From Lunularia cruciata (taxonomy: Eukaryota > Streptophyta > Marchantiopsida > Lunulariales > Lunulariaceae), in NCBI GenBank assembly GCA_948567375.1, contig OX419762.1, forward strand, positions 32,927,465-32,991,464: 64,000 nucleotides of DNA. The letters run 5' to 3'. Below the pieces are notes generated by a model. It was not told the DNA's origin and did no database searches. It saw only the letters and a program-made list of their open reading frames with translations. Positions 1 through 64,000 of the stretch are shown in pieces (position 1 is the stretch's first letter; every line of letters starts with the position of its first letter). Both the position numbers and the translations under genes were made by a program.

Positions 1-1196
1 TTTTATCTTTTAATTTAATAAAAATAGCGCTAGAAAGTAATTTTACACTCTTTGAATTGTATTTCTTCATTAACTCTTGTTATAGGTGATTAACATTTAT
101 CCAATGAAATCTAGGAAGTTTAAAAAATTATCCTTTTCAGATCTATTATTATTTAGGCACCTACAATAGCCGTTATATTTACTTAGATTTGAATCTTTAA
201 AATAGATTCCACTCACCATGAACATCAATCTTCCAATCCAACTAAAATAATACCAAACACATAGAAAAACTATAATGATGAGTTTTATACATGTAACATG
301 TCCATAGTAGATTATACTTGGTTTGGCTTCACAATATATTTCAGTTTCATCAAATTCAAATATATATCTCTTGGTTGAAAACTTCAATTAATGATAAGCT
401 ATTAATGATGATATTATCCTAAACAAAATAAAAATCTATATTACATGCATTGATCAGTTTAAAAATCCATTTTTTCTCTAATTTATGACCAACCATACCA
501 AGATTCAAAAAATATTCTATCTCTCATAGTGCTTTTATTTTTTAGTACAAAGTAGTTCTTATAAGTATTTGATAAGCTTTGATACAAATTTTGATTCCTT
601 TTCAATTAAGATCAGAACAAAATCTAGTCTAAAATTCTTGATAAAAGTTTCAAATAAAAAATCAAAAGATAAAGAGGTATTTATCCCATGGAACAAACAA
701 AAATTTTCAAGTTCACCTTGCAATTTTTTTCTCCGCAAAACCACTTTTTTTCAATAGTCAATGCTTTTGCTTCTTGACATGAAAAATTATTTTACTTTTC
801 TTAAATTATCTCCAATATAGTTCCAATTAATCTAATAACTTACCTTGATTAATCTTGTAATTTCTTGCTTAAGATTGAGATTTAAGGGTGAGATCAAGGT
901 CCAATGTTGCTTCTTTCTATCTTTTGAAACAAATTGTATGTTAAACACAATTCGAATCTTAAATTTATAAGTTTGTATCCACCTCTCAACCAGGTGTAGT
1001 TTGTCTCATGTATCTAGGATCAAATATATGAAAATTATATATAATACCTCTATAGAATGTTTCTTCTTACATGGACTGTATGGTGTATTAGATTAATTCC
1101 ATTAACTAAATTATAAGTTCACTTTGGGTACTTAACTATTATAGATTAAAGTCAATTTCTATCATGTAAAATCTCATTAAATGGGTGAAAATCACA

Positions 1197-1198
<2 letters not shown>
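1..1198. other. AT-rich sequence, no gene seen
   Basis: Very AT-rich sequence with only short, stop-broken frames on both strands. I see no recognisable protein, RNA or repeat boundary here. Confidence 0.5.
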
Positions 1199-1259
<61 letters not shown>

Positions 1260-1271
1260 TACATATATACA
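1199..1271. repeat. (AT)n microsatellite
   Basis: An uninterrupted alternating AT run of about 54 nt, followed by a short AC-interrupted ATAT tail. Typical hypervariable dinucleotide repeat. Confidence 0.97.
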
Positions 1272-2099
1272 CTTGACTTCTGAATTTTTATATATATTGT
1301 CTCATATACCTATATATTGTCTACCGCTATATTCATTCACATAAGGGTTTGGGTTTTTTGCCATGAGGTGTTCCATGGTTTTCTTATTGACACATGGGCC
1401 ATTGCTTATGGACGTGTGGGCCCACCTTGTCCATCACTTCATACGAAGTAGATCTTGCCCCTTTTCTTTACCCTTTCCTGTGATGCACTAAGTCCTCTCA
1501 AGCTTTTCCTTGCTTCTTTGTTCCTTCCTTCACTTCACCTTTGCTCTTCCTGTTTGAGTTGACCCGTCCCTTTTGGTGCATTGTCCTCCTTTGGCCCCTT
1601 CCTATTCCCCTTTCCCGTCTTTGGATTACTCTTTTTTTGCTCATTCTACTTTACTCTTTGAGCTTTCGGCTCCCATTTCTATGGAAGATGACCTGCTCTT
1701 TCCTTGTGTCTTTGGACTTGCTCACTACTGTGTCTTTGGGTGTCAAACAAATTGCTCCTTCCCATGCCTTCTGACTCAGCTCTTTACTGTTTCTTTGGTG
1801 ATTTCAAACAGTTAATTTACGACCTCCTTTCATTAATTTGCATCATCAAGTAGTTTTGCTAGTTTTTACTTGATTTTGATATTAATATTTGTTTCCTTTC
1901 AAGCTTTAACTAGGTATGCCTTGATTCCTTTATTTTCTTCTGCTCACAATTTTATACTCTCCCTTTGGATGCTGATTTATTTGCACTACACAGTCATTCT
2001 AATTTTTATTGTTGCTACACTTTGTTTGGATTTTAAGCTTCATATGTTACAGCTTTTCCCTTACCCTAAGCGGCACTGTTGGAAGCAACCGAGTTTGCC
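1272..2099. other. pyrimidine-rich intergenic sequence
   Basis: T- and C-rich sequence with short spurious frames. Its right part (from about 1.9 kb) grades into the inverted copy of the repeat family found at 5.5-9.1 kb. No gene is supported. Confidence 0.4.
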
Positions 2100-2806
2100 T
2101 TAGCACTCATGAGTTTTTGAACAGATGCTTGGTACAAGGAGTAATGACCATTGCTCAGCTACTTCAGCATTGTGTGAGGCACCAATGAAGTCGCAAGTGT
2201 TTTTGTGGAGGTTTACTATGGTCGCTTTTTGCTTCCCTTTGACGTTTAGCATCTCAAGACTCAAGCATCCACAGCCCTTGTTGCAATATAATTTATATCC
2301 TATCCTATTTTGCTTTGCTCTTGTTACCTTATTACACTTTGACATGTTACTACAACCAGACCATCCAATAGCTCTTGCATTGTTCCACTCCTCCATTCCT
2401 TTGCTAATTCACTCCCTATTATTCTTCATTCACGCTTTGCTTAACTCTCGGTTTGACCTCTCGCGTCTATAGTGTTCCCAATCCACTCTATCCCACATCT
2501 TATATGTTTATTGCTCACTCACTACTTATTGGTGGTCTATTACATAATCTTTCCTATTTCTTGCAGTTTTTTTCATAGATGTTCTCAATTTCATGTTTTT
2601 TTACTTGTCCGGTAGCCATATGTTATTCTCAATTTGTTTCAATTATGCCTTTGCTTCAAGTTACATTCGATGCATTCTACCTAATGGATTTCTCACTATT
2701 CTAGTATTGTGAATCATGTACATCTTGCTTACCAATCATTCGCACTTCATGAGTTCTGGATAACCCATTCCTCGAATGGCTTCTACTCTTATATATATAT
2801 ATATAT
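2100..2806 (-). repeat. inverted copy of the 0.7-kb micro-hairpin repeat
   Basis: Read on the minus strand this matches the units at 6,989-7,677 and 7,678-8,382. The shared landmarks are a CTCATGAGT box near 2,106, the block around 2,190-2,260 (AAACCTCCA and TTCATTGGTGCC in minus sense), and the hairpin box at 2,750-2,785 (AGAAGCCATTCGAGGAATGG). The copy abuts the 28S rRNA remnant directly through a TA-rich run. It has no coding capacity that I can support. Confidence 0.75.
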
Positions 2807-2994
2807 GGGAACCTATGCTCAGTCCGCTACAAGAGATGCTTCTCCATATTACAATTTGTATTGCACATCGCCGTGATTTTCAAGTTGGGCTCTTCTTGGT
2901 TTGCTCGCCGCTACTAGGGGAATCCTTGTTAGTTTCTTTTCCTCCGCTTAATGATATGCTTAAACTCAGCAAGTAATCTTGCCTGATCTGAGAT
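2807..2994 (-). pseudogene. 28S (26S) rRNA 5' end, decayed fragment
   Basis: On the minus strand this contains the conserved large-subunit start: GAGTTTAAGCATATCA followed by AAGCGGAGGAAAAGAAAC, then a diverged CCCTAGTAGCGGCGAGC block. About 188 nt survive before the sequence breaks into a TA repeat and the 0.7-kb repeat. Many positions normally CG are TG or CA. A functional rDNA unit would continue for more than 3 kb, so this is a truncated relic. Confidence 0.93.
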
Positions 2995-3257
2995 CCTGTT
3001 GTGTGTAAGTGTGTTTTCTTTCTGCACTCAAGGACTCTGGCGACTAAACCAAAGCCCACATAGTGGATTCTAACCTTGAGGCCGGATAACCTTCACGCAC
3101 GCCTAAATTTAACTACGCTTAAAATGTTGCATTTAAACCAATTGTGGCACCGATCCACTCCCCCTTTGCAAGTGGAAGGACGGTTCCTCAGATAGTCACT
3201 TCCACTCTTCCCTTGAACACCCAAAATAAATTGGGAGTCGGGGTTAGTGAGACATGC
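2995..3257 (-). other. ITS2 remnant between 28S and 5.8S
   Basis: About 260 nt lie between the recognisable 28S start and the 5.8S 3' end, the expected place and size for plant ITS2. The sequence is not conserved enough to name a species. Confidence 0.75.
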
Positions 3258-3416
3258 AATGAAGCTTAGGCAGACATGCCCTCGGGACAAGCCTCGTGCA
3301 CAACATGCGTTCAAAAACTTGATGGTTCATGGAATTTTGCAATTCACACTAAGTATCGCATGTCGCTATGTTTTTCATAGTTGCGAGAGCCAAGATATCC
3401 ATTGATGAGAGTCATT
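3258..3416 (-). pseudogene. 5.8S rRNA pseudogene
   Basis: The minus strand reads through the 5.8S landmarks in order: the ATGACTCTC start region, GGATATCTTGGCTCTCGCA, a run ending GCGATACTTAGTGTGAATTG, CATGAACCATCAAGTTTTTG and GAGGGCATGTCTGCC. Length is about 159 nt, normal for plants. Departures from the plant consensus are mostly C-to-T or G-to-A at CpG positions (for example CATCGAG to CATCAAG, CCCGTG to CCATG). This is the decay expected of a methylated, unexpressed copy. Confidence 0.95.
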
Positions 3417-4080
3417 ATTTTTTTGTATATCTTGACTCCTCAAGTTCCGGCACTAGAAGCGCAGATCACTCGGAGAAGACTCAATCAATATAAGATTTAT
3501 TTTTAGTGTTCTCGTATAGAGAGAAGGCAGAGAGTGAACCACAATCCCAACTCCCCATCTGGAGTCGGCACAGATCCAAGCACGGAGGGGAGGGGATAGC
3601 ACTCAGCGCCCAAGCAGGACGACTCATCCCGTTTGCCGGCACCACACCTCCCGCAAAATCCGAGCTTCTCAAACCCAGCGCCCAAACAAAGCAAAGGGTC
3701 CGTGCAAGCCCCTTGCCAACTGAGTGGATCTCACACCGTAGGCCCAAGACCTTGTCGGAGCACCAAGTCCAATCACCAAGTTATATGCAGGAACGTGTGG
3801 CACTCGCTAATGAGACTTTACGTCCCGCACAGACGCGGGCTGAGAAGCACCACCACTCACCGACGACTCACGATGTGCTCGAGCACCTCACATGTAACCC
3901 CGGGGGCCGTCACCGGCAACCAGAACACACCGGCACCCCGCTGAGGGCGCCGGTGTGTTCTGGTTGCCGGTGACGGCCGCCGGGTCCATGAGAACTCCCA
4001 GGGCCGATCACTAACGCCGAACCCAACCGAACCACAGTCGTCGAGCGCCGAGCAAATCCCCGCCACCCCGCTAAGGATGG
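3417..4080 (-). other. GC-rich ITS1-like tail
   Basis: GC-rich sequence directly upstream (minus sense) of 5.8S, in the ITS1 position. No 18S 3' end is seen, so the unit is broken before 18S. Long frames here, such as 3,506-3,973 on the plus strand, come from base composition and match nothing I recognise. It contains the perfect hairpin at 3,905-3,978. Confidence 0.55.
3905..3978. repeat. perfect 30-bp inverted repeat (hairpin)
   Basis: The left arm at 3,905-3,934 and the right arm at 3,949-3,978 are exact reverse complements over 30 nt, separated by a 14-nt loop. The stem is GC-rich and stands out because the surrounding rDNA-derived sequence is decayed. Confidence 0.97.
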
Positions 4081-4883
4081 AGAGTTGAGCCGGCGCCCGA
4101 GATATATATATATATAGTGATATTGACTACAAAGGGCGTATCTCCAACACCGACTCCAATTTTACACAGTACTCACGAGCATCGTCGGGCGATAACAATG
4201 AGGACGTGAGCATATCGAATATCAACCTTAGGTCCTTATAAACATTCACCTTTGTTCGCACGAAGACACGGAGGAGGTACCCTAGTAGAAGGATGGAATG
4301 GTTAGAACATTGGGTTATTTAGGGTAGCCTTTAGGGTTAGGGTTGAGGGTGATGGAAACTGCAGAGGGTTTCTTGCACTTGAAGTCTAAAAAGTCTGCTT
4401 GTTTAGACTTCATAAATTTGGAGGGGATCTGGGCAGAGAATTGAGAACTCTGCTATCGAGCCTGATTTGTGCAGGAATCACCGAGCATTATACACGTCCG
4501 GGCTTCGTGTGAAAAACGTACAATACAATTGAATACTTCAGAAGTATCAGTCCACTGCCACCTTTCACGAGTTGCTGTAATTCGGCACCAGAGACGACAT
4601 CGTTTATTGGTATGAATTTTGACTAACGAATTGTTATGCTCTTTTGTGAACTTTGTGGAGGGTAATCTTAAGGATGATAGGTAAACTTGAGTTTTATAAG
4701 TCTAGCAATGTTAACTAAACCCCAAATACCAGATTTTGTTCATAAGCTTGAATTAGAGTTATTCCATCTTTAGTAACCGATATCAGTTTGTTATAATAGT
4801 TGAACACTTATTCTTTATCATTTCATATATTTCACTCATCCATAATTATACCCAAGTGTGAATGTGAATTCATATACTGACAG
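4081..4883. other. no clear gene
   Basis: Contains a short TA run (about 4,103-4,117) and a degenerate telomere-like stretch at 4,318-4,348. A few short open stretches, such as plus-strand 4,476-4,614, are not enough to call a gene. Confidence 0.4.
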
Positions 4884-5473
4884 AGATTAGAACTGTTGAA
4901 GATGAAATTTCTCCCCTAATGATGCACTTCCACCCGCAATGCAAGGATGGCAGGTTTTATCATTTGAAACAAAGGACAGGTAAGTTGTTGAACAAATGAA
5001 GGACAACTCTAACCAGATAAAACTTTCGTGCACCTTCAGGACAATGAACTCTGCAAGACCCTTTCTGAGTTTATTTTCGTTCTTAGGCCTTCGGTCCAAT
5101 TCACAGAACAAGCCATGAAGCTTTCAAATTATTCGGACTTTTAGTAAACGCATCTAACAGATTCAACAACCGTCCGAAATTTACCTGGTAAGACCTCCAT
5201 ACGTTCTTATGGAGCTTTTGACGTGTACTACTCCATACTTCCGATGGTCTGCAGAGATAGACGCGAAAATTGATTCCATATTCAAGTGATAACTTCAGTG
5301 CACAGGACCTAATTGCTCAGTTCTTGTGAGAAAATGGTAGAAACTCAAATATATGGGAGGACGAATTCCAGGAGTTGCAGATCAGATCAACACACAATCA
5401 GGCAGAAAAGGTTCTGCTGTCGAAGCGGTCTCGTGGCAAGTCCAGACAGATGACCACGAGCCCAGTTGACTAG
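4884..5473 (+). pseudogene. possible remnant of an unidentified spliced gene
   Basis: Two stretches look more like coding DNA than their surroundings. 4,884-4,979 follows a TACTGACAG acceptor, ends at a strong CAG/GTAAGT donor, and reads EDEISPLMMHFHPQCKDGRF. 5,331-5,473 can be read as a last exon containing QAEKVLLSKRSRGKSRQM and ending in TAG. Between them are candidate coding pieces around 5,040-5,190, but I cannot join all of them in one phase. I do not recognise the protein. It could be a decayed host gene fragment or chance. Confidence 0.2.
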
Positions 5474-5559
5474 AAAACCAACTACAGTCATGAATCGTCA
5501 ACCTTAAGACAATCAAGAAACCAGATTGAGTACTTCATACGGAGCCAAATGTTCATCAT

Positions 5560-8500
5560 GGTAGACGCGAAAGTGATTGACAAGCTGCGCCAAGGAAACA
5601 CATATGGGAAATGAGAGCAGAAGCCGTTCGAAGGACGGGAGATCCAGAACCCACTACATGCATATGAAGTGCAGATGAAATATGAGCAGGAATGTGTGCA
5701 AATCGAAATGAATTGCAACTGAGGAAATGAAAATTAAGTAAAGATCTCATTAGTAACATAATCTCAGTCTCATAATCTCAGTAATCATCTCATGAGTAAC
5801 ACCTGCAGACAACTGGTATACATCGTGTAACCACAAGCAAGACGCGTCCGCGTAAGCACCTGAATAGAAAGTCGGGTAGGAACCATGAACCAGAGAAACA
5901 TCGAGCTAAGAGTAACACACAAAGCATTAGTGAGGATGGTTTGTACGGAGCGAAGTGGGAGATGAGTGGATGGAGTCTTGGCTGGGTCGGAGCGAAGCAT
6001 GAGAGGACTGGATATGAGGAGATGAGAGCAGAAGCCATTCCTCGAACGGGGGATCCAGAACTCATTAAATGCCTATAAAATGCAGATGAAATGTAAACAT
6101 GATACTGGGGTTATGAGGACAGAAGCCGTTCGAAGAACGCGGAATCCAGAACTGTACACATGATATGTGCAAATCGAGATGAGTATTAAATCCATGAAGG
6201 AGATTAAGTGAATTCAACAAATCGAATGTGAACTGAAGTAAAGGCATAATAGCATCATCTCGAGAGCTACACATGTGTAGAACTAGTCAGCATAGTATAA
6301 TCGGTAACACGTATGTCAAGAAATATTATAAATTTAGGTAATCGACCACCTACGAGAAGACAGGGTATGAGGGAATGAGAGTAGAAGCCGTTCTCTGGAG
6401 AGCTTCTGGGGGGATGCAGAGTGAAGCATTAGGAGACTGGATAGAGTATATCGCAGCATGTGCTATGATCGCATGAGTCCTAAAACAACTAAACACAGAA
6501 GGAAGCAGAAGGCGGTCATAGTAAACCTCCACTAAAGCACTACCTTCATCAGTGCCCAATGCAGTGCCGAAGTAGCTGAGAGAATGTCAGTACCCTCGTA
6601 CCGAGTCAAAAGCTCATGAGTGCCAAGGCAAACTCGGTTGCTCCATAAAGTGCCGCTCAAAGCAGTAACAATTTTCAAGTGTTGTGGAAATTGAAAGGAA
6701 AGGGTCACCCAAAGAGCAGGAATAAGAATAAACAGAATAAATTGATTTGCTGAATAATCACGAGCAAAGGAAGAATGCATAATCGTGAGCAGGGGAACGG
6801 GAAGGATTCGAGACATACAATGTTAATACCTGAAAGGAAACTTCGATAAGTACAGAAAATAAGTAAAACACAGCAAAGTTACCCGATGATGAATTCTAAA
6901 CTACTAAGGAGAGCGGGGAAAGATCATCGAAGAATAAGAAAGATCATACATATGCAAGTGTTGGTCTGTTGGTGTAAGTACTGGCTGTGGTAGACTGGAT
7001 ATAGGTATATGAGAGCAGAAGCCGTTCTGGGAACGGGTGATCCAGAAGTCATGAAATGCAAATGATCGATAACCAAGATGTACTTCATGCACAATGCTAG
7101 AATAGTGACAAATCCATACAGTAGAATGCAATGAATGTAACCTGAAGCAAAGGCATATTTGCAACAAATTGAGAATGACATATATCTAAAGGACTAGTAA
7201 ACAACTTGAAATCGATAACCGCTATGCAAACGAATGCAAGAAATATGAAGAATGTATGTAATTGACCACTAGTAAGCAGTGCATGAACGATGAAAATTAA
7301 AACGTAGGCTGGAACACTGTAGATACCGGAGGTCGAACCATGAATCAGGCAAAGAGCGAAGGAAAAATAATAGGAAGGGAATTAGCTGGGCAATGAAGGA
7401 GTGGAATAATGCGAGAGCTTATGGATGGTGTTGCTGCAGAGACATATTGAAGTGTAACAGGGTAACGAAGGCGACGCGAAAGAGGACAGGATATAAAGTA
7501 TCTCACAACAAGCGCTTTGGACACTGAACAGCAAAGGGAAGCAGAAGGTGGCCATAGTAAACCTCCATGAAAACACATGCGACTTCATTAGTGTCTCACG
7601 CAGTGCCGAAGCAGCTGAGCAAGTGTCAGTACCCCTCGTACCGACCGAGTTTCTGCTCGAAACTCATGAGTGCCAAGGTAGACTGGATATAGGTAGATGA
7701 GAGCAGAAGCCAGTCTAGGAACGGGTGATCCAGAACTCAATAAATGCATATGATCGTTAACGAAGATGTACTTTATGCACAATGCTAGAATAGTGATAAC
7801 TCCATAAAGTAGAATGCATCGAATGTACCCTGAAGCAAAGGCATAATTGAAACAAATTCAGAACAACATATATCTAAAGGACTAGTAAACAACTTGAAAT
7901 CGACAACAGCTATTCAAACGAATTCAAGAAATATAGGACATTATGTAATTGACCACCAGTAAGCTGTGCATGAACGATGAAATTAAAATGTAGGCTGGAG
8001 TCGGGTAGGAACACTGGAGATACTGGAGGTTGAACCATGAAGCAGGCAAATAGCGAGGGAAAAATAATAGGGAGGGAACTAGCTGGGGAAGGGAGGAGTG
8101 GAACAATGAGGGAGCTTAGTGGATGGTGCTGCTGCAGAGACATATCGTAGTGTGACAGTGTAACGAGAGCGAAGCAAAAGAGGACAGGATATATAAAATC
8201 ACACAACGAGCACTATGGACATTTGAGTCCTGAGACACTAAACAGCAAAGGGAAGCAGAAGGTGGCCATAGTAAACCTCCATGAAAACACATGCGCCTTC
8301 ATCAGTGCCCCGAAGTAGCTGAGCAAGTGTCAGTACCCCTCGTACCGAGTTTCTGCTCAAAAACTCATGAGTGCCAAGGCCGTGGTAGGACTGGATATGA
8401 GGAGATGAGAGCAGAAGCTGTTCCTCGAAGGAACTCATTAAATGCATAGAAAATGCAGATGAAACGCAAACATGATATTGGAAATATGAGGACAGAAGCC

Positions 8501-9070
8501 GTACCTCGAGGGGGGGATCCAGAACTCATTAAACGCATATGAAATGTAGATGAAATGAAAGCAGAACTGACTAATAAACGTAAACATGATAAGTGCAAAT
8601 CGAGATGAGTATTAAATCCATAAAGGAGATTAAGTGAATTGAACAAATCGAAGGTAAACTGAAGTAAAGGCATAATAGCAACATATCTAGAGCAACAGAT
8701 GTGTAGTAAGCATTGTGTAATTGGTGCCATGTATGTCAAGAAATATTATACATTAGGTAATCGACCACCTACAGGAGGACAGGGTATGAGGAAATGAGAG
8801 TAGAAGCCATTCTCTGGACGGCTTCTGGTAGAATGCAGAGCGAAGCGTTAGAGGACTATATACGGTTTATCGCAGCATGCGCTCTGAACGCATGAGTCCT
8901 ATAACGTTGAACACTGAATGAAGCCGTAAAGCGGTTGAAGTAAGCCTCCACGAAAGCACAAACGACTTCATCAGTGCCTGACGTAGTGCCGAAGTAGCTG
9001 GGCTAATGCCAGTACCCCTCGTGCCCAGTTTCTGTTCAAAAGCTCATGAGTGCTAAGGCACTACGTTAAG
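5560..9070 (+). repeat. array of diverged 0.7-kb micro-hairpin repeat units
   Basis: Two clear tandem units lie at 6,989-7,677 and 7,678-8,382. They share TAGACTGGATATAGGTA, GAGAGCAGAAGCC, CTAAAGGACTAGTAAACAAC, a GCAAAGGGAAGCAGAAGGTG block, AGTAAACCTCCATGAAAACA and CTCATGAGTGCCAAGG. More diverged partial units fill 5,560-6,660 and 8,390-9,070. The hairpin box (GAAGCCGTTCTGGGAACGG or variants) occurs near 5,610, 6,028, 6,124, 6,386, 7,018, 7,704, 8,410, 8,500 and 8,800. No convincing protein is encoded. It could be a non-autonomous transposon or satellite-like expansion. Confidence 0.85.
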
Positions 9071-9452
9071 CAAGTAAACACAGAGTGATTTCAGAAGGTG
9101 TGCAGAAGTGACTTGCACAATATATGAGTTAGATGCATGAAGACTGTAAAACGACAATTATACAAGCAAACTACAAATCGTGTCTCCTTGAGAGGATCCA
9201 TATGGTGACTGCAGTGCAGGGATTCTATTATATGAGAGCATTACTCCCACAAGGAAGAGCACTTTTGATATCCGCACCCGTCAAAGTGAAATAAACAAAC
9301 CGCATCTTTGGTACACGACGGGTCAAGCTACACTCACAGTTTTCCTTCTTCTATATGAAGATCCGTAATCTCTCTTTGCCTTCCAAGACATATACAAAGT
9401 AGACGTTTGTGGATATTTACTCCACTCGTCACAGCTAAACCTAAATGGCCAA
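9071..9452. other. downstream flank (3' side) of the SPL7-like gene
   Basis: Between the repeat array and the stop codon of the SPL7-like gene. It should hold the 3' UTR of that minus-strand gene. I see no obvious polyadenylation signal that I would commit to. Confidence 0.4.
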
Positions 9453-12400
9453 TCACACAGGCCCATTTTGAAGACCCCACAAGCACCGCCGTAAAGACAT
9501 AGATAGCTCGATGACCTGATTTGGATGCTGTAGCATAACGCACAGACCGGCACAGACAAGTAGGACGCCCACGCTACTCGCATAAAGGGGTTTTCTTTTG
9601 CTAGCCCTGGAAAGGTACGTGCCCAAACCTTCCATCGAGCATCCAGATCTTTTATATGGTACATAAGACCTTCCCAGTCTCTCTACGTCGTCTCTCATCA
9701 ATAACGACTTCCACGTAGAGGCCATCCCCGAGGAAGAGTCCATACTAGGAAAGAAAAACCTTGCTTCTTCTTGGCCTGTTGGGCAAGAAACGTCAACCTT
9801 GTGGTAGTCAGCAGATTGATTCGGTGTAGGCCCGTAACTGAAATCCTTTGAACACGCGTAATCCTCTGAGGCTACATGAATCGTGAGCACCGAGTTGGAG
9901 GAGCTGCTAACCAGCCGTTCCTTGGGAGATGGAAGCGTATTAGGAATGTGTCCCATTTGACCTTTGAGAACTTTCCAAATTGTTTTGTTGATCTGCAGCC
10001 AAAAAATTGCATCAGCATTTTCACACCTCTGTGCTAAACATATCCATGCAAAAGGATGTCGATGAGTGGCCTACGTAGTCCACACGAGAAGAACTAACCC
10101 CGCCACAGAAACAAACCATGATGTTGATAGAAGGTGCTCCCAGACACTTGGGACCTCCATCGTGTCCACAGGTAACCACCAGACAAGAGCGAGGGAAATA
10201 GCACACAAATACCATCGAGAACAACGCAAATCGAAAATCCGAACCACAAAGAATCTTGACAATTGAGAGATCTCAGAAACATCTTTGAGAACATACCTGC
10301 AATTTTGCAGAGCCATTGCCCAATGTCCTGGCTTTTATAGCTAAACTTTGCCCAGACACCAATCCCCTCGGTACAGGACAGTCAACATCCCACCAACACC
10401 TACCACTATGTAAGCCTGGAGCTGGGAGTGACGCTGTAAAATGGGTAAGGTGCTCGAACATGGCAAATTGCTCATGGAGCAGGGCAACATGTAGAGCAGT
10501 AAGACCGTTGTTCAGAAACCCAATTCTCTCCAACAAACCTGCCCTTTCCGCAACCTGTAGCACTCTTTCAACAATAGTGCACCAACCTCTTCTAACACTA
10601 AAATGTAAGAGTCGTCGTAGCCGTTCAAAATCCTGCCCAAATGTACCTGCTTCGTAGTATGACTTAAAATTAACGAGAGTGTAATTTCTCAATACCCATC
10701 CAACGTCCACTAGCAAATCCTGAATTTTCCTCTGATTCATGTGTTCAGATCTGGAATCACTGCTCCCAGAAGAACAGCAAGAGGAAGTAGTTGGAGTGTC
10801 GATTTCCTGCTCAAGGGTTCGAATTTCATCCACGATTTTCTTCTCAGCCACAAGGAGAGGAATGAAGTTGCTGAGTCCTCCATTGTGCTCTACCTGATTG
10901 TACACTCTACGATTAGATTCTGCAAAGAAGTGCTACGTTGCTGGTTTGGTACTTAAACTTGTTCGTGACAAAGGAAGAATGATCCAAATGATGCCGACGA
11001 AGAAAGAATGATAGGAAACAGCTTGAGCATCAGGAAAACAGGGACAAATCTAACCTCAATAAAAGCTGTCCCGAACTTTTGAGAGTGAAGTGCAGGAATA
11101 GTAGCCTGGAGTAGAGTGCTGCTCTCTGGCTGTTCTCCTCGACTAGAGCTTTGCGGTGGAGAAACATCAGTCTTGATATAGGTGCCATCGAATGAAACTA
11201 GGAGTCTGCAACACAATCACCTTGTTAGCATTCCATGTTTCTCTTATTGATAGCAAAATGAAACAGGGCTTTGAGCTTCAACCTTCCATGTGCATAATAT
11301 ACTACTGTTCCATTAAAAGCAGCCATCGAACATGAATGTAAAAGATAACGATATCTCTACTCAGGTTGTTCTCAGAAGAGATATATATAGGTATACGAGA
11401 ACAGATGCCGTTCTGGGAACGGGTTATCAGAAGAGATATATGAGAAATGGGGAGCAGAAGCGGTTTCGAAAAAGATATACACAAGTCTGACCTATGGAGA
11501 GACACGTTCGGCGTTAAATATGACATACAGGAATTCAGTAAACTCCAGGTCAGGGCAACACAAGATGAAGCACTACTCAAACTAGTAAAGCAAAACTCAA
11601 ATGTTACACAAAAGATCATGGACTGTTCACACACTTTGACTCCGGTAGTCGAAGGTTGCTTCCCGAAATCACAACAACTTGCTCGACGCCTGCCTCAATG
11701 CAAATAGGGTGCAATCCTTGCAGAACTGAACTTCTCCTGCCTCTTTCGGAAAGAGGTTGTACCGCTTCACCTGTGCAAATAGGGGAAGATTTAACAACAG
11801 TAGGACAGTTGATAGCTCCATACAGAATTATTATATTAGATCATAAGATGGCGGCATTCTAGATCTATCTCGTGTTTTCAACTTTTTGGATGTCCTATCG
11901 TCGAGTACCTCTATTCGTTTACTGTCCAAATTCGTTGATCCTCCACACATCCTTGACCAGAAATTATCAGAACAAGACGGTCTTTTATCATGATTCCAAG
12001 GGCAATAGATGGGAGGCCACTTACCACCGTGAATATGAACAACATGTTGGTCCAGCCGAGCAATTAGGTGACCCGAGTTCCAAAACTTCGATCCACTACC
12101 CTGTGTTTTCACGAGACTACACACGGACCCCTTCCAATCTGCACTCAGCTACCAGGATCAACCATGAAATAAATACAAGAGGTTGACTATAAACTTGGAC
12201 GCAGAAAAATTGTACAAAGAGATTAACGAAAATATACATCAGGCTACAAAGATCTGCCCAGGCATAGAGCACTACCTGACGTAAAACAATCCTCACGTGC
12301 ATACAGGAAGACACTGCTGCAACTTGCTTCACGTGGAAGGACGAAAACGAGAGTTACACAGCCATGAGAGTAAGGACTCACTTTCTCCCACATGGGCTGA

Positions 12401-15400
12401 GGCATGCTGATGAAGAGAGTGAGAATCGTGCATCCGGAGCGTATGTAGCCCTCCAAATCGACAGGCATGTTTGACAGCCACTCCATAACCTGAAACAAAC
12501 GTCTGATTATTAATCTGACGACAGCCTCGATCAATTGAAGGAGATCATGATCAGAGTAATGAAATCAGCTGCTTACGAGTCCATGAAATCCGCTGAAGAT
12601 AGGCAGTACTATCACTCTCCTCTACCTCCATATATCCAAGTTATTACTGCCAATGCATTAACCTATAATTCCACTCTTAGAAGATAGGTGATAACTAATT
12701 TTAGTAACTTCAACACCCTAAATTCGAAATATGACAGCTCCATTGCTGTTTATCCAAGGAAATCACTTGGATAGTTCAGTCAAGAACCTCCTTTCCCCTG
12801 GTTTGAGCAGTTCGCTGATATTCTATCTACCTATCTAGAATGGATAGCCCTCTTGTTATGTCAAAATCTTCGCATGTGACGCACTCCTTACCAGTGCATT
12901 TCAGTCTTTAACTCATCCCTTCTGCTAGCGCCATCTGTACAGGGTTGTATGATTCCAGGCTAAGGCACACAGTAACCTATTTCTCACCGATCAGTCGCAA
13001 ACTTTCTTTGAGAATACTGTAAACTTGCATCGTTGCATCAGGATGTGAACACACACAGGACAATTTAACAACTTAGTGAGCGCGATTATACCTGCTGGCG
13101 AAGCTGCCGTGGGAAATCCCCAGGATTCCAGTCATAGAGCTTAAAAGAGATACGACCGGTAGGATTCTGCATGTAGAGTGAGTATTTGTTAGCTGCAAGT
13201 TACCACATACGCAGAATGATTTCACAACTTCGACAACAATGCAAGCAACGGGGAGCAACTCAAAGGCTCTTGGGTTCTCCAGACAAGAAATGAAATCCAG
13301 CCACTCGCAAAACATGGAAATGACGACCCAGAGTCTTCGTTTCCTGTTTTTCAGTATTATCGAAGAAAAGTTCCAAGATGAACTCCCAATATTAAAACGG
13401 AAACTCACAGGAGCAGAATAAGTCGCTTGTTTATTGAGCCTGATTAGACCTCTTGAAGATTCCCACAGCTGAGTTGCATCGTTTACGTCAGCACTTGCGT
13501 TTTGAGTCAGACCGGAGTCTTCTTTGGAAGAGGTGTCCTCCATGAGCAAAGCCAGCAACGATTCTTCATCGTGTCCCCTAACCACCTGTTCTGCCTCCAC
13601 TACGTCCCGGGCGGCGATGCAGTGAGCCGGAAGGGTATAGGAACATATGTCCTGAGTATCACTTAACTGAACGTCTGAATTTAAGGGGGCATATTCAGGA
13701 TGGGAGAGGCAGTCTTTCTTATGGCCAAGTCGAAACACGGAATCCTCGGCTGCCTCTGTACCCTTCCTCGGAGGCTCAGATGTTGACAACCCGTCTGCAC
13801 CACCAAGTAACTTCCTAGTCATCAAATTGTACAACTAATCCCGGTATAAAAGAATATATATATTACAAGAAACTCGCCTCTCTAGGTCAGGGGTAAGCGG
13901 AATAGTCCCTACCGTCCACAACTTTTATGATAGACGAGTCCAAACAGTCCATCGCCCCATCAACACCACTTCCCGTAATGACATTGACATTCTCAACTGT
14001 TTCCCCAAGAGCACTGAGATTGTCGTTTGGAGAAGTAACAGCAGCTTGAAAACTTTGCTCTGCTCTCCCTCCACTTGTAGCTTTTTCGTCTCTTTCAAGT
14101 GGTTGAGTTAGATTTGTGTTGTTGCTTCTCTCTGATCCATCAAAAACCTGCGGTTAGCTTTCATAGATGAGCACGACATCGATTATGACTCTTCATTCAT
14201 TCTTGAAAGAGACTAAACCACGTCATTCTGAACGCACTTTAAAGGATCCAAGAGTAGAGAATGCAAGCCTCGTCTATTCTATAATCAGACTAACGAAGCG
14301 CAACTGTAAGAAGACCATCTTCCTCTGCTTTTGATAGAGGAAACTGATTGGCTCTTTTGAGTTTTTAGCCCTTAATGAAGTCCATCATCAGACTCATCGA
14401 GATCCATCTAGTCAGAATAGGAAATTAATTTGAGCGCACGCTCTGTAAATACACTTCTATCGATAAGATTAGGAGAGAATTTTAAGTACGCGTACGTTCC
14501 TTCCAACCGACAGTCCAGTTGGCTGATCTGCCTTTTAGTGTGGAAAACTGAAATTTCTTCCAGAACACGTACCATCTGTTGGGCTGCTGTCGGATCGGAA
14601 CTCGATATCACCACTGTCCAGAGGTGGCAAACTATCCTCTGACTCCAATGCCTTCCGTCTGCGCCGATTGTTGTGTCTTTCCAATTTCCTTCTACAACTT
14701 CTCTTTCCCTCGTCAAAATCACAGATAGGATGGAACCTGGAAAGCGTTTAAAATTCCTGGACTCATCAGTATCCAACTTTGGTATCAAATGCTTTATCGC
14801 TAATATGTCCACGTACTGTTTCTCAAACTAATTTAGACGGACAAAGCAGCGTGCACCTGCTAGAAAGCCAATGGTCAAAAAAATCTCTAAATGATTTACA
14901 TGAATCATATCCCAGGTCTAAAACAGAATTTGGGTCTCAATTCCGGGGATTGGTATTAGATCAATGGAGTACTTCGCAAAAAAACTGAATACACAACAGC
15001 AGCTCTGCTGCAGAACAATTGAGATGCCGACATAAGCCCTTCGAAAAAATAACAGGATAAGGGAAATGTTTACTCTAAGCGATATTCCTCAACATCGAAA
15101 GTCCAGAAGGATCCTTAGAAATAAGATACTGACTTGCCACATTGCTGACAATATCGGTGCGGCTGATTGCGTAAAACAACGCGATTGGCGTGAGCACATC
15201 TTAGGCAGACTCGATGGCGTTGATGATATCCCTTCAAATTCGTAAGTTCGGCACCACACGACTGAACTTGACATCGCGGTACCGGCTTCGATCTTTTCCG
15301 GCTTACCCCGCTATCATCGTCATCATTATCCGTGCAAGCGCAAGGAACTCTTCCTGCCAAAAAATTTGGACAATCCAACCGCGGATCTCTCCACTCCTGA

Positions 15401-15672
15401 TCCGCTCCCATCTGCTGAGAACCGGATGAGATGGAATCCGTCTGCATATGATCCGCGGACGAGGTCTCATGTATGTGAAATTTTTCGTGATTATGATCAT
15501 GGTGCTCGTGATCATGCTCGTGAATTAAGCCCGCAGGTGGGACGGGTAACGCGCAGCTGGTGCTCCTATCACCCTCCAAGGAATGAGAAGCCAGGGACGG
15601 ATTCGCGAGCAGCAACACGCTGTCCCATTCCCAGGCAAGACCTGTTTCGTGCCCGTGTGCCATAATATTCAT
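9453..15672 (-). CDS. SPL7: SPL7-like SBP-box transcription factor (copper-deficiency regulator), 12 exons
   Basis: Exons on the minus strand: 15672-15134, 14736-14573, 14131-13920, 13834-13409, 13166-13092, 12489-12382, 12326-12276, 12100-12025, 11770-11635, 11205-11055, 10893-10297, 9992-9453. They give 3,075 nt (1,024 aa), with GT-AG introns of 55-602 nt. The complete SBP domain spans residues 133-208, with zinc ligands around C134, C139, C156, C159, C175, C178, H182, C194 and the basic signal KRSCRRKLER. HRVCLRCA and YCQQCGK are typical of SPL7 and CRR1. Also seen: an acidic/aromatic N-terminus (LAWEWDSVLLL), a His-rich stretch 51-69, conserved core blocks (RISFKLYDWNPGDFP, NMPVDLEGYIRSGCTIL, GGLSNFIPLL), an ankyrin-like part, and a membrane segment at about 980-1000. 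By family knowledge it binds GTAC promoter sites under copper shortage. The start is the first in-frame ATG after an upstream stop. Least certain are the exon 3 ends and the 55-nt intron 6. Confidence 0.93.
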
Positions 15673-15686
15673 TATCTCTTCGCCAT
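15672..15686 (-). promoter_or_regulatory. four-codon uORF overlapping the SPL7 start codon
   Basis: The nearest upstream ATG (15,686) opens a frame coding only M-A-K-R, then TAA. The last A of TAA is the first A of the main ATG (TAATG). A minimal uORF ending on the start codon would be expected to lower or regulate initiation. This is a structural observation only. Confidence 0.6.
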
Positions 15687-16600
15687 GCCCTTCCTTCCTC
15701 TCCCTTTTCCTCCTATCACCACCACCTTAGAACATCGACACTGTCATACGAAGGCCCTCGCCTGATACACCTCTCGCCTTAACTCCAATATCGTCCGCCC
15801 ACTGCCAGCAAGCCAGCCAGTCCTCAAGTCAATTCGTCCTGCTGCGCCTGCATCCTCAACTCGTCCTCCTCTACAATCTCTATCCTATCCCGCATCAACC
15901 TCCGCAATTGTCACAGCAGCAACCAGAGCAATTCCGCACAGAATCTTTCCTCAACATAGCTCCTTATCCTCCTCCCTCCCGACCTCTCCCCGGCAAATAA
16001 CCTAAAATTGTCTCCCCTCTGCGCACATCGACCTCGTCCACATGCGGCCCGAGCGCATCAACAGAGCCCAAAGTAAACGCCCCCCCCAACAGACAAATGA
16101 AAGTAGAGTGCACGCTTCGCTTTCATCAAGCGCTGCTCGCATTCATTGACGTCCTTGACAGTCCAAATATAGCAGATTTGCCGGATGTCGACACATTGTG
16201 GTTACTTGCATCGAACGAGCTGCTGCTGCTTGATGCCTCCGAAGCATAGTACCGTCGCAGGATTGGCAGCTGCATGGAAGCAGCCATCACATTCGATCCG
16301 ATAACTTCACCTTCGGTCCGGGCGAATATAATAATCAAACCATCATCATCAATTTCGGAATGGCGAAGACCGGCTCTTCCCCCTTCCTCACCCCCGCTAA
16401 TGTTCGTCTCGAGGTCAGCCCTCCCCAGTGGTGTAAGTACTGGATATAGATGGACCTTCAAAAGCGCAAGGGTTAAAGTTTATGGAGGAAGGAGGGAGGA
16501 AGAGGTCCCTCCATTAACTCGAGTTTATAAAATGGATCACATGACATTATCCACTTATATTGTACCGTAATCACGGATTGAGGTTCAACTTATTATTTTT
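15687..16600 (-). promoter_or_regulatory. 5' UTR and promoter region of the SPL7-like gene
   Basis: Immediately upstream (minus sense) is a purine-rich leader (GGAGGAAAAGGGAGAGGAAG), followed by a long region that is C-rich on the plus strand, as often seen in plant 5' UTRs. A 111-codon minus-strand frame at 16,126-16,461 has a Ser-rich C-terminus and matches nothing I know. It may be leader sequence. Three GTAC tetramers are present, no more than chance. Confidence 0.4.
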
Positions 16601-17490
16601 ATCATTTTACACCCTATTCAAACGCTAAGCGTTTGCTGTGAGTTTATATATATATATGGCATGCAAAGTTTTCATTTTACAGTTAAATTCAATTGGAAAT
16701 GAGTAAAAAACTGCATGGAATGCCAAATCGAGTGGGAAAGTTTATAATGATATAATTATCTGTATATGCAATTATTAAAACTATTTTTAAATTAGCCAAA
16801 TGAGGTTGACGTGAATTGTATTTAAGGCTCATACTCCTGTAGTCCTACCAAAGACATACCAACTAAATTCTAGTACATATGAACCATGTAATCTTGATCT
16901 TAGTCATTAACTATGATTTGATATTAAAACTTGATATATTGCCTTCCAAGTGATGATACGTGATAAAGAGCTTTAAAAAGTAATAAGGTTATAATAATCA
17001 ACCGTGATTAATTCGGATTTTTTCTCATTCATAACTATTAGAATTCCTTATGGTCATGAACTCCTATAAATAAATAAAAGATTTCAAATCTCAAATTTTA
17101 TTTATACTCATATGGGTTACGCCAACACAAGACAAGAAAGATAAACTACTAACATCTGAATTGAGTTCAAACTGTGCTCATTTGTACCATTCAGTGCAGA
17201 AAAGGTTTTTTTAATTTCCTAGACAAATTTTAAGTTACTCTTTCTTTTAAAAAAGTGAATTTAGCGAGACTACGACTCGGAGAGCATAAATGACTTCCGT
17301 TTCAATATATATGTGTGAAATAAACAATATATGCACTCACTATAGCAATAGTCATATCAATTTTTTCCTACAATTCTATCTGCTCAAAATCTTGATCAAG
17401 CTTCTATTTCTACGATATCAAGATTATATTCAAGATTCATATAGTAGTAAAATAAATGATATCAGACTTAAGTATATTATAATATTCATT
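16601..17490. other. AT-rich spacer
   Basis: AT-rich sequence with a short (TA)n run near 16,648. I see no gene or known repeat boundary. Confidence 0.4.
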
Positions 17491-17778
17491 GTTCTTCCGC
17501 TTTCCACTAAATTGGTCTCGCGAGCATTCCGCCTGAGTTGTTGACTTTCACTTTTCATCTGGATGAAAGTGCCCCACGTGCCCTTTACGCCTGCCCTTCA
17601 AGTGCCCCTCGCCTACGTGCCCTTTACGCCGAGTCATTCCGAATGACATTTACCGAGGCTGCTGGGACGGAGTTAGCCTTTGAGTCTCGACCAAAAGGGC
17701 TTTACAAGCTGCGTTGCCCTCCTTCACTCGAGCCATATTGTTGGATCAAGCTTTCGCACCTTGTCCAAGATTTCCTTG
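17491..17778 (-). pseudogene. rrn18: nuclear copy of mitochondrial 18S rRNA (rrn18 fragment, NUMT)
   Basis: Minus-strand landmarks follow small-subunit rRNA order: CTTGGACAAGGTGCGAAAGC, TTGATCCAACAATATGGC, GAGTGAAGGAGGGCAACGCA, GCTTGTAAAGC, GGCTAACTCCGTCCCAGCAG, CATTCGGAATGACTCGGCGT, AAAGGGCACGTAGGCG, AAAGTGAAAGTC and GGAATGCTCGCGAGACCAAT. The CATTCGGAATGACT and GCACGTAGGCG blocks fit plant mitochondrial rrn18 better than plastid 16S. About 110 nt of the normal spacing is missing, including the stretch between the 515 region and CATTCGG. The piece is a rearranged insertion, not a functional gene. Confidence 0.88.
17576..17630. repeat. internal 16-nt direct duplication in the rrn18 fragment
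   Basis: ACGTGCCCTTTACGCC occurs at 17,576-17,591 and again at 17,615-17,630. In genuine rrn18 this block is single, so the duplication arose during or after insertion. Confidence 0.9.
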
Positions 17779-17942
17779 TTCACAATTAATAATTTAATTT
17801 AATTAGGCGTTTTTATATAGGCTTCAACTGTGTCCAAGATTTCCCTGTTTATAATTAATAAATTTCTTATTTATTATATTCAAATATTTTTATTTTTATT
17901 ATTTAATTAGGCATTTTTATATAGGCTTCAATTGTCTTCAAA
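17765..17942 (+). repeat. two-copy tandem repeat at the edge of the NUMT
   Basis: Unit 1 (17,765-17,833) and unit 2 (17,834-17,940) both begin CCAAGATTTCC and end with TTTTTATATAGGCTTCAA. Unit 2 has an AT-rich expansion in the middle. The first nucleotides of the unit are the last of the rRNA-derived piece, so the NUMT border was copied. Confidence 0.8.
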
Positions 17943-19009
17943 ATGAGTTATTTCTCAATTCTGGAGAAGCTAAAAATGTGTTTTTAAAAAAACTTATAAT
18001 TATCCTTTTCTTTATAAACTCTTCATGATAAGGTATAAATCTTTCTATGAGAGCTAAGTTAGATCATGATATTGTTCTATAATTATATCTTCCTTCAAAG
18101 ATATGTATATTGTGTAGATCTTAGTTTTTGAAGTATCCTCAACAACCTCAAATAGTGTTTAAGGTAGTGTATGAATGCATCTCAAGTTTATTCATTCTCT
18201 TACTTTAATCTTGAGGTCCATTTAGATGATAGGTTTTGGCATAAGTAAACAAACTCAACAAATTTAACCTTAAGGCTCAATTGGGTGATGGGTTTTGGTA
18301 TTAGTTGTCTACACCTTGTTGCAACAACCTACTTTCTTTAACCTACACTTTGTAGATTATATCATCTTGTTGCACTTCACTTGGAAGATCCTCTTCTTGA
18401 ATGGTGTTGAGGGTTGGTCCAATGTTGCACTTCCTCTTCTTGCTCTTCTTTGGTCGAGGTGAGGCGACCGCGTAGGAAAAACAAAGGATGGGAAGACCCC
18501 ATCAAGCCGTACAAGGGAGAGACAAAAAAGGTAACATGGGGTTAAGCCCCAATAGAGTCTACAGTCTTCTTTGGTCTGGTTTTCTTGTTCTACATCTTAC
18601 TCCTCTTCTTGTGGTGCAAACTATGCATCTTCATATTGATCCTTGTTTATGGACTTTAATGTTGACTCTTCCATGGTAAAGGAGTCACCCTCTTCTTCTT
18701 GATTTTCTCATTTTGAGTCTTTTGCTTCTGCTTCCATAGACATATCTACTACTTGGAAATATTTCTTGGTCTCTTAATTGGGTATTGAGGTCTAGATGGT
18801 GTTGCTCTCTTCTTCTTGTGGATTGTAGTATTTTCTTCTTTGTCTATACATACAAACCTCCTAGTTTCTACATCTACTACTTTATATTTTTTAATAATTA
18901 CCTTTCCTTTGGGTTGTGAAGTGAGGTACTCCGTTAGATGATACCATGTGCTCTTCTTTGGTTAACAAGTTCCTCAACCCCATATAGAAGTGGATGGTAA
19001 ATGAGATTA
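17943..19009. other. TE-derived sequence, unassigned
   Basis: CT- and TTC-rich sequence with no frame I can assign. It resembles decayed coding DNA of the gag or coiled-coil type seen elsewhere in the window, but alignment by eye is not convincing. Confidence 0.3.
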
Positions 19010-19399
19010 TGCAAAAGACCAAGGAGAGAAATAAGAGAATGGAAGATCATATTAGGACTCTCAATGCCTAGCACTGAACTCCAAACTTGGGAACTCCAAA
19101 TGCTTAGCTTGAGCTTGGCTTTGGTATTTGTAGGTAACCTATTTACAAGACTCCCAAGGAGATTACTTCACAAGGTTCCTTCTAGGAGTTGCCTTACTTG
19201 GAGTGCAAGCTAAGCTAACTATCAACTTGACATACAAGTTACTCTACCCTTGGAAGGTTTCTAGAAGCTTCTCACCATGAAGCTTCTTGTGTGCTTCTAG
19301 CACATTCTCATGCTATTTATACTTCATTTTGCTATATTTAGCATAGACTACTAACTCATTAGCTTCTACTAACTTTTCTACTAACTCCATGTTATTATA
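19010..19399 (-). mobile_element. solo LTR of the heat-element (A/B) Ty3 family, minus orientation
   Basis: The left end, TGCAAAAGACCAAGGAGAG, and right end, AACTCCATGTTATTATA, match the ends of the LTRs of element B. Length is about 390 bp. Flanks GATTA (19,005-19,009) and GATCA (19,400-19,404) are a near-perfect 5-bp target duplication. No internal region is attached, so it is a solo LTR left by recombination between LTRs. Confidence 0.8.
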
Positions 19400-19504
19400 G
19401 ATCAGGTATGTGGCTCCACCATCTTCCTCAAACTCTTTGAGCATGCTCCTTGGTTACAAGTAGAACATATTTTCCCAATTGACCAGCTCTCCTTGCTACA
19501 TATA

Positions 19505-19927
19505 TGTAACAATATGGAGTTTAGCAATTAAGTTAATAGGGCTAATGAAGTAGCAAATAAGATAAATTAGTCTAGAATATTCTAGAAGTATCTAGGAAGC
19601 TTCTTGGGAAGCTTCTTGGCTAGTTTAGCTTGCACCCCAAATAGGTAGCTTCTAGAAGGAAGCTTCTAGAAGCTTCCAATTAGCTTAGTTTGCATGCCAA
19701 AAAGTAGCTTCTGGAAGGAAGCTTCTTGAGAAGCTTCCCAATTAATTTAGCTTGCACTCCAAGAAATCAACTCAAGGAAAATTCTTGAGAAGCTTCTCAA
19801 GAGCCTTGTATGATCCCTATAAATACAAGAGCCAAAGCTCATGCTAGGCATTTGTAGTTTATCTACATTAAGTGTCCCAATGTGATCTCCATTCTCCTAT
19901 TTCTCTTCTTGGTTTTATTCTTTTACA
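19505..19927 (+). mobile_element. solo LTR of the same family, plus orientation
   Basis: It begins TGTAACAATATGGAGTTTAG, ends CTTGGTTTTATTCTTTTACA, and is 423 bp long. It has a CCCTATAAATAC TATA box at 19,816-19,826 and a perfect four-unit GAA/TTC array at 19,658-19,677. Flanks ATATA and ATGTA are a 4-of-5 match for a target duplication. It lies head to head with the solo LTR at 19,010-19,399. Confidence 0.82.
19658..19677. promoter_or_regulatory. heat-shock-element-like array in the solo LTR
   Basis: GGAAGCTTCTAGAAGCTTCC fits four contiguous alternating nGAAn/nTTCn pentamers, the canonical binding pattern of heat-shock factors. Upstream of the LTR TATA box by about 140 bp. Confidence 0.75.
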
Positions 19928-22249
19928 ATGTACTTGAAGAAGATGGTTGGATTGTTGTTGATGTACTTTGTCCTCTCTAGTCAAAATAATTTCATCATTG
20001 CCTATACAACCATGTTCCAAGTTGGATCCTTATAATTTCCCACCCTCTAGTTGTTGTTGGTGGACCTCTTCCCTTCAAAGGATGCAATGAGTTGTGCATT
20101 CATTTGCTTGTCTAGATGCCCAAACTTTGTATCAAGGGTTATGCCTGCAAGGTGACTTGTATCTAGAAAAAGGAATTTACTCCACTTTTCCTCTATCCCT
20201 CTCAAATCCCTTGTTGCTTTATCCTTCTTCCTCTTCAATAAATTCCTCTTCAATCATCAATAATCAAAAAATCACTAACCTCCTAATTCCAAAGCAAGAA
20301 GGAGAGATGCTTTCTTTGAATAAGCTCACTTTTATAATAAATTACCCATTTGTTCACTATTAGTGGACAAAGAATTGTCTCAAGGATCTTCTGAATAAAT
20401 AATATATTTCTTATAGAGTGCAAAGTACTAATTCAAACAGCTACAAAGTATTGTTAAAGATTGGAAAGAACTATGAAGGTGTAAGATTATGGCTTGCTCT
20501 TTGATTCAAGACTAAAAGTTGTAGCAAAAAGTGAAATTGCTCCAAATACACTTGATTTTATAGCTTGGGTTTTTAATCAATAGGTGGGAAATCACTCCAT
20601 ACACACATGAACCCTTTGGTGGATACCAATGGTCTTGGTTGCAATTCTTTGTCCAAGTGGTAGCACATTCAATTTGATGTAAGATCTTTGGATCCAAAGA
20701 TGTTCAAGGTCTTGAGTCTTTGGGTCTTTCAGTTTGAAGTACTTTTGTACTTGTATTCTTTGCCTTCGACCACTCTTTAGACTTGACCTTTTTTTCATTC
20801 TTCCTTTGGAGTGCCTTTGTGTTTGTAGTTGTTCCCTTCGTATCCTTGTATGTATATGCACAACTCCAAAGAAAACTCAACAATAGGTTTTATTTCATGA
20901 ACAAGCAATTATTCTACCATAACCTTGTAGAAAAGAGAACAAAAAAATAAAAAACAACTTTTGGAAAATGTGAGCAGTACGAGGTTCCCTTTGTTAAATT
21001 AGGCTTGCAATATATATTATTAAATTTTTATAAATTTTAAATTTATAAAAGATAGTTTAATTTTATTAAATATGTATTTTTCTATTTTATTTTGAAAATA
21101 TCAAACTTCTTCTATTTTTAGTCTCCAAAATATTATTACCACAAATTTAAGTATCTTGCTAGATATATTGTCTTCTTCCTTTGAGGTTTTTTGTAATTAG
21201 AAATCTAAAATTGATTACAAAATCCCCTTAAAATTTATTATTAAATATCTACTCTTTTCAAATAAGATTCAATTATTTATCTACTATCATTTAATAACTA
21301 AAAAGCCCATTAGTTATTGCTTAAACTTTGCTTTAAGAAGATAATTAAGGTTATAAAAGAGTAAATTCAAAAGAACAAGTGATTAGGATATAAGAGAAGA
21401 GATGGTCTAAGGATCCAAATAGAATATATTTGAAGTGCTAAAGATCGCATAGAGTCATGTTAATTATATCTGATACAAATATACTCTTATTTTCTAGCAA
21501 AGTTAACAATTAATTTCCAAGCCAAGTTTCTCAATCCATATGAAAGTTCCTCCATAACTTAGAGCCCTAATCTATACAAAGGAAGGTTCTTTCATACTTT
21601 CATACATATTCAAATTTCTTATAGTTTAGTAATTAGTCAATAACTAATTATGTAGACCATATTATTTAAGTTCAATTATTATCATTTTCATTCTTTTAAT
21701 CTAATTTAATATGAAGTATAATTATTAACAAACTATTTTAGTGAAAACCTATGCAATATGGCAAAACACTATTAAAGACAACCAAAATTAGAGTTTTAAG
21801 AATTTTGATATAACACTAGCTCTTAATTGAAATGTGGCCACTTGTTCTCTCCTTGCTCAAGTGATTTAACTTGAATTAGAGCATACATTTTCAAAGTGAA
21901 ATTAGAGTCTTGACACTTAATTGCTAACCAAAACTAATCAATATCTTGCTAATTATGAGTCAAAATCCAAGTTTTTCTCAAAACTTAGGCTAACAACACT
22001 ACCAACTTCAAATTTTATAATGAATGCAAGGATAGCTAAGAGTTTAGAAGGTTGTAGTATATTTAATGAACTTCAATATGGGTTTTTTATTTAGGAAATA
22101 TACTATTGATAATAAATATAGTAAACAAAGGATATATTCTTGAAATATATATCTATAAATATCATGTATTTCATATAAATATAGTTCAATGTGGTTGCTA
22201 CCTATAGTAGATATGTCTTACAACTTGATTTAAAATGAATATCTATGGA
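19928..22249. other. decayed TE-derived sequence
   Basis: No intact frame. A minus-strand piece around 20,050-20,250 and one at 20,590-20,860 have charged, gag-like composition. The stretch near 21,110-21,180 resembles, on the minus strand, the coiled-coil coding relic at 63.1 kb (shared TTGTG.TA.TAATATT.TGGAGA pattern). Assignment is tentative. Confidence 0.35.
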
Positions 22250-23160
22250 TTGCTATAGATGATTATCTTTCTTCACAGCTACATTCAACTTTTGGAGATC
22301 TTGATATACTTTAATCTTTCTAAGTTTTTTCATACAGCTATAATTGTAGAAACTCATTTACTATTGAGTACAAGGAAAATAACACTAGCCCAAAGACACT
22401 TGTCTATCTCATCCTTCACTAACAATGAGCACTTTGGGTTGAGTCTATATTTCCTTTGACAAACCAGAATTGCACCTTCTTTTATGTCAATTAGGTGTTC
22501 AATAGATTATCAAGGACTTTTTGGCATCTACTTAATCTTTGAATTAAAGATGTCTTGATACTCTTGTAATAGTGCCGCACACTCTTCATACTCCTTCAAA
22601 GAGATATATGCTTATATAGTTTCAACAATTTGCCCTTAACTTTGACCACCTCTTGACAATCATCAATTTTGATGATATCTTCCACATGACTTACATGACT
22701 TGCACGTACCAAGTTTGAATGTTCATCTTGGTCTTTGGAGTTGTCATATCTTTCTTCTTCTTCAACTTAGTTACACTCCAAGTAGTTGAAAATATCTTCT
22801 TCCAAAGAATCCTCCAAGGTGTCATTCAAAGAATCCTCCATATAATTTTCTTCCAAGGAAGTGTCTCTCCAAGACGAGGGATCTTCTTCAAACACATTGT
22901 AACCACTTTTTGATGTAAAGCTTTAGGACCTTAGAATTTAAGATTATGTTGGTACCAATCTATAGTTACTTGGGACCCATATAGCTAAGGTCTTCCTATA
23001 AATGGGTATGGGTAAAAATGGGTAAAGAACCATGTTATTCATGCAATTCTTGTAATTCATGCAAAAAGGTACTTCGTCAATAATAGTCAAGATGTTAGAC
23101 AACAATCCTAAACATCTTCTTTGGGTCTGATTTGCAAATCTCAAGAGTTGAGGAGTAGGC
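22250..23160 (-). pseudogene. Athila-type Ty3 relic: reverse transcriptase N-terminus and protease
   Basis: Minus-strand 22,940-23,144 reads FANQTQRRCLGLLSNILTII, the counterpart of FVDQTRRWPLSMLSNITTII in the protease region of element C. Near 22,380-22,480 the sequence matches C just before its reverse transcriptase core (the DEIDKYLG region and the block around the HRIDLVEGA motif). The order RT then PR with rising coordinates equals that of C, so this is an old, stop-ridden relative in the same orientation. Confidence 0.7.
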
Positions 23161-23189
23161 TCAAATGTGGTATATCTTAGCTAGTGTAA

Positions 23190-23763
23190 TGTTGCAAGTA
23201 CAAGAGAACCCCAAGGAGAAATAAAAGAGAAGAAACACAAGGCTTCATCCCTCAATTCCCTGATGCCCCAAAAGAGCACTTATCTTTATTATATAGCAAA
23301 GAGGATCCACTCAAAGAGAGCTACATTCTTGGATTAGATACATGGATTGGTGATGATATGTCAATGAGCTCCACCCTTAGATTAGTTGTATGGATTGGTG
23401 ACATATCAATCCTTGTCCTATTTGGTTAGTCAAACAAGTTTGACTAGAGGAAATCTTTGGGGAATATTCTTATAGGAAGCTAAAAATAGCATGGGTAAGA
23501 TACAATTAGAAAGCTCTTGATGAGACAAACAAGAGGAGAAGGCTAAATTATTTTTTATCTTTTGAGCCCTAATTCATTTGTTTAGGTCTCCAAAATTGGC
23601 TCTAAAGTTTTTATGGTGTTTTTGGCCTCTAACCTATTAGTGTAAGTACTCTTTTGGTGACACTTATATCTGATCTATTTAGACCATCATATATAACATC
23701 CTTCCATCTATTACCAAGCCAATTTCCCATCTCTAGATAATATGTCTAGCTAGTGATATTACA
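23190..23763 (-). mobile_element. LTR-like element D, minus copy
   Basis: On the minus strand it begins TGTAATATCACTAGCTAGAC and ends GTTCTCTTGTACTTGCAACA, about 574 bp. A diverged copy lies at 31,814-32,395 in the opposite orientation. It interrupts the Athila-type relic between its protease and its gag end. No clean target duplication remains. Confidence 0.65.
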
Positions 23764-25640
23764 GTTTGTGTGCCATCTCTTTGGTCATTACATTTATTCT
23801 TGACTTATAAGAATTGACTTGATCACACAACCTACTATTTTTATTTCCACTTCAAGCAAACCCAAATCTTCAAATCTATGCAATAAATAGCATGGAGATC
23901 CTCTTGCTTGAGTTTTTGCACTCACTTGAAGGCCATAACTAATTGATTTTTCTAATTTTTTTATCCTCCCACATAAATGTCACATCTACCTTCAAGGATG
24001 CAATATCTACAACAATATCATACCAAGTGATACCAAGATGGGAACATAATTTCTTCATTTCTTCTCCATACTCTCATTCCTTGGTGGACAATCATTTAGA
24101 GTTGTATTTTTAGGGGTAAAATTCTAGGTGGAATCTTTGGAGTGCATTTTCTTTAGAGTTGAGTTGTGCTCTTGCTTTAATATCATGATCTCATGTTCCT
24201 TATCCAAAATATCTCCATCAGTTTTAGTATGAAATTGCTTCTTCCTAAGTTCCTCTTACAAAAAATCTTGCACTTCTTTCCAAATATCAATTAGAAATTC
24301 AAGAGTAGTATCTTTGGGATGTTTGATTTGTCTAGCTTTATTTGGGATATGAGATGCATTGTTTTTTGACTCACCTAGATATCTCTGAGTCTTTAAATTT
24401 TTCTCACAATCTCCTTTCCTTTTTAAAAAGGATCTTCTTTGGGCATCCATGCTTCTTCTTCAATTTTAGGGATTGAGAATAGTCCAAAAAAGATGTATTT
24501 GATATTGGTTTCTTCCTTGATCAAGAATCTACAAAATTGACCTCTAAATTAGGCCTTCCTTCTTCTTCCAATAAAGGTTTTCATCTTCTCCCAACTCCTC
24601 CAAGGTAACACAATGAACATTTGTATTAATCTTTGTAGTTGTAGGAGTAGCATGTGGATTTGGAGTATTTGGCTAAGGATAGTTGGCTAACACATGACTA
24701 GGTGCATTGTAATTTGAATAGAGTGGAGTGTAAGAAAAAATTCCTAGGATTTGGAAAATTTAAGGACCAATGACTTGGAACTTCACAATTGTAACTTGTA
24801 CTTAGACTCAAATTGTGCCTACAAGCCATGAGTCCTTGTTGAAGCTCATTACTTGTATACTTCCTTGGTAAGTACATAAGAATAGTGATAAGAGGAATTG
24901 GAGTTGTAGTAGGCACTTCTTGTACTACAAAAGCTTGCACGTCCTCATACACATAGTACTTGTATTTTTCCCATGCAGCAACACATTCTACTTTTTGTAT
25001 TGAGTAAGAATGACATATGGAGAAATAATTGTATTAACCTATCTTGGCTTACCACAAGTTGTGCACAAGATATTTGGTCAAGTGTACAAAGACAATCTTT
25101 GCCTTTCCTTTGCTCCAACCAGTTGTACTTTGAAATTGGATAACTCCTTGATCACTTTTCAAACTTTATGCCAACAATTGTGTAGAAGTATTTGGAGTTG
25201 AGGTCACCTTCTATATCTAAGTAACCCTCTTCTCTCTTCTTCATTCCTTCTCATCTTTGGATGAAGATGACTCCAAAGATGAGGATGTATTAGACAATTC
25301 TAAAGATGAAGAAGTGGATCTTCTTTTTGGTCTCCTCTTTGTTCTTCTAGAACTTCTTCCTTGATGCTACTTCCTTAAAGGATCTAATGATGCTAACTTA
25401 AATAATTCTGCAAACTTTACCACCTTTGCTAATGTATTATATTCTTGTTCTTTATGAAAAAATCCATAACTTTGTCATAATCCTACTAGTAACCAAACTA
25501 CTACTTGAGCATCCAAATATTCTAGGATGATGCATCTTCTTTATACTCTACTTAAAAGGCTTTGAAACCTTTCTATGTAGTCTCAAAAAATTTCATTTTT
25601 TTTTATTCCAAATTTATCAATGTAATAACACACTATGCAT
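23764..25640 (-). pseudogene. Athila-type gag relic with degenerate zinc knuckle
   Basis: Minus-strand 24,698-24,952 contains YNCEVPSHWSLNFPNPR, a decayed version of the CCHC knuckle YNCGLMGHWSPNCPEPR in gag of element C. Lys-rich frames at 24,256-24,450 correspond to the charged gag C-terminus. 25,380-25,630 resembles the capsid region of C at about 57.67-57.83 kb. Many stops and indels. Confidence 0.65.
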
Positions 25641-27480
25641 CAAATTGTAATATTTTGTTTGTTCTCATGAGGATATAGTTAGAAATGAAGAGATACTAAA
25701 GTAAATATCACTTATCCATCTTTTATTCTTACCTTTATTACTTCTTGGGTAGAGACAACTCCCAAAAGAAAGTAACGTCACCCATTAAGGCAGATCATAG
25801 AAATTCACAATGATAAACTCACTTACACTCAAAATAATTCCAATCAACTCCTAAAATTAATGTTTCAATTCAAAGCATATCTCCTTGTTGGGACTTTTGG
25901 GTTCTTGTACCTTCCCAAAGACTCCCTTGCTACAAAGGCTCTATTGTACTAAAGTTATTGATATTTTGACTTGAAAACTCCTTCAAAAACCAAACTTGCC
26001 TACCTTGCCCAACAGTTCCTTTAAACAAGATCAACACTTCACAATCCAGTTAGGTACTTGAATAGGTCATATTGTTTGCATACTTTATTTCATGATTTCA
26101 TGCATTGATAGCTTTGATAAGATGGTCAATGCATTACTTACAAGCCCTCTCATTCATTTCAATGATCAAACAAACAAGGAAAATAAAAATACTTTATTTG
26201 CAAAGATTTAATTGAAAATAGAACCCAAGAAATAACAAGTACACCAAGATGGCAAAATGATAAAGAGATTCAAGGCCCTTTCACTTATCAACTTTTTAAC
26301 TAAACTATGCATAGCACTTCAAGTGCTTACTTTAATTACTCAACCACTTGGAACTAATTGCTACTATGAAACAACACAAGAAACAATACATCGGTTTGAA
26401 CCAATTCCTTGAAAAGATACATTGGTTTAAATCAGACAACATTGGTTTAAATTGAACCACACACACAAGTTTGCTACAAAGAGAACCTTCTTTGGTCTTG
26501 ACTAACCTCAAAGGTTCTAGAGTCCTTCCCAAAGTGAGTTTGTAAGTTCTACAACTTTCTAAATACTTGCACTAACATTTTATCTAGCCATTTTACTATA
26601 ATCTTGATTTGGTAGACTAAATATTCTCTATTCTCCATGTTCTTATTGGCTATCTTAACTGCTAAATGTGATGCAAATTCTTCCTATTTCTTTCCCTTAC
26701 TCTTTTGCACTTTACTCCTAAGCTTTGGCTACTTAGTCTACTCTTTTGACATAAAATATCCATTGCACTCATCTATCACAAACTATAGCTCCTTTCATAA
26801 ATTCTCTACCATTGTTTTTGGACCTACAATCATCACTTCCTCTCCTTCCTTTCTAGTTCCTTTGGCTTTTTTTTACAACCAAAGCCTTACTTGTTTCAAT
26901 GTACACCTTTTCAACTTTTGACACTTTCAACACCAATTTCTTGATTTTCTTGGTCATGATGCTTAAATTTTCTTGTAGCCTTCTTATCCAAGGATTCTTC
27001 CTATTAAAACCAGACCTAATCCTCCTCCAATTTGTGTTTGGATTTGACTACAACTCTCCATTCTATCTCCTTTGAAATTAACTTCTTTCTTGTTGCTACA
27101 AATGCCTCATTGGCAATATTTTGAACTTCTTTTGTATGCTTTTAGCTTTGATCTACTTTTTTGCATAACTTTGCTAACTCTTTGTCTTTTTCAAATAACT
27201 TGGTCTTTAAAGTGTCATTCTCTTGTTCTAATTGGTTTTAGTTACTTAACACATCATTGGCAATAACATACTCTTCCTCTCTTAATCCTTTTTACATCTT
27301 CTAACTTCTTTCAAGGTATCATACATGTACTTTGGCAATTTTCAAATACTACCAATCTAGTTACTCCATATATTCTTCATAACTATTCTGAGGAATTGGA
27401 CCATCAGAGTCAACATATCAATCAAGATGCTTAAGATTGTGGTTTCTTGCTGGGGTTCTACCTTGGTGACACTTAAACAA
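25641..27480 (-). pseudogene. relic with LTR-C-like border and coiled-coil coding remains
   Basis: The part near 25,730-25,780 (GGGTAGAGACAACTCCCAAA) resembles the start of the LTR of element C. Further on, the minus strand from about 27,450 down to 26,900 stays in one frame broken by stops and encodes heptad-rich text such as NQLEQENDTLKTKLFEKDKE and ELAKLCKKVDQS. This matches the plan of the LTR gene of C (border, then coiled coil). I cannot place both ends of the insertion. Confidence 0.5.
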
Positions 27481-28160
27481 GACTGAAAAGAAATAAAACA
27501 ATTTTCTAATTATTTCTTCAATTCCTTAATATCACATTCAATGTGGCACAGAGATTCACCTTATAGTCTAGCTCTTGGAATCTTTATAGGAACTAACTCT
27601 TGATTGTTTGCAAATGTATAACATTTGCAAGACTTTGAATTCTGTGAGTATATCGATTCATGGCTTTCTTCCTTAACAAACTTGGAAATATTTGGAGTCT
27701 ATAAGCATCAATGTCTTCTTTTTTGGCTACCAAGATCATCTCAAATTCTTTCATGAAGGTGTCAAGGTCTTTTTCTTCATCCTAGCCTTTGCACTTTTTA
27801 TAGCTTTGCCAAGTCAAGTTTGTCAAATTAATTGTTAAAATAGGGCCAAAGAAAGGAACAAGTGCAAGGACTAAAATTACAAGGGAGGTTTGGAATATGT
27901 TTGAATTAGGTACAAAGCTAAGATATCTTTCCTTGTTATCTATGTTTGATAAAGATTTGTACTAATCTAATTCTCTAGTTGATCAAGAATTAACCATGTG
28001 ATGATAGGTCTAGGATCTCATGGTACCAATGGCAAGTAATCTTCACTTTCACCTAAGATTGAGGAAGAAAGTTGTTGTGAAGTATTTGTACTCTCTTCCT
28101 TGATATGTGCTTGAGTGACTTCTTCCTTCCAATTCTTGGAATCTTCTTCATCTAAAGTAG
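27481..28160 (-). pseudogene. gag N-terminal relic (Athila type)
   Basis: The stretch TCAAATTCTTTCATGAAGGT at 27,743 and the following block up to CACTTTTTATAGCTTTGCCA match element C around 58,040-58,110 (start of the capsid part of gag) at the nucleotide level. It is interrupted by stops in every frame. Confidence 0.55.
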
Positions 28161-31100
28161 GTTAGGGAGAAGCAACTGATTCAAGTTGAATTTGGAACAA
28201 TTGTCTAAAGATATTCTTGAATCCAAACTTGCTTTCTATAGGGAAACTTACCAAAGGGCTAATTCAATGTCTATCACTATGTTTCTCTCAAGATTATTAA
28301 GTTCATCTTGAGCTTGTATTTCTTGTGCAGCATGCCACACAACTTTGCATTTCTAGTTTCTATGGAAAGCTTAGGTCACAAGGTGTTTGAATGTCTCTTT
28401 TATCATACGGTACTCAACTTCTTGATGACATTCATTGCCTTGTTGATCTTTGAATCTAACCACTCCAAAAGGTGTATAAATGGTAACAATGCCAGAAAAA
28501 ATATGACAACTTGGTGTCATCCAATTGACAATATAATAGCAAGGAACATGTTATTTCAATGGAAATATGGGTTGGAAATGACTAGATTTGAAGAGAGGTA
28601 TCACTATTGCAGTTCTTTATAATTACATATTTAAATTCTTGGGTAGGAACCGCTATAGAAGACGGTTATTGCAAGCCTAATTTAGGTGATGAGGGAGTTA
28701 AATTTTTGAAGAATATAGATGGAAGCTTTATGTGAATTTTGATGCTTAAGCTACCCAAGTGGCAATTTCCTAGTATCACTACAAAATTATTGGGAATCCA
28801 ATTCCTTAACCTTAAGGAAACCCATCATGAATTGAGCCTAATACCATTTTTGAGGACCAAGTTGGCATCAAATGGTAACTAAAACCACGATGCTTTTGAG
28901 AAGCAGCCAAGTATGAAGGTAGAGGGAAACCGTTTCAAACCATATAATGTAAAAACAACCATACAAGGTAGGTATACCATTGATGTTATGCCCTACATAG
29001 GAGATGCTATAAGATATTGAGGAGTGGACTAGAAGTCAAAAGATTCCATCAAAGTATGAAAAGGGAAGAAACATCTCCATTGAACAAGAATCTAACTTAC
29101 CAGGTCAATGGGATAGGGAGCAAAGGTCTTGATTGACCATTGAGAGAAGGAGATATATACTAGCACTATGAAATTTCCAAAGCAATTTTTATTCCATACT
29201 TTTTGAGGAACTTGTGAAGCAAATATGATGGTAAATTGAGGGAATGGAGTGAGAACATTGCAAGGATAAGTGATAGAAAGTTATTTAGTGCCCTTTTGCC
29301 AACCTCTTCACTTAAATCTTTTGAAGGAATGGAGTATTGAGAGTAAGAACATGCAAAGAAGCTTGAAGTGTCTCAAGGAAGAATCAAACAAGCAGGGTTG
29401 CTAAAATGACAAATTAAGTGTTGGTTGAGGGAAGTCACTCACATTTGAGCACATAAAACACTTGACACAACTCATAATAGGAAGGTGGAATGATTGGATG
29501 CAAATTGGATGATCTCTCCAAGGAAAATTGTTTGGGCAGTTCATTTCTACTTTATGTAGAGTTTCAAGATCTAGTTCTAAGCTATCAAAGAAATGGGTTG
29601 ATGTATTTTGGGGAAACAAAAGAGAGGAGCTACCCTATTCAAAAGGAAAAAAAAAGAGAAATCAATTGTTAATATCTTGATTATTGGTCCCCAAGTAGCT
29701 GACTTCATTTTCCAATCATCCTACAATTTTGAGTGCCTAGAAAGAATGGAGAGAGACTTCAAAAAAACTCAAAGGAGTGGGATAGAGCAAAAAATAATTC
29801 AAGTGAAGGTATTTGGGAGTGAAAAATCCTTCTTGCAATACTCTTTGATGAGACCTTAGAATAGGGTTATTAAATTTTTGAGCATCAATTTTAAAGACAC
29901 ATCTTTGAAGCAATCCATTGTCATTATAGGATTCAAAGAAGGACAAAAAAATTTTTAGAGTAGGTCAATAGCTTGGAGAGGCATGAGCAATTGAGTGGAG
30001 GACTATCACATTTGGCAGAAGCAAAAAAAGGTGCTCCAAAATTTTGTCTGCTTAATATTTTTGAGGGTAAGAAAGAACAAAACTGAGCGCAAAGCAAAGT
30101 TTCCACTCTCTTTACCAATTTAAGTAACTAGAAGGAGATAGTAAATCATGCAAAGGGCTCAAAATATCCAAGAGAAATTAGGAGATGGAGAGTGAGGAAA
30201 TCGGGAAAATTAGCTTTCTTGTGGAGAGATCTCCTTTTTAGGAGGTGTGAGGCATTACCCAAAGATTACCTACCTTCTTGATGAGAAAATAGACATTACA
30301 GCTGGTCTTTAAGTACCATTTCTAATCCCGATTAATAGGGTATTTCTTTTTCTATTTTGTTTAGGATTTGAAAATCTTTTATAGAGCAATTAAGGAAAGG
30401 GGTGGAAAAATTTGGAAGGAAGGGAAAAAACACATGAACAAGAGAGGAATGACTGCAATTAAGAGGAAGAGGTTGAATTTATAGGTTGAAGTGACTATTT
30501 GACAGTAAAAAAGAGAATTGGGAGAAGTCATAGGACAAAATTTAGCCAATTTCCCTTGCTTTGATTTTCCTAAGTGTATAAGACAAAGAGAGAAAATTAT
30601 TTGAAGGGCTTAGAGACTCCAGAAAAATTAGAGAAGAGAGGTGAGAAAATTGCTGAAATTTTGAATAAGAAGAGGAGTACCAACTAACTTTGAGCAGCCA
30701 AACTAGAATTGTATCACTTTAAAAGGGCTTGAAGGTAAAGGGAAGAGAGATTGTGCAAGGGGTTGTAGGTTGCAAATAATATGGGGCATTGAAGTATAAT
30801 GAGAGTGCCCAAGTAGGGGAATGGAAGTTCCAACCAAAGAATGTGGTCTAATGCTTGCTTGAACCATGGCAAGACCACAGATTACCCAAAAATTGACCTT
30901 GAAGAAATTGATTTTGACTATGCTAACTTTGGCAATAAAAAGAGAGGAGTTGAGGATAAATTTGAGAGCCATCAAGTATACATAAATACTTAATTTTCCT
31001 TGAGGATTGTGGATAGCATCAATGGTCATGGAATGAGGGATAAGATAGGTACCCAAAGAAATGGACCCTACAATTTGGGGGCATCCTTGAGATTGGGACC

Positions 31101-31250
31101 TTTAGGTAATCCTTGTTGCTTATCAATTGAGGAATGTGGAGGAAGGATTGCCACCCAATGGAGAAGCATTGGACAATGAAATGAAAGAGGAATTCAAAGA
31201 CAATGTGTATGATGTTAAGGAGGGTAAAATTTTAGTTTCATTGTGAATCC
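28161..31250. other. unassigned, TE-derived
   Basis: No long frame and no motif that I can name. AG-rich plus strand; a few short gag-like charged pieces (for example near 29,608-29,859). Probably a decayed plus-strand element whose 3' part is the integrase trace at 31.26 kb. Confidence 0.35.
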
Positions 31251-31256
31251 TTGAAT

Positions 31257-31420
31257 ATGCAAGGTATTTTAATTCCTCCTACCTATCATCCAGACCACCG
31301 TAGTTGAATCAACAAGGTTTTCACTACCACCATTTTTAGTGCTTGGATACATACTTAGGTGGTAAATTGGTGGAAGCTAATTCACAAAGACATAAAAAAG
31401 CTTGCTTAAAGTAATAGCAA
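31257..31420 (+). pseudogene. integrase trace of a plus-strand Ty3 relic
   Basis: CCTACCTATCATCCAGACCA translates to PTYHPD, the decayed YHPQTDGQ motif that precedes the catalytic Glu region of Ty3 integrases. It is followed by a broken continuation. Short and heavily mutated. Confidence 0.5.
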
Positions 31421-31813
31421 GTCAAAATAAATATACTAGGATTTATCTCCCCCTCCTCGATATCATGTTAAACATCAACACATCATGCTCACAACCAAGG
31501 AGAGAGATAGGAATAAGGGTAGGCAAGAAGAACTATAAAAGGAGAGACCAATGATGCTACCAATAGCAAGAAATACCATTCTTGATATTTTAGACCTAAG
31601 GTGGGGCAAGGGAGCTTGACATAGATGACATACTACATCATGGACTAGATCTCATCAATTCAAACCAAAGGAGTTTTCCTATTGATTCAACTCCAAATCA
31701 AGGAGTTAAATGGTGAGGTAACCTCTTTCCTCAACCAATTTTTGTGAGTAAAAATAGAGCACTCAACCAATTGCAATCACAATGATCGCACTTTGCAGTA
31801 GTAATTGAGAGAG

Positions 31814-32395
31814 TGTAATACAATTAGCTAGACATATTTTCTAGAGGTGAAATTTGGCTTTGTAATATATGGAAGCATGTCATATATTTTGGACTAAAGA
31901 GATCAGATAGACGTGTCACCAAAAGAGTACTTCTACAAATAAAGGAAGAGCCAAAAACACCTTCAAAACTTCAAAGCCAATTTTGGAGGCCTAAACAAAT
32001 GAATTAGGCCTTGAAAATGGAAATTATCCTCACCTTCCAAGAAAAGGGGGCTTGCTTTCTCCCCCACTGATCTTCTTGTTGAGAGCATTCCAACATTACC
32101 TCACCCATGTGATTTTGAGCTTCCTGCAAGAAGATTCTCTAAAGATTCCCTTTGGTCAAACTTGTTTGACAAACTAGATAAGAAACGAATTGATATGTCA
32201 CTCATCATGCAACTAATCTAAGAGTAGAGCTCACTAAAATATCACCAATCCATGTATCTAATCCAAGGGTGGAGCTTTCTTTGATTGAATCCTCTTTACT
32301 ATATAATAAAGACAAGATACTCCTTTGGGACATCAGAGTATTGTGTGTTTCTCCTCTTGTATTTCTCTGGAAAGTTCTCCTATCCTCAAAATATT
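31814..32395 (+). mobile_element. LTR-like element D, plus copy
   Basis: It begins TGTAATACAATTAGCTAGAC after a purine-rich AATTGAGAGAG. It matches the reverse complement of 23,190-23,763 along its length, including CTAGACATATT..CTAGAG, TTTGACAAACTAGATAAG, CAATCCATGTATCTAATCCA and TACTATATAATAAAGA. Its right end is diverged. Confidence 0.65.
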
Positions 32396-33676
32396 ATAGA
32401 AAGTAGCCTTACTAGTAGGGGAAAGCATGAGAATGATCACACCTTATAGGAAGCAATTTGCATAGTGGTTGAAGTTGTGCAAAAGCAAGTGGCAGAAGAG
32501 GAACTTGCAAAGGCAAGTGTTGACTAAGATTGAGCTCAATCAGAATTGAGAGAGAGGAGAAAATTGCTCCAATGCATGAGGTGATGAAGGAATTTTTGGA
32601 GATGGACCCAAAATTGATTACTAAGGCTCAACATTGGGATGAGAGATAAGAGAATTTTGGAGAAGTTTGAAAAGAAGAAGTCTATAAGTTGGTCCGGATA
32701 AAGAAGACTCAAGAAATTCAACACCTATTAGGAGGAATAATTACTAGAACACCAGTCCCAACTGGTGGTACCAAAGATTGTGAAGCATAGTCAAATAACC
32801 CTCATCCTAAACTTGAAGTCTTAACAAAAACCCCATCAATAAAAGATAGATTAGAGATGATCCTAGAGGTTGGATAGCCAAGATGCCATTAGAAGAGGAT
32901 TGAGGATAGATGTTAGCAATGCAGGCAATAGCTTTATAACTTAAGAAGAGTAATAGTACTTAGTGCTTAAATTTAGGCATTAAGTAGCAAAGTATGGAGG
33001 TAGTGGATTTTACTTAATCAAAAGTAGTTGTACATAATTAGAAGTAGAGTAGTAAGTGAGTAGTAGGTGACTATGTCAAGTTCTCCCCCAATCAAGTTTT
33101 GTTATCTTCAAGTGGTTCAAAAGTTGTGACAAGACAAGAACCTTCCTTATGCATTTGAATTTAGGCATTCTCATTCCAAGTGTTAAGGGTAAGCCCACCC
33201 AGCAACTATGTAAGCATGGTAATGAGTAAAGGAATGGGTCAGACCTTGATTTTGGAGAGTATGTAAGCTATGGAGTAGCAAAAATGCTCTTTGGTTCGTA
33301 TATGGTTAATTAAGGATTAAGAAAAGGCTTACCCAAGTCTTTGCTTCTTAATAAAGGTAGTCTAGGTTTGAAAGAGTTTGTAGTGAGTAAGCAACAACAA
33401 GTTCCTGGTCAAGGTTAGGATCGGATGATAGTCAATTTTGTAGTTGACATCCATTGGGCTAATATATGGTATATCAATGCATGATGCATTTCCTACCCTA
33501 TGTCTTATGATGATGTTGGGAGACCTCTCCTAAGATCCATAGAGTCCCTAATTGAGGAGGCCAACCTAGAGCAATCCCCATATAACCTACAAATACTATT
33601 TAGGTAAGGACAAGAACTCATGTGCAATAACATGGGTTGAAGGTAGAAGCACTTAAGAGAGGATGTGGAGAGAAGG
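32396..33676. other. no gene recognised
   Basis: AG-rich, gag-like composition but no frame or motif that I can assign. It ends at the 5' LTR of element A. Confidence 0.35.
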
Positions 33677-34181
33677 TGTAAAATATAGAGTTTATAGACA
33701 AGTTATTCAAGACTAAAAAAGTAGTAAATAGGCCAAAGTAACCAAGAATTATAAAAATATTTTAGAAGTATCTAGAAAACTACTTGGTACCTTCCAAGTA
33801 TCAAGTAATGTGCATGTCAAGTGGTGACTTCTAAGAGGAAGCCTCTTGGGAGCTTCTTGGCTAGCTTAGTTTTCATGCCAAGTAAATGATTTATAGAAGG
33901 AAGCTTCTTGGGAAGCTTCCTAATTAGCTTAGCTTGCATGCCTAGTAGACAGCTTCTAGAAGGAAGCTTCTTGAGAAACTTCTTGGTTAGCTTGGTTGGC
34001 ACTCTAAAAAGGTGGCTTTTAGAGAGTTTCTTAAGAAGCTTCTCAAGAGCCTTATATGTTCCCTATAAATACCAAAGCCCAAGCTCATGCTAGGCATTTT
34101 GAGTTTCTCTCATTCAAGAGTCCCAATGTGATCATTCAATTTGATCTTCCATTCTCCTATTTCTCTCCTTAGTCTTTAACA
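33677..34181 (+). repeat. 5' LTR of element A
   Basis: It begins TGTAAAATATAGAGTTTATA and ends AGTCTTTAACA. It contains GAAGCTTC-type palindromes and a CCCTATAAATACC TATA box near 34,061-34,073. A primer-site sequence follows directly. Confidence 0.88.
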
Positions 34182-34203
34182 TTGGTATTCAAGTAGGAAC
34201 GGG
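34182..34203 (+). other. primer-binding site of element A (tRNA-iMet type, mutated)
   Basis: TTGGTATTCAAGTAGGAACG follows the LTR and is a decayed form of the TGGTATCAGAGC primer site kept in element B. Confidence 0.8.
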
Positions 34204-34449
34204 ATAGATAGAATTTATGGACCACCAAATCCATTTTTATCAAACCATTAGAATTTTTATATCCATGTACTACCCAAGTATCATTTCACATAGTTCATCA
34301 TCTCATTCTTTGGGTAATTTTTTTTGAATATAATTATCTTGTAAGATGAACTCTTGGTGCTTCAAATTATAACTTATAGAAAATGGTGGATATGTTGCAT
34401 CTATGTGTAAAATTAGATAAGTATAGGTAGTTTGATAGAGTAGTAGCCA

Positions 34450-35330
34450 TGGTGGTAATGCTTGAAGTTATCATTGCTATGTAACAACAAATTGAGCACC
34501 TTACTTGATTGTTGGAAGAACAAGACCATCAAAAACAAGAGCATACATAGGAAGCAATATTTGAGAAAGAGAAGAGAAAATTTGATTTCCAAGGTATTTG
34601 AAGGCAAGAAGAATCTCTTGGGTGTAGCGGAGAATTTTATATTTGATTGTGAATGTTATTTTGAAGCTACAAATCTTTAAGATGAATAGAGATAAATTCT
34701 CTTAGCTTCAAACAAATTGGATGGAGTGGCAAAACTATGGTGGTGATTCCAAGTGGAGTAAGCTAAATGGCATTTTGTTGCTCCAATCTCAACATAAGAA
34801 GAATTCAAGAGCACAATAATTGGGTGATTCTAAGCTATAAATGCCTCATGAGTGGTATGAGATAGATTAATAAAATTGAAGCAAATTGGTTCTATAAGAA
34901 GCTACAACACTCAATTCTAGAACATTATAATGCAAATTCTAGATATACTAGAAGGTGAAGCTTTGGATCAATCTGTAAGGGATTTAAAGTCATGCACCAA
35001 ATTAGAAGTAACCATGCAAGAGCCCAAACACTTAGAGAAAGCCATGCAGTTGGTTGAGCATTTTGATTCCTTGGTTATAATAACTTGGTCTTGACCTCAA
35101 CCTTCACAAAACTTGCCCACACACTATACACAAGTGGAGGAGCCAGCACCAATGGAGATCAATGTCATCCAATGGCAACCACTTGGTACTATAGATAGAA
35201 AAAGATTGTGAAAAAATGGTGGTTGCTTTTATTGTTATCAAATTGAGCATTGTATTGCTGAATGTCCATTCAAGAATAGACAACCTTGACAAATTACCCA
35301 AATGGAGTTTGTAGAGCATAAGGATCAAGG
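34450..35330 (+). pseudogene. gag relic of element A
   Basis: 34,560-34,680 contains VFEGKKNLLG and NFIFDCECYFEATNL, matching VFEGKNISG and NVVFDCECYFEATNL in gag of element B. A CCHC zinc knuckle, CFYCYQIEHCIAEC, is readable at about 35,221-35,262. Stops are numerous, so no protein is expected. Confidence 0.8.
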
Positions 35331-35375
35331 AAAAAAATAATCCCAATAGGAGAATTTAAGCCACCTATTAGGAAT

Positions 35376-35766
35376 TTGATTAGTTTCAATAGGATTGAAG
35401 GCTTGATCTATGTAAGTTTGTTTCACTTGCAAGGTATCATATTTGATTGTGGTTATAAGATTTTGGTTGATTTTGGAAGTTTAGAGAATTACATATCTAT
35501 GCAATTAGCAAAGGAATTAAATATTCCTATCAAGCCAATAATTGGAAGTAGATTGATAATAGTGAAAGTAGAAAGTGTTTTGAATTCCATACCTCATATC
35601 CTATTACATTCAAGATTAGGAAGGAGTATTTGGAGTGTATGAGATTTTTAGTGGCACCTCTACACAATGATGTCATTCTAGATTTGCTTTGGCTTGAATA
35701 TCATAAGGTTCAATTTGATTGGACCCAACCACATATTCAAGTACAACAGCAAGGTAAAGATTATTG
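35376..35766 (+). pseudogene. protease relic of element A
   Basis: The frame from 35,376 reads a retropepsin-like segment with LVDFGSLENYISMQLAKEL, then continues in another frame to DVILDLLWLEYHKVQFDWT. The active-site triad position reads D-F-G instead of D-S/T-G, as in element B. Confidence 0.78.
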
Positions 35767-36049
35767 ATTAGGTTGTTTGGCACCTTTTAGTAAGACACCT
35801 AAGAATAATCAATCCTAAGATGGGAAGTTTTTTAGTAAAATAGCCATTGAGCAAGCTTTGGAAGAAGATATTCCTATTTTTTTGATGTGGATGAAGTTGA
35901 TTGTGCATGGAGGATCTGATGAAGACCAAAAGCTTCATCAAGCAATGGTTAATCAAATAGTTTAGGAGTTTGAAAATGTATGTTTGGATGATTTGCCAAA
36001 GGGATTACACTCCAATTGTGATATACTCTTCAAGATTGAGTTATTGCCA

Positions 36050-37340
36050 AGAAGTATGGTAGTGAATAGACCAATCTAACAGTTCTCACCAAAGGAGTTG
36101 GACAAGCTTTGAAAGACACTAACAAAGTTGTTGATGAAGGGTTTCATATAACATAGTATATCTCCTTGAGGAGCATTGGTACTATTTGTCCCAAAGAAAA
36201 CTAGAGGACTTCACATCTAGATTGATTACCATAGCCTCAATAAACAAACAATGAAGAATGCATAGCTCTTGCCTTGAATTAATAACTTGCTAGATCAGTT
36301 GATTGGAGCACAATACTTCTCCAAGTTGGATCTCCAAAGCAGCTATTGGTAGATTCTCATTGATAAAGAGGATGTGTAAAAGATTATCTTTTGCACAAGG
36401 TATGGGCATTTTGAATAGAGAGTTCTACCATTTGGGATCATTAATGCTCTAGTAGTCTTCATGAATCAAATGCATTGGGTGTTGGATGGACTATTGAATT
36501 GATACATGGTGGTGTTCTTAGATGATATTTTAATATATGGCAAGATGGAGGTAAAACACATAAATCACATGCAAGAAGTCCTAAGATGACTACGGCCATG
36601 GAAGCTTTATTGCAAGAAATCAAAATTTACCTTTTGGCATAAAGAAGTTACCTTCTTAGCTCATAAGATCTCACTAGAAAGGATCAAGATGGAAGAGGAG
36701 AAAATCAAGGCTATTACTAATTGGCTAACTCCAAAAGATGTCATAGAAACAAGAGCATTTAATGGATTGGCAAGGTGTTAGCAATGATTCATCTAATATT
36801 ATGCTCATGTAGGTGTACCATTGACCAACCTCTTGGAGAAGACCTCAAACTTTTAGTGGACCACCAAGCAAAAAGAAACATTCTTGAAGCTGAAACATAT
36901 GGTGTCTTCAAGACCCATTCTTCAACCATATGATCCTCAATTGCATTGTGTGGTTGTTTTTTATGCTTCTAACTTTGCCATGGGATTTGTGTTGCAACAA
37001 GAATTTCCATATGAGTTACATCCCATTACCTTTGTGTTTCACCAACTAAACATCACAAAAAATAATTACTTTTCTTGAGGTTGAGAAAAACTAGCAATGG
37101 TCTATGCCACCAAGGTAAGGAAGCATTATCTCTTGAGGAAACAAGTGATCATGCAAATCGATCACAAATCCTTGTTTGGAGCACATGAAGAGTCAACATG
37201 GGGGGGAAAATTATAGTTGTTTGACCTCAAACTTGAAGTACAAACCCAATAGGTTCCATGCATCCTTGATGCCCTATCATGACGACTTGATTTGAAGTCT
37301 CTTACTCTCATCACAATGGAAATTACAACAATGTAAATCA
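36050..37340 (+). pseudogene. reverse transcriptase and RNase H relic of element A
   Basis: Broken pieces of RT follow the same order as in element B. Examples are ALVLFVPKKTRGLHFxIDY near 36,170-36,240 and MVVFLDDILIYG near 36,506-36,541 (the F-x-D-D box). RNase H continues with VVVFYASNFAMGFVLQQEF at about 36,950-37,010. It ends with LDALS and RLDLKSL near 37,270-37,300. Multiple stops. Confidence 0.8.
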
Positions 37341-37559
37341 ACTCAAAATTCCAAATTGAGTTTTGGACAGCTTTATGACAAGAATCTTTCTTTCATATGG
37401 TACAAGGTCATCTTGTAGCACACAATAAGGAATACAATACCTTCTCTTTCAAGGACGGCCTTCTATTTTGTGAATACCAGATTTATGTTCTAGCCAAGGA
37501 GGATGGATATGGACAAGACTTGAGTACCCTACAATGCTAGTGGTGGTGTCCCAACATTG
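37341..37559 (+). pseudogene. integrase zinc-domain relic of element A, left of the B insertion
   Basis: Reads towards a QWWCPNIAQ-like motif that ends where element B begins. The same domain continues at 43,212 after B. Element B's own undisturbed copy reads QYQWWWPNMTQDVQEFV. Confidence 0.75.
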
Positions 37560-37564
37560 CACAA

Positions 37565-37990
37565 TGTAAAAGACCAAATCCAAGGAGAGAAATATGAGAA
37601 TGGAAACTCACATTGGGACACTTGAATGAGTGAAAATTCCAAATGCCTAGCATGAGCTTTGGCTTTGGTATTTATATGTAGCATACAAGGCCCTTGAGAA
37701 GCTTCTCAAGAAGTTTCCTCAAGCCACTTTCTTAGAGTGCAAGCCAAGTTAACTAGGAAGCTTCTCAAGAAGCTTCCTTTTAGAAGCTGCCTACTTGGTG
37801 TGCAAGCTAAGCTAGTTGGAAGCTTCTAGAAGCTTCCTTCTAGAAGCTACTTACTTGAGGTGCAAGCTAAGCTAGCCGGGAAGCTTCCCAAGAAGCTTCT
37901 TAGATACTTTTGGAATATTCTAGGCTAATTTGTCTTATGTGCTACTTCGTGAGCCTGACTAACTTCGTCACTAAACTCTATATTATTACG
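37565..37990 (-). repeat. 3' LTR of element B
   Basis: In plus sense it begins TGTAAAAGACCAAATCC and ends CTATATTATTACG (the terminal A mutated to G). It carries several GAAGCTTC palindromes and a TATA box (TATAAATA in minus sense) at 37,669-37,678. Confidence 0.95.
37818..37837. promoter_or_regulatory. heat-shock-element-like array, 3' LTR of B
   Basis: GGAAGCTTCTAGAAGCTTCC: four contiguous alternating GAA/TTC pentamers with correct 2-nt spacing, upstream of the LTR TATA box in the direction of transcription. Confidence 0.78.
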
Positions 37991-38039
37991 TATTCCCCAG
38001 GCGCTAGTTGGTGACGTCCTCGTTGCCAGTGAAGCTTCA

Positions 38040-38230
38040 AATTCTTGGATGGCCATTTGTGCATTCTAGAGGTAAGAAAGAGGTTTGCATGTGGCATCAT
38101 TAAGGGGATACCCTTTCCAAAGGACCTTGTACTCTATATGTTGGCGACGGCCTCATTGAATATGATGATGTGCAAGGATACGATCAACTTTGTACTCCTC
38201 ATGATCATTGATAGGGACATGAAGAGGGGG
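38040..38230 (-). pseudogene. chromodomain of element B
   Basis: The minus strand reads HEEYKVDRILAHHHIQ, a stop, then GRRQHIEYKVLWKGYPLNDA, the chromodomain pattern (EEYEVE.IL...R....YLVKWKGY). This places the family among plant chromoviruses, whose integrase-linked chromodomain guides insertion. A stop in the middle and another before the C-terminus inactivate it. Confidence 0.85.
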
Positions 38231-38332
38231 AGGTTGGACTCGAGAAGAAAAGGAAGAGAGGCTAGGAACAAAGAATTTCAACTTGGAAACATGAAAGACA
38301 GGATGGATACGCATGTTACAATGCAAGGCAAG

Positions 38333-39430
38333 TCAATAAGCAACAAGGGAGACAATTTGGGTGATATCAAAGGATCCTATCCAATTAGGGGCAAGTTTAT
38401 GAACTTGGGTATCATTTGGGAGAGGGAGGTTACTAGAGGATAACATGACTTTATCACCAATTTCAAAGGTGAGATCATGACGATGGTGGTCCGCATATTG
38501 TTTTTGGCGGTTTTGAGCAACAAGGAGGTGAGACTTGGCCTGTTGGAGAGATCGTGATATAGTGGTCAAGAATGTGGAAGTATCAGGAACTTGAGATAGA
38601 GGGAGAGCAAGAAGAGAATCCGGAACAAGCGGATCTTGGCCAACATTGAGAAAGAAAGGAGAAAATCCGGTGCTTGCATGTTTGGAATTGTTGTAGGCAA
38701 ATTCTACAGCTGCAAGACATTCATCCCAATTGGTATGGTGGACATTGACAAAAGCACGCAACATATCCTCCAATGTACAATTTGCACGTTTGGTTTGTCC
38801 ATCAATTTAAGGATGATAGGCCGTGGACAAAACAATCTTGGTGTTGAGTATCTGGAAGAGTGCTTGCCAAAACTTCCCGGTAAATCAAGGATCACGGTCA
38901 GAGATGAGTACACGTGGCATTCCAAGATGTTTGAAGACATTGTTGAAGTAGATTTGCGCTAAGTTCGAGCAGCCACGGTATCACATGTTGGTGCCAAGTA
39001 GATTTGCTTACTAGCTTATCTACAAATACCACGATTGCGGTGTGTCCTTGTTTTGTCTTTGGCAAGGATGTGATGAGATCCAAACTCACATGCTCCTAGC
39101 AAGCGGATGGAATGGTGAGTGGTTGAAGGAGTCTACTTGGCTTTTGGTTGCTGGCCTTGTTACGTTGGCAGCTCTCACACAATCAAACAAATTCTTGAAC
39201 ATCTTGTGTCATGTTGGGCCACCACCATTGATATTGGAGGGTACTCAAGGTCTTGTTCACACCCATGTGACCCGTGATGGGTAAATCGTGGGCTTCTTGA
39301 AGGCACACAAGTTGAAGATCCTCTTTAGTTGGAACATAGATCCAGTCGTCTTGGAATAAAAGGCACTCCTTGATGGAGAAGGTGTTGTACTTCTTATTGC
39401 ATGCCGTAAGGCAACCATGTACCATTTGGA
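38333..39430 (-). pseudogene. integrase of element B
   Basis: Minus-strand frames in order: zinc domain with HDLPITGHMGVNKTLSTLQY and WWWPNMTQDVQEF (39,183-39,425); catalytic core start SLDLITSLPKTKQGHTAIVV (38,898-39,089); and C-terminal part with EFAYNNSKHASTGFSPFFLN and DKVMLSSSNLPLP (38,333-38,773). Frames change between the pieces, so the enzyme is not made intact. Confidence 0.88.
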
Positions 39431-40260
39431 AGAAGAGATCTTGGTGTAGAGCTGACTAAAACTTGTTTTGGACCTTGGAGTCAACTTACACTATTGAAAT
39501 TGCCGTTGTGATGAGAGGAAGAGACTTCAAATCAGGTTGTCGTGATAAAGCATCAGGGATGACATGGAACCAACCTGGTTTGTACTCAAGTTTGATGTCA
39601 TATAGTTGGAGTTGTTCCTCCCATTGATGGTGTCAACTCTTCATGTGTTCCAAGTGTAAGGTTTGCAACAATGATTTGTGATCAGTTTGCATGATCACTT
39701 GTTTCCCCAAGAGGTAATGCCTCCATACCTTGGTGGCGTATACCATTGCAAGTTGTTCTTGATCTTGAGCAAAGTAGTTTTGTTCAGCCATATTGAGTCA
39801 GTGAGACACAAAGGAAATGGGATGGAGTCCATCTGGGAATTCTTGTTGTAGCACGGCTCCAATTGCAAAGTTAGAAGCATCAAAATCAACCACACAAGGT
39901 AGTTGACGATCATATGGTTAAAGAATGGGTCTTGAAGACACCATATGCTTTAACTTCTGGAATGCTTCTTCATGCTCAATGGTACATTGGAAGGTCAAGT
40001 TCTTTCCCAAGAGGTCAGTCAATGGTGCAGCCACATGAGCATAATAATGGATACACCGTTGGTAAAAACTGGCCAATCCATTGAATGCCCATACTTTTGT
40101 AGCATCCTTTAGAGTAGGCCAATCAGTAATGGCCTTGATCTTCTCTTCTTCTATCTTGATCTCCTCTGATGAGATCTTATGACCCAAGAAGGTAACCTCC
40201 TTCTACCAAAAGGTACACTTTGACTTCTTGCAGTAAAATTTCTATTGTCATAGTCATCTT
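39431..40260 (-). pseudogene. RNase H of element B
   Basis: 39,918-40,187 carries the RT connection (GHKISSEEIKIEEEKIKAIT, WPTLKDATKVWAFNGLASFY). The following sequence holds the RNase H text around CVVDFDASNFAIGAVLQQEF, with the first catalytic Asp. Interrupted by frameshifts and stops. Confidence 0.82.
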
Positions 40261-41101
40261 GGGACTTCTCGCACATGATTCATGTGTTCTACCTCTATCT
40301 TACTTATTAGATATCATCCAAGAACACCACTATGGACCAATCCAATAGTCCATCCAATGCCCAATACATCTGATCCATGAAGACTATAGGAGCATTAGTG
40401 AGTCCGAAAGGTAGAACTCTCCACTCAAAATGCCCATACCTTGTACAAAAGGCAGTCTTTTGCACATCCTCTCTCTCAATGGAAATTTGCCAATAGCTGC
40501 TGCAAAGATCCAACTTGGAAAAGTAGCGTGCTCTACTTAATCGATCAAGCAAGTCATCGATCCAAGGCAAGGGATATGCATTCTTCACGGTTTGCTTATT
40601 GAGCCCACGATAATCAATATAGAAATGAAGTCCTCTATCCTTCTTTGGAACAAATAGTACCGGTGCTCCCCAAGGAGAGGTACTATGTCGTATGAAGTCC
40701 TTCTCCAACAACTTTGTAAGTGTTGTTCACAACTCCTCCAACTCCTTTGGTGAGAGCCAATAGATCGGTCTACTCAATGGAGTACTCCTTGGCAATAACT
40801 CAATCTTGAAGGGCATACCTTGATTGGAGGGTAATCCCTTTGGCAGATCATTCGGATACACGTCCGCAAACTCCTTAACTATCCAATCAACCATTGCTTG
40901 ATGAGGCTCTTGGTCCTCCACAGATTGTTCTTGTGCAATCGGCTTGATCCACACCATGAATACAGACTTATCTTCCTCCAAAGCTTGCTCTATGGTTCCT
41001 TTACTAACAAACCTCCCTTCTAGGGACTCATCTCTCTTCCAAGCTTGCTCCATGGTTGCCTTCTTGGCAAACTTCCCATCTTTGGAATCCACTTCCTTCA
41101 A
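40261..41101 (-). pseudogene. reverse transcriptase of element B
   Basis: 40,307-40,711 is an almost continuous RT core: [45 protein letters not shown] and the catalytic F-L-D-D box (VVFLDDI). Upstream 40,727-41,101 holds the region before the fingers (FADVYPNDLPKGLP, IELLPRSTPLSRPIYWLS). One stop separates the two. Of all coding parts of A and B this is the best preserved. Confidence 0.92.
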
Positions 41102-41190
41102 GGTTGCTCTATGGCTACCTTCTCGACAAACTTCCTATCTTGGGACTGACTATCCTTAGGTGTCTTACTCAAAGGTGCCAGACAACCTAA

Positions 41191-41515
41191 TCATAAATTC
41201 CTACCTTGGTGTTGTACTTGAATTTGGCATTGGGTCCAATCAAATTGAACCTTATGACATTCAAGCCAAGGTAGACCTAGAAGGATATCATAGTGTAGAG
41301 GTGCCACTACAAACCTCATACACTCTAAATACTCCTTCCCAATCTTGAAGGTAACAGGATGCGAGGTGCAGAATGCAGAACCCTTTCTACTATCCGCCAT
41401 CATCAAACTACTTCCAATCATTGGCTTGATAGGAATAACCAATTCCTTTGCTACTTGCATAAACATGCAATTCTGTGAACTTCCAAAATCAACCAAAATC
41501 CTATAACCCTAATTA
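41191..41515 (-). pseudogene. protease of element B
   Basis: Reads LVDFGSSQNCMFMQVAKELV, then IGKEYLECMRFVVAPLHYDI and LLGLPWLECHKVQFDWT, a complete retropepsin fold region. The active-site triad is D-F-G where retropepsins have D-S-G or D-T-G. Element A shows the same D-F-G. Confidence 0.85.
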
Positions 41516-41619
41516 GATATCATACCTTGCAAGTGAAGCAAACTTGCATAGGTTGAGCCTTCAATCCCATTGGAACTAATCAAGCTTCCAATAGGCGGCT
41601 TGAAATCTCCTACTGGGAT

Positions 41620-42514
41620 TCCTCATTTCCTTGATCATTTTGCCCCACGACCTCCACTTGGGCAGCTTGTCAAGGTTGTCCATTCTTGAGTGGACATTCA
41701 ACAATGCGATGCCCCAATTGGCGACAATAAAAACAACCACCATTTTGTTGCAATTTCTTTCTATCTGCTATGCCAAGTGGTCTTTGTTGAATGGCATCAA
41801 TCTCCATGGGTGATGGGTCCTCCACTTGTGTGTAGTGTATTGGTAGGCTCTATGGAGGTCAAGGTCAAGACCAAGTTGTTGCCACGAAGGAATCAAGACG
41901 TTTGGCCAACCGCATGGCTTCCTCCAAGTGTTGTGGCTCTCACATGGTTACCTCTAATTTGGTTTTTGCCTTCAAGCCCCTCACAAATCAATCCAGAGCT
42001 TCACCTTCCAATATATCTAGAATTTGCATGATGGTGTTTTGGAACTACGTGATGTAACTTCTTACAGAGCCAATTTGTTTCAACTCTGCCAACTTATCTT
42101 GTGCACTTGTGTGGTATTTATAGCTTGGAACCGACTAATTATTTTGCTCTTGAATTCTACCCATGTCAAGATTGGTGCAAAAATTTGTCATTCCACTCAC
42201 TCCACTTGGAATCTCCACCATAGCTTTGCTACTCCATCCAATTGGCTAGAAGCCAAGAGAATCTGTTTTTGCTCATCTTGTAGATTGGTAGCTTCAAAAT
42301 AACATTCACAATCAAACACAACATTCTCCATTGCACCTGAAATATTCTTGCCTTCAAATACCTTGGGTTTAAGGAATCTAATCCAATCTTCTCCTTCTTG
42401 AACTGGTACTCTCTCCACCTGCTCTTGTCGTCAAAGATCTTGTTCATCCAACAATCGAGTAAAGTGCTCAATTTGTTGATGCATAGCAAGGATAACATCG
42501 GGTATTGCCGCCAT
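41620..42514 (-). pseudogene. gag of element B
   Basis: The start ATG at 42,514 reads MAAIPDVILAMHQQIEHFTR, a stop soon after, then VFEGKNISGAMENVVFDCEC and AKLWWRFQVE (capsid). A CCHC zinc knuckle, CFYCRQLGHRIVEC, lies at about 41,695-41,736. Several stops and frame changes lie between. Confidence 0.88.
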
Positions 42515-42766
42515 GGTTGCTACTCTATCATACCACTCCCAATCTATCTAATTTATTAACACATAGAAACAACACGTCTACCGTTCTCCATAAGTTACAA
42601 CCGGAAGCACCAAGGGTTCCTCAAATATGGTGATGATATGCAAAAAATCTTGTCCAAAGTGCGAGGTGATGAATTGTATGAAATGATGCTTGGGTAGTAT
42701 TTGGATGCAAAAATCCCAATGGTTTGGTGGAAGTGGATTTGGTGGTCCATAAATTCCATCCATCCC

Positions 42767-42784
42767 ATTCCTGCTCTGATACCA
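42767..42784 (-). other. primer-binding site of element B (tRNA-iMet)
   Basis: TGGTATCAGAGCAGGAAT in minus sense, one nucleotide inside the 5' LTR. TGGTATCAGAGC complements the 3' end of initiator tRNA-Met, the usual primer of plant chromoviruses. Confidence 0.95.
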
Positions 42785-42888
42785 ATGTAAAAGACCAAAT
42801 CCGAGGAGAGAAATATGAGAATGGAAACTCACATTGTGACACTTGAATGAGTGCAAATTCCAAATGCCTAGCATGAGCTTTGGCTTTG

Positions 42889-42900
42889 GTATTTATAGGT
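42889..42900 (-). promoter_or_regulatory. LTR TATA box of element B
   Basis: ACCTATAAATACC on the minus strand. The same box is kept in both B LTRs, the A LTRs and the solo LTR at 19.5 kb. The GAA/TTC array lies about 140 bp upstream. Confidence 0.8.
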
Positions 42901-43038
42901 AGCATACAAGGCCCTTGAGAAGCTTCTCAAGAAGCTTCCTCAAGCTACTTTCTTAGAGTGCAAGCCAAGTTAACTAGGAAGCTTCTCAAGAAGCTTCCTT
43001 TTAGAAGCCGCATACTTGGTGTGCAAGCTAAGCTAGTT

Positions 43039-43058
43039 AGAAGCTTCTAGAAGCTTCC
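43039..43058. promoter_or_regulatory. heat-shock-element-like array, 5' LTR of B
   Basis: AGAAGCTTCTAGAAGCTTCC: four contiguous alternating GAA/TTC pentamers. It lies in the promoter-proximal part of the LTR that would drive transcription of B. Confidence 0.8.
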
Positions 43059-43211
43059 TTCTAGAAGCTACTTACTTGAGGTGCAAGCTAAGCTAGCCGG
43101 GAAGCTTCCCAAGAAGCTTCTTAGATACTTTTGGAATATTCTAGGCTAATTTGTCTTATGTGCTACTTCGTGAGCCTGACTAACTTCATCACTAAACTCC
43201 ATATTTTTACA

Positions 43212-44400
43212 CACAAGATGTTTGAGAGTTTGTTTGATCTTGTGAAAGCTTTCAACATAATAAGGCTAGCAACTAGAAACAAGTGGACTCCTTCAAACAA
43301 TTTTTGTCCCATTTGTTGGTTGGGAACATGTGAGCTTAGATCTCATCACCTCCTTGCCCAAGACAAAGCAAGGTCACAAAAGTCATGGTGTTTGTGGATA
43401 AACTTAATAAGCAAATCCCTTTAGCACCAACCTTTAATATAGTGGATGCTCCAACATTGGCCTTGATCTACTTTCATAATGTCTTCAAGCATCATGGAAT
43501 GCCTTGTGTATTCATCTCTAACCGTGATCTTCAATTTATTAAAAAAATTGGCGAGCACTCTTCTATATCCTTGGCACCAAGCTTACTTTGTCCATGGCCT
43601 ATCATCCTCAAACTGATTGACAAACTAAACATGAAAATTACACCTTGGAGGATATGCTTTGTGCCTTTGTCAACATTTACCCTACCAACTAGGATAAATG
43701 TCTTGTAGTTGTTGATTTGGTTTATAATAATTCCAAACAAGCAAGCTTCAGATTCTCTCACTTCTTTCTTAATTTTGGCCAAGACCCACTTGTTCTAGAT
43801 TCCTTTCTTGCTCCTCTTCCATCTCATGTCCCTCATAATTCTACCTTCTTGACCACAATATCCCAATCCCTACAATAAGCCAAATTTCATCTCCTTGTTG
43901 CTCCAAATCATCAAAAAAAATATGCAAACCAACATCATCATGATCTCACCTGTCAACTTAGTGATAAGGTCATGTTTTCTTCTAGTAATCTACCCCTCCC
44001 ACTTGATACCTAAGTCCAAAAACTTACTTCTAATTGGATAGGTCCATTTGATGTCACCCAAATAATTTCTCTAGTTGCTTATCAACTTGCCTTGCCTTGC
44101 CTTGCCTTTTCATATGCAAATCCATCCTATCTTTCATATTTCCAAGTTGAAACCATCTTCTTTTTCCTCTCATGTCCTACCTTCCCTTCCTCCCATCCCT
44201 ATCAATGATCATGAAGAGTATGAAGTTGATTGTCTCCTTGCACATCACTACATTCAATGTGGCCGTTAACAATATAATGAGTACAAAGTCCTTTGGAAAG
44301 AGTATCTCCTTCATCATGCCACTTGGGAGCCTCTTTCTCATCTACAAAATGCACAAATAGCCATTCAAGAGTTTGAAGCTTCCATGGTGATGAATATATT
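43212..44400 (+). pseudogene. integrase and chromodomain relic of element A, right of B
   Basis: Resumes the integrase interrupted at 37,559. It reads VMVFVDKLNKQIPLAPTF and DAPTLALIYFHNVFKHHGMP, then FISNRDLQF (the second catalytic Asp region). At 44,205-44,340 it reads the chromodomain HEEYEVDCLLAHHYIQCGR followed by a stop and YKVLWKEYLL. It then runs into the middle LTR. Confidence 0.83.
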
Positions 44401-44416
44401 ACCAACTAATAGTGGG

Positions 44417-44900
44417 GTGGTTACTTACAAGTTAGTCGGGACTAATGAAGTAGAAAATAAGCCAAATTAGCCCAAGAATTATAAGAATTTTCTAGAAGTA
44501 TCTAGGAAGCTACTTGGTACCTTCCACGTATTGGATAATGAACATGCTAAGAGGTGATTTCTAAGAAATAGCTTCTTGGCTAGCTTAGCTTACATGCCAA
44601 GTAGGTGGCCTCTAGAATAAAACATATTGGGAAGCTTCCCAACTAGCTTAGCTTGCATACCTAGTAAGTGGCTTCTAGAAGGAAGCTTCTTGAGAAACTT
44701 CTTGGTTAGCTTGGCTTACACTCTAAGAAAATGGTCTTTAGAAAGTTTCTTGAGAAGCTTTTAGAGAGCCTTGTATGTTCACTATGAATACTAAAGCCCA
44801 AGTTCATGCTAGGCATTTGGATTTTCACTCATTCAAGAATCCCATTGTGATCTTTCATTTTGATCTTCTATTCTCCTATTTCTCTTCTTGGTCTTTTATA
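44417..44900 (+). repeat. middle LTR of element A
   Basis: Shares ACTAATGAAGTAG, CTACTTGGTACCTTCCACGT-like sequence, GAAGCTTC palindromes and the end CTTGGTCTTTTATA with the two outer LTRs. Its first nucleotides are degenerate. The integrase text follows directly, with no primer site or gag, so the second internal region is largely deleted. Confidence 0.82.
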
Positions 44901-45984
44901 ACATCCATGCCCAAGACAAAGCAAGGTCATATAACAATTGTGGTGTTTGTCAATAGACTTAGTAAGCAAATCCATTTGGCACCAACCTTTGATATATTGG
45001 ATGCCCCAACATTGGCCTAGATCTACTTCAATAATGTCTTAAAACATCATGGGATGCCTTGTGTACTCATCTCCAATTGTGATCCTTGATTCATTGGAAA
45101 ATTTTGGCCAGCACTCTTCTAGCTACTTGGCACCAAGCTTACTTTTTTCATGGTCTATTATCCTCAAACTGATGGACAAATTGAGCATAAAAGTTGCACC
45201 TTGGAGGATATACTTTGTGCATTTGTAAACATTAACCATGCCAAGTAGGATAAATGTCTTGCAATTGCTGAGTTTGCTTATAATGATTCCAAACAAGCAA
45301 GCATCAGATTCTCTCTCTTCTTCCTTAATTTTAGCCAATACCAACTTGTTCTAAATCCCCTTCTTACTCCTTCTCCATCTCATGTTCTTTTTACTTTCAC
45401 CTTCTTGACCACAATATTCCAATCCCTACAACAAGCCAAATCTCATCTCCTTGTTGCTCAAAATTGTCAAAAACAATATACAGACCAAAATTGTTGTGAT
45501 TTCACCTTTCAACTTGATGATAAGGTCATACTTTATTCTAGTAACCTACCCCTCCCACTTGATACCCAAGTCCAAAAACTTGCTCCTAATTAGATAGGTC
45601 TATTTGATGTCACCCAAATCATTTCTCTTGTTGCTTATTGACTTGCCTTGCCTTGTCATATGCAAATCCTCCCTATCTTCCATACTTCTAAGTTGAAACC
45701 TTTTGTTTCTTATCCATCTTCCTTTTCTTCTTGTATCCAACCCCCTCCTTCTCCCATCTCTATCAACAATCATGAAGAGTATGAAGTTCATTGTATCATT
45801 CCACATCACCACATTCAACATGGCCGCCAACAATATATTGAGTACAAAGTCTTTTGTAAAAGGTATCTCCTTCATGATGCTACTCGAGAGTCTCTTTCTC
45901 ATCTCCTAAATGCACAAATAGCCATCTAAGAGTTTGAAGCTTCCATGGTGGCAAGTATATCACCAAACTAGTGGTGAGGGAATA
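44901..45984 (+). pseudogene. second integrase and chromodomain copy of element A
   Basis: Repeats the segment at 43.34-44.40 kb: CCAAGACAAAGCAAGGTCA, then VVFVNRLSKQIHLAPTF and DAPTLA, QQAKSHLLVAQNCQKQYTDQ, and the chromodomain HEEYEVHCIIPHHHIQHGRQ. It ends at GTGGTGAGGGAATA, a polypurine tract before the last LTR. Broken by stops and frame changes. Confidence 0.83.
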
Positions 45985-46468
45985 TAGAACAATATGGAGT
46001 TTATAGATAAGTCAATTGAGACTAATGAAGTAGCATATAGGCCAAATTAGCCCAACAATTATAAGAATATTTTAAAAACATCTAAGAAGCTACTAAGTAC
46101 CTTCAAAGTATCACGTAATATGCATGTCAAGTGGTGATTTCTAGGAAGAAGCTTCTTGAGATGCTTCTTGGATAGCTTAGCTGGCGTACCAAGTAAATAG
46201 CTTTTAGAAGGAAGCTTTCCAACTAGCATAGCTTGCATGCTAAGTTGGCGGTTTTTAGAAGGAAGCTTCTTGAGAAACTTATTGGTTAGCTTGGCTTGCA
46301 CTCTAAAAAGGTAGCTTTTAGGAAGCTTCCTAAGAGCCATGTATGTTATCTACAAATACCAAAGTCCAAGCTCATGCTAGGCATTTGGAGTTTCCCTCAT
46401 TCAGGAGTCTCAATGTGATCTTTCACTTTGATATTCCATTCTCCTATTTCTCTCCTTGGTCTTTTATA
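45985..46468 (+). repeat. 3' LTR of element A
   Basis: It begins TAGAACAATATGGAGTTTAT (first bases mutated from TGTAAC) and ends CTTGGTCTTTTATA. Flank AAAGG follows, pairing with GAAGG at the left end of element A. Confidence 0.85.
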
Positions 46469-46473
46469 AAAGG

Positions 46474-48862
46474 TGAGGCAAAGTAAATTGAAGCTAACCC
46501 TAGTCTTTCAACATTGAGAAAGGTTTGGGAATGTTGAAAGGAGGTTTTTAGGAGATGATGTCCTCAATCCTACATCTCTTAGGATTTGCAACCTGTTTTA
46601 AGGAGGTACCATTGGTCCACAACGTGGATATTGCACTCCAATTTTCATGACCAAATCCATTCTCTAACCAAAAGTCAAACTTGTATTATAATCCTACAAT
46701 TGAAAGAGTGTGTGTATGTAGAGGTAGTCCACATCTTTGGCCACTTTCTTTGAGTGACATGCATATTATGTGCATGGGTTGATGAGTGCAACATAAGAAT
46801 GGATTTAGTACATACTCATGGTAATACAATGTGAGATAGCTTTGAGCCTATAGAGATAGGAGGAGGGAATTTTTGACTAACATCTACTAGATGATCTATG
46901 TCTTTACATGGAGGTCAATATTGTAATAACAAAAGGACCAAAGCAAAGGCAAACTCTTTGATCTAGTTCAAGGAGTGGAAATTGGTTTCCGATTAGTCGG
47001 GTGGATAGAAGGGAGGAACATCTCATATTGAGAGTCATTGAAAGCTAGCTTGTGGCTATAGGCAATAAAAGAGTAGGTCAAGTTTTTAAGTGAGAAGATA
47101 GTTTGATCCAAGTATACCCCATTAATCCAACATTGAGCAAGGCTCTCAAAGCCATATCATGAGATTGACTATCTCTCGAGTCTAAGATACTTCTATACCA
47201 TAACCCTTATGTAATTTGTACTCTGGAACTTGGGCATAACTTTATGTTTTATGTGGTGTATTGTGTGTTAGTGTCATTGTAGCAAAACCTTTGGGAATGA
47301 TTTTTGGGAGAAGGTCTATGAGCAGGCCCGTTTCTCACTCAAGATGAACCTCTGATGGCTATTATGGTAGCACACCATAGAATAAGAAGAAAGGAACCAA
47401 AACTCCATCATACTGCTCCAGGGTTAACACTCCAAGACTCAAACCATTGCTCACTAGAAAACTCAATGAGAAAGAGATAGTTGCAAATGAAAGGATAATG
47501 AGTACCTCCTCACTTGTGAAATAGTTATGCACCAAAGTTACTAATTATTGAAGTAACTCAAGTTACTAGGCTAAAAGTCAAATAAATTAAAAAAGCTAAA
47601 GGAATATCCATACTCATAGGAATATTCTCCTAAGAATATGGTCCTATCTTGACCCAACCACTAAGTCAAAGATTCCTTCACATGGGCTATCTTTGGACTA
47701 AAGAAGAATCTAGAACAAAAGGCTTGTGGGTCTAGGAGTTCTCAACTCTTTTCTCAAAGCCAAACACCTAGGAATAATACCAAGTCAACACACTAGAATC
47801 CAGAATAGTGGTGCTCATCTTTTCCACCTCCTCTAAATTAAGGTCCCTTCTATCTTAGTCATGACTAACTTTAGCTAATCATGACTAATGTAGAACCATC
47901 ATTTATCTCTATATAAATAATATCTCTTGAGTAGTTATAATACCAAACTAAATATCTCAATAGCACATACATGCACAAACTTGTGTTATAGACCTAATAG
48001 CACATGTGTCAATCAGAGAAAGTTACCAAGATTGGCACTTGCAAGCCCTTAATTCACCCTGAAGCCTATTTGGGAAAATGTGTTTGTTCAGATGTCTTGG
48101 TGTGGGTGTATTGGTCTCATATCACTTTAAGAATACCTAGACTCCTTTGATCATGATGGAGGTTAGTCAATATCTCCATATTATTAATAAACCTTTTAAG
48201 AGATTCCTTGTTTGGAAGGAAATGTTCTAGTTTGGAACCCTAGATCCAACCAAATTTGAATTTGGTGGTGACCACTTTGACTCCCAATTTGACCCAATAC
48301 ATGTTATGTATGTAAAGAAGGATGTTTATTGCAACAAGGTGTATGTCATATATCATGCTTATATTTTATCAAGTAGTTGAGCTTTGTAATTAAGATCATG
48401 AAGGGAAAACTTTGGGATGGATTCTTACCCTACATTGAGCCCTTTTCAATGGTATTTGAGAATACTTCTAACAAATAAACCTCCACAAGGGTAGTATCAC
48501 CAATTGTGGTGCATTATGGCAAATAGAATGAAACCAAATTCACTTTCCCTTATAATAAAAAAAACAACTATTTCAATGATTTAATGATGATTTAATCAAC
48601 TCCAATGAGGCTACTTCTACTACAAGGAAATTTATTTCAAAGACATGTTCTATCTTTCTTAGAAGACATAACTTCAATGGCACCTTGCATTGGTGGTAAT
48701 TTGTTGTCTTTTTTTCAATGATACTTTGAGCACTACAACTCATTTTAAGACCCTCAAAGCATTGTTTTGCTCCTTCAAAACTATCAAGGATCCTAGACCC
48801 TAGCTATAAGTACTAGTGATCACATGTACACTAAGCTACTTGGGTTTCTACTACAAAGATTT
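46474..48862. other. no gene recognised
   Basis: About 2.4 kb between elements A and C. No motif, LTR end or long frame that I can support on either strand. The sequence on the right side of element C (62,615 onwards) should continue it. Confidence 0.4.
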
Positions 48863-49862
48863 CTCACTGTGACAACCCGGCAAATATCACTTTTGCAGTA
48901 ATCGGGTAAGTAAAGTTTGTTCCCGCAGAGATACGAGTCAGAAATGTCCAAATACAAAGTCAAACAATAACAATGTAGTTCTTCTTGGTTGCGTCTTTAA
49001 TCTCTTAGGTAGAAACCACACCCAAAAGAGAGTAACAAGCACTGATTTGCAGTCTTGTCACAAATTAACACTCCATAATCACAACTCCATCAAATCTTTC
49101 CAAACAATCTTGATTGTGATGATTTAGGCTCTCCCGAAAATGGCACTTCACTGCAAAACGATTTTGCCTCAGAATTGTGTTCCACCCCTCCACTGAAGGC
49201 ACAACTTCCTCGATCGAAATTGCTTCACATCAACTTTGCACTGCACTCACAAATGCAGAATACTACCAACACTACAATTCCTCTCAGATTTGTCAAGGCA
49301 TTGCTTTGATTGCACTTCACTCAGGATCAAACACACAAAATGAAGATCAAGGCTATGGAATCCAATATCCAACAAGCACAATGACTTGCACTTCAAATTT
49401 CTCCACACACTCACAAACACAATCACAAAGTTGATACTCAGAATCAAGCTCAAGCGACGAGCATTGCTTCACAACACTTCACTTTATCTATTCTTAGAAA
49501 TAATGAGCACTGAACAACATTAGACTGCGAATGCCACTCTTAAGTAGTGAAGCAATTGACAGTTATCTGCCTAATGTACCTCCTCCTAACAACTCTATAA
49601 ACTTGCAGATCTAAAATGACAATGCAACCCTTCATATCTGCCTATTCAAATCTCAAATCGGTTACTAATCCGATCCGATGTCTACTTCTTCCTCGGCTTT
49701 CAAACCTGAACCCAAAGTAACTTTACTTCATAATATTTTGTCCTTGAGTTTCACATCTTCTACTTCTTCTACCAGATCCAACAATTCTTTTTCCTAATCT
49801 GAAATTCCACTAGTGGGTAATCTATCTTACTCCTCATCTCCCGACCCACTCTTCTCTAATGT

Positions 49863-52113
49863 CTACACTAGTAACTCCAAAGACATTTGTACTCCTATGT
49901 TATCAACTTCGGGTTTTGCTCTAACATCCTTCCGAAGCTTTTTTATCTCTATTTTCACTAAGTCTAATCTAATTGAAATGTTGTCTTCTACTTCTAATAT
50001 CTTCCTGTCTACATGAGTTCTTAACTTAATCAACAAGGCATTCAAATCAGTGTCTTTTGCCTGTCTTCGCCTCGTCTCTTGCACTAACAACTTCAACTCA
50101 TGCAGTCTCGTCTCTTCAAGTTGAACGTTGGCCTCTGTACTCAACATTGCGTTCATCTTGAGGACTATCTCCTTCACTGGCTCCAATCTCATCTTTCTCT
50201 CTTGCTCTCGATCTGCAAGCCAGTCCTCCTTGTACATCACCAACTCCTCTTCGAACTCGGCTTTCACCGTCTCCTTCTCTTCCTGAACAACCTTCTCCTC
50301 CTGAACAACCTTCTCCTCCTGACTACAAAGTAACTCTCGTAATCGATCTTTTTCTCTGTATCGTGCCGCCAACTCTCTTTGCCAGAGTTGCTTCCTTTCC
50401 TCAACACTCTCCATCACCCTATCGAGCTCTTGATCCTTTGCTACTACTCTCGCCATAGCATGATTACTTCTACTCTTGAATCAACAAACTGCTGCTTCAA
50501 GATTTCATACTCCGCTACTTGTCTATCCCTTGCTATGTCACTCTTCTTCACAAGATCCTCTTGATAACTTACTTCTCTCTTCAGGTCTTTGATTACCTGA
50601 CTTCTCTCTACTACCTCCGCTCGTAGTACTTCTCTTTCCTCCTCACCTCGGGTTATACTCTTCTTCAACTCCGAGTTCTCTTCTTCTAATCACGCTAATA
50701 CCTGCAATACAGTCTTTACCTTTGGACAAGTCGACTGCATCTCCTTCTTCCTGTGCTTCAATTTCCCCAACAATGGGCACACCACCTCCCGTAGGTACTC
50801 CACTCCATCTCTCGCAACTACTTCTTCCTGCATAGAAATCTCCTTCCTTACCTCTTCTTCACCCGATACTCGCCTTCTCCTCTGCAATCTTCGTATCGGA
50901 ATCAAAGCCTCACTTCCCAAGCTTTCTCCTACCTCTTCCTTTACTTTACTTGGCCCCGCTTCACACTTTGCCTTACGTCTTGAGCAAACTCCTCGCTGTA
51001 ATGCAATCTTCTTTTCTTTGGGCACAATTACTTCATCTTCCAACTGTTTGTTGTCTTTGGCTTCCATCTCGGCTTGCACTGCTTCTTCGTAGTCATCAGC
51101 TGCTGGTGCCAATGTCATGTCTCCCCCTTCATCACTATCACTACTCGTATCTCCACTCTGTAGCGTTAGCTTAGGCTCCTCCTTGTGTTCCGAGTCTTCA
51201 GTTTTTAGCTCGGCATCTTCTTCTAAGTCTTCGTCCTCCGACTCGATTACCACCATACCTCGCCTTGGGTTGCCTCTCCGCATCTTCCAAGGTTTCTTGA
51301 TGTTGTCGGCTTCACCTTGCCGACCCCTCTTCTTTGACTTTGGAGTACTTGCTTCTATCTCCACACTCTTACCCATCTTCATATAGTACTCATCCGTGCT
51401 CCGGATTTGAAGAATGTATTGCTGTTCCTCCATGTCGACTTCTCTTCTCAAGTCGGGATGGAAGTGAGACACCATTTTTTTTCGCTCCGCCGATTTGAGC
51501 AAATTCAACCCGAGGTAGAAATGTGCTGCAAACGGCACAATGTAGTGTGGAGGCGACTTATCCCGCAAATTCCACACCATCTGTCTCGTCCTCCCATGGA
51601 AGCACCTTGCCCAATTAATAGATTCTCCTGCAAAAAACTTATGGAAGAACACCGCTTGGTGTTTCATCACATAAGTTGTTCTCTCCGGCTTCGAGATTGC
51701 CATGAGAGCACTCACGATCCCTCTCTTCACTGGATCCTTGTAACTCTCAACCTTATACCCATTCTTCATTCTCTTCAAAGAGAAAGCATCTCTCACCTCC
51801 TAAGTCTCCTGAGCTATCTCTCCCTTCCCCAAGAACGTGGTCCCTGCTCCGAGCCTGCCTCCTTCCCAAGTACGAGTCTCCAATCCAACTCTGTCCAGCA
51901 AGCCGGATTTCCTCTCTTCCCTTCTTCCTTGGGTCCATCGAGACACTTACTCTTGATGATTTCTATCATGAACCCTGGAAAGCTTACATTCCAATTCCAT
52001 GCCAGAAATGTGATCCAAAGTCGGCTCAAGACTTCGATCCTTGCTATTACGTCTAACCTATGAATCACATGATTTCTCATTGCAAATTTGGAGTTCTTCT
52101 TTCCCCCTCCCAT
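49863..52113 (-). pseudogene. LTR-encoded coiled-coil protein gene, 3' LTR copy
   Basis: Start MGGGKKNSKF at 52,113; stop at 49,863. The N-terminal third is globular (KHQAVFFHKFFAGESIN, PPHYIVPFAAHFYLGLNLL), loosely recalling domains in plant transposon-associated proteins. The middle is acidic with basic patches (SEDEDLEEDAELKTEDSEHK). The last 250 residues form a heptad-rich coiled coil. This copy has a 1-nt deletion near 51,830, a TAG before 51,796, a TGA after LQVLA and a 1-nt deletion near 50,465. The 368-codon stretch 50,690-51,796 is still open. The function is unknown. The 5' LTR copy keeps sense codons at the stop positions I checked. Confidence 0.8.
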
Positions 52114-52270
52114 CTCTTCTACTTTCTCACTCTCTCTCGTTTCACTCTCGCAACTTCTCCCTTGTGCACTAACACGATTCCAACTCTATTTCCCTTCCCA
52201 CAATCACCTGCAAGACAACTTCGCAATGGCAAAGGAAAATTACTTGACATTTCGTCATTGCAAGTTCAAT

Positions 52271-52277
52271 TTTTATA
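52271..52277 (-). promoter_or_regulatory. TATA box in the 3' LTR of C
   Basis: CTCTATAAAAATTG on the minus strand, 158 bp upstream of the LTR gene's ATG. Identical position and sequence in the other LTR. Confidence 0.6.
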
Positions 52278-52666
52278 GAGTTGCGCTTCTTTGTCTTCCG
52301 TCACTTTGAGTTTCTACCAAGAAATCACACCTCCTGCATGCACCTGTCAGTGTCAATCACCTTCGTGCGTATGGGCCGCCAGTTTTGAATGGTCTCTTCT
52401 TGAATTTCTCGCCCCGACAAAAGGTGGTTAAACTGTCTTTGCCTTGGGTTGAGCTCCCTCCCCCGATACAAAGACAATTTACTTCGGGTTGTATGCTGAC
52501 AAGGCATTTCCAAGTACTTCACCTTATGACCTAAAGTCACGTTACCTCGGGTTTCATCCCGAAGACTCTTTTCTTTGCCTTCTTTGACCATACAGGCGCA
52601 ATCCGACTTCTCTATACACTTCTTCTCCTTAATTTTGAAAAAAACAAAAAAAATGTGGGCACCACA

Positions 52667-52680
52667 TATCTCCTCCCTCA
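52667..52680 (-). other. polypurine tract of element C
   Basis: The minus strand reads TGAGGGAGGAGATA directly before the 3' LTR, the plus-strand priming site for reverse transcription. The TGA that ends the pol frame is its first triplet. Confidence 0.9.
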
Positions 52681-54948
52681 AATGTGAGCATCCCCGCGAA
52701 CATAGATCTTGGGTGTCTTTGATACTTCCGAGTCTATGGTCCAATATCTCCCAACTCTCCACTTGTTTACTCGAGTGGCAAAAGGATTAACTTCCAAGTC
52801 TACGAGCTGCATGGACCCATTGTCGTACAGATGAAGAACTTGATAGGGACCCATCCATCTCAAATGCAACTTGCCTGGAAAAAATATTCGGCAATTGTCA
52901 TATAACAAAACCAAATCCCCTTCTCGTACAGCTATAGGCTTGATTTTCTTATCGTGCCTGACTTTCCTCTGTGCTTGTACTTCTTTCGTGGTTTGCATTG
53001 CATCGTCTCTTTTCTCTTCTAACCACATCAGTTGATGAATCCGAAGATCTTGACTTTCCTCTTCCAACATTCGTTCTTTGCAAAGAATCCGATACATCGG
53101 AACTTCAAATTCAACTAGCAGTATGGGATGCAAGCCATATGTCAAGAAGTATGGAGTTTGTTTGGTTGTAATCTTCTCTATCATTTGATATGCCCACAAC
53201 GCGGCTGGTAATTTCATATCACAATCATAGGCATAATTGACAGTCACCTTATTCAAAATTTTACAAAGTAACCCATTTGCTTTTTCCGTTAAGCCATTTG
53301 CTTTTGGGTTATAAGGAGTCATCTTCCGATGTTTAATCTGAAAGTACTTGGTTAATGCCTCCATTATAGAGTTCAAAAAATGTGTTCCTTTGTCACTGAC
53401 CAATTCCAAAGGACACCCATATCGGGAGATGATGTTTTGAAAGAAGAATTCCGCCACAGTTTCAGCATCATCTCTGCGAGTTGCTTCAGCTTCAACCATC
53501 TTGTTAGCATAGTCAATGCAAACCAAAATGTATCAGTTTCTTGTGACTTGGGTCATTGGTTGAATGGGACCCACAAAATCAATCCCCCATTTCTCAAATG
53601 GGGCAAAAGGCAAAATTGGTCTCAAAGGCCATTGAGAGGTAGCCGTCGGCTTCTCCGTTCTCTGACAAGTATCACAGCTTCGGATATGAGCATGTACATC
53701 TTTGTACATTGTAGGCCACCAATACCTTGCCAAAAGAATTTTCTTTACAGTATTCTTCAGAGCATAGTGTCCTCCCGATGCTTTGGAGTGTAAAGATTCA
53801 ATCACTCCTCCTACTTCGTATGTCTCCAAGCATCGCCGAAGTACTTTGTCTTTGCCCATCTTAAATAAAATATTGTGTTTGAGCTGGTATGGCCCCATCT
53901 TCCTGAGAAAGACTGCCCGCTGTTCCGGGTCCATCCCTTCAAGACAATAGAGAGTATGCAGATATTGATATTCAGCTACATACCTCGTACTTCGCATTGC
54001 TGATAAGTGATACAACTCTTCGTCAAGGAACCGATCGTCAATTTGCCACTCTTGGTCTTGAGTTTCTAACCTATAAAGGAAGTCCACATTCAAATGCAAA
54101 GCTCCCTTCCTTACTTGTACAATATACGTGAACTCTTGTAGCAACAAGATCCATCTTGCAATTCGCCCTGATAAATCTGCCTTCTTGACCAAATGTTGCA
54201 ATGCGTAATGGTCAACATAGAAGACAAACTCATACCCCAACAAATAATGATGAAATTTCTTGCAGGCATACACCATTCCGAGTGCTTCTCTTTTAGTCGT
54301 CAAATAGTTCTTTTCAGAAACTGAAAGTTGTCGGCTGGCATAATACACCAGGTAGTCCTTCTTCTTCTCGTCCTTCTGACTTAAGACGACTCCGATAGCC
54401 ATGGACGAAGTGTCCACATATACATGGAAAGGGACGTCCCAATTCGGGGCCCTCATAACTGGTGCTTCAACCAATTTCTTCTTCAACACCTGGAAAGCTT
54501 CTTCTTGATTTGCTTCCCACAGATAGTCTTCGGATTTCTTTAGAAGCTTTGTAAGTGGTGTAGCAAGCACTGCATAGTTTGACATGAAGCGTCTGTAATA
54601 TCCGACATGTCCCAAGAAGGCTCTCAGCTCCCGGATGTTCTTTGGGGATTCCAAAGCTGCGATTATCTTGACCTTCTCAACATCAACTTCAATTTCTTGG
54701 CTTGACACCCAATGCCCCAGAAGAATTCCCTCCTTCATTGCGAAGAAGCATTTCTCCGAGTGTAATGACAAGCCGGCAAAACGACACCTTTCAAACGTTT
54801 GGCAAAGGTAATCTAAATGTACATCTCTTTGCCCAAACACACAAAAGTCATCAATAAAAACTTCCACAAATTTGTGCAGGAAATCTTTGAAGATTGAATT
54901 CATCATCCGTTGGAAAGTAGCGGGAGCATTACACAACCCAAAGGGCAT
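52678..54948 (-). pseudogene. pol of element C: RT palm, RNase H, integrase
   Basis: 54,948-53,533 is a 471-codon open stretch. It has MPFGLCNAPATFQRMMNSIF, the catalytic F-I-D-D box (VFIDDFCVFG), RNase H (YVDTSSMAIGVVLSQ, KREALGMVYACKKFHHYLLG, YVDHYALQHL) and the integrase zinc domain (GGHYALKNTVKKI, SCDTCQR). The core starts at WGIDFVGP. A single TGA near 53,530 separates it from 53,526-52,678 in the same reading: DYANKMVEAEATRRDDAETV, SDKGTHF, NGLTEKANGLL (catalytic Glu), then DLVLLYDNCRIFFPGKLHLR. So the integrase is broken once. Sequence type fits the Athila/Tat side of Ty3 elements. No chromodomain is present. Confidence 0.93.
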
Positions 54949-55053
54949 TTGATTGTAAGCAAAAGTGCCACAATTGGTCGTGAATGTAGTTTTATCTTTG
55001 TCTTCTTCTCGAATAGATACTTGATTGTACCCTAAAAGTCCATAGAGAAAACT

Positions 55054-55636
55054 CTAACAAGGATGCCCAGCTACCTGATCTAAAATTGTATCGGTAAAAG
55101 GCAAGGGATGATGATCTTTCCTTGTGACTGCGTTCAACTTCCGGAAGTCTTGGCACACTTGGATCTTCCCCGTTTTCTTCTTCGGGACAATGATAATGGG
55201 GGAGACCCATTCACTGCTTAAGACATGCAAGATGATTTTGGCCCCTAAGTACTTATCGATTTCATCTTTCACCAACAGCGAGTACTTTCAAGCGGTATTG
55301 CCACTGCCAAACCGGAATTGCACCTTCAACCAGATCAATCCGGTGTTCTCCAAATTCTTGTGGAATACCCGGCATTTGATCAATCGACCAGGAAAATACA
55401 TCTTGGAATTCTATAAACAGTGCAATGTATCCTGCCAACTCCTCCAAAGTGATTGTCTTTGAGATTTTCAAGATTTTTCCTTCAGTTAATAAAACATCTT
55501 GACAGTCATTGGGGTTGATGACTCCTTCAACATGGCTTACTCGGCTTAGCCCGAGGTGAGCTGCCATCAAACCCCCTTCCTCCAAGTCAAGTTCCCCCAA
55601 GGCGAGGTCATATGGATCTTTGTTTTCAACATCCAC
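55054..55636 (-). pseudogene. N-terminal reverse transcriptase of element C
   Basis: 55,262-55,636 reads up to HRIDLVEGAIPVWQWQYRLK, the usual entry to Ty3 RT. A frame change leads into 55,275-55,054 with EWVSPIIIVPKKKTGKIQVC and QDFRKLNAVTRKDHHPLPF. A stop near 55,054 precedes the palm region. Together with the palm at 54.95 kb this is a complete but broken RT. Confidence 0.9.
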
Positions 55637-55696
55637 CTCTTAGCATTCTAAATAGTTAACTTGGACTTCATCTTCGGATTTGTCTGAGGACAAAGA

Positions 55697-56115
55697 CTAT
55701 GAGTCTTTGGATTCGTCCTCCTCTTCCGATGAACTTGTTTCCCCGAGGTGGGGAACTTTTGTCCAACTCACAGTCACTAGCTTCTGATCTTTGGACGAAA
55801 TGTCCTTGAATCTTAACTTTTGCTGGTGCCAATCCACCACAACTTGGGCGCTATACAACCAGGGTCTGCCAATCAATAGAGGGTAACCAGTCTTTGTCAC
55901 TGGTCGCAACACAATGTAGTTCAACTTGAAGGGCACCCCTCCAATGATCGTAGTAATGTTTGACAGCATGCTTAAAGGCCATCTCCTGGTTTGGTCTACA
56001 AACTTCAACACTTGGAGTGTTGGTTCAAACATGTGATACCCGAGTCAATTTGCAGTATCTTTGGTCATGACATTCACACCGGACCCAGAGTCAATGGGTA
56101 TTGATGTAATCATGC
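55697..56115 (-). pseudogene. protease of element C
   Basis: The minus strand near 56,100 reads IPIDSGSGVNVMTKDTAN, a stop (TGA), then LGYHMFEPTLQ. It continues with LSNITTIIGGVPFKLNYIVL and GYPLLIGRPWLYSAQVVVDW. The D-S-G active site is intact. The single stop lies 13 codons after it. Retropepsin of this class cuts the gag-pol product. Confidence 0.9.
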
Positions 56116-56230
56116 ACCCTGCAATCTCCGTGTCTACCTTGGGAGATCCCAAATCTTCTTGCTCAGTACGATAGATAGCAAGCAGGTCCTTCTTTGACAT
56201 TGACCTCACCTTCTTGAGGGCCGAATTCAG

Positions 56231-58739
56231 CTATCTCTTGTACAACTTGTTATCTTCCCACAATTTCTTGAATGTAACGTTTGCATTTGTGGCTGCCAGA
56301 TCTGCTACAATATTGTATTGGGGAACTCCTCCCAATTTGACCGTCTTCGCCTTCGGCTTTGGGTCCAAAGTCTCTCCATGTTCCCTCTTGACTTCAGGAC
56401 GCTTCAAAATGGTGACGGGCTTGCTAATGGCCTTAACCCGAGGTTCCTCGGGTTGGCCCACCTTGGCTTGGATCAGACCCTTTACTTCGGATCGGATGTC
56501 CGCCGGAAAAACTTGAGACTTCATCTTCGTCTCCTCTTCCAAACTCAGTTCTCGAGTCTTGAGTAGTGCCTCCTTTAGTTCTTTCTGCAAGGCTTTAGCT
56601 TTGGCTTTTGCGAGGATCTTTTCCTCCTTGGCAAAAAGAATTGCCTTTGGGCGCAGTCTCTTTGCCTTTCTGGAAGACGATGAGGTCATACTCAATTCTT
56701 TGGGATCACGCTTCTTCTTATTGGAGCGTGTCTCAACTTTCAAAATTTCAAGATCCGGCCATTCTCCTTCTGAGGCCGGACTCCCTTCTTGAGGTCTTTC
56801 TTCCTCAAGAGTGATGCAATTTACATTTGTATCTCCCTTTGGCTGCAGTGCTGCACGCTCAGCGGGGGTCTGTATATACTTTACAGGCGGCTTCGGGTTT
56901 GGTGGGTGAGGACATTGGTTGCCCGTATGCCCTGATCCTTTACAATTTCCGCATAGGAGAACATACCCAATTTGCCTTCTTGGCTCGGGACAGTTTGGAG
57001 ACCAATGTCCCATCAAGCCACAATTATAACAGGCTCTGGGTGCAACATTCTGAGGCCAATTTTGGTTGCTCATTGGTGGTCTTTGTGGTGGAGCATTGGG
57101 GTTCCCTGGGTCCAAACCTCGGACCTTGATATGATGTGCTTGCTTGAGGCTGTACTTCCTGCATTTGGTACAGAGCCTCTTCGTCCTCGTCTTGGTTCCA
57201 TCCCGAAACCCAATCAATTTGCTGCACCGGGAATGCATTACGAGTATTGCATTCTATGTTGGCGTGGCCTAATTTGCCACATGCGGTGCACCATACATTA
57301 GATCTTCCAAACGCTGGGGCCTTCCTTTGGTCTTTGGCCCCAATCATCTGGATCTTGAAATCCGAAAACTCCTTGATGAGAGCATCTAGCTTGGTATCCA
57401 CCTTATTTACACTCTTTGCTGGAGGAGTCATTGGTTTCTTGCCTCCACATCTTTTGACTCGTCTTGGCTTTGATTCTTCTTTGGATTCCGAAGAAGAGCT
57501 CAAAGACATGGAGGATTCGTCCGAAGAAGAGGATGTACTGCGCAAAGCTCTCCTTCTGGGCTTCTTGCCTTTCTTCTCCCAATTTCTCCGGTTACCGGCA
57601 GAGTGAGAGTGGGCCGCTTCGTAATGAGCAACATGTTTGAGTACTTTGTCCATGGAAGTTACATTCCTCTCCCTTGCAAAGATTCATATCTCTGGTGAAA
57701 GACCCCCAAGGAACCAGGTAATGGCTTGGGCACCGGAGTAACCCACCACCCCCGATTGCTTGGGAACTTGGTTCAATAGTGCCATGAACCGCTCAGAGTA
57801 GTCTCTCAACTTCTCCTTCTTGCCTCGGTCCAAATCGTTGAGTGTCGCAAAGACACTCGTGTCGTAATCAACCTCCCGGAATTGTTCTAGGAAGTTGTTT
57901 CTCAAGTTTGCCCAGTCCGCTGGTATGAACCCCTTCTAGGTCACATGGGTGTACCAGCTCCGAGCTTTCTTTCAGAGCAAACTTGGGAAAATTCTCAGTC
58001 GATCCGCCAAGTCATGCTCCTTGTTAGCAAAGGAGATGACTTCGAATTCTTTAATGAATTCATCAGGGTCTTTGTCTTGTTCTGTCCCCTTGTACTTTTG
58101 ATAGGCGTGTCGGGTGACAGGCAGCAAAGTCATCGTTTGATGCACTAGGATCGGCTGAAGTAGTGTTGAACTTGACGGAACTGAAGGATTGGCTGGTATT
58201 GACGCCGTGTTGTCAGCCTAGGGGTTCCAATTTGTCAAATTCAAGGTGGGGTCTTCTTCGACAATTTATGCTATGAGGGTGTCGACTTCAACCCGAGTGG
58301 AAGATTCCGGATCAACACCTTCGATTGGTTCTTCAAAATTCCTTTGGGACAATTGAGGAATCGTTCATAGAAGATATTGACACTTGTCTTCAATAAGTGT
58401 TCGTGCTGTCTTTTCTCGAACAAAGTTCTTCAAGGACACAACTTCCTTTACAGCTCTAGGGGAAGTTGGTGTACTGGGCCACAAGGCATATGTTTGCCCA
58501 CTTGATTCTTTCTTCTTCTTGGACGAAGAGGGAGATGCGAGGTAGCCTTGCCAACCGCCTTTGCGTTTCTTGTGGTCAAGTTCTTGCAGGGCTTCTTGCA
58601 CTTCGTGAAGGAGTTGAAAATCCAACGCCTCTCGTTCAGTTTTGTCCATGGTGGATGGGACATTTGGACGTTTGTCTTCTTCACGTTGAAGTGCTCATTG
58701 TCGAGCTCTCTCATCCCGTTGTTCTCTTGATGCAGACAT
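56231..58739 (-). pseudogene. gag of element C with three CCHC zinc knuckles
   Basis: Start MSASREQRDERARQ at 58,739 followed by a TGA. It continues as EREALDFQLLHEVQEALQEL (58,649 on) and the capsid part FLEQFREVDYDTSVFATLND and RFMALLNQVPKQSGVVGYSG (57,905-57,684). A Ser- and Lys-rich linker carries knuckle 1 (CTACGKLGHANIEC, about 57,290). After a frame change come knuckle 2 (CYNCGLMGHWSPNC) and knuckle 3 (CGNCKGSGHTGNQC). The C-terminus is long and Lys-rich. Three knuckles is more than the usual one or two. Broken by several stops and frameshifts. Confidence 0.9.
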
Positions 58740-58802
58740 TCATATTGCGTTGATACCTATTTTCAAATTTGGCTTCATATTCTTCTACTTCCGAGATTTG
58801 TA

Positions 58803-58821
58803 TCCCTGGCAGAGGCGCCAA
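58803..58821 (-). other. primer-binding site of element C (tRNA-Asp type)
   Basis: Minus strand TTGGCGCCTCTGCCAGGGA, six nucleotides inside the 5' LTR. Athila-group elements use TGGCGCCGTTGCCGGGGA, complementary to tRNA-Asp. Three mismatches here. Confidence 0.85.
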
Positions 58822-59822
58822 AAATCATGTGACAACCCGGCAAATATCACTTTTGCAGTAATCGGGTAAGTAAAGTTCGTTCCCGTAGAGATACGAGTCA
58901 GAAATGTCCAAATACAAAGTCAAACAATAAAAATGTAGTTCTTCTTGGTTGCGTCTTTAATCTCTCAGGTAGAAACCACACCCAAAAGAGAGTAACAAGC
59001 ACTGATTTGCAGTCTTGTCACAAATTAACACTCCATAATCACAACTCCATCAAATCTTTCCAAACAATCTTGATTGTGATGATTCAAGCTCTCCCGAAAA
59101 TGGCACTTCACTGCAAAATGATTTTGCCTCAGAATTGTGTTCCACCCCTCCACTGAAGGCACAACTTCCTCGATCGAAATTGCTTCACATCAACTTTGCA
59201 CTGCACTCACAAATGCAGAATACTACCAACACTACAATTCCTCTCAGATTTGTCAAGGCATTGCTTTGATTGCACTTCACTCAAGATCAAACACACAAAA
59301 TGAAGATCAAGGCTATGGAATCCAACATCCAACAAGCACAATGACTTGCACTTCAAATTTCTCCACACACTCACAAACACAATCACAAAGTTGATACTTA
59401 GAATCAAGCTCAAGCGATGAGCACTGCTTCACAACACTTTGCTTTATCTATTCTTAGAAATAATGAGCATTGAACAACATTAGACTGCAAATGCCACTCT
59501 TAAGTAGTGAAGCAATCTATAGTTATCTTCCTAATGTACCTCCTCCTAACAACTCTACAAACTTGCAGATCTGAAATGACAATGCAACCCTTCATATCTG
59601 CCTATTCAAATCTCAAATCGGTTACTAATTTGATCCGATGTCTACTTCTTCCTCGGCTTTCAAACTTGAACCCGAAGTAACTTAACTTCATAATATTTTG
59701 TCCTTGAGTTTCACATCTTCTACTTCTTCTACCAGATCCAGCAATTCTTTTTCCTAATCTGAAATTCCACTAGTGGGTAATCTATCTAACTCCTCATCTC
59801 CCGACCCACTCTTCTCTAATGT

Positions 59823-62063
59823 CTACACTGGTAACTCCAAAGACATTTGTATTCCTATGTTATCTACTTTGAGTTTTGCTCTAACATCCTTCCAAAGCTT
59901 TTCTATATCTATTTTCACTAAGTCTAATCTAATTGAAATGTTGTCTTCTACTTCTAATATCTTCCTGTCTACACGAGTTCTTAACTTAATCAACAAGGCA
60001 TTCAAATCAGTGTCTTTTGCCTGTCTTTGCCTCATCTCCTGCACTAACAACTTCAACTCGTGCAGTCTCGTCTCTTCAATTCAAATGCTGGCCTCTGTAC
60101 TCAACATTGTGTTCATCCTGAGGATTATCTCCTTCACTGGCTCCAATCTCATCTTTCTCTCTTGCTCTCGATCTGCAAGCCAGTCCTCCCTATACATCGC
60201 CAACTCCTCTTTGAACTCGGCTTTCACCGCCTCCTTCTCCTTCTCTTTCTGAACAACCTTCTCCTCTTGACTATGAAGTAACTCTTGTAATCAATCTTTT
60301 TCTCTGTATCGTGCCGCCAAATCTCTTTGCCAGAGTTGCTTCTTCTCCTCGACACTCTCCATCACCCTATCAAGCTCTTGATCCTTTGCTACTACTCTCG
60401 CCATAGCATGGATTACTTCTACTCTTGAATCAACAAACTGCTGCTTCAAGATTTCATACTCCGCTACTTGTCTATCCCTTGCTATGTTACTCTTCTTCAC
60501 AAGATCCTCTTGAGAACTTACTTCTCTCTTCAGGTCTTTGATTACCTGACTTCTCTCTACTGCCTCCGCTCGTAGTACTTCTCTTTCCTCCTCACCTCGG
60601 GTTATACTCTTCTTCAACTCTGAGTTCTCTTCTTCTAATCGCGCTAATACCTACAATACAATCTTTACCTCTGGACAAGTCGACTGCATCTCCTTCTTCC
60701 TGTGCTCTAATTTCACCAACAATGGGCACACCACCTCCTGCAGGTACTCCACTCCATCTCTCACAACTACTTCTTCCTGCATAGAAATCTCCTTCCTTAC
60801 CTCTTCTTCACCCGATACTTGCCTTCTCCTCTGCAGTCTTCGTATCAGAATCAAAGCCTCACTTCCCAAACTTTCTCCTACCTCTTCCTTTACTTTACTT
60901 GGCCCCGCTTCACACTTCGCCTTACGTCTTGAGCAAACTCCTTGCTGTACTGCAATCTTCTTTTCTTTGGGCACAGTTACTTTGTCTTCCAATTGTGTGT
61001 TGTCTTCGGCTTCCATCTCGGCTTGCACTGCTTCTTCGTAGTCATCAGCTGCTGGTGCCAATGTCATGTCTCCCCCTTCATCACTATTGCTACTCGTATC
61101 TCCACTCTGCAGCGTTAGCTCATGCTCCTCCTTGTGTTCCGAGTCTTCAGTTTTTAGCTCGGCATCTTCTTCTAAGTCTTTGTCCTCCGACTCAATTACC
61201 ACCATACCTTGCCTTGGGTTGCCTCTCCGCGTCTTCCGAGGTTTCTTGATGTCGTCGGCTTCACCTTGCTGACCCCTCTCCTTTGACTTCGGAGTACTCG
61301 CTTCTATCTCCACGCTCTTACCCATCTTCATGTAGTACTCATCCGTGCTCCGGATTTGAAGAATGTACTGTTGTTCCTCCACGTCGACTTCTCTTCTCAA
61401 TCCGGGATGGAAGTGAGACACCATTTTATTTCACTCCGCCGATTTGAGCAAATTCAACCCAAGGTAGAAATGTGCTGCAAACGGCACGATGTAGTGTGGA
61501 GGCGACTTATCCCGCAAATTCCACACCATCTGTCTTGTCCTCCCATGGAAGCACCTTGCTCAATTAATAGATTCTCCTGCAAACAACTTATGGAAGAACA
61601 CCGCTTGGTGTTTCATCACATAAGTTGTTCTCTCCGGCTTCAAGATTGCCATAAGAGCACTCACAATCCCTCTCTTCACTGGATCCTTGTAACTCTCAAC
61701 CTTATACCCATTCTTCATTCTCTTCAAAGAGAAAGCATCTCTCACCTCTTGAGTCTCCTAAGCTATCTCTCCCTTCCCCAAGAACGTGGCTCCTTGCTCC
61801 AAGCCTGCCTCCTTCCCGAGTACGAGTCTCCAATTTGACTTTGTCCAGCGAGCCGGATTTCCTCTCTTCCCTTCTTCCTCGGGTCCATCAAGACACTTAC
61901 TCTCAATGATTTCTATCATGAACCCTGGAAAGCTTACATTCCAGTTCCATGCCAAAAATGTGATCCGAAGTCGGCTCAAGACTTTGATCCTTGCTATTAC
62001 GTCTAACCTACGAATTGCATGATTTCTCACTGCAAATTTGGAGTTCTTCTTTCCCCCTCCCAT
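59823..62063 (-). pseudogene. LTR-encoded coiled-coil protein gene, 5' LTR copy (continuous 747-codon frame)
   Basis: ATG at 62,063 (MGGGKKNSKF) and final stop at 59,823: 2,241 nt, divisible by three. Landmarks at 61,745, 61,424, 60,617 and 60,056 are all in this one frame, so no net frameshift has occurred. Six in-frame stops interrupt it (at about 61,758, 61,560, 61,431, 60,651, 60,291 and 60,08x). At those I compared, the 3' LTR has a sense codon: CAG for TAG, TGG for TGA, CGA for TGA. Domains: globular N-terminus, acidic middle, coiled coil with KLRTRVDRKILEVEDNISIR near the end. Function unknown; possibilities are a chaperone-like or env-like accessory protein or a chromatin tether. Confidence 0.85.
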
Positions 62064-62220
62064 CTCTTCTACTTTCTCACTCTCTCTCGTTTCACTCTCG
62101 CAACTTCTCCCTTGTGCACTAACACAATTCCAACTCTATTTCCCTTCCCACAATCACTTGCAAGACGACTTCGCAATGGCAAAGGAAAATTACTTGACAT
62201 TTTGTCATTGCAAGTTCAAT

Positions 62221-62227
62221 TTTTATA
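62221..62227 (-). promoter_or_regulatory. TATA box in the 5' LTR of C
   Basis: CTCTATAAAAATTG on the minus strand, 158 bp before the LTR gene's ATG. If it is the start-site TATA, the genomic RNA begins near 62,190 and the LTR gene is its first reading frame, upstream of gag. Confidence 0.65.
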
Positions 62228-62614
62228 GAGTTGCGCTTCTTCGTCTTCCGTCACTTCAAGTTTCTACCGAGAAATCACACCTCCTGCATGCACCTGTCAT
62301 TGTCAATCACCTTCGCGTGTATGGACCGCCGGTTTTGAACGGTCTCTTCTTGAATTTCTTGCCCCGACAAAAGGTGGTTAGACTGTCTTCGCCTTGGGTT
62401 GAGCTCCCTCCCCCGATACAAAGACAATTTACTTCAGGTTGTATGCTGACAAGGCATTTCCGAGTTCCTTGCCTTATGACCCGAAGTCACGTTACCTCGG
62501 GTTTCATCCCGAAGACTCTTTTCTTCGCCTTCTTCGACCATACAGGCGCAATCCGACTTCTCTATACACTTCTTCTCCTTAATTTTGAAAAAAAAATGTA
62601 GGCACCACACTCAC

Positions 62615-63100
62615 CACTACTCAATCAAAGATATGCAACCAATACTCAAAATTAATCAAAATTGAAAAAGGGATTTTAGCCCTTTTTCTTTTTTTGTGTT
62701 CAAAGAAATGAATGAATTATTTACATGAACAAAAAACCTTAAATAGCTTCCTACTTAAGAAATTTGACAATCAAGGAAGTGCAAAGATATACCAAGATTA
62801 AAATTCTCTGCATATATACTATATAATAAGGATTATTTTATCTTTTCCTACTTACTTGTATATTCCTACTCTACTAACACTTGGGAAGATGTTAATTCTT
62901 CTTGAAAGATATTTTTTATTTTGTCATCTTTGGACATTTGTATTCTACTCCAAAGATTATAACAACTAAATAGAATCTTTCTTTAGAGAGGGTTCTTTGG
63001 TACAAAAATGACTACAAAGATTTACCCTTAGCTTTAGCTTTCTAAAGAAGGATTTTTTTTCCTTGTAATCCAAAATCTCCAATATTATAGTATCACAAGT
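62615..63100. other. right flank of element C, no gene
   Basis: AT-rich sequence just outside the right target duplication. I see only short, interrupted frames. Confidence 0.4.
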
Positions 63101-63840
63101 TTCTTGAAACTTCCTATCTACATATTCCCTTAGTTTTAGGGACAATCAATACATCTTTGGATCCTCATAGACTTGAGCATTTAGTGTTTAGGCTTGAAGT
63201 TTGAACTCATGAAGCGTGGACTTACTTATCCTTCCCATTGATGCTTCTTCCTTGATGGTAACAAATTGATCACAAAGATCTTCTAACTCCTTAAGGACTT
63301 TTAGCCTATTCTCTTTGGAGTGGTTGTTAGTGCAATGACTTCAATTCTAACTTCTTAGATGATCTTTGGTTGGTCTGTTGCACTCTCCTCCTTCTCCTTT
63401 TGGAGGTCTTCTTGCAAGGCCCTGATCTAAACTACTATTTCCTTTGATACTTGGCCATATGAAAATCTAAAGTCACAATCTTAACTCATTCACTTTCCAA
63501 CTCACCTTGGATGTTCTTTTTCTCTACATTCTATTTGTGAAACTCCTTTTTTTACCCTTCTTATCTTTATTTACCTTCAATCCAAAGAGCTCTTAGATCT
63601 CCTTGCAATCTTTGGATATTTCCTATAAAGGTCTTACATTCTAGAGCCAACAAGGTAATTTGTCTCTTGACCATGTGGTTTTCTTGCACAAGCACATTTA
63701 CCTTCATGCAATCTTCTTTATAGAGGTTCCTTAATTTCTCTAGGTAATAGTCCTTAGTTTTTAAGTTGTCATTGTTCTCATATAACAACTCTCCAATGGT
63801 CCTTGGTGGCAATTTTTATCTAGGTGGAAGTGTCATTCAA
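63101..63840 (-). pseudogene. older relative of the LTR-encoded coiled-coil gene
   Basis: Minus-strand 63,812-63,567 is open for 81 codons and heptad-rich (ELLYENNDNLKTKDYYLEKL, KVNVLVQENHMVKRQI). Lower coordinates continue with stops. Near 63,120-63,150 it reads KLREYVDRKF, similar to KLRTRVDRKI close to the C-terminus of the LTR gene of element C. The orientation is the same. It suggests that C landed next to or in an older element carrying the same type of gene. Confidence 0.55.
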
Positions 63841-64000
63841 ATTGGAATATGATCTTCAGCTCATATGATCTTTGGCTCTAGAGATTTTTTGTACTTGTTG
63901 TCTTTAGTTTTAATGCTTCTTTTGACTCAACTTCTTTGTGTTGAATAGATCTTTGTAAATATCTTCTTTATACCTTAGCATGTACATAGGTGAATTCTTT

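What the first reader, a model, noticed from the sequence alone, without database searches (positions are those of the whole stretch)
59823..62063. A 747-codon gene encoded inside the LTRs of a Ty3 retrotransposon
The LTRs of element C are defined independently by the 5-bp target duplication, primer site and polypurine tract. They are 3.8 kb long because each contains a sense-strand gene (N-terminal globular part, acidic middle, C-terminal coiled coil). In the 5' LTR the frame runs 2,241 nt without net frameshift, broken only by in-frame stops. Plant LTRs are normally non-coding; the closest parallel I know is the sag gene in the MMTV LTR. The gene therefore exists twice per element, and a solo LTR would keep it whole with its own promoter.
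Basis: partly seen in the sequence, partly recalled or inferred. Interest (0 to 1): 0.9.

Follow-up and report, generated by a model that had tools for sequence, protein, structure and literature searches.

The report
Protein gene inside a retrotransposon's LTRs
In a plant genome, probably a liverwort's, a family of jumping elements carries a long, selectively conserved protein gene inside the repeats at its ends, which are normally only control sequences, so the gene is doubled in each element and left behind in the single repeats that remain when elements are lost.

Summary
Element C (minus strand) has 3.8-kb LTRs with TG...CA ends, a CTCAC target duplication, primer site and polypurine tract; each LTR carries a sense-strand frame. 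In 38 aligned LTR rows the family frame is 858 codons (window about 62200-59625), longer than the 747 reported: the stop at 59823 is private to this element. Every row is decayed (3-14 in-frame stops), yet variants shared by three or more rows concentrate at third codon positions (164/153/259) while private ones are flat (209/204/201). Against seven diverged lineages of the same genome, third positions are 51-70% identical and first/second 70-88%; dN/dS with the window is 0.10-0.44 (median 0.20, 15 measurable of 20 overlapping comparisons). In at least four lineages the gene lies between both LTR ends. Of 38 fetched loci, 22 are solo LTRs that carry it. So it is a real, old, selected gene living in the LTR. 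Its protein matched nothing in Pfam, PDB or two length-limited protein searches. Function is inferred: an element-specific nuclear regulatory factor is my best guess (about 0.4). Reviewed plant additional ORFs lie in the internal region; my searches listed none inside an LTR.

The parts
48868..62609 (-). Ty3/gypsy element C, about 13.7 kb
   Evidence: LTR pair 94.8% identical; CTCAC on both sides; gag, RT, RNase H and integrase domains
58828..62609 (-). 5' LTR (3,782 nt)
48868..52666 (-). 3' LTR (3,799 nt)
59625..62200 (-). LTR gene in the 5' LTR: family frame of 858 codons plus stop; this copy carries in-frame stops and is frameshifted in its first part
59823..62063 (-). The reported frame: 747 codon positions, ends at a stop private to this element
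49665..52250 (-). The same gene in the 3' LTR, also broken
50690..51799 (-). Longest uninterrupted stretch of the gene in the window (369 codons), 3' LTR copy
62222..62227 (-). Only TATAAA of the LTR, 33 of 38 rows; promoter role unproven
58956..58961 (-). ATTAAA in the LTR tail, 29 of 33 rows; possible poly(A) signal, unproven
58790..58827 (-). Primer-binding-site region; resemblance to tRNA-Asp primers is recalled, not tested
   Evidence: similar sequence after related LTRs in L019 and L036
52667..52690 (-). Polypurine tract before the 3' LTR
   Evidence: purine tracts also before other 3' LTRs
57684..57935 (-). gag (Retrotrans_gag, E 2.7e-7)
56231..57238 (-). CCHC zinc knuckle region of gag
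53533..55053 (-). RT, RNase H and integrase zinc-binding domain
52678..53532 (-). Integrase core (rve, E 1.4e-7, just under the Pfam cut-off)

Best explanation
An old lineage of Ty3/gypsy elements keeps an accessory protein gene wholly inside its LTR. Shown: the gene is under coding constraint in the replicating lineage, lies inside the LTR in several diverged lineages, is present in both LTRs of an element, stays behind in solo LTRs, and decays without codon bias after insertion. Inferred: the protein (conserved N-terminal region, basic clusters, acidic middle, charged C-terminal half poor in proline and glycine, no membrane span) is a nuclear, perhaps self-associating factor that helps its own family be expressed, by transactivation or by countering silencing, and is made from an RNA that starts in the first part of the LTR. 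Being in the LTR protects the gene from loss by LTR-LTR recombination and gives each LTR the potential to be a self-contained gene. The gene has diverged more between lineages than the LTR tail next to it, as expected of a lineage-specific factor or of a module exchanged by recombination. Odds: LTR-resident selected gene about 0.93; regulatory role about 0.4; the single figure below covers both.
For: Coding constraint: variants shared by 3+ of 38 rows 164/153/259 by codon position, by two rows 57/34/70, private 209/204/201; for the 812-codon core chi-square p 5e-8 (shared) and 0.92 (private), shared transversions 18/10/35, p 4e-4; LTR flanks flat (38/36/41 and 60/55/53, summed). Between lineages: dN/dS with the window 0.10-0.44, median 0.20, in 15 of 20 outer-copy comparisons; the other 5 are saturated at silent sites. 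Third positions 50.6-70.2% identical against 69.8-88.0% at first and second, 7 of 7 lineages. LTR location: gene between LTR start and LTR end in L012/L048 (purine tract before the start), L014/L050/L052, L046/L051/L053 and L051/L054; LTR tail followed by a primer site in L036 and L019 (some starts read by eye). Solo LTRs: 22 of 38 fetched loci. gag-pol is separate and normal. Best 19-residue Kyte-Doolittle mean 1.13; acidic middle. LTR tail 82-89% against gene 66-74% identity in the six lineages with both.
Against: No RNA, protein or methylation data. No homologue or fold supports any biochemical role (AlphaFold2 mean pLDDT 37). No k-mer of the first 411 nt of three lineages exceeds shuffles, so no sign of binding-site repeats there. 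The only TATA box is too close to the conserved ATG to be an ordinary promoter for it. None of 38 rows is intact. Heptad test not significant. Among pairs of outer copies the measurable dN/dS runs from 0.13 to 0.62, highest in C-terminal pieces and in one piece of 84 codons, so constraint is weaker there. Within the family, integrase shows no clear third-position excess in 7 copies (private 26/30/34, shared 22/24/12), while a short RT-RNase H stretch in 6 copies has private 14/6/22, shared 7/8/3; the LTR gene of W3 and the same six copies has 109/102/169 and 64/69/73. So I cannot show that gene and pol are constrained alike within the family.
Confidence: 0.55

Rival explanations
1. The protein is a structural or replication accessory: a second Gag-like or RNA-chaperone protein that enters particles.
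For: Charged C-terminal half poor in proline and glycine and basic clusters (read by eye) would suit it; a role in every replication cycle fits the constraint.
Against: The element already has a gag with zinc knuckle; no gag or zinc knuckle match in the open pieces of the LTR protein.
Confidence: 0.25
2. It limits competitors: a copy-number or superinfection control factor, as endogenous sag limits MMTV infection.
For: Retention in solo LTRs (22 of 38 loci) could keep a dose of such a factor; the protective effect of endogenous sag is stated in PMC12548423 (passages).
Against: Private substitutions in solo LTRs are flat (167/157/166), so the solo copies seen are not kept functional.
Confidence: 0.12
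3. It is an env-like or movement protein.
For: Sense additional ORFs between pol and the 3' LTR of plant elements are often called env-like (PMC7264820, first of three parts read).
Against: No hydrophobic segment long enough for a membrane span: best 19-residue mean 1.13.
Confidence: 0.05
4. It is a captured host gene carried as a passenger, with no role for the element.
For: No known domain, so an unrecognised host origin is possible.
Against: Kept in the LTR and constrained across seven further lineages with silent sites near saturation; a passenger would drift.
Confidence: 0.05
5. A chance open frame, or constraint on DNA or RNA rather than protein.
For: The window copies are full of stops.
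Against: Third-position excess in shared variants and not in private ones or in the LTR flanks; low dN/dS.
Confidence: 0.02

Closest known systems
Additional ORFs (aORF/eORF) of plant LTR retrotransposons (Athila, Ogre, Retand, Grande, RIRE2, Retrosat2/RIRE3/RIRE8, Tekay)
   Same: Extra protein gene beside gag-pol, heterogeneous, function unknown, some predicted nuclear (PMC7264820, one of three parts and passages; passages of PMC6317226; PMC11963269; PMC11728184; PMC3485330)
   Different: Those are described in the internal region, upstream or downstream of gag-pol; this one is inside the LTR, so it exists in both LTRs and in solo LTRs. No match to plant mobile domain, Transposase_28 or Athila ORF-1 in Pfam scans of its open pieces
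sag of mouse mammary tumour virus
   Same: Protein gene within the LTR (PMC12548423 passages)
   Different: Animal retrovirus; sag lies in U3; no relation shown or tested; here the position relative to U3, R and U5 is unknown
VANC anti-silencing proteins of VANDAL DNA transposons
   Same: Suggested mechanism only: a family-specific, diverging element protein acting on its own non-coding DNA (PMC5735166 abstract)
   Different: DNA transposons; homology not tested directly; no repeated motif found in the first 411 nt of the LTR
Long-LTR Gypsy families such as Retrosat2
   Same: LTRs over 3 kb and an extra ORF (PMC3485330 passages)
   Different: Retrosat2 ORF0 is described upstream of the gag-pol ORF; the passages seen do not place it in the LTR

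Membership tests
Ty3/gypsy LTR retrotransposon | gag and RT-RNase H-integrase in that order | tested here: met
   integrase core just below its cut-off
Ty3/gypsy LTR retrotransposon | LTR pair with TG...CA ends, primer site, polypurine tract, 5-bp target duplication | tested here: met
   solo LTR duplications. Primer identity (tRNA) not tested
Plant aORF/eORF element | Extra ORF besides gag-pol kept in most copies | tested here: met
   38 rows, chosen by similarity to the gene itself, so copies lacking it would not have been seen
Plant aORF/eORF element | Extra ORF in the internal region | tested here: not met
   Gene lies between the LTR ends in the window and in at least four further lineages
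Athila/Ogre/Retand eORF proteins | Athila ORF-1, plant mobile or Transposase_28 domain | tested here: not met
   Pfam scans of open pieces at E up to 1 and up to 10; HMMER filters drop most weak matches
Transposase_32 (PF20167) plant transposon proteins | PF20167 match | tested here: inconclusive
   None; none in the genome by family search, but its controls found nothing anywhere
sag-type LTR gene | Coding region within the LTR | tested here: met
sag-type LTR gene | Lies in U3 | not testable with these tools
   No transcript data to place R
sag-type LTR gene | Sequence relation to sag | not tested
   No direct comparison made
env-like protein | Membrane span | tested here: not met
   Best 19-residue mean hydropathy 1.13
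VANC-type anti-silencing system | Repeated target motifs in non-coding DNA | tested here: not met
   No 6- to 8-mer beyond the maximum of 200 shuffles in the first 411 nt of three lineages; rest of the LTR not tested
VANC-type anti-silencing system | Loss of DNA methylation on its own family | not testable with these tools
   No methylation data

The most novel reading that the evidence does not exclude
A plant retrotransposon lineage has turned its LTR into a gene cassette: each LTR, solo LTRs included, encodes a lineage-specific protein that acts in trans on its own LTRs to keep them expressed or unsilenced, so a selfish regulatory gene is multiplied by transposition and spared by the recombination that normally removes element genes.
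Probability: 0.3. Interest if true: 0.88.

Novelty: new variant of a known kind. Interest (0 to 1): 0.72.

Why it matters
LTRs are treated as non-coding control regions, and LTR-LTR recombination as the way genomes discard retrotransposon genes. Here the accessory gene sits where that process cannot remove it. Annotation that looks for genes only between LTRs would miss this class, and solo LTRs of such families are gene remnants. The case makes testable whether retrotransposons gain from placing a gene in the LTR, and gives a plant counterpart, in position, to MMTV sag.

Tried and rejected
Chance frame: rejected. Env-like protein: no membrane span. Host domestication of solo-LTR genes: no post-insertion codon bias in 22 solo LTRs. 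Known domains: none in Pfam scans of open pieces (weak, sub-cut-off matches to unrelated models only), none in PDB sequences, none in two protein searches. Those two searches accept only proteins 0.55-1.75 times the query length (368 residues for the first row), so a full-length relative of about 860 residues could not have been found; the database does hold liverwort proteins, as the pol search shows. Fold: AlphaFold2 on A2 gave mean pLDDT 37, so no fold search was run. Motif search in the first 411 nt: nothing beyond shuffles. Integrase as within-family control: too few copies, inconclusive (one search had wrongly included L009, which is the window itself). Between-lineage integrase control: L012 against the window 21/24/71 differences by codon position, as expected of a constrained gene. 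Resemblance of the N-terminal region to Transposase_32 was a thought from memory, not supported (weak control). Coe1 of beet, whose title speaks of a gene within LTRs, was checked: its gene lies in the central region between two 169-bp LTRs (PMC2426827 passages).

Rows dropped: L031 and L041 do not span the gene and were left out of the alignment. In one search, 23 comparisons with the window were printed; 3 lie in nested copies of the window's own family (L014 two, L036 one; dN/dS 0.43-0.89) and were set aside; of the other 20, 5 had saturated silent sites. The 20 are not independent: L012 repeats part of L048, L030 is part of L049, L014 overlaps L050, L046 overlaps L051, L051 overlaps L054, and L036 pieces overlap each other. 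One search counts only bases that blastn could align. The 40 hits are the scored ones among 9,641 first-look candidates, so solo share and intactness are not genome-wide figures.

Full report
What is in the window. Element C runs on the minus strand. Its LTRs are 58828-62609 and 48868-52666, 94.8% identical, with TG...CA ends, CTCAC on both outer sides, a primer-site-like sequence directly after the 5' LTR and a purine tract before the 3' LTR. The internal part holds gag (Retrotrans_gag E 2.7e-7; zinc knuckle), RT, RNase H, the integrase zinc domain and the integrase core. So it is an ordinary Ty3/gypsy element apart from its LTRs. The best named relatives of its pol are from liverworts: Riccia sorocarpa 67%, Marchantia polymorpha 64% over half the query, Calypogeia fissa about 50%. 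The genome is 566 Mb, and eight of the nine contigs I took sequence from are 60-85 Mb long. Lunularia cruciata is a fitting candidate because its genome is enlarged by Ty3/Gypsy bursts (PMC9985172, passages including the abstract), but the host is not proved.

The frame. The reported frame 62063-59823 translates with no frameshift and in-frame stops only. A search of the genome gave 40 scored matches out of 9,641 first-look candidates. I fetched the other 39; one (L009) is the window's own 3' LTR. Of the 38 others, 36 span the gene and were aligned with the window's two LTRs, 38 rows in all. The gene frame has no majority stop for 2,511 nt; the longest such stretch in any other frame is 720 nt. 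Stops per row in the gene region are 7.0 in this frame and 18.7-71.2 in the other five. The stop that ends the reported frame is private to the window's element. Counted over columns occupied in most rows, the frame is 858 codons from an ATG present in 35 of 38 rows to a stop at window 59627-59625. The start of the protein is also similar in four diverged lineages (read by eye in the output); on their own the first 46 codons give only a weak selection signal.

All rows are dead. Stops per row range from 3 to 14, median 7, and 12 of 38 rows have no frameshifting indel. Stops arise mostly where other rows have CAG, CGA, CAA or TGG: 222 of the 272 stops in the twelve classes printed, as expected of cytosine deamination in silenced copies.

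Selection. After insertion a copy drifts, so private changes should ignore the frame, while changes inherited from active source elements should show constraint. That is what is seen: private 209/204/201, shared by two rows 57/34/70, shared by three or more 164/153/259 by codon position. For the 812-codon core the chi-square p is 0.92 (private) and 5e-8 (three or more rows), and shared transversions are 18/10/35, p 4e-4. Shared variants include recurrent mutations and are not all independent events, so these p-values are only a guide. LTR sequence upstream and downstream is flat. Private substitutions are flat in 22 solo LTRs (167/157/166) and in the 16 other rows (135/123/134), so there is no sign that solo copies are kept working.

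Other lineages. Several fetched copies are inserted in, or lie next to, more distant relatives of the same LTR. Pieces of seven such lineages were compared with the window. First and second codon positions are 69.8-88.0% identical, third positions 50.6-70.2%. Nei-Gojobori dN/dS with the window is 0.10-0.44, median 0.20, in 15 of 20 comparisons; five are saturated at silent sites. Among pairs of outer copies that share at least 60 codons, the measurable ratios run from 0.13 to 0.62, with the higher ones in C-terminal pieces and in one 84-codon piece of L036. Stops were left out and post-insertion decay is included, so values for the living lineages are probably lower. In L012/L048 pol and a purine tract are followed by the LTR start, the gene and the LTR end, so the gene lies in a 3' LTR there. 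In L014/L050/L052, L046/L051/L053 and L051/L054 the gene lies between an LTR start and an LTR end, and no pol or leader sequence was found beside them. In L036 and L019 the LTR tail runs into a primer-site-like sequence, so these are 5' LTRs. In several of these a nested copy of the window's family lies within the outer LTR (some starts and all flanks read by eye). For L030/L049 only the LTR end was seen. The target duplications of the outer copies are imperfect.

Solo LTRs. Of the 38 fetched loci, 22 are solo LTRs with 5-bp duplications matching at four or five of five bases, 6 are 5' LTRs, 5 were called 3' LTRs, and 5 are unclear; one of these (L042) is a 3' LTR by its attached pol. The search favoured complete genes, so this share is not a genome estimate.

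Gene against flanks. In six lineages with both regions the non-coding LTR tail is 81.9-89.4% identical to the window's and the gene 66.4-73.8%. Silent sites in the gene have diverged more than the tail. I infer that the gene has a different history from its flanks, most simply by recombination between lineages, or that the tail is strongly constrained. Within the family the tail is not unusually uniform.

The protein. About 860 residues: a conserved N-terminal region, an acidic middle (26% D+E, 16% K+R), and a charged C-terminal half poor in proline and glycine. Basic clusters at the end of the N-terminal region recur in the lineages aligned (read by eye). There is no membrane span, and heptad periodicity is not significant. 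No Pfam family, no PDB relative, and no protein found, which were limited in length. The AlphaFold2 model is not usable.

How it may work. Shown: present in both LTRs and in solo LTRs, constrained in the replicating lineage, decaying afterwards. Inferred: an element-encoded nuclear factor acting on its own family. The reasons are negative (not Gag, not Env, no known domain) and compositional. The single TATAAA (33 of 38 rows) starts 27 nt before the conserved ATG, and an ATTAAA lies in the tail (29 of 33). If these mark the RNA ends, the gene would lie in R and each LTR would be a complete gene, but the spacing argues against that TATA box serving the conserved ATG.

Comparison with what is known. 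[quoted passage not shown] passages and the first of three parts read), as does a passage of PMC11963269; PMC6317226 sorts its extra ORFs into 5' or 3' parts of the element, and the passages seen do not mention LTRs as their place. My paper searches for coding LTRs listed no plant case that I recognised from titles and abstract starts; one suggestive title, Coe1, proved to be a gene between LTRs. These searches cover open-licence papers only and match exact phrases. The MMTV sag gene is the known LTR gene. I therefore call this a new variant of a known kind: a sense-strand additional ORF that resides in the LTR.

Noticed in passing
window 20058-19936, minus strand: A decayed fragment about 37% identical to part of the N-terminal region of the LTR protein (E 7e-4), an older relative outside element C.
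   Followed up: partly
window 33838-46469: A nest of related direct and inverted repeats, 72-97% alike, with further copies near 19505-19931.
   Followed up: no
LTR tail, window 58828-59624: Non-coding LTR tail is more alike between lineages (82-89%) than the gene beside it (66-74% in the same six lineages), suggesting recombination or strong constraint.
   Followed up: partly
window 53533-54948: Best named relatives of pol are from liverworts (Riccia, Marchantia, Calypogeia), pointing to a liverwort host.
   Followed up: partly
L014, L019, L030, L036, L046: Copies of the window's family are inserted inside LTRs of related families.
   Followed up: partly
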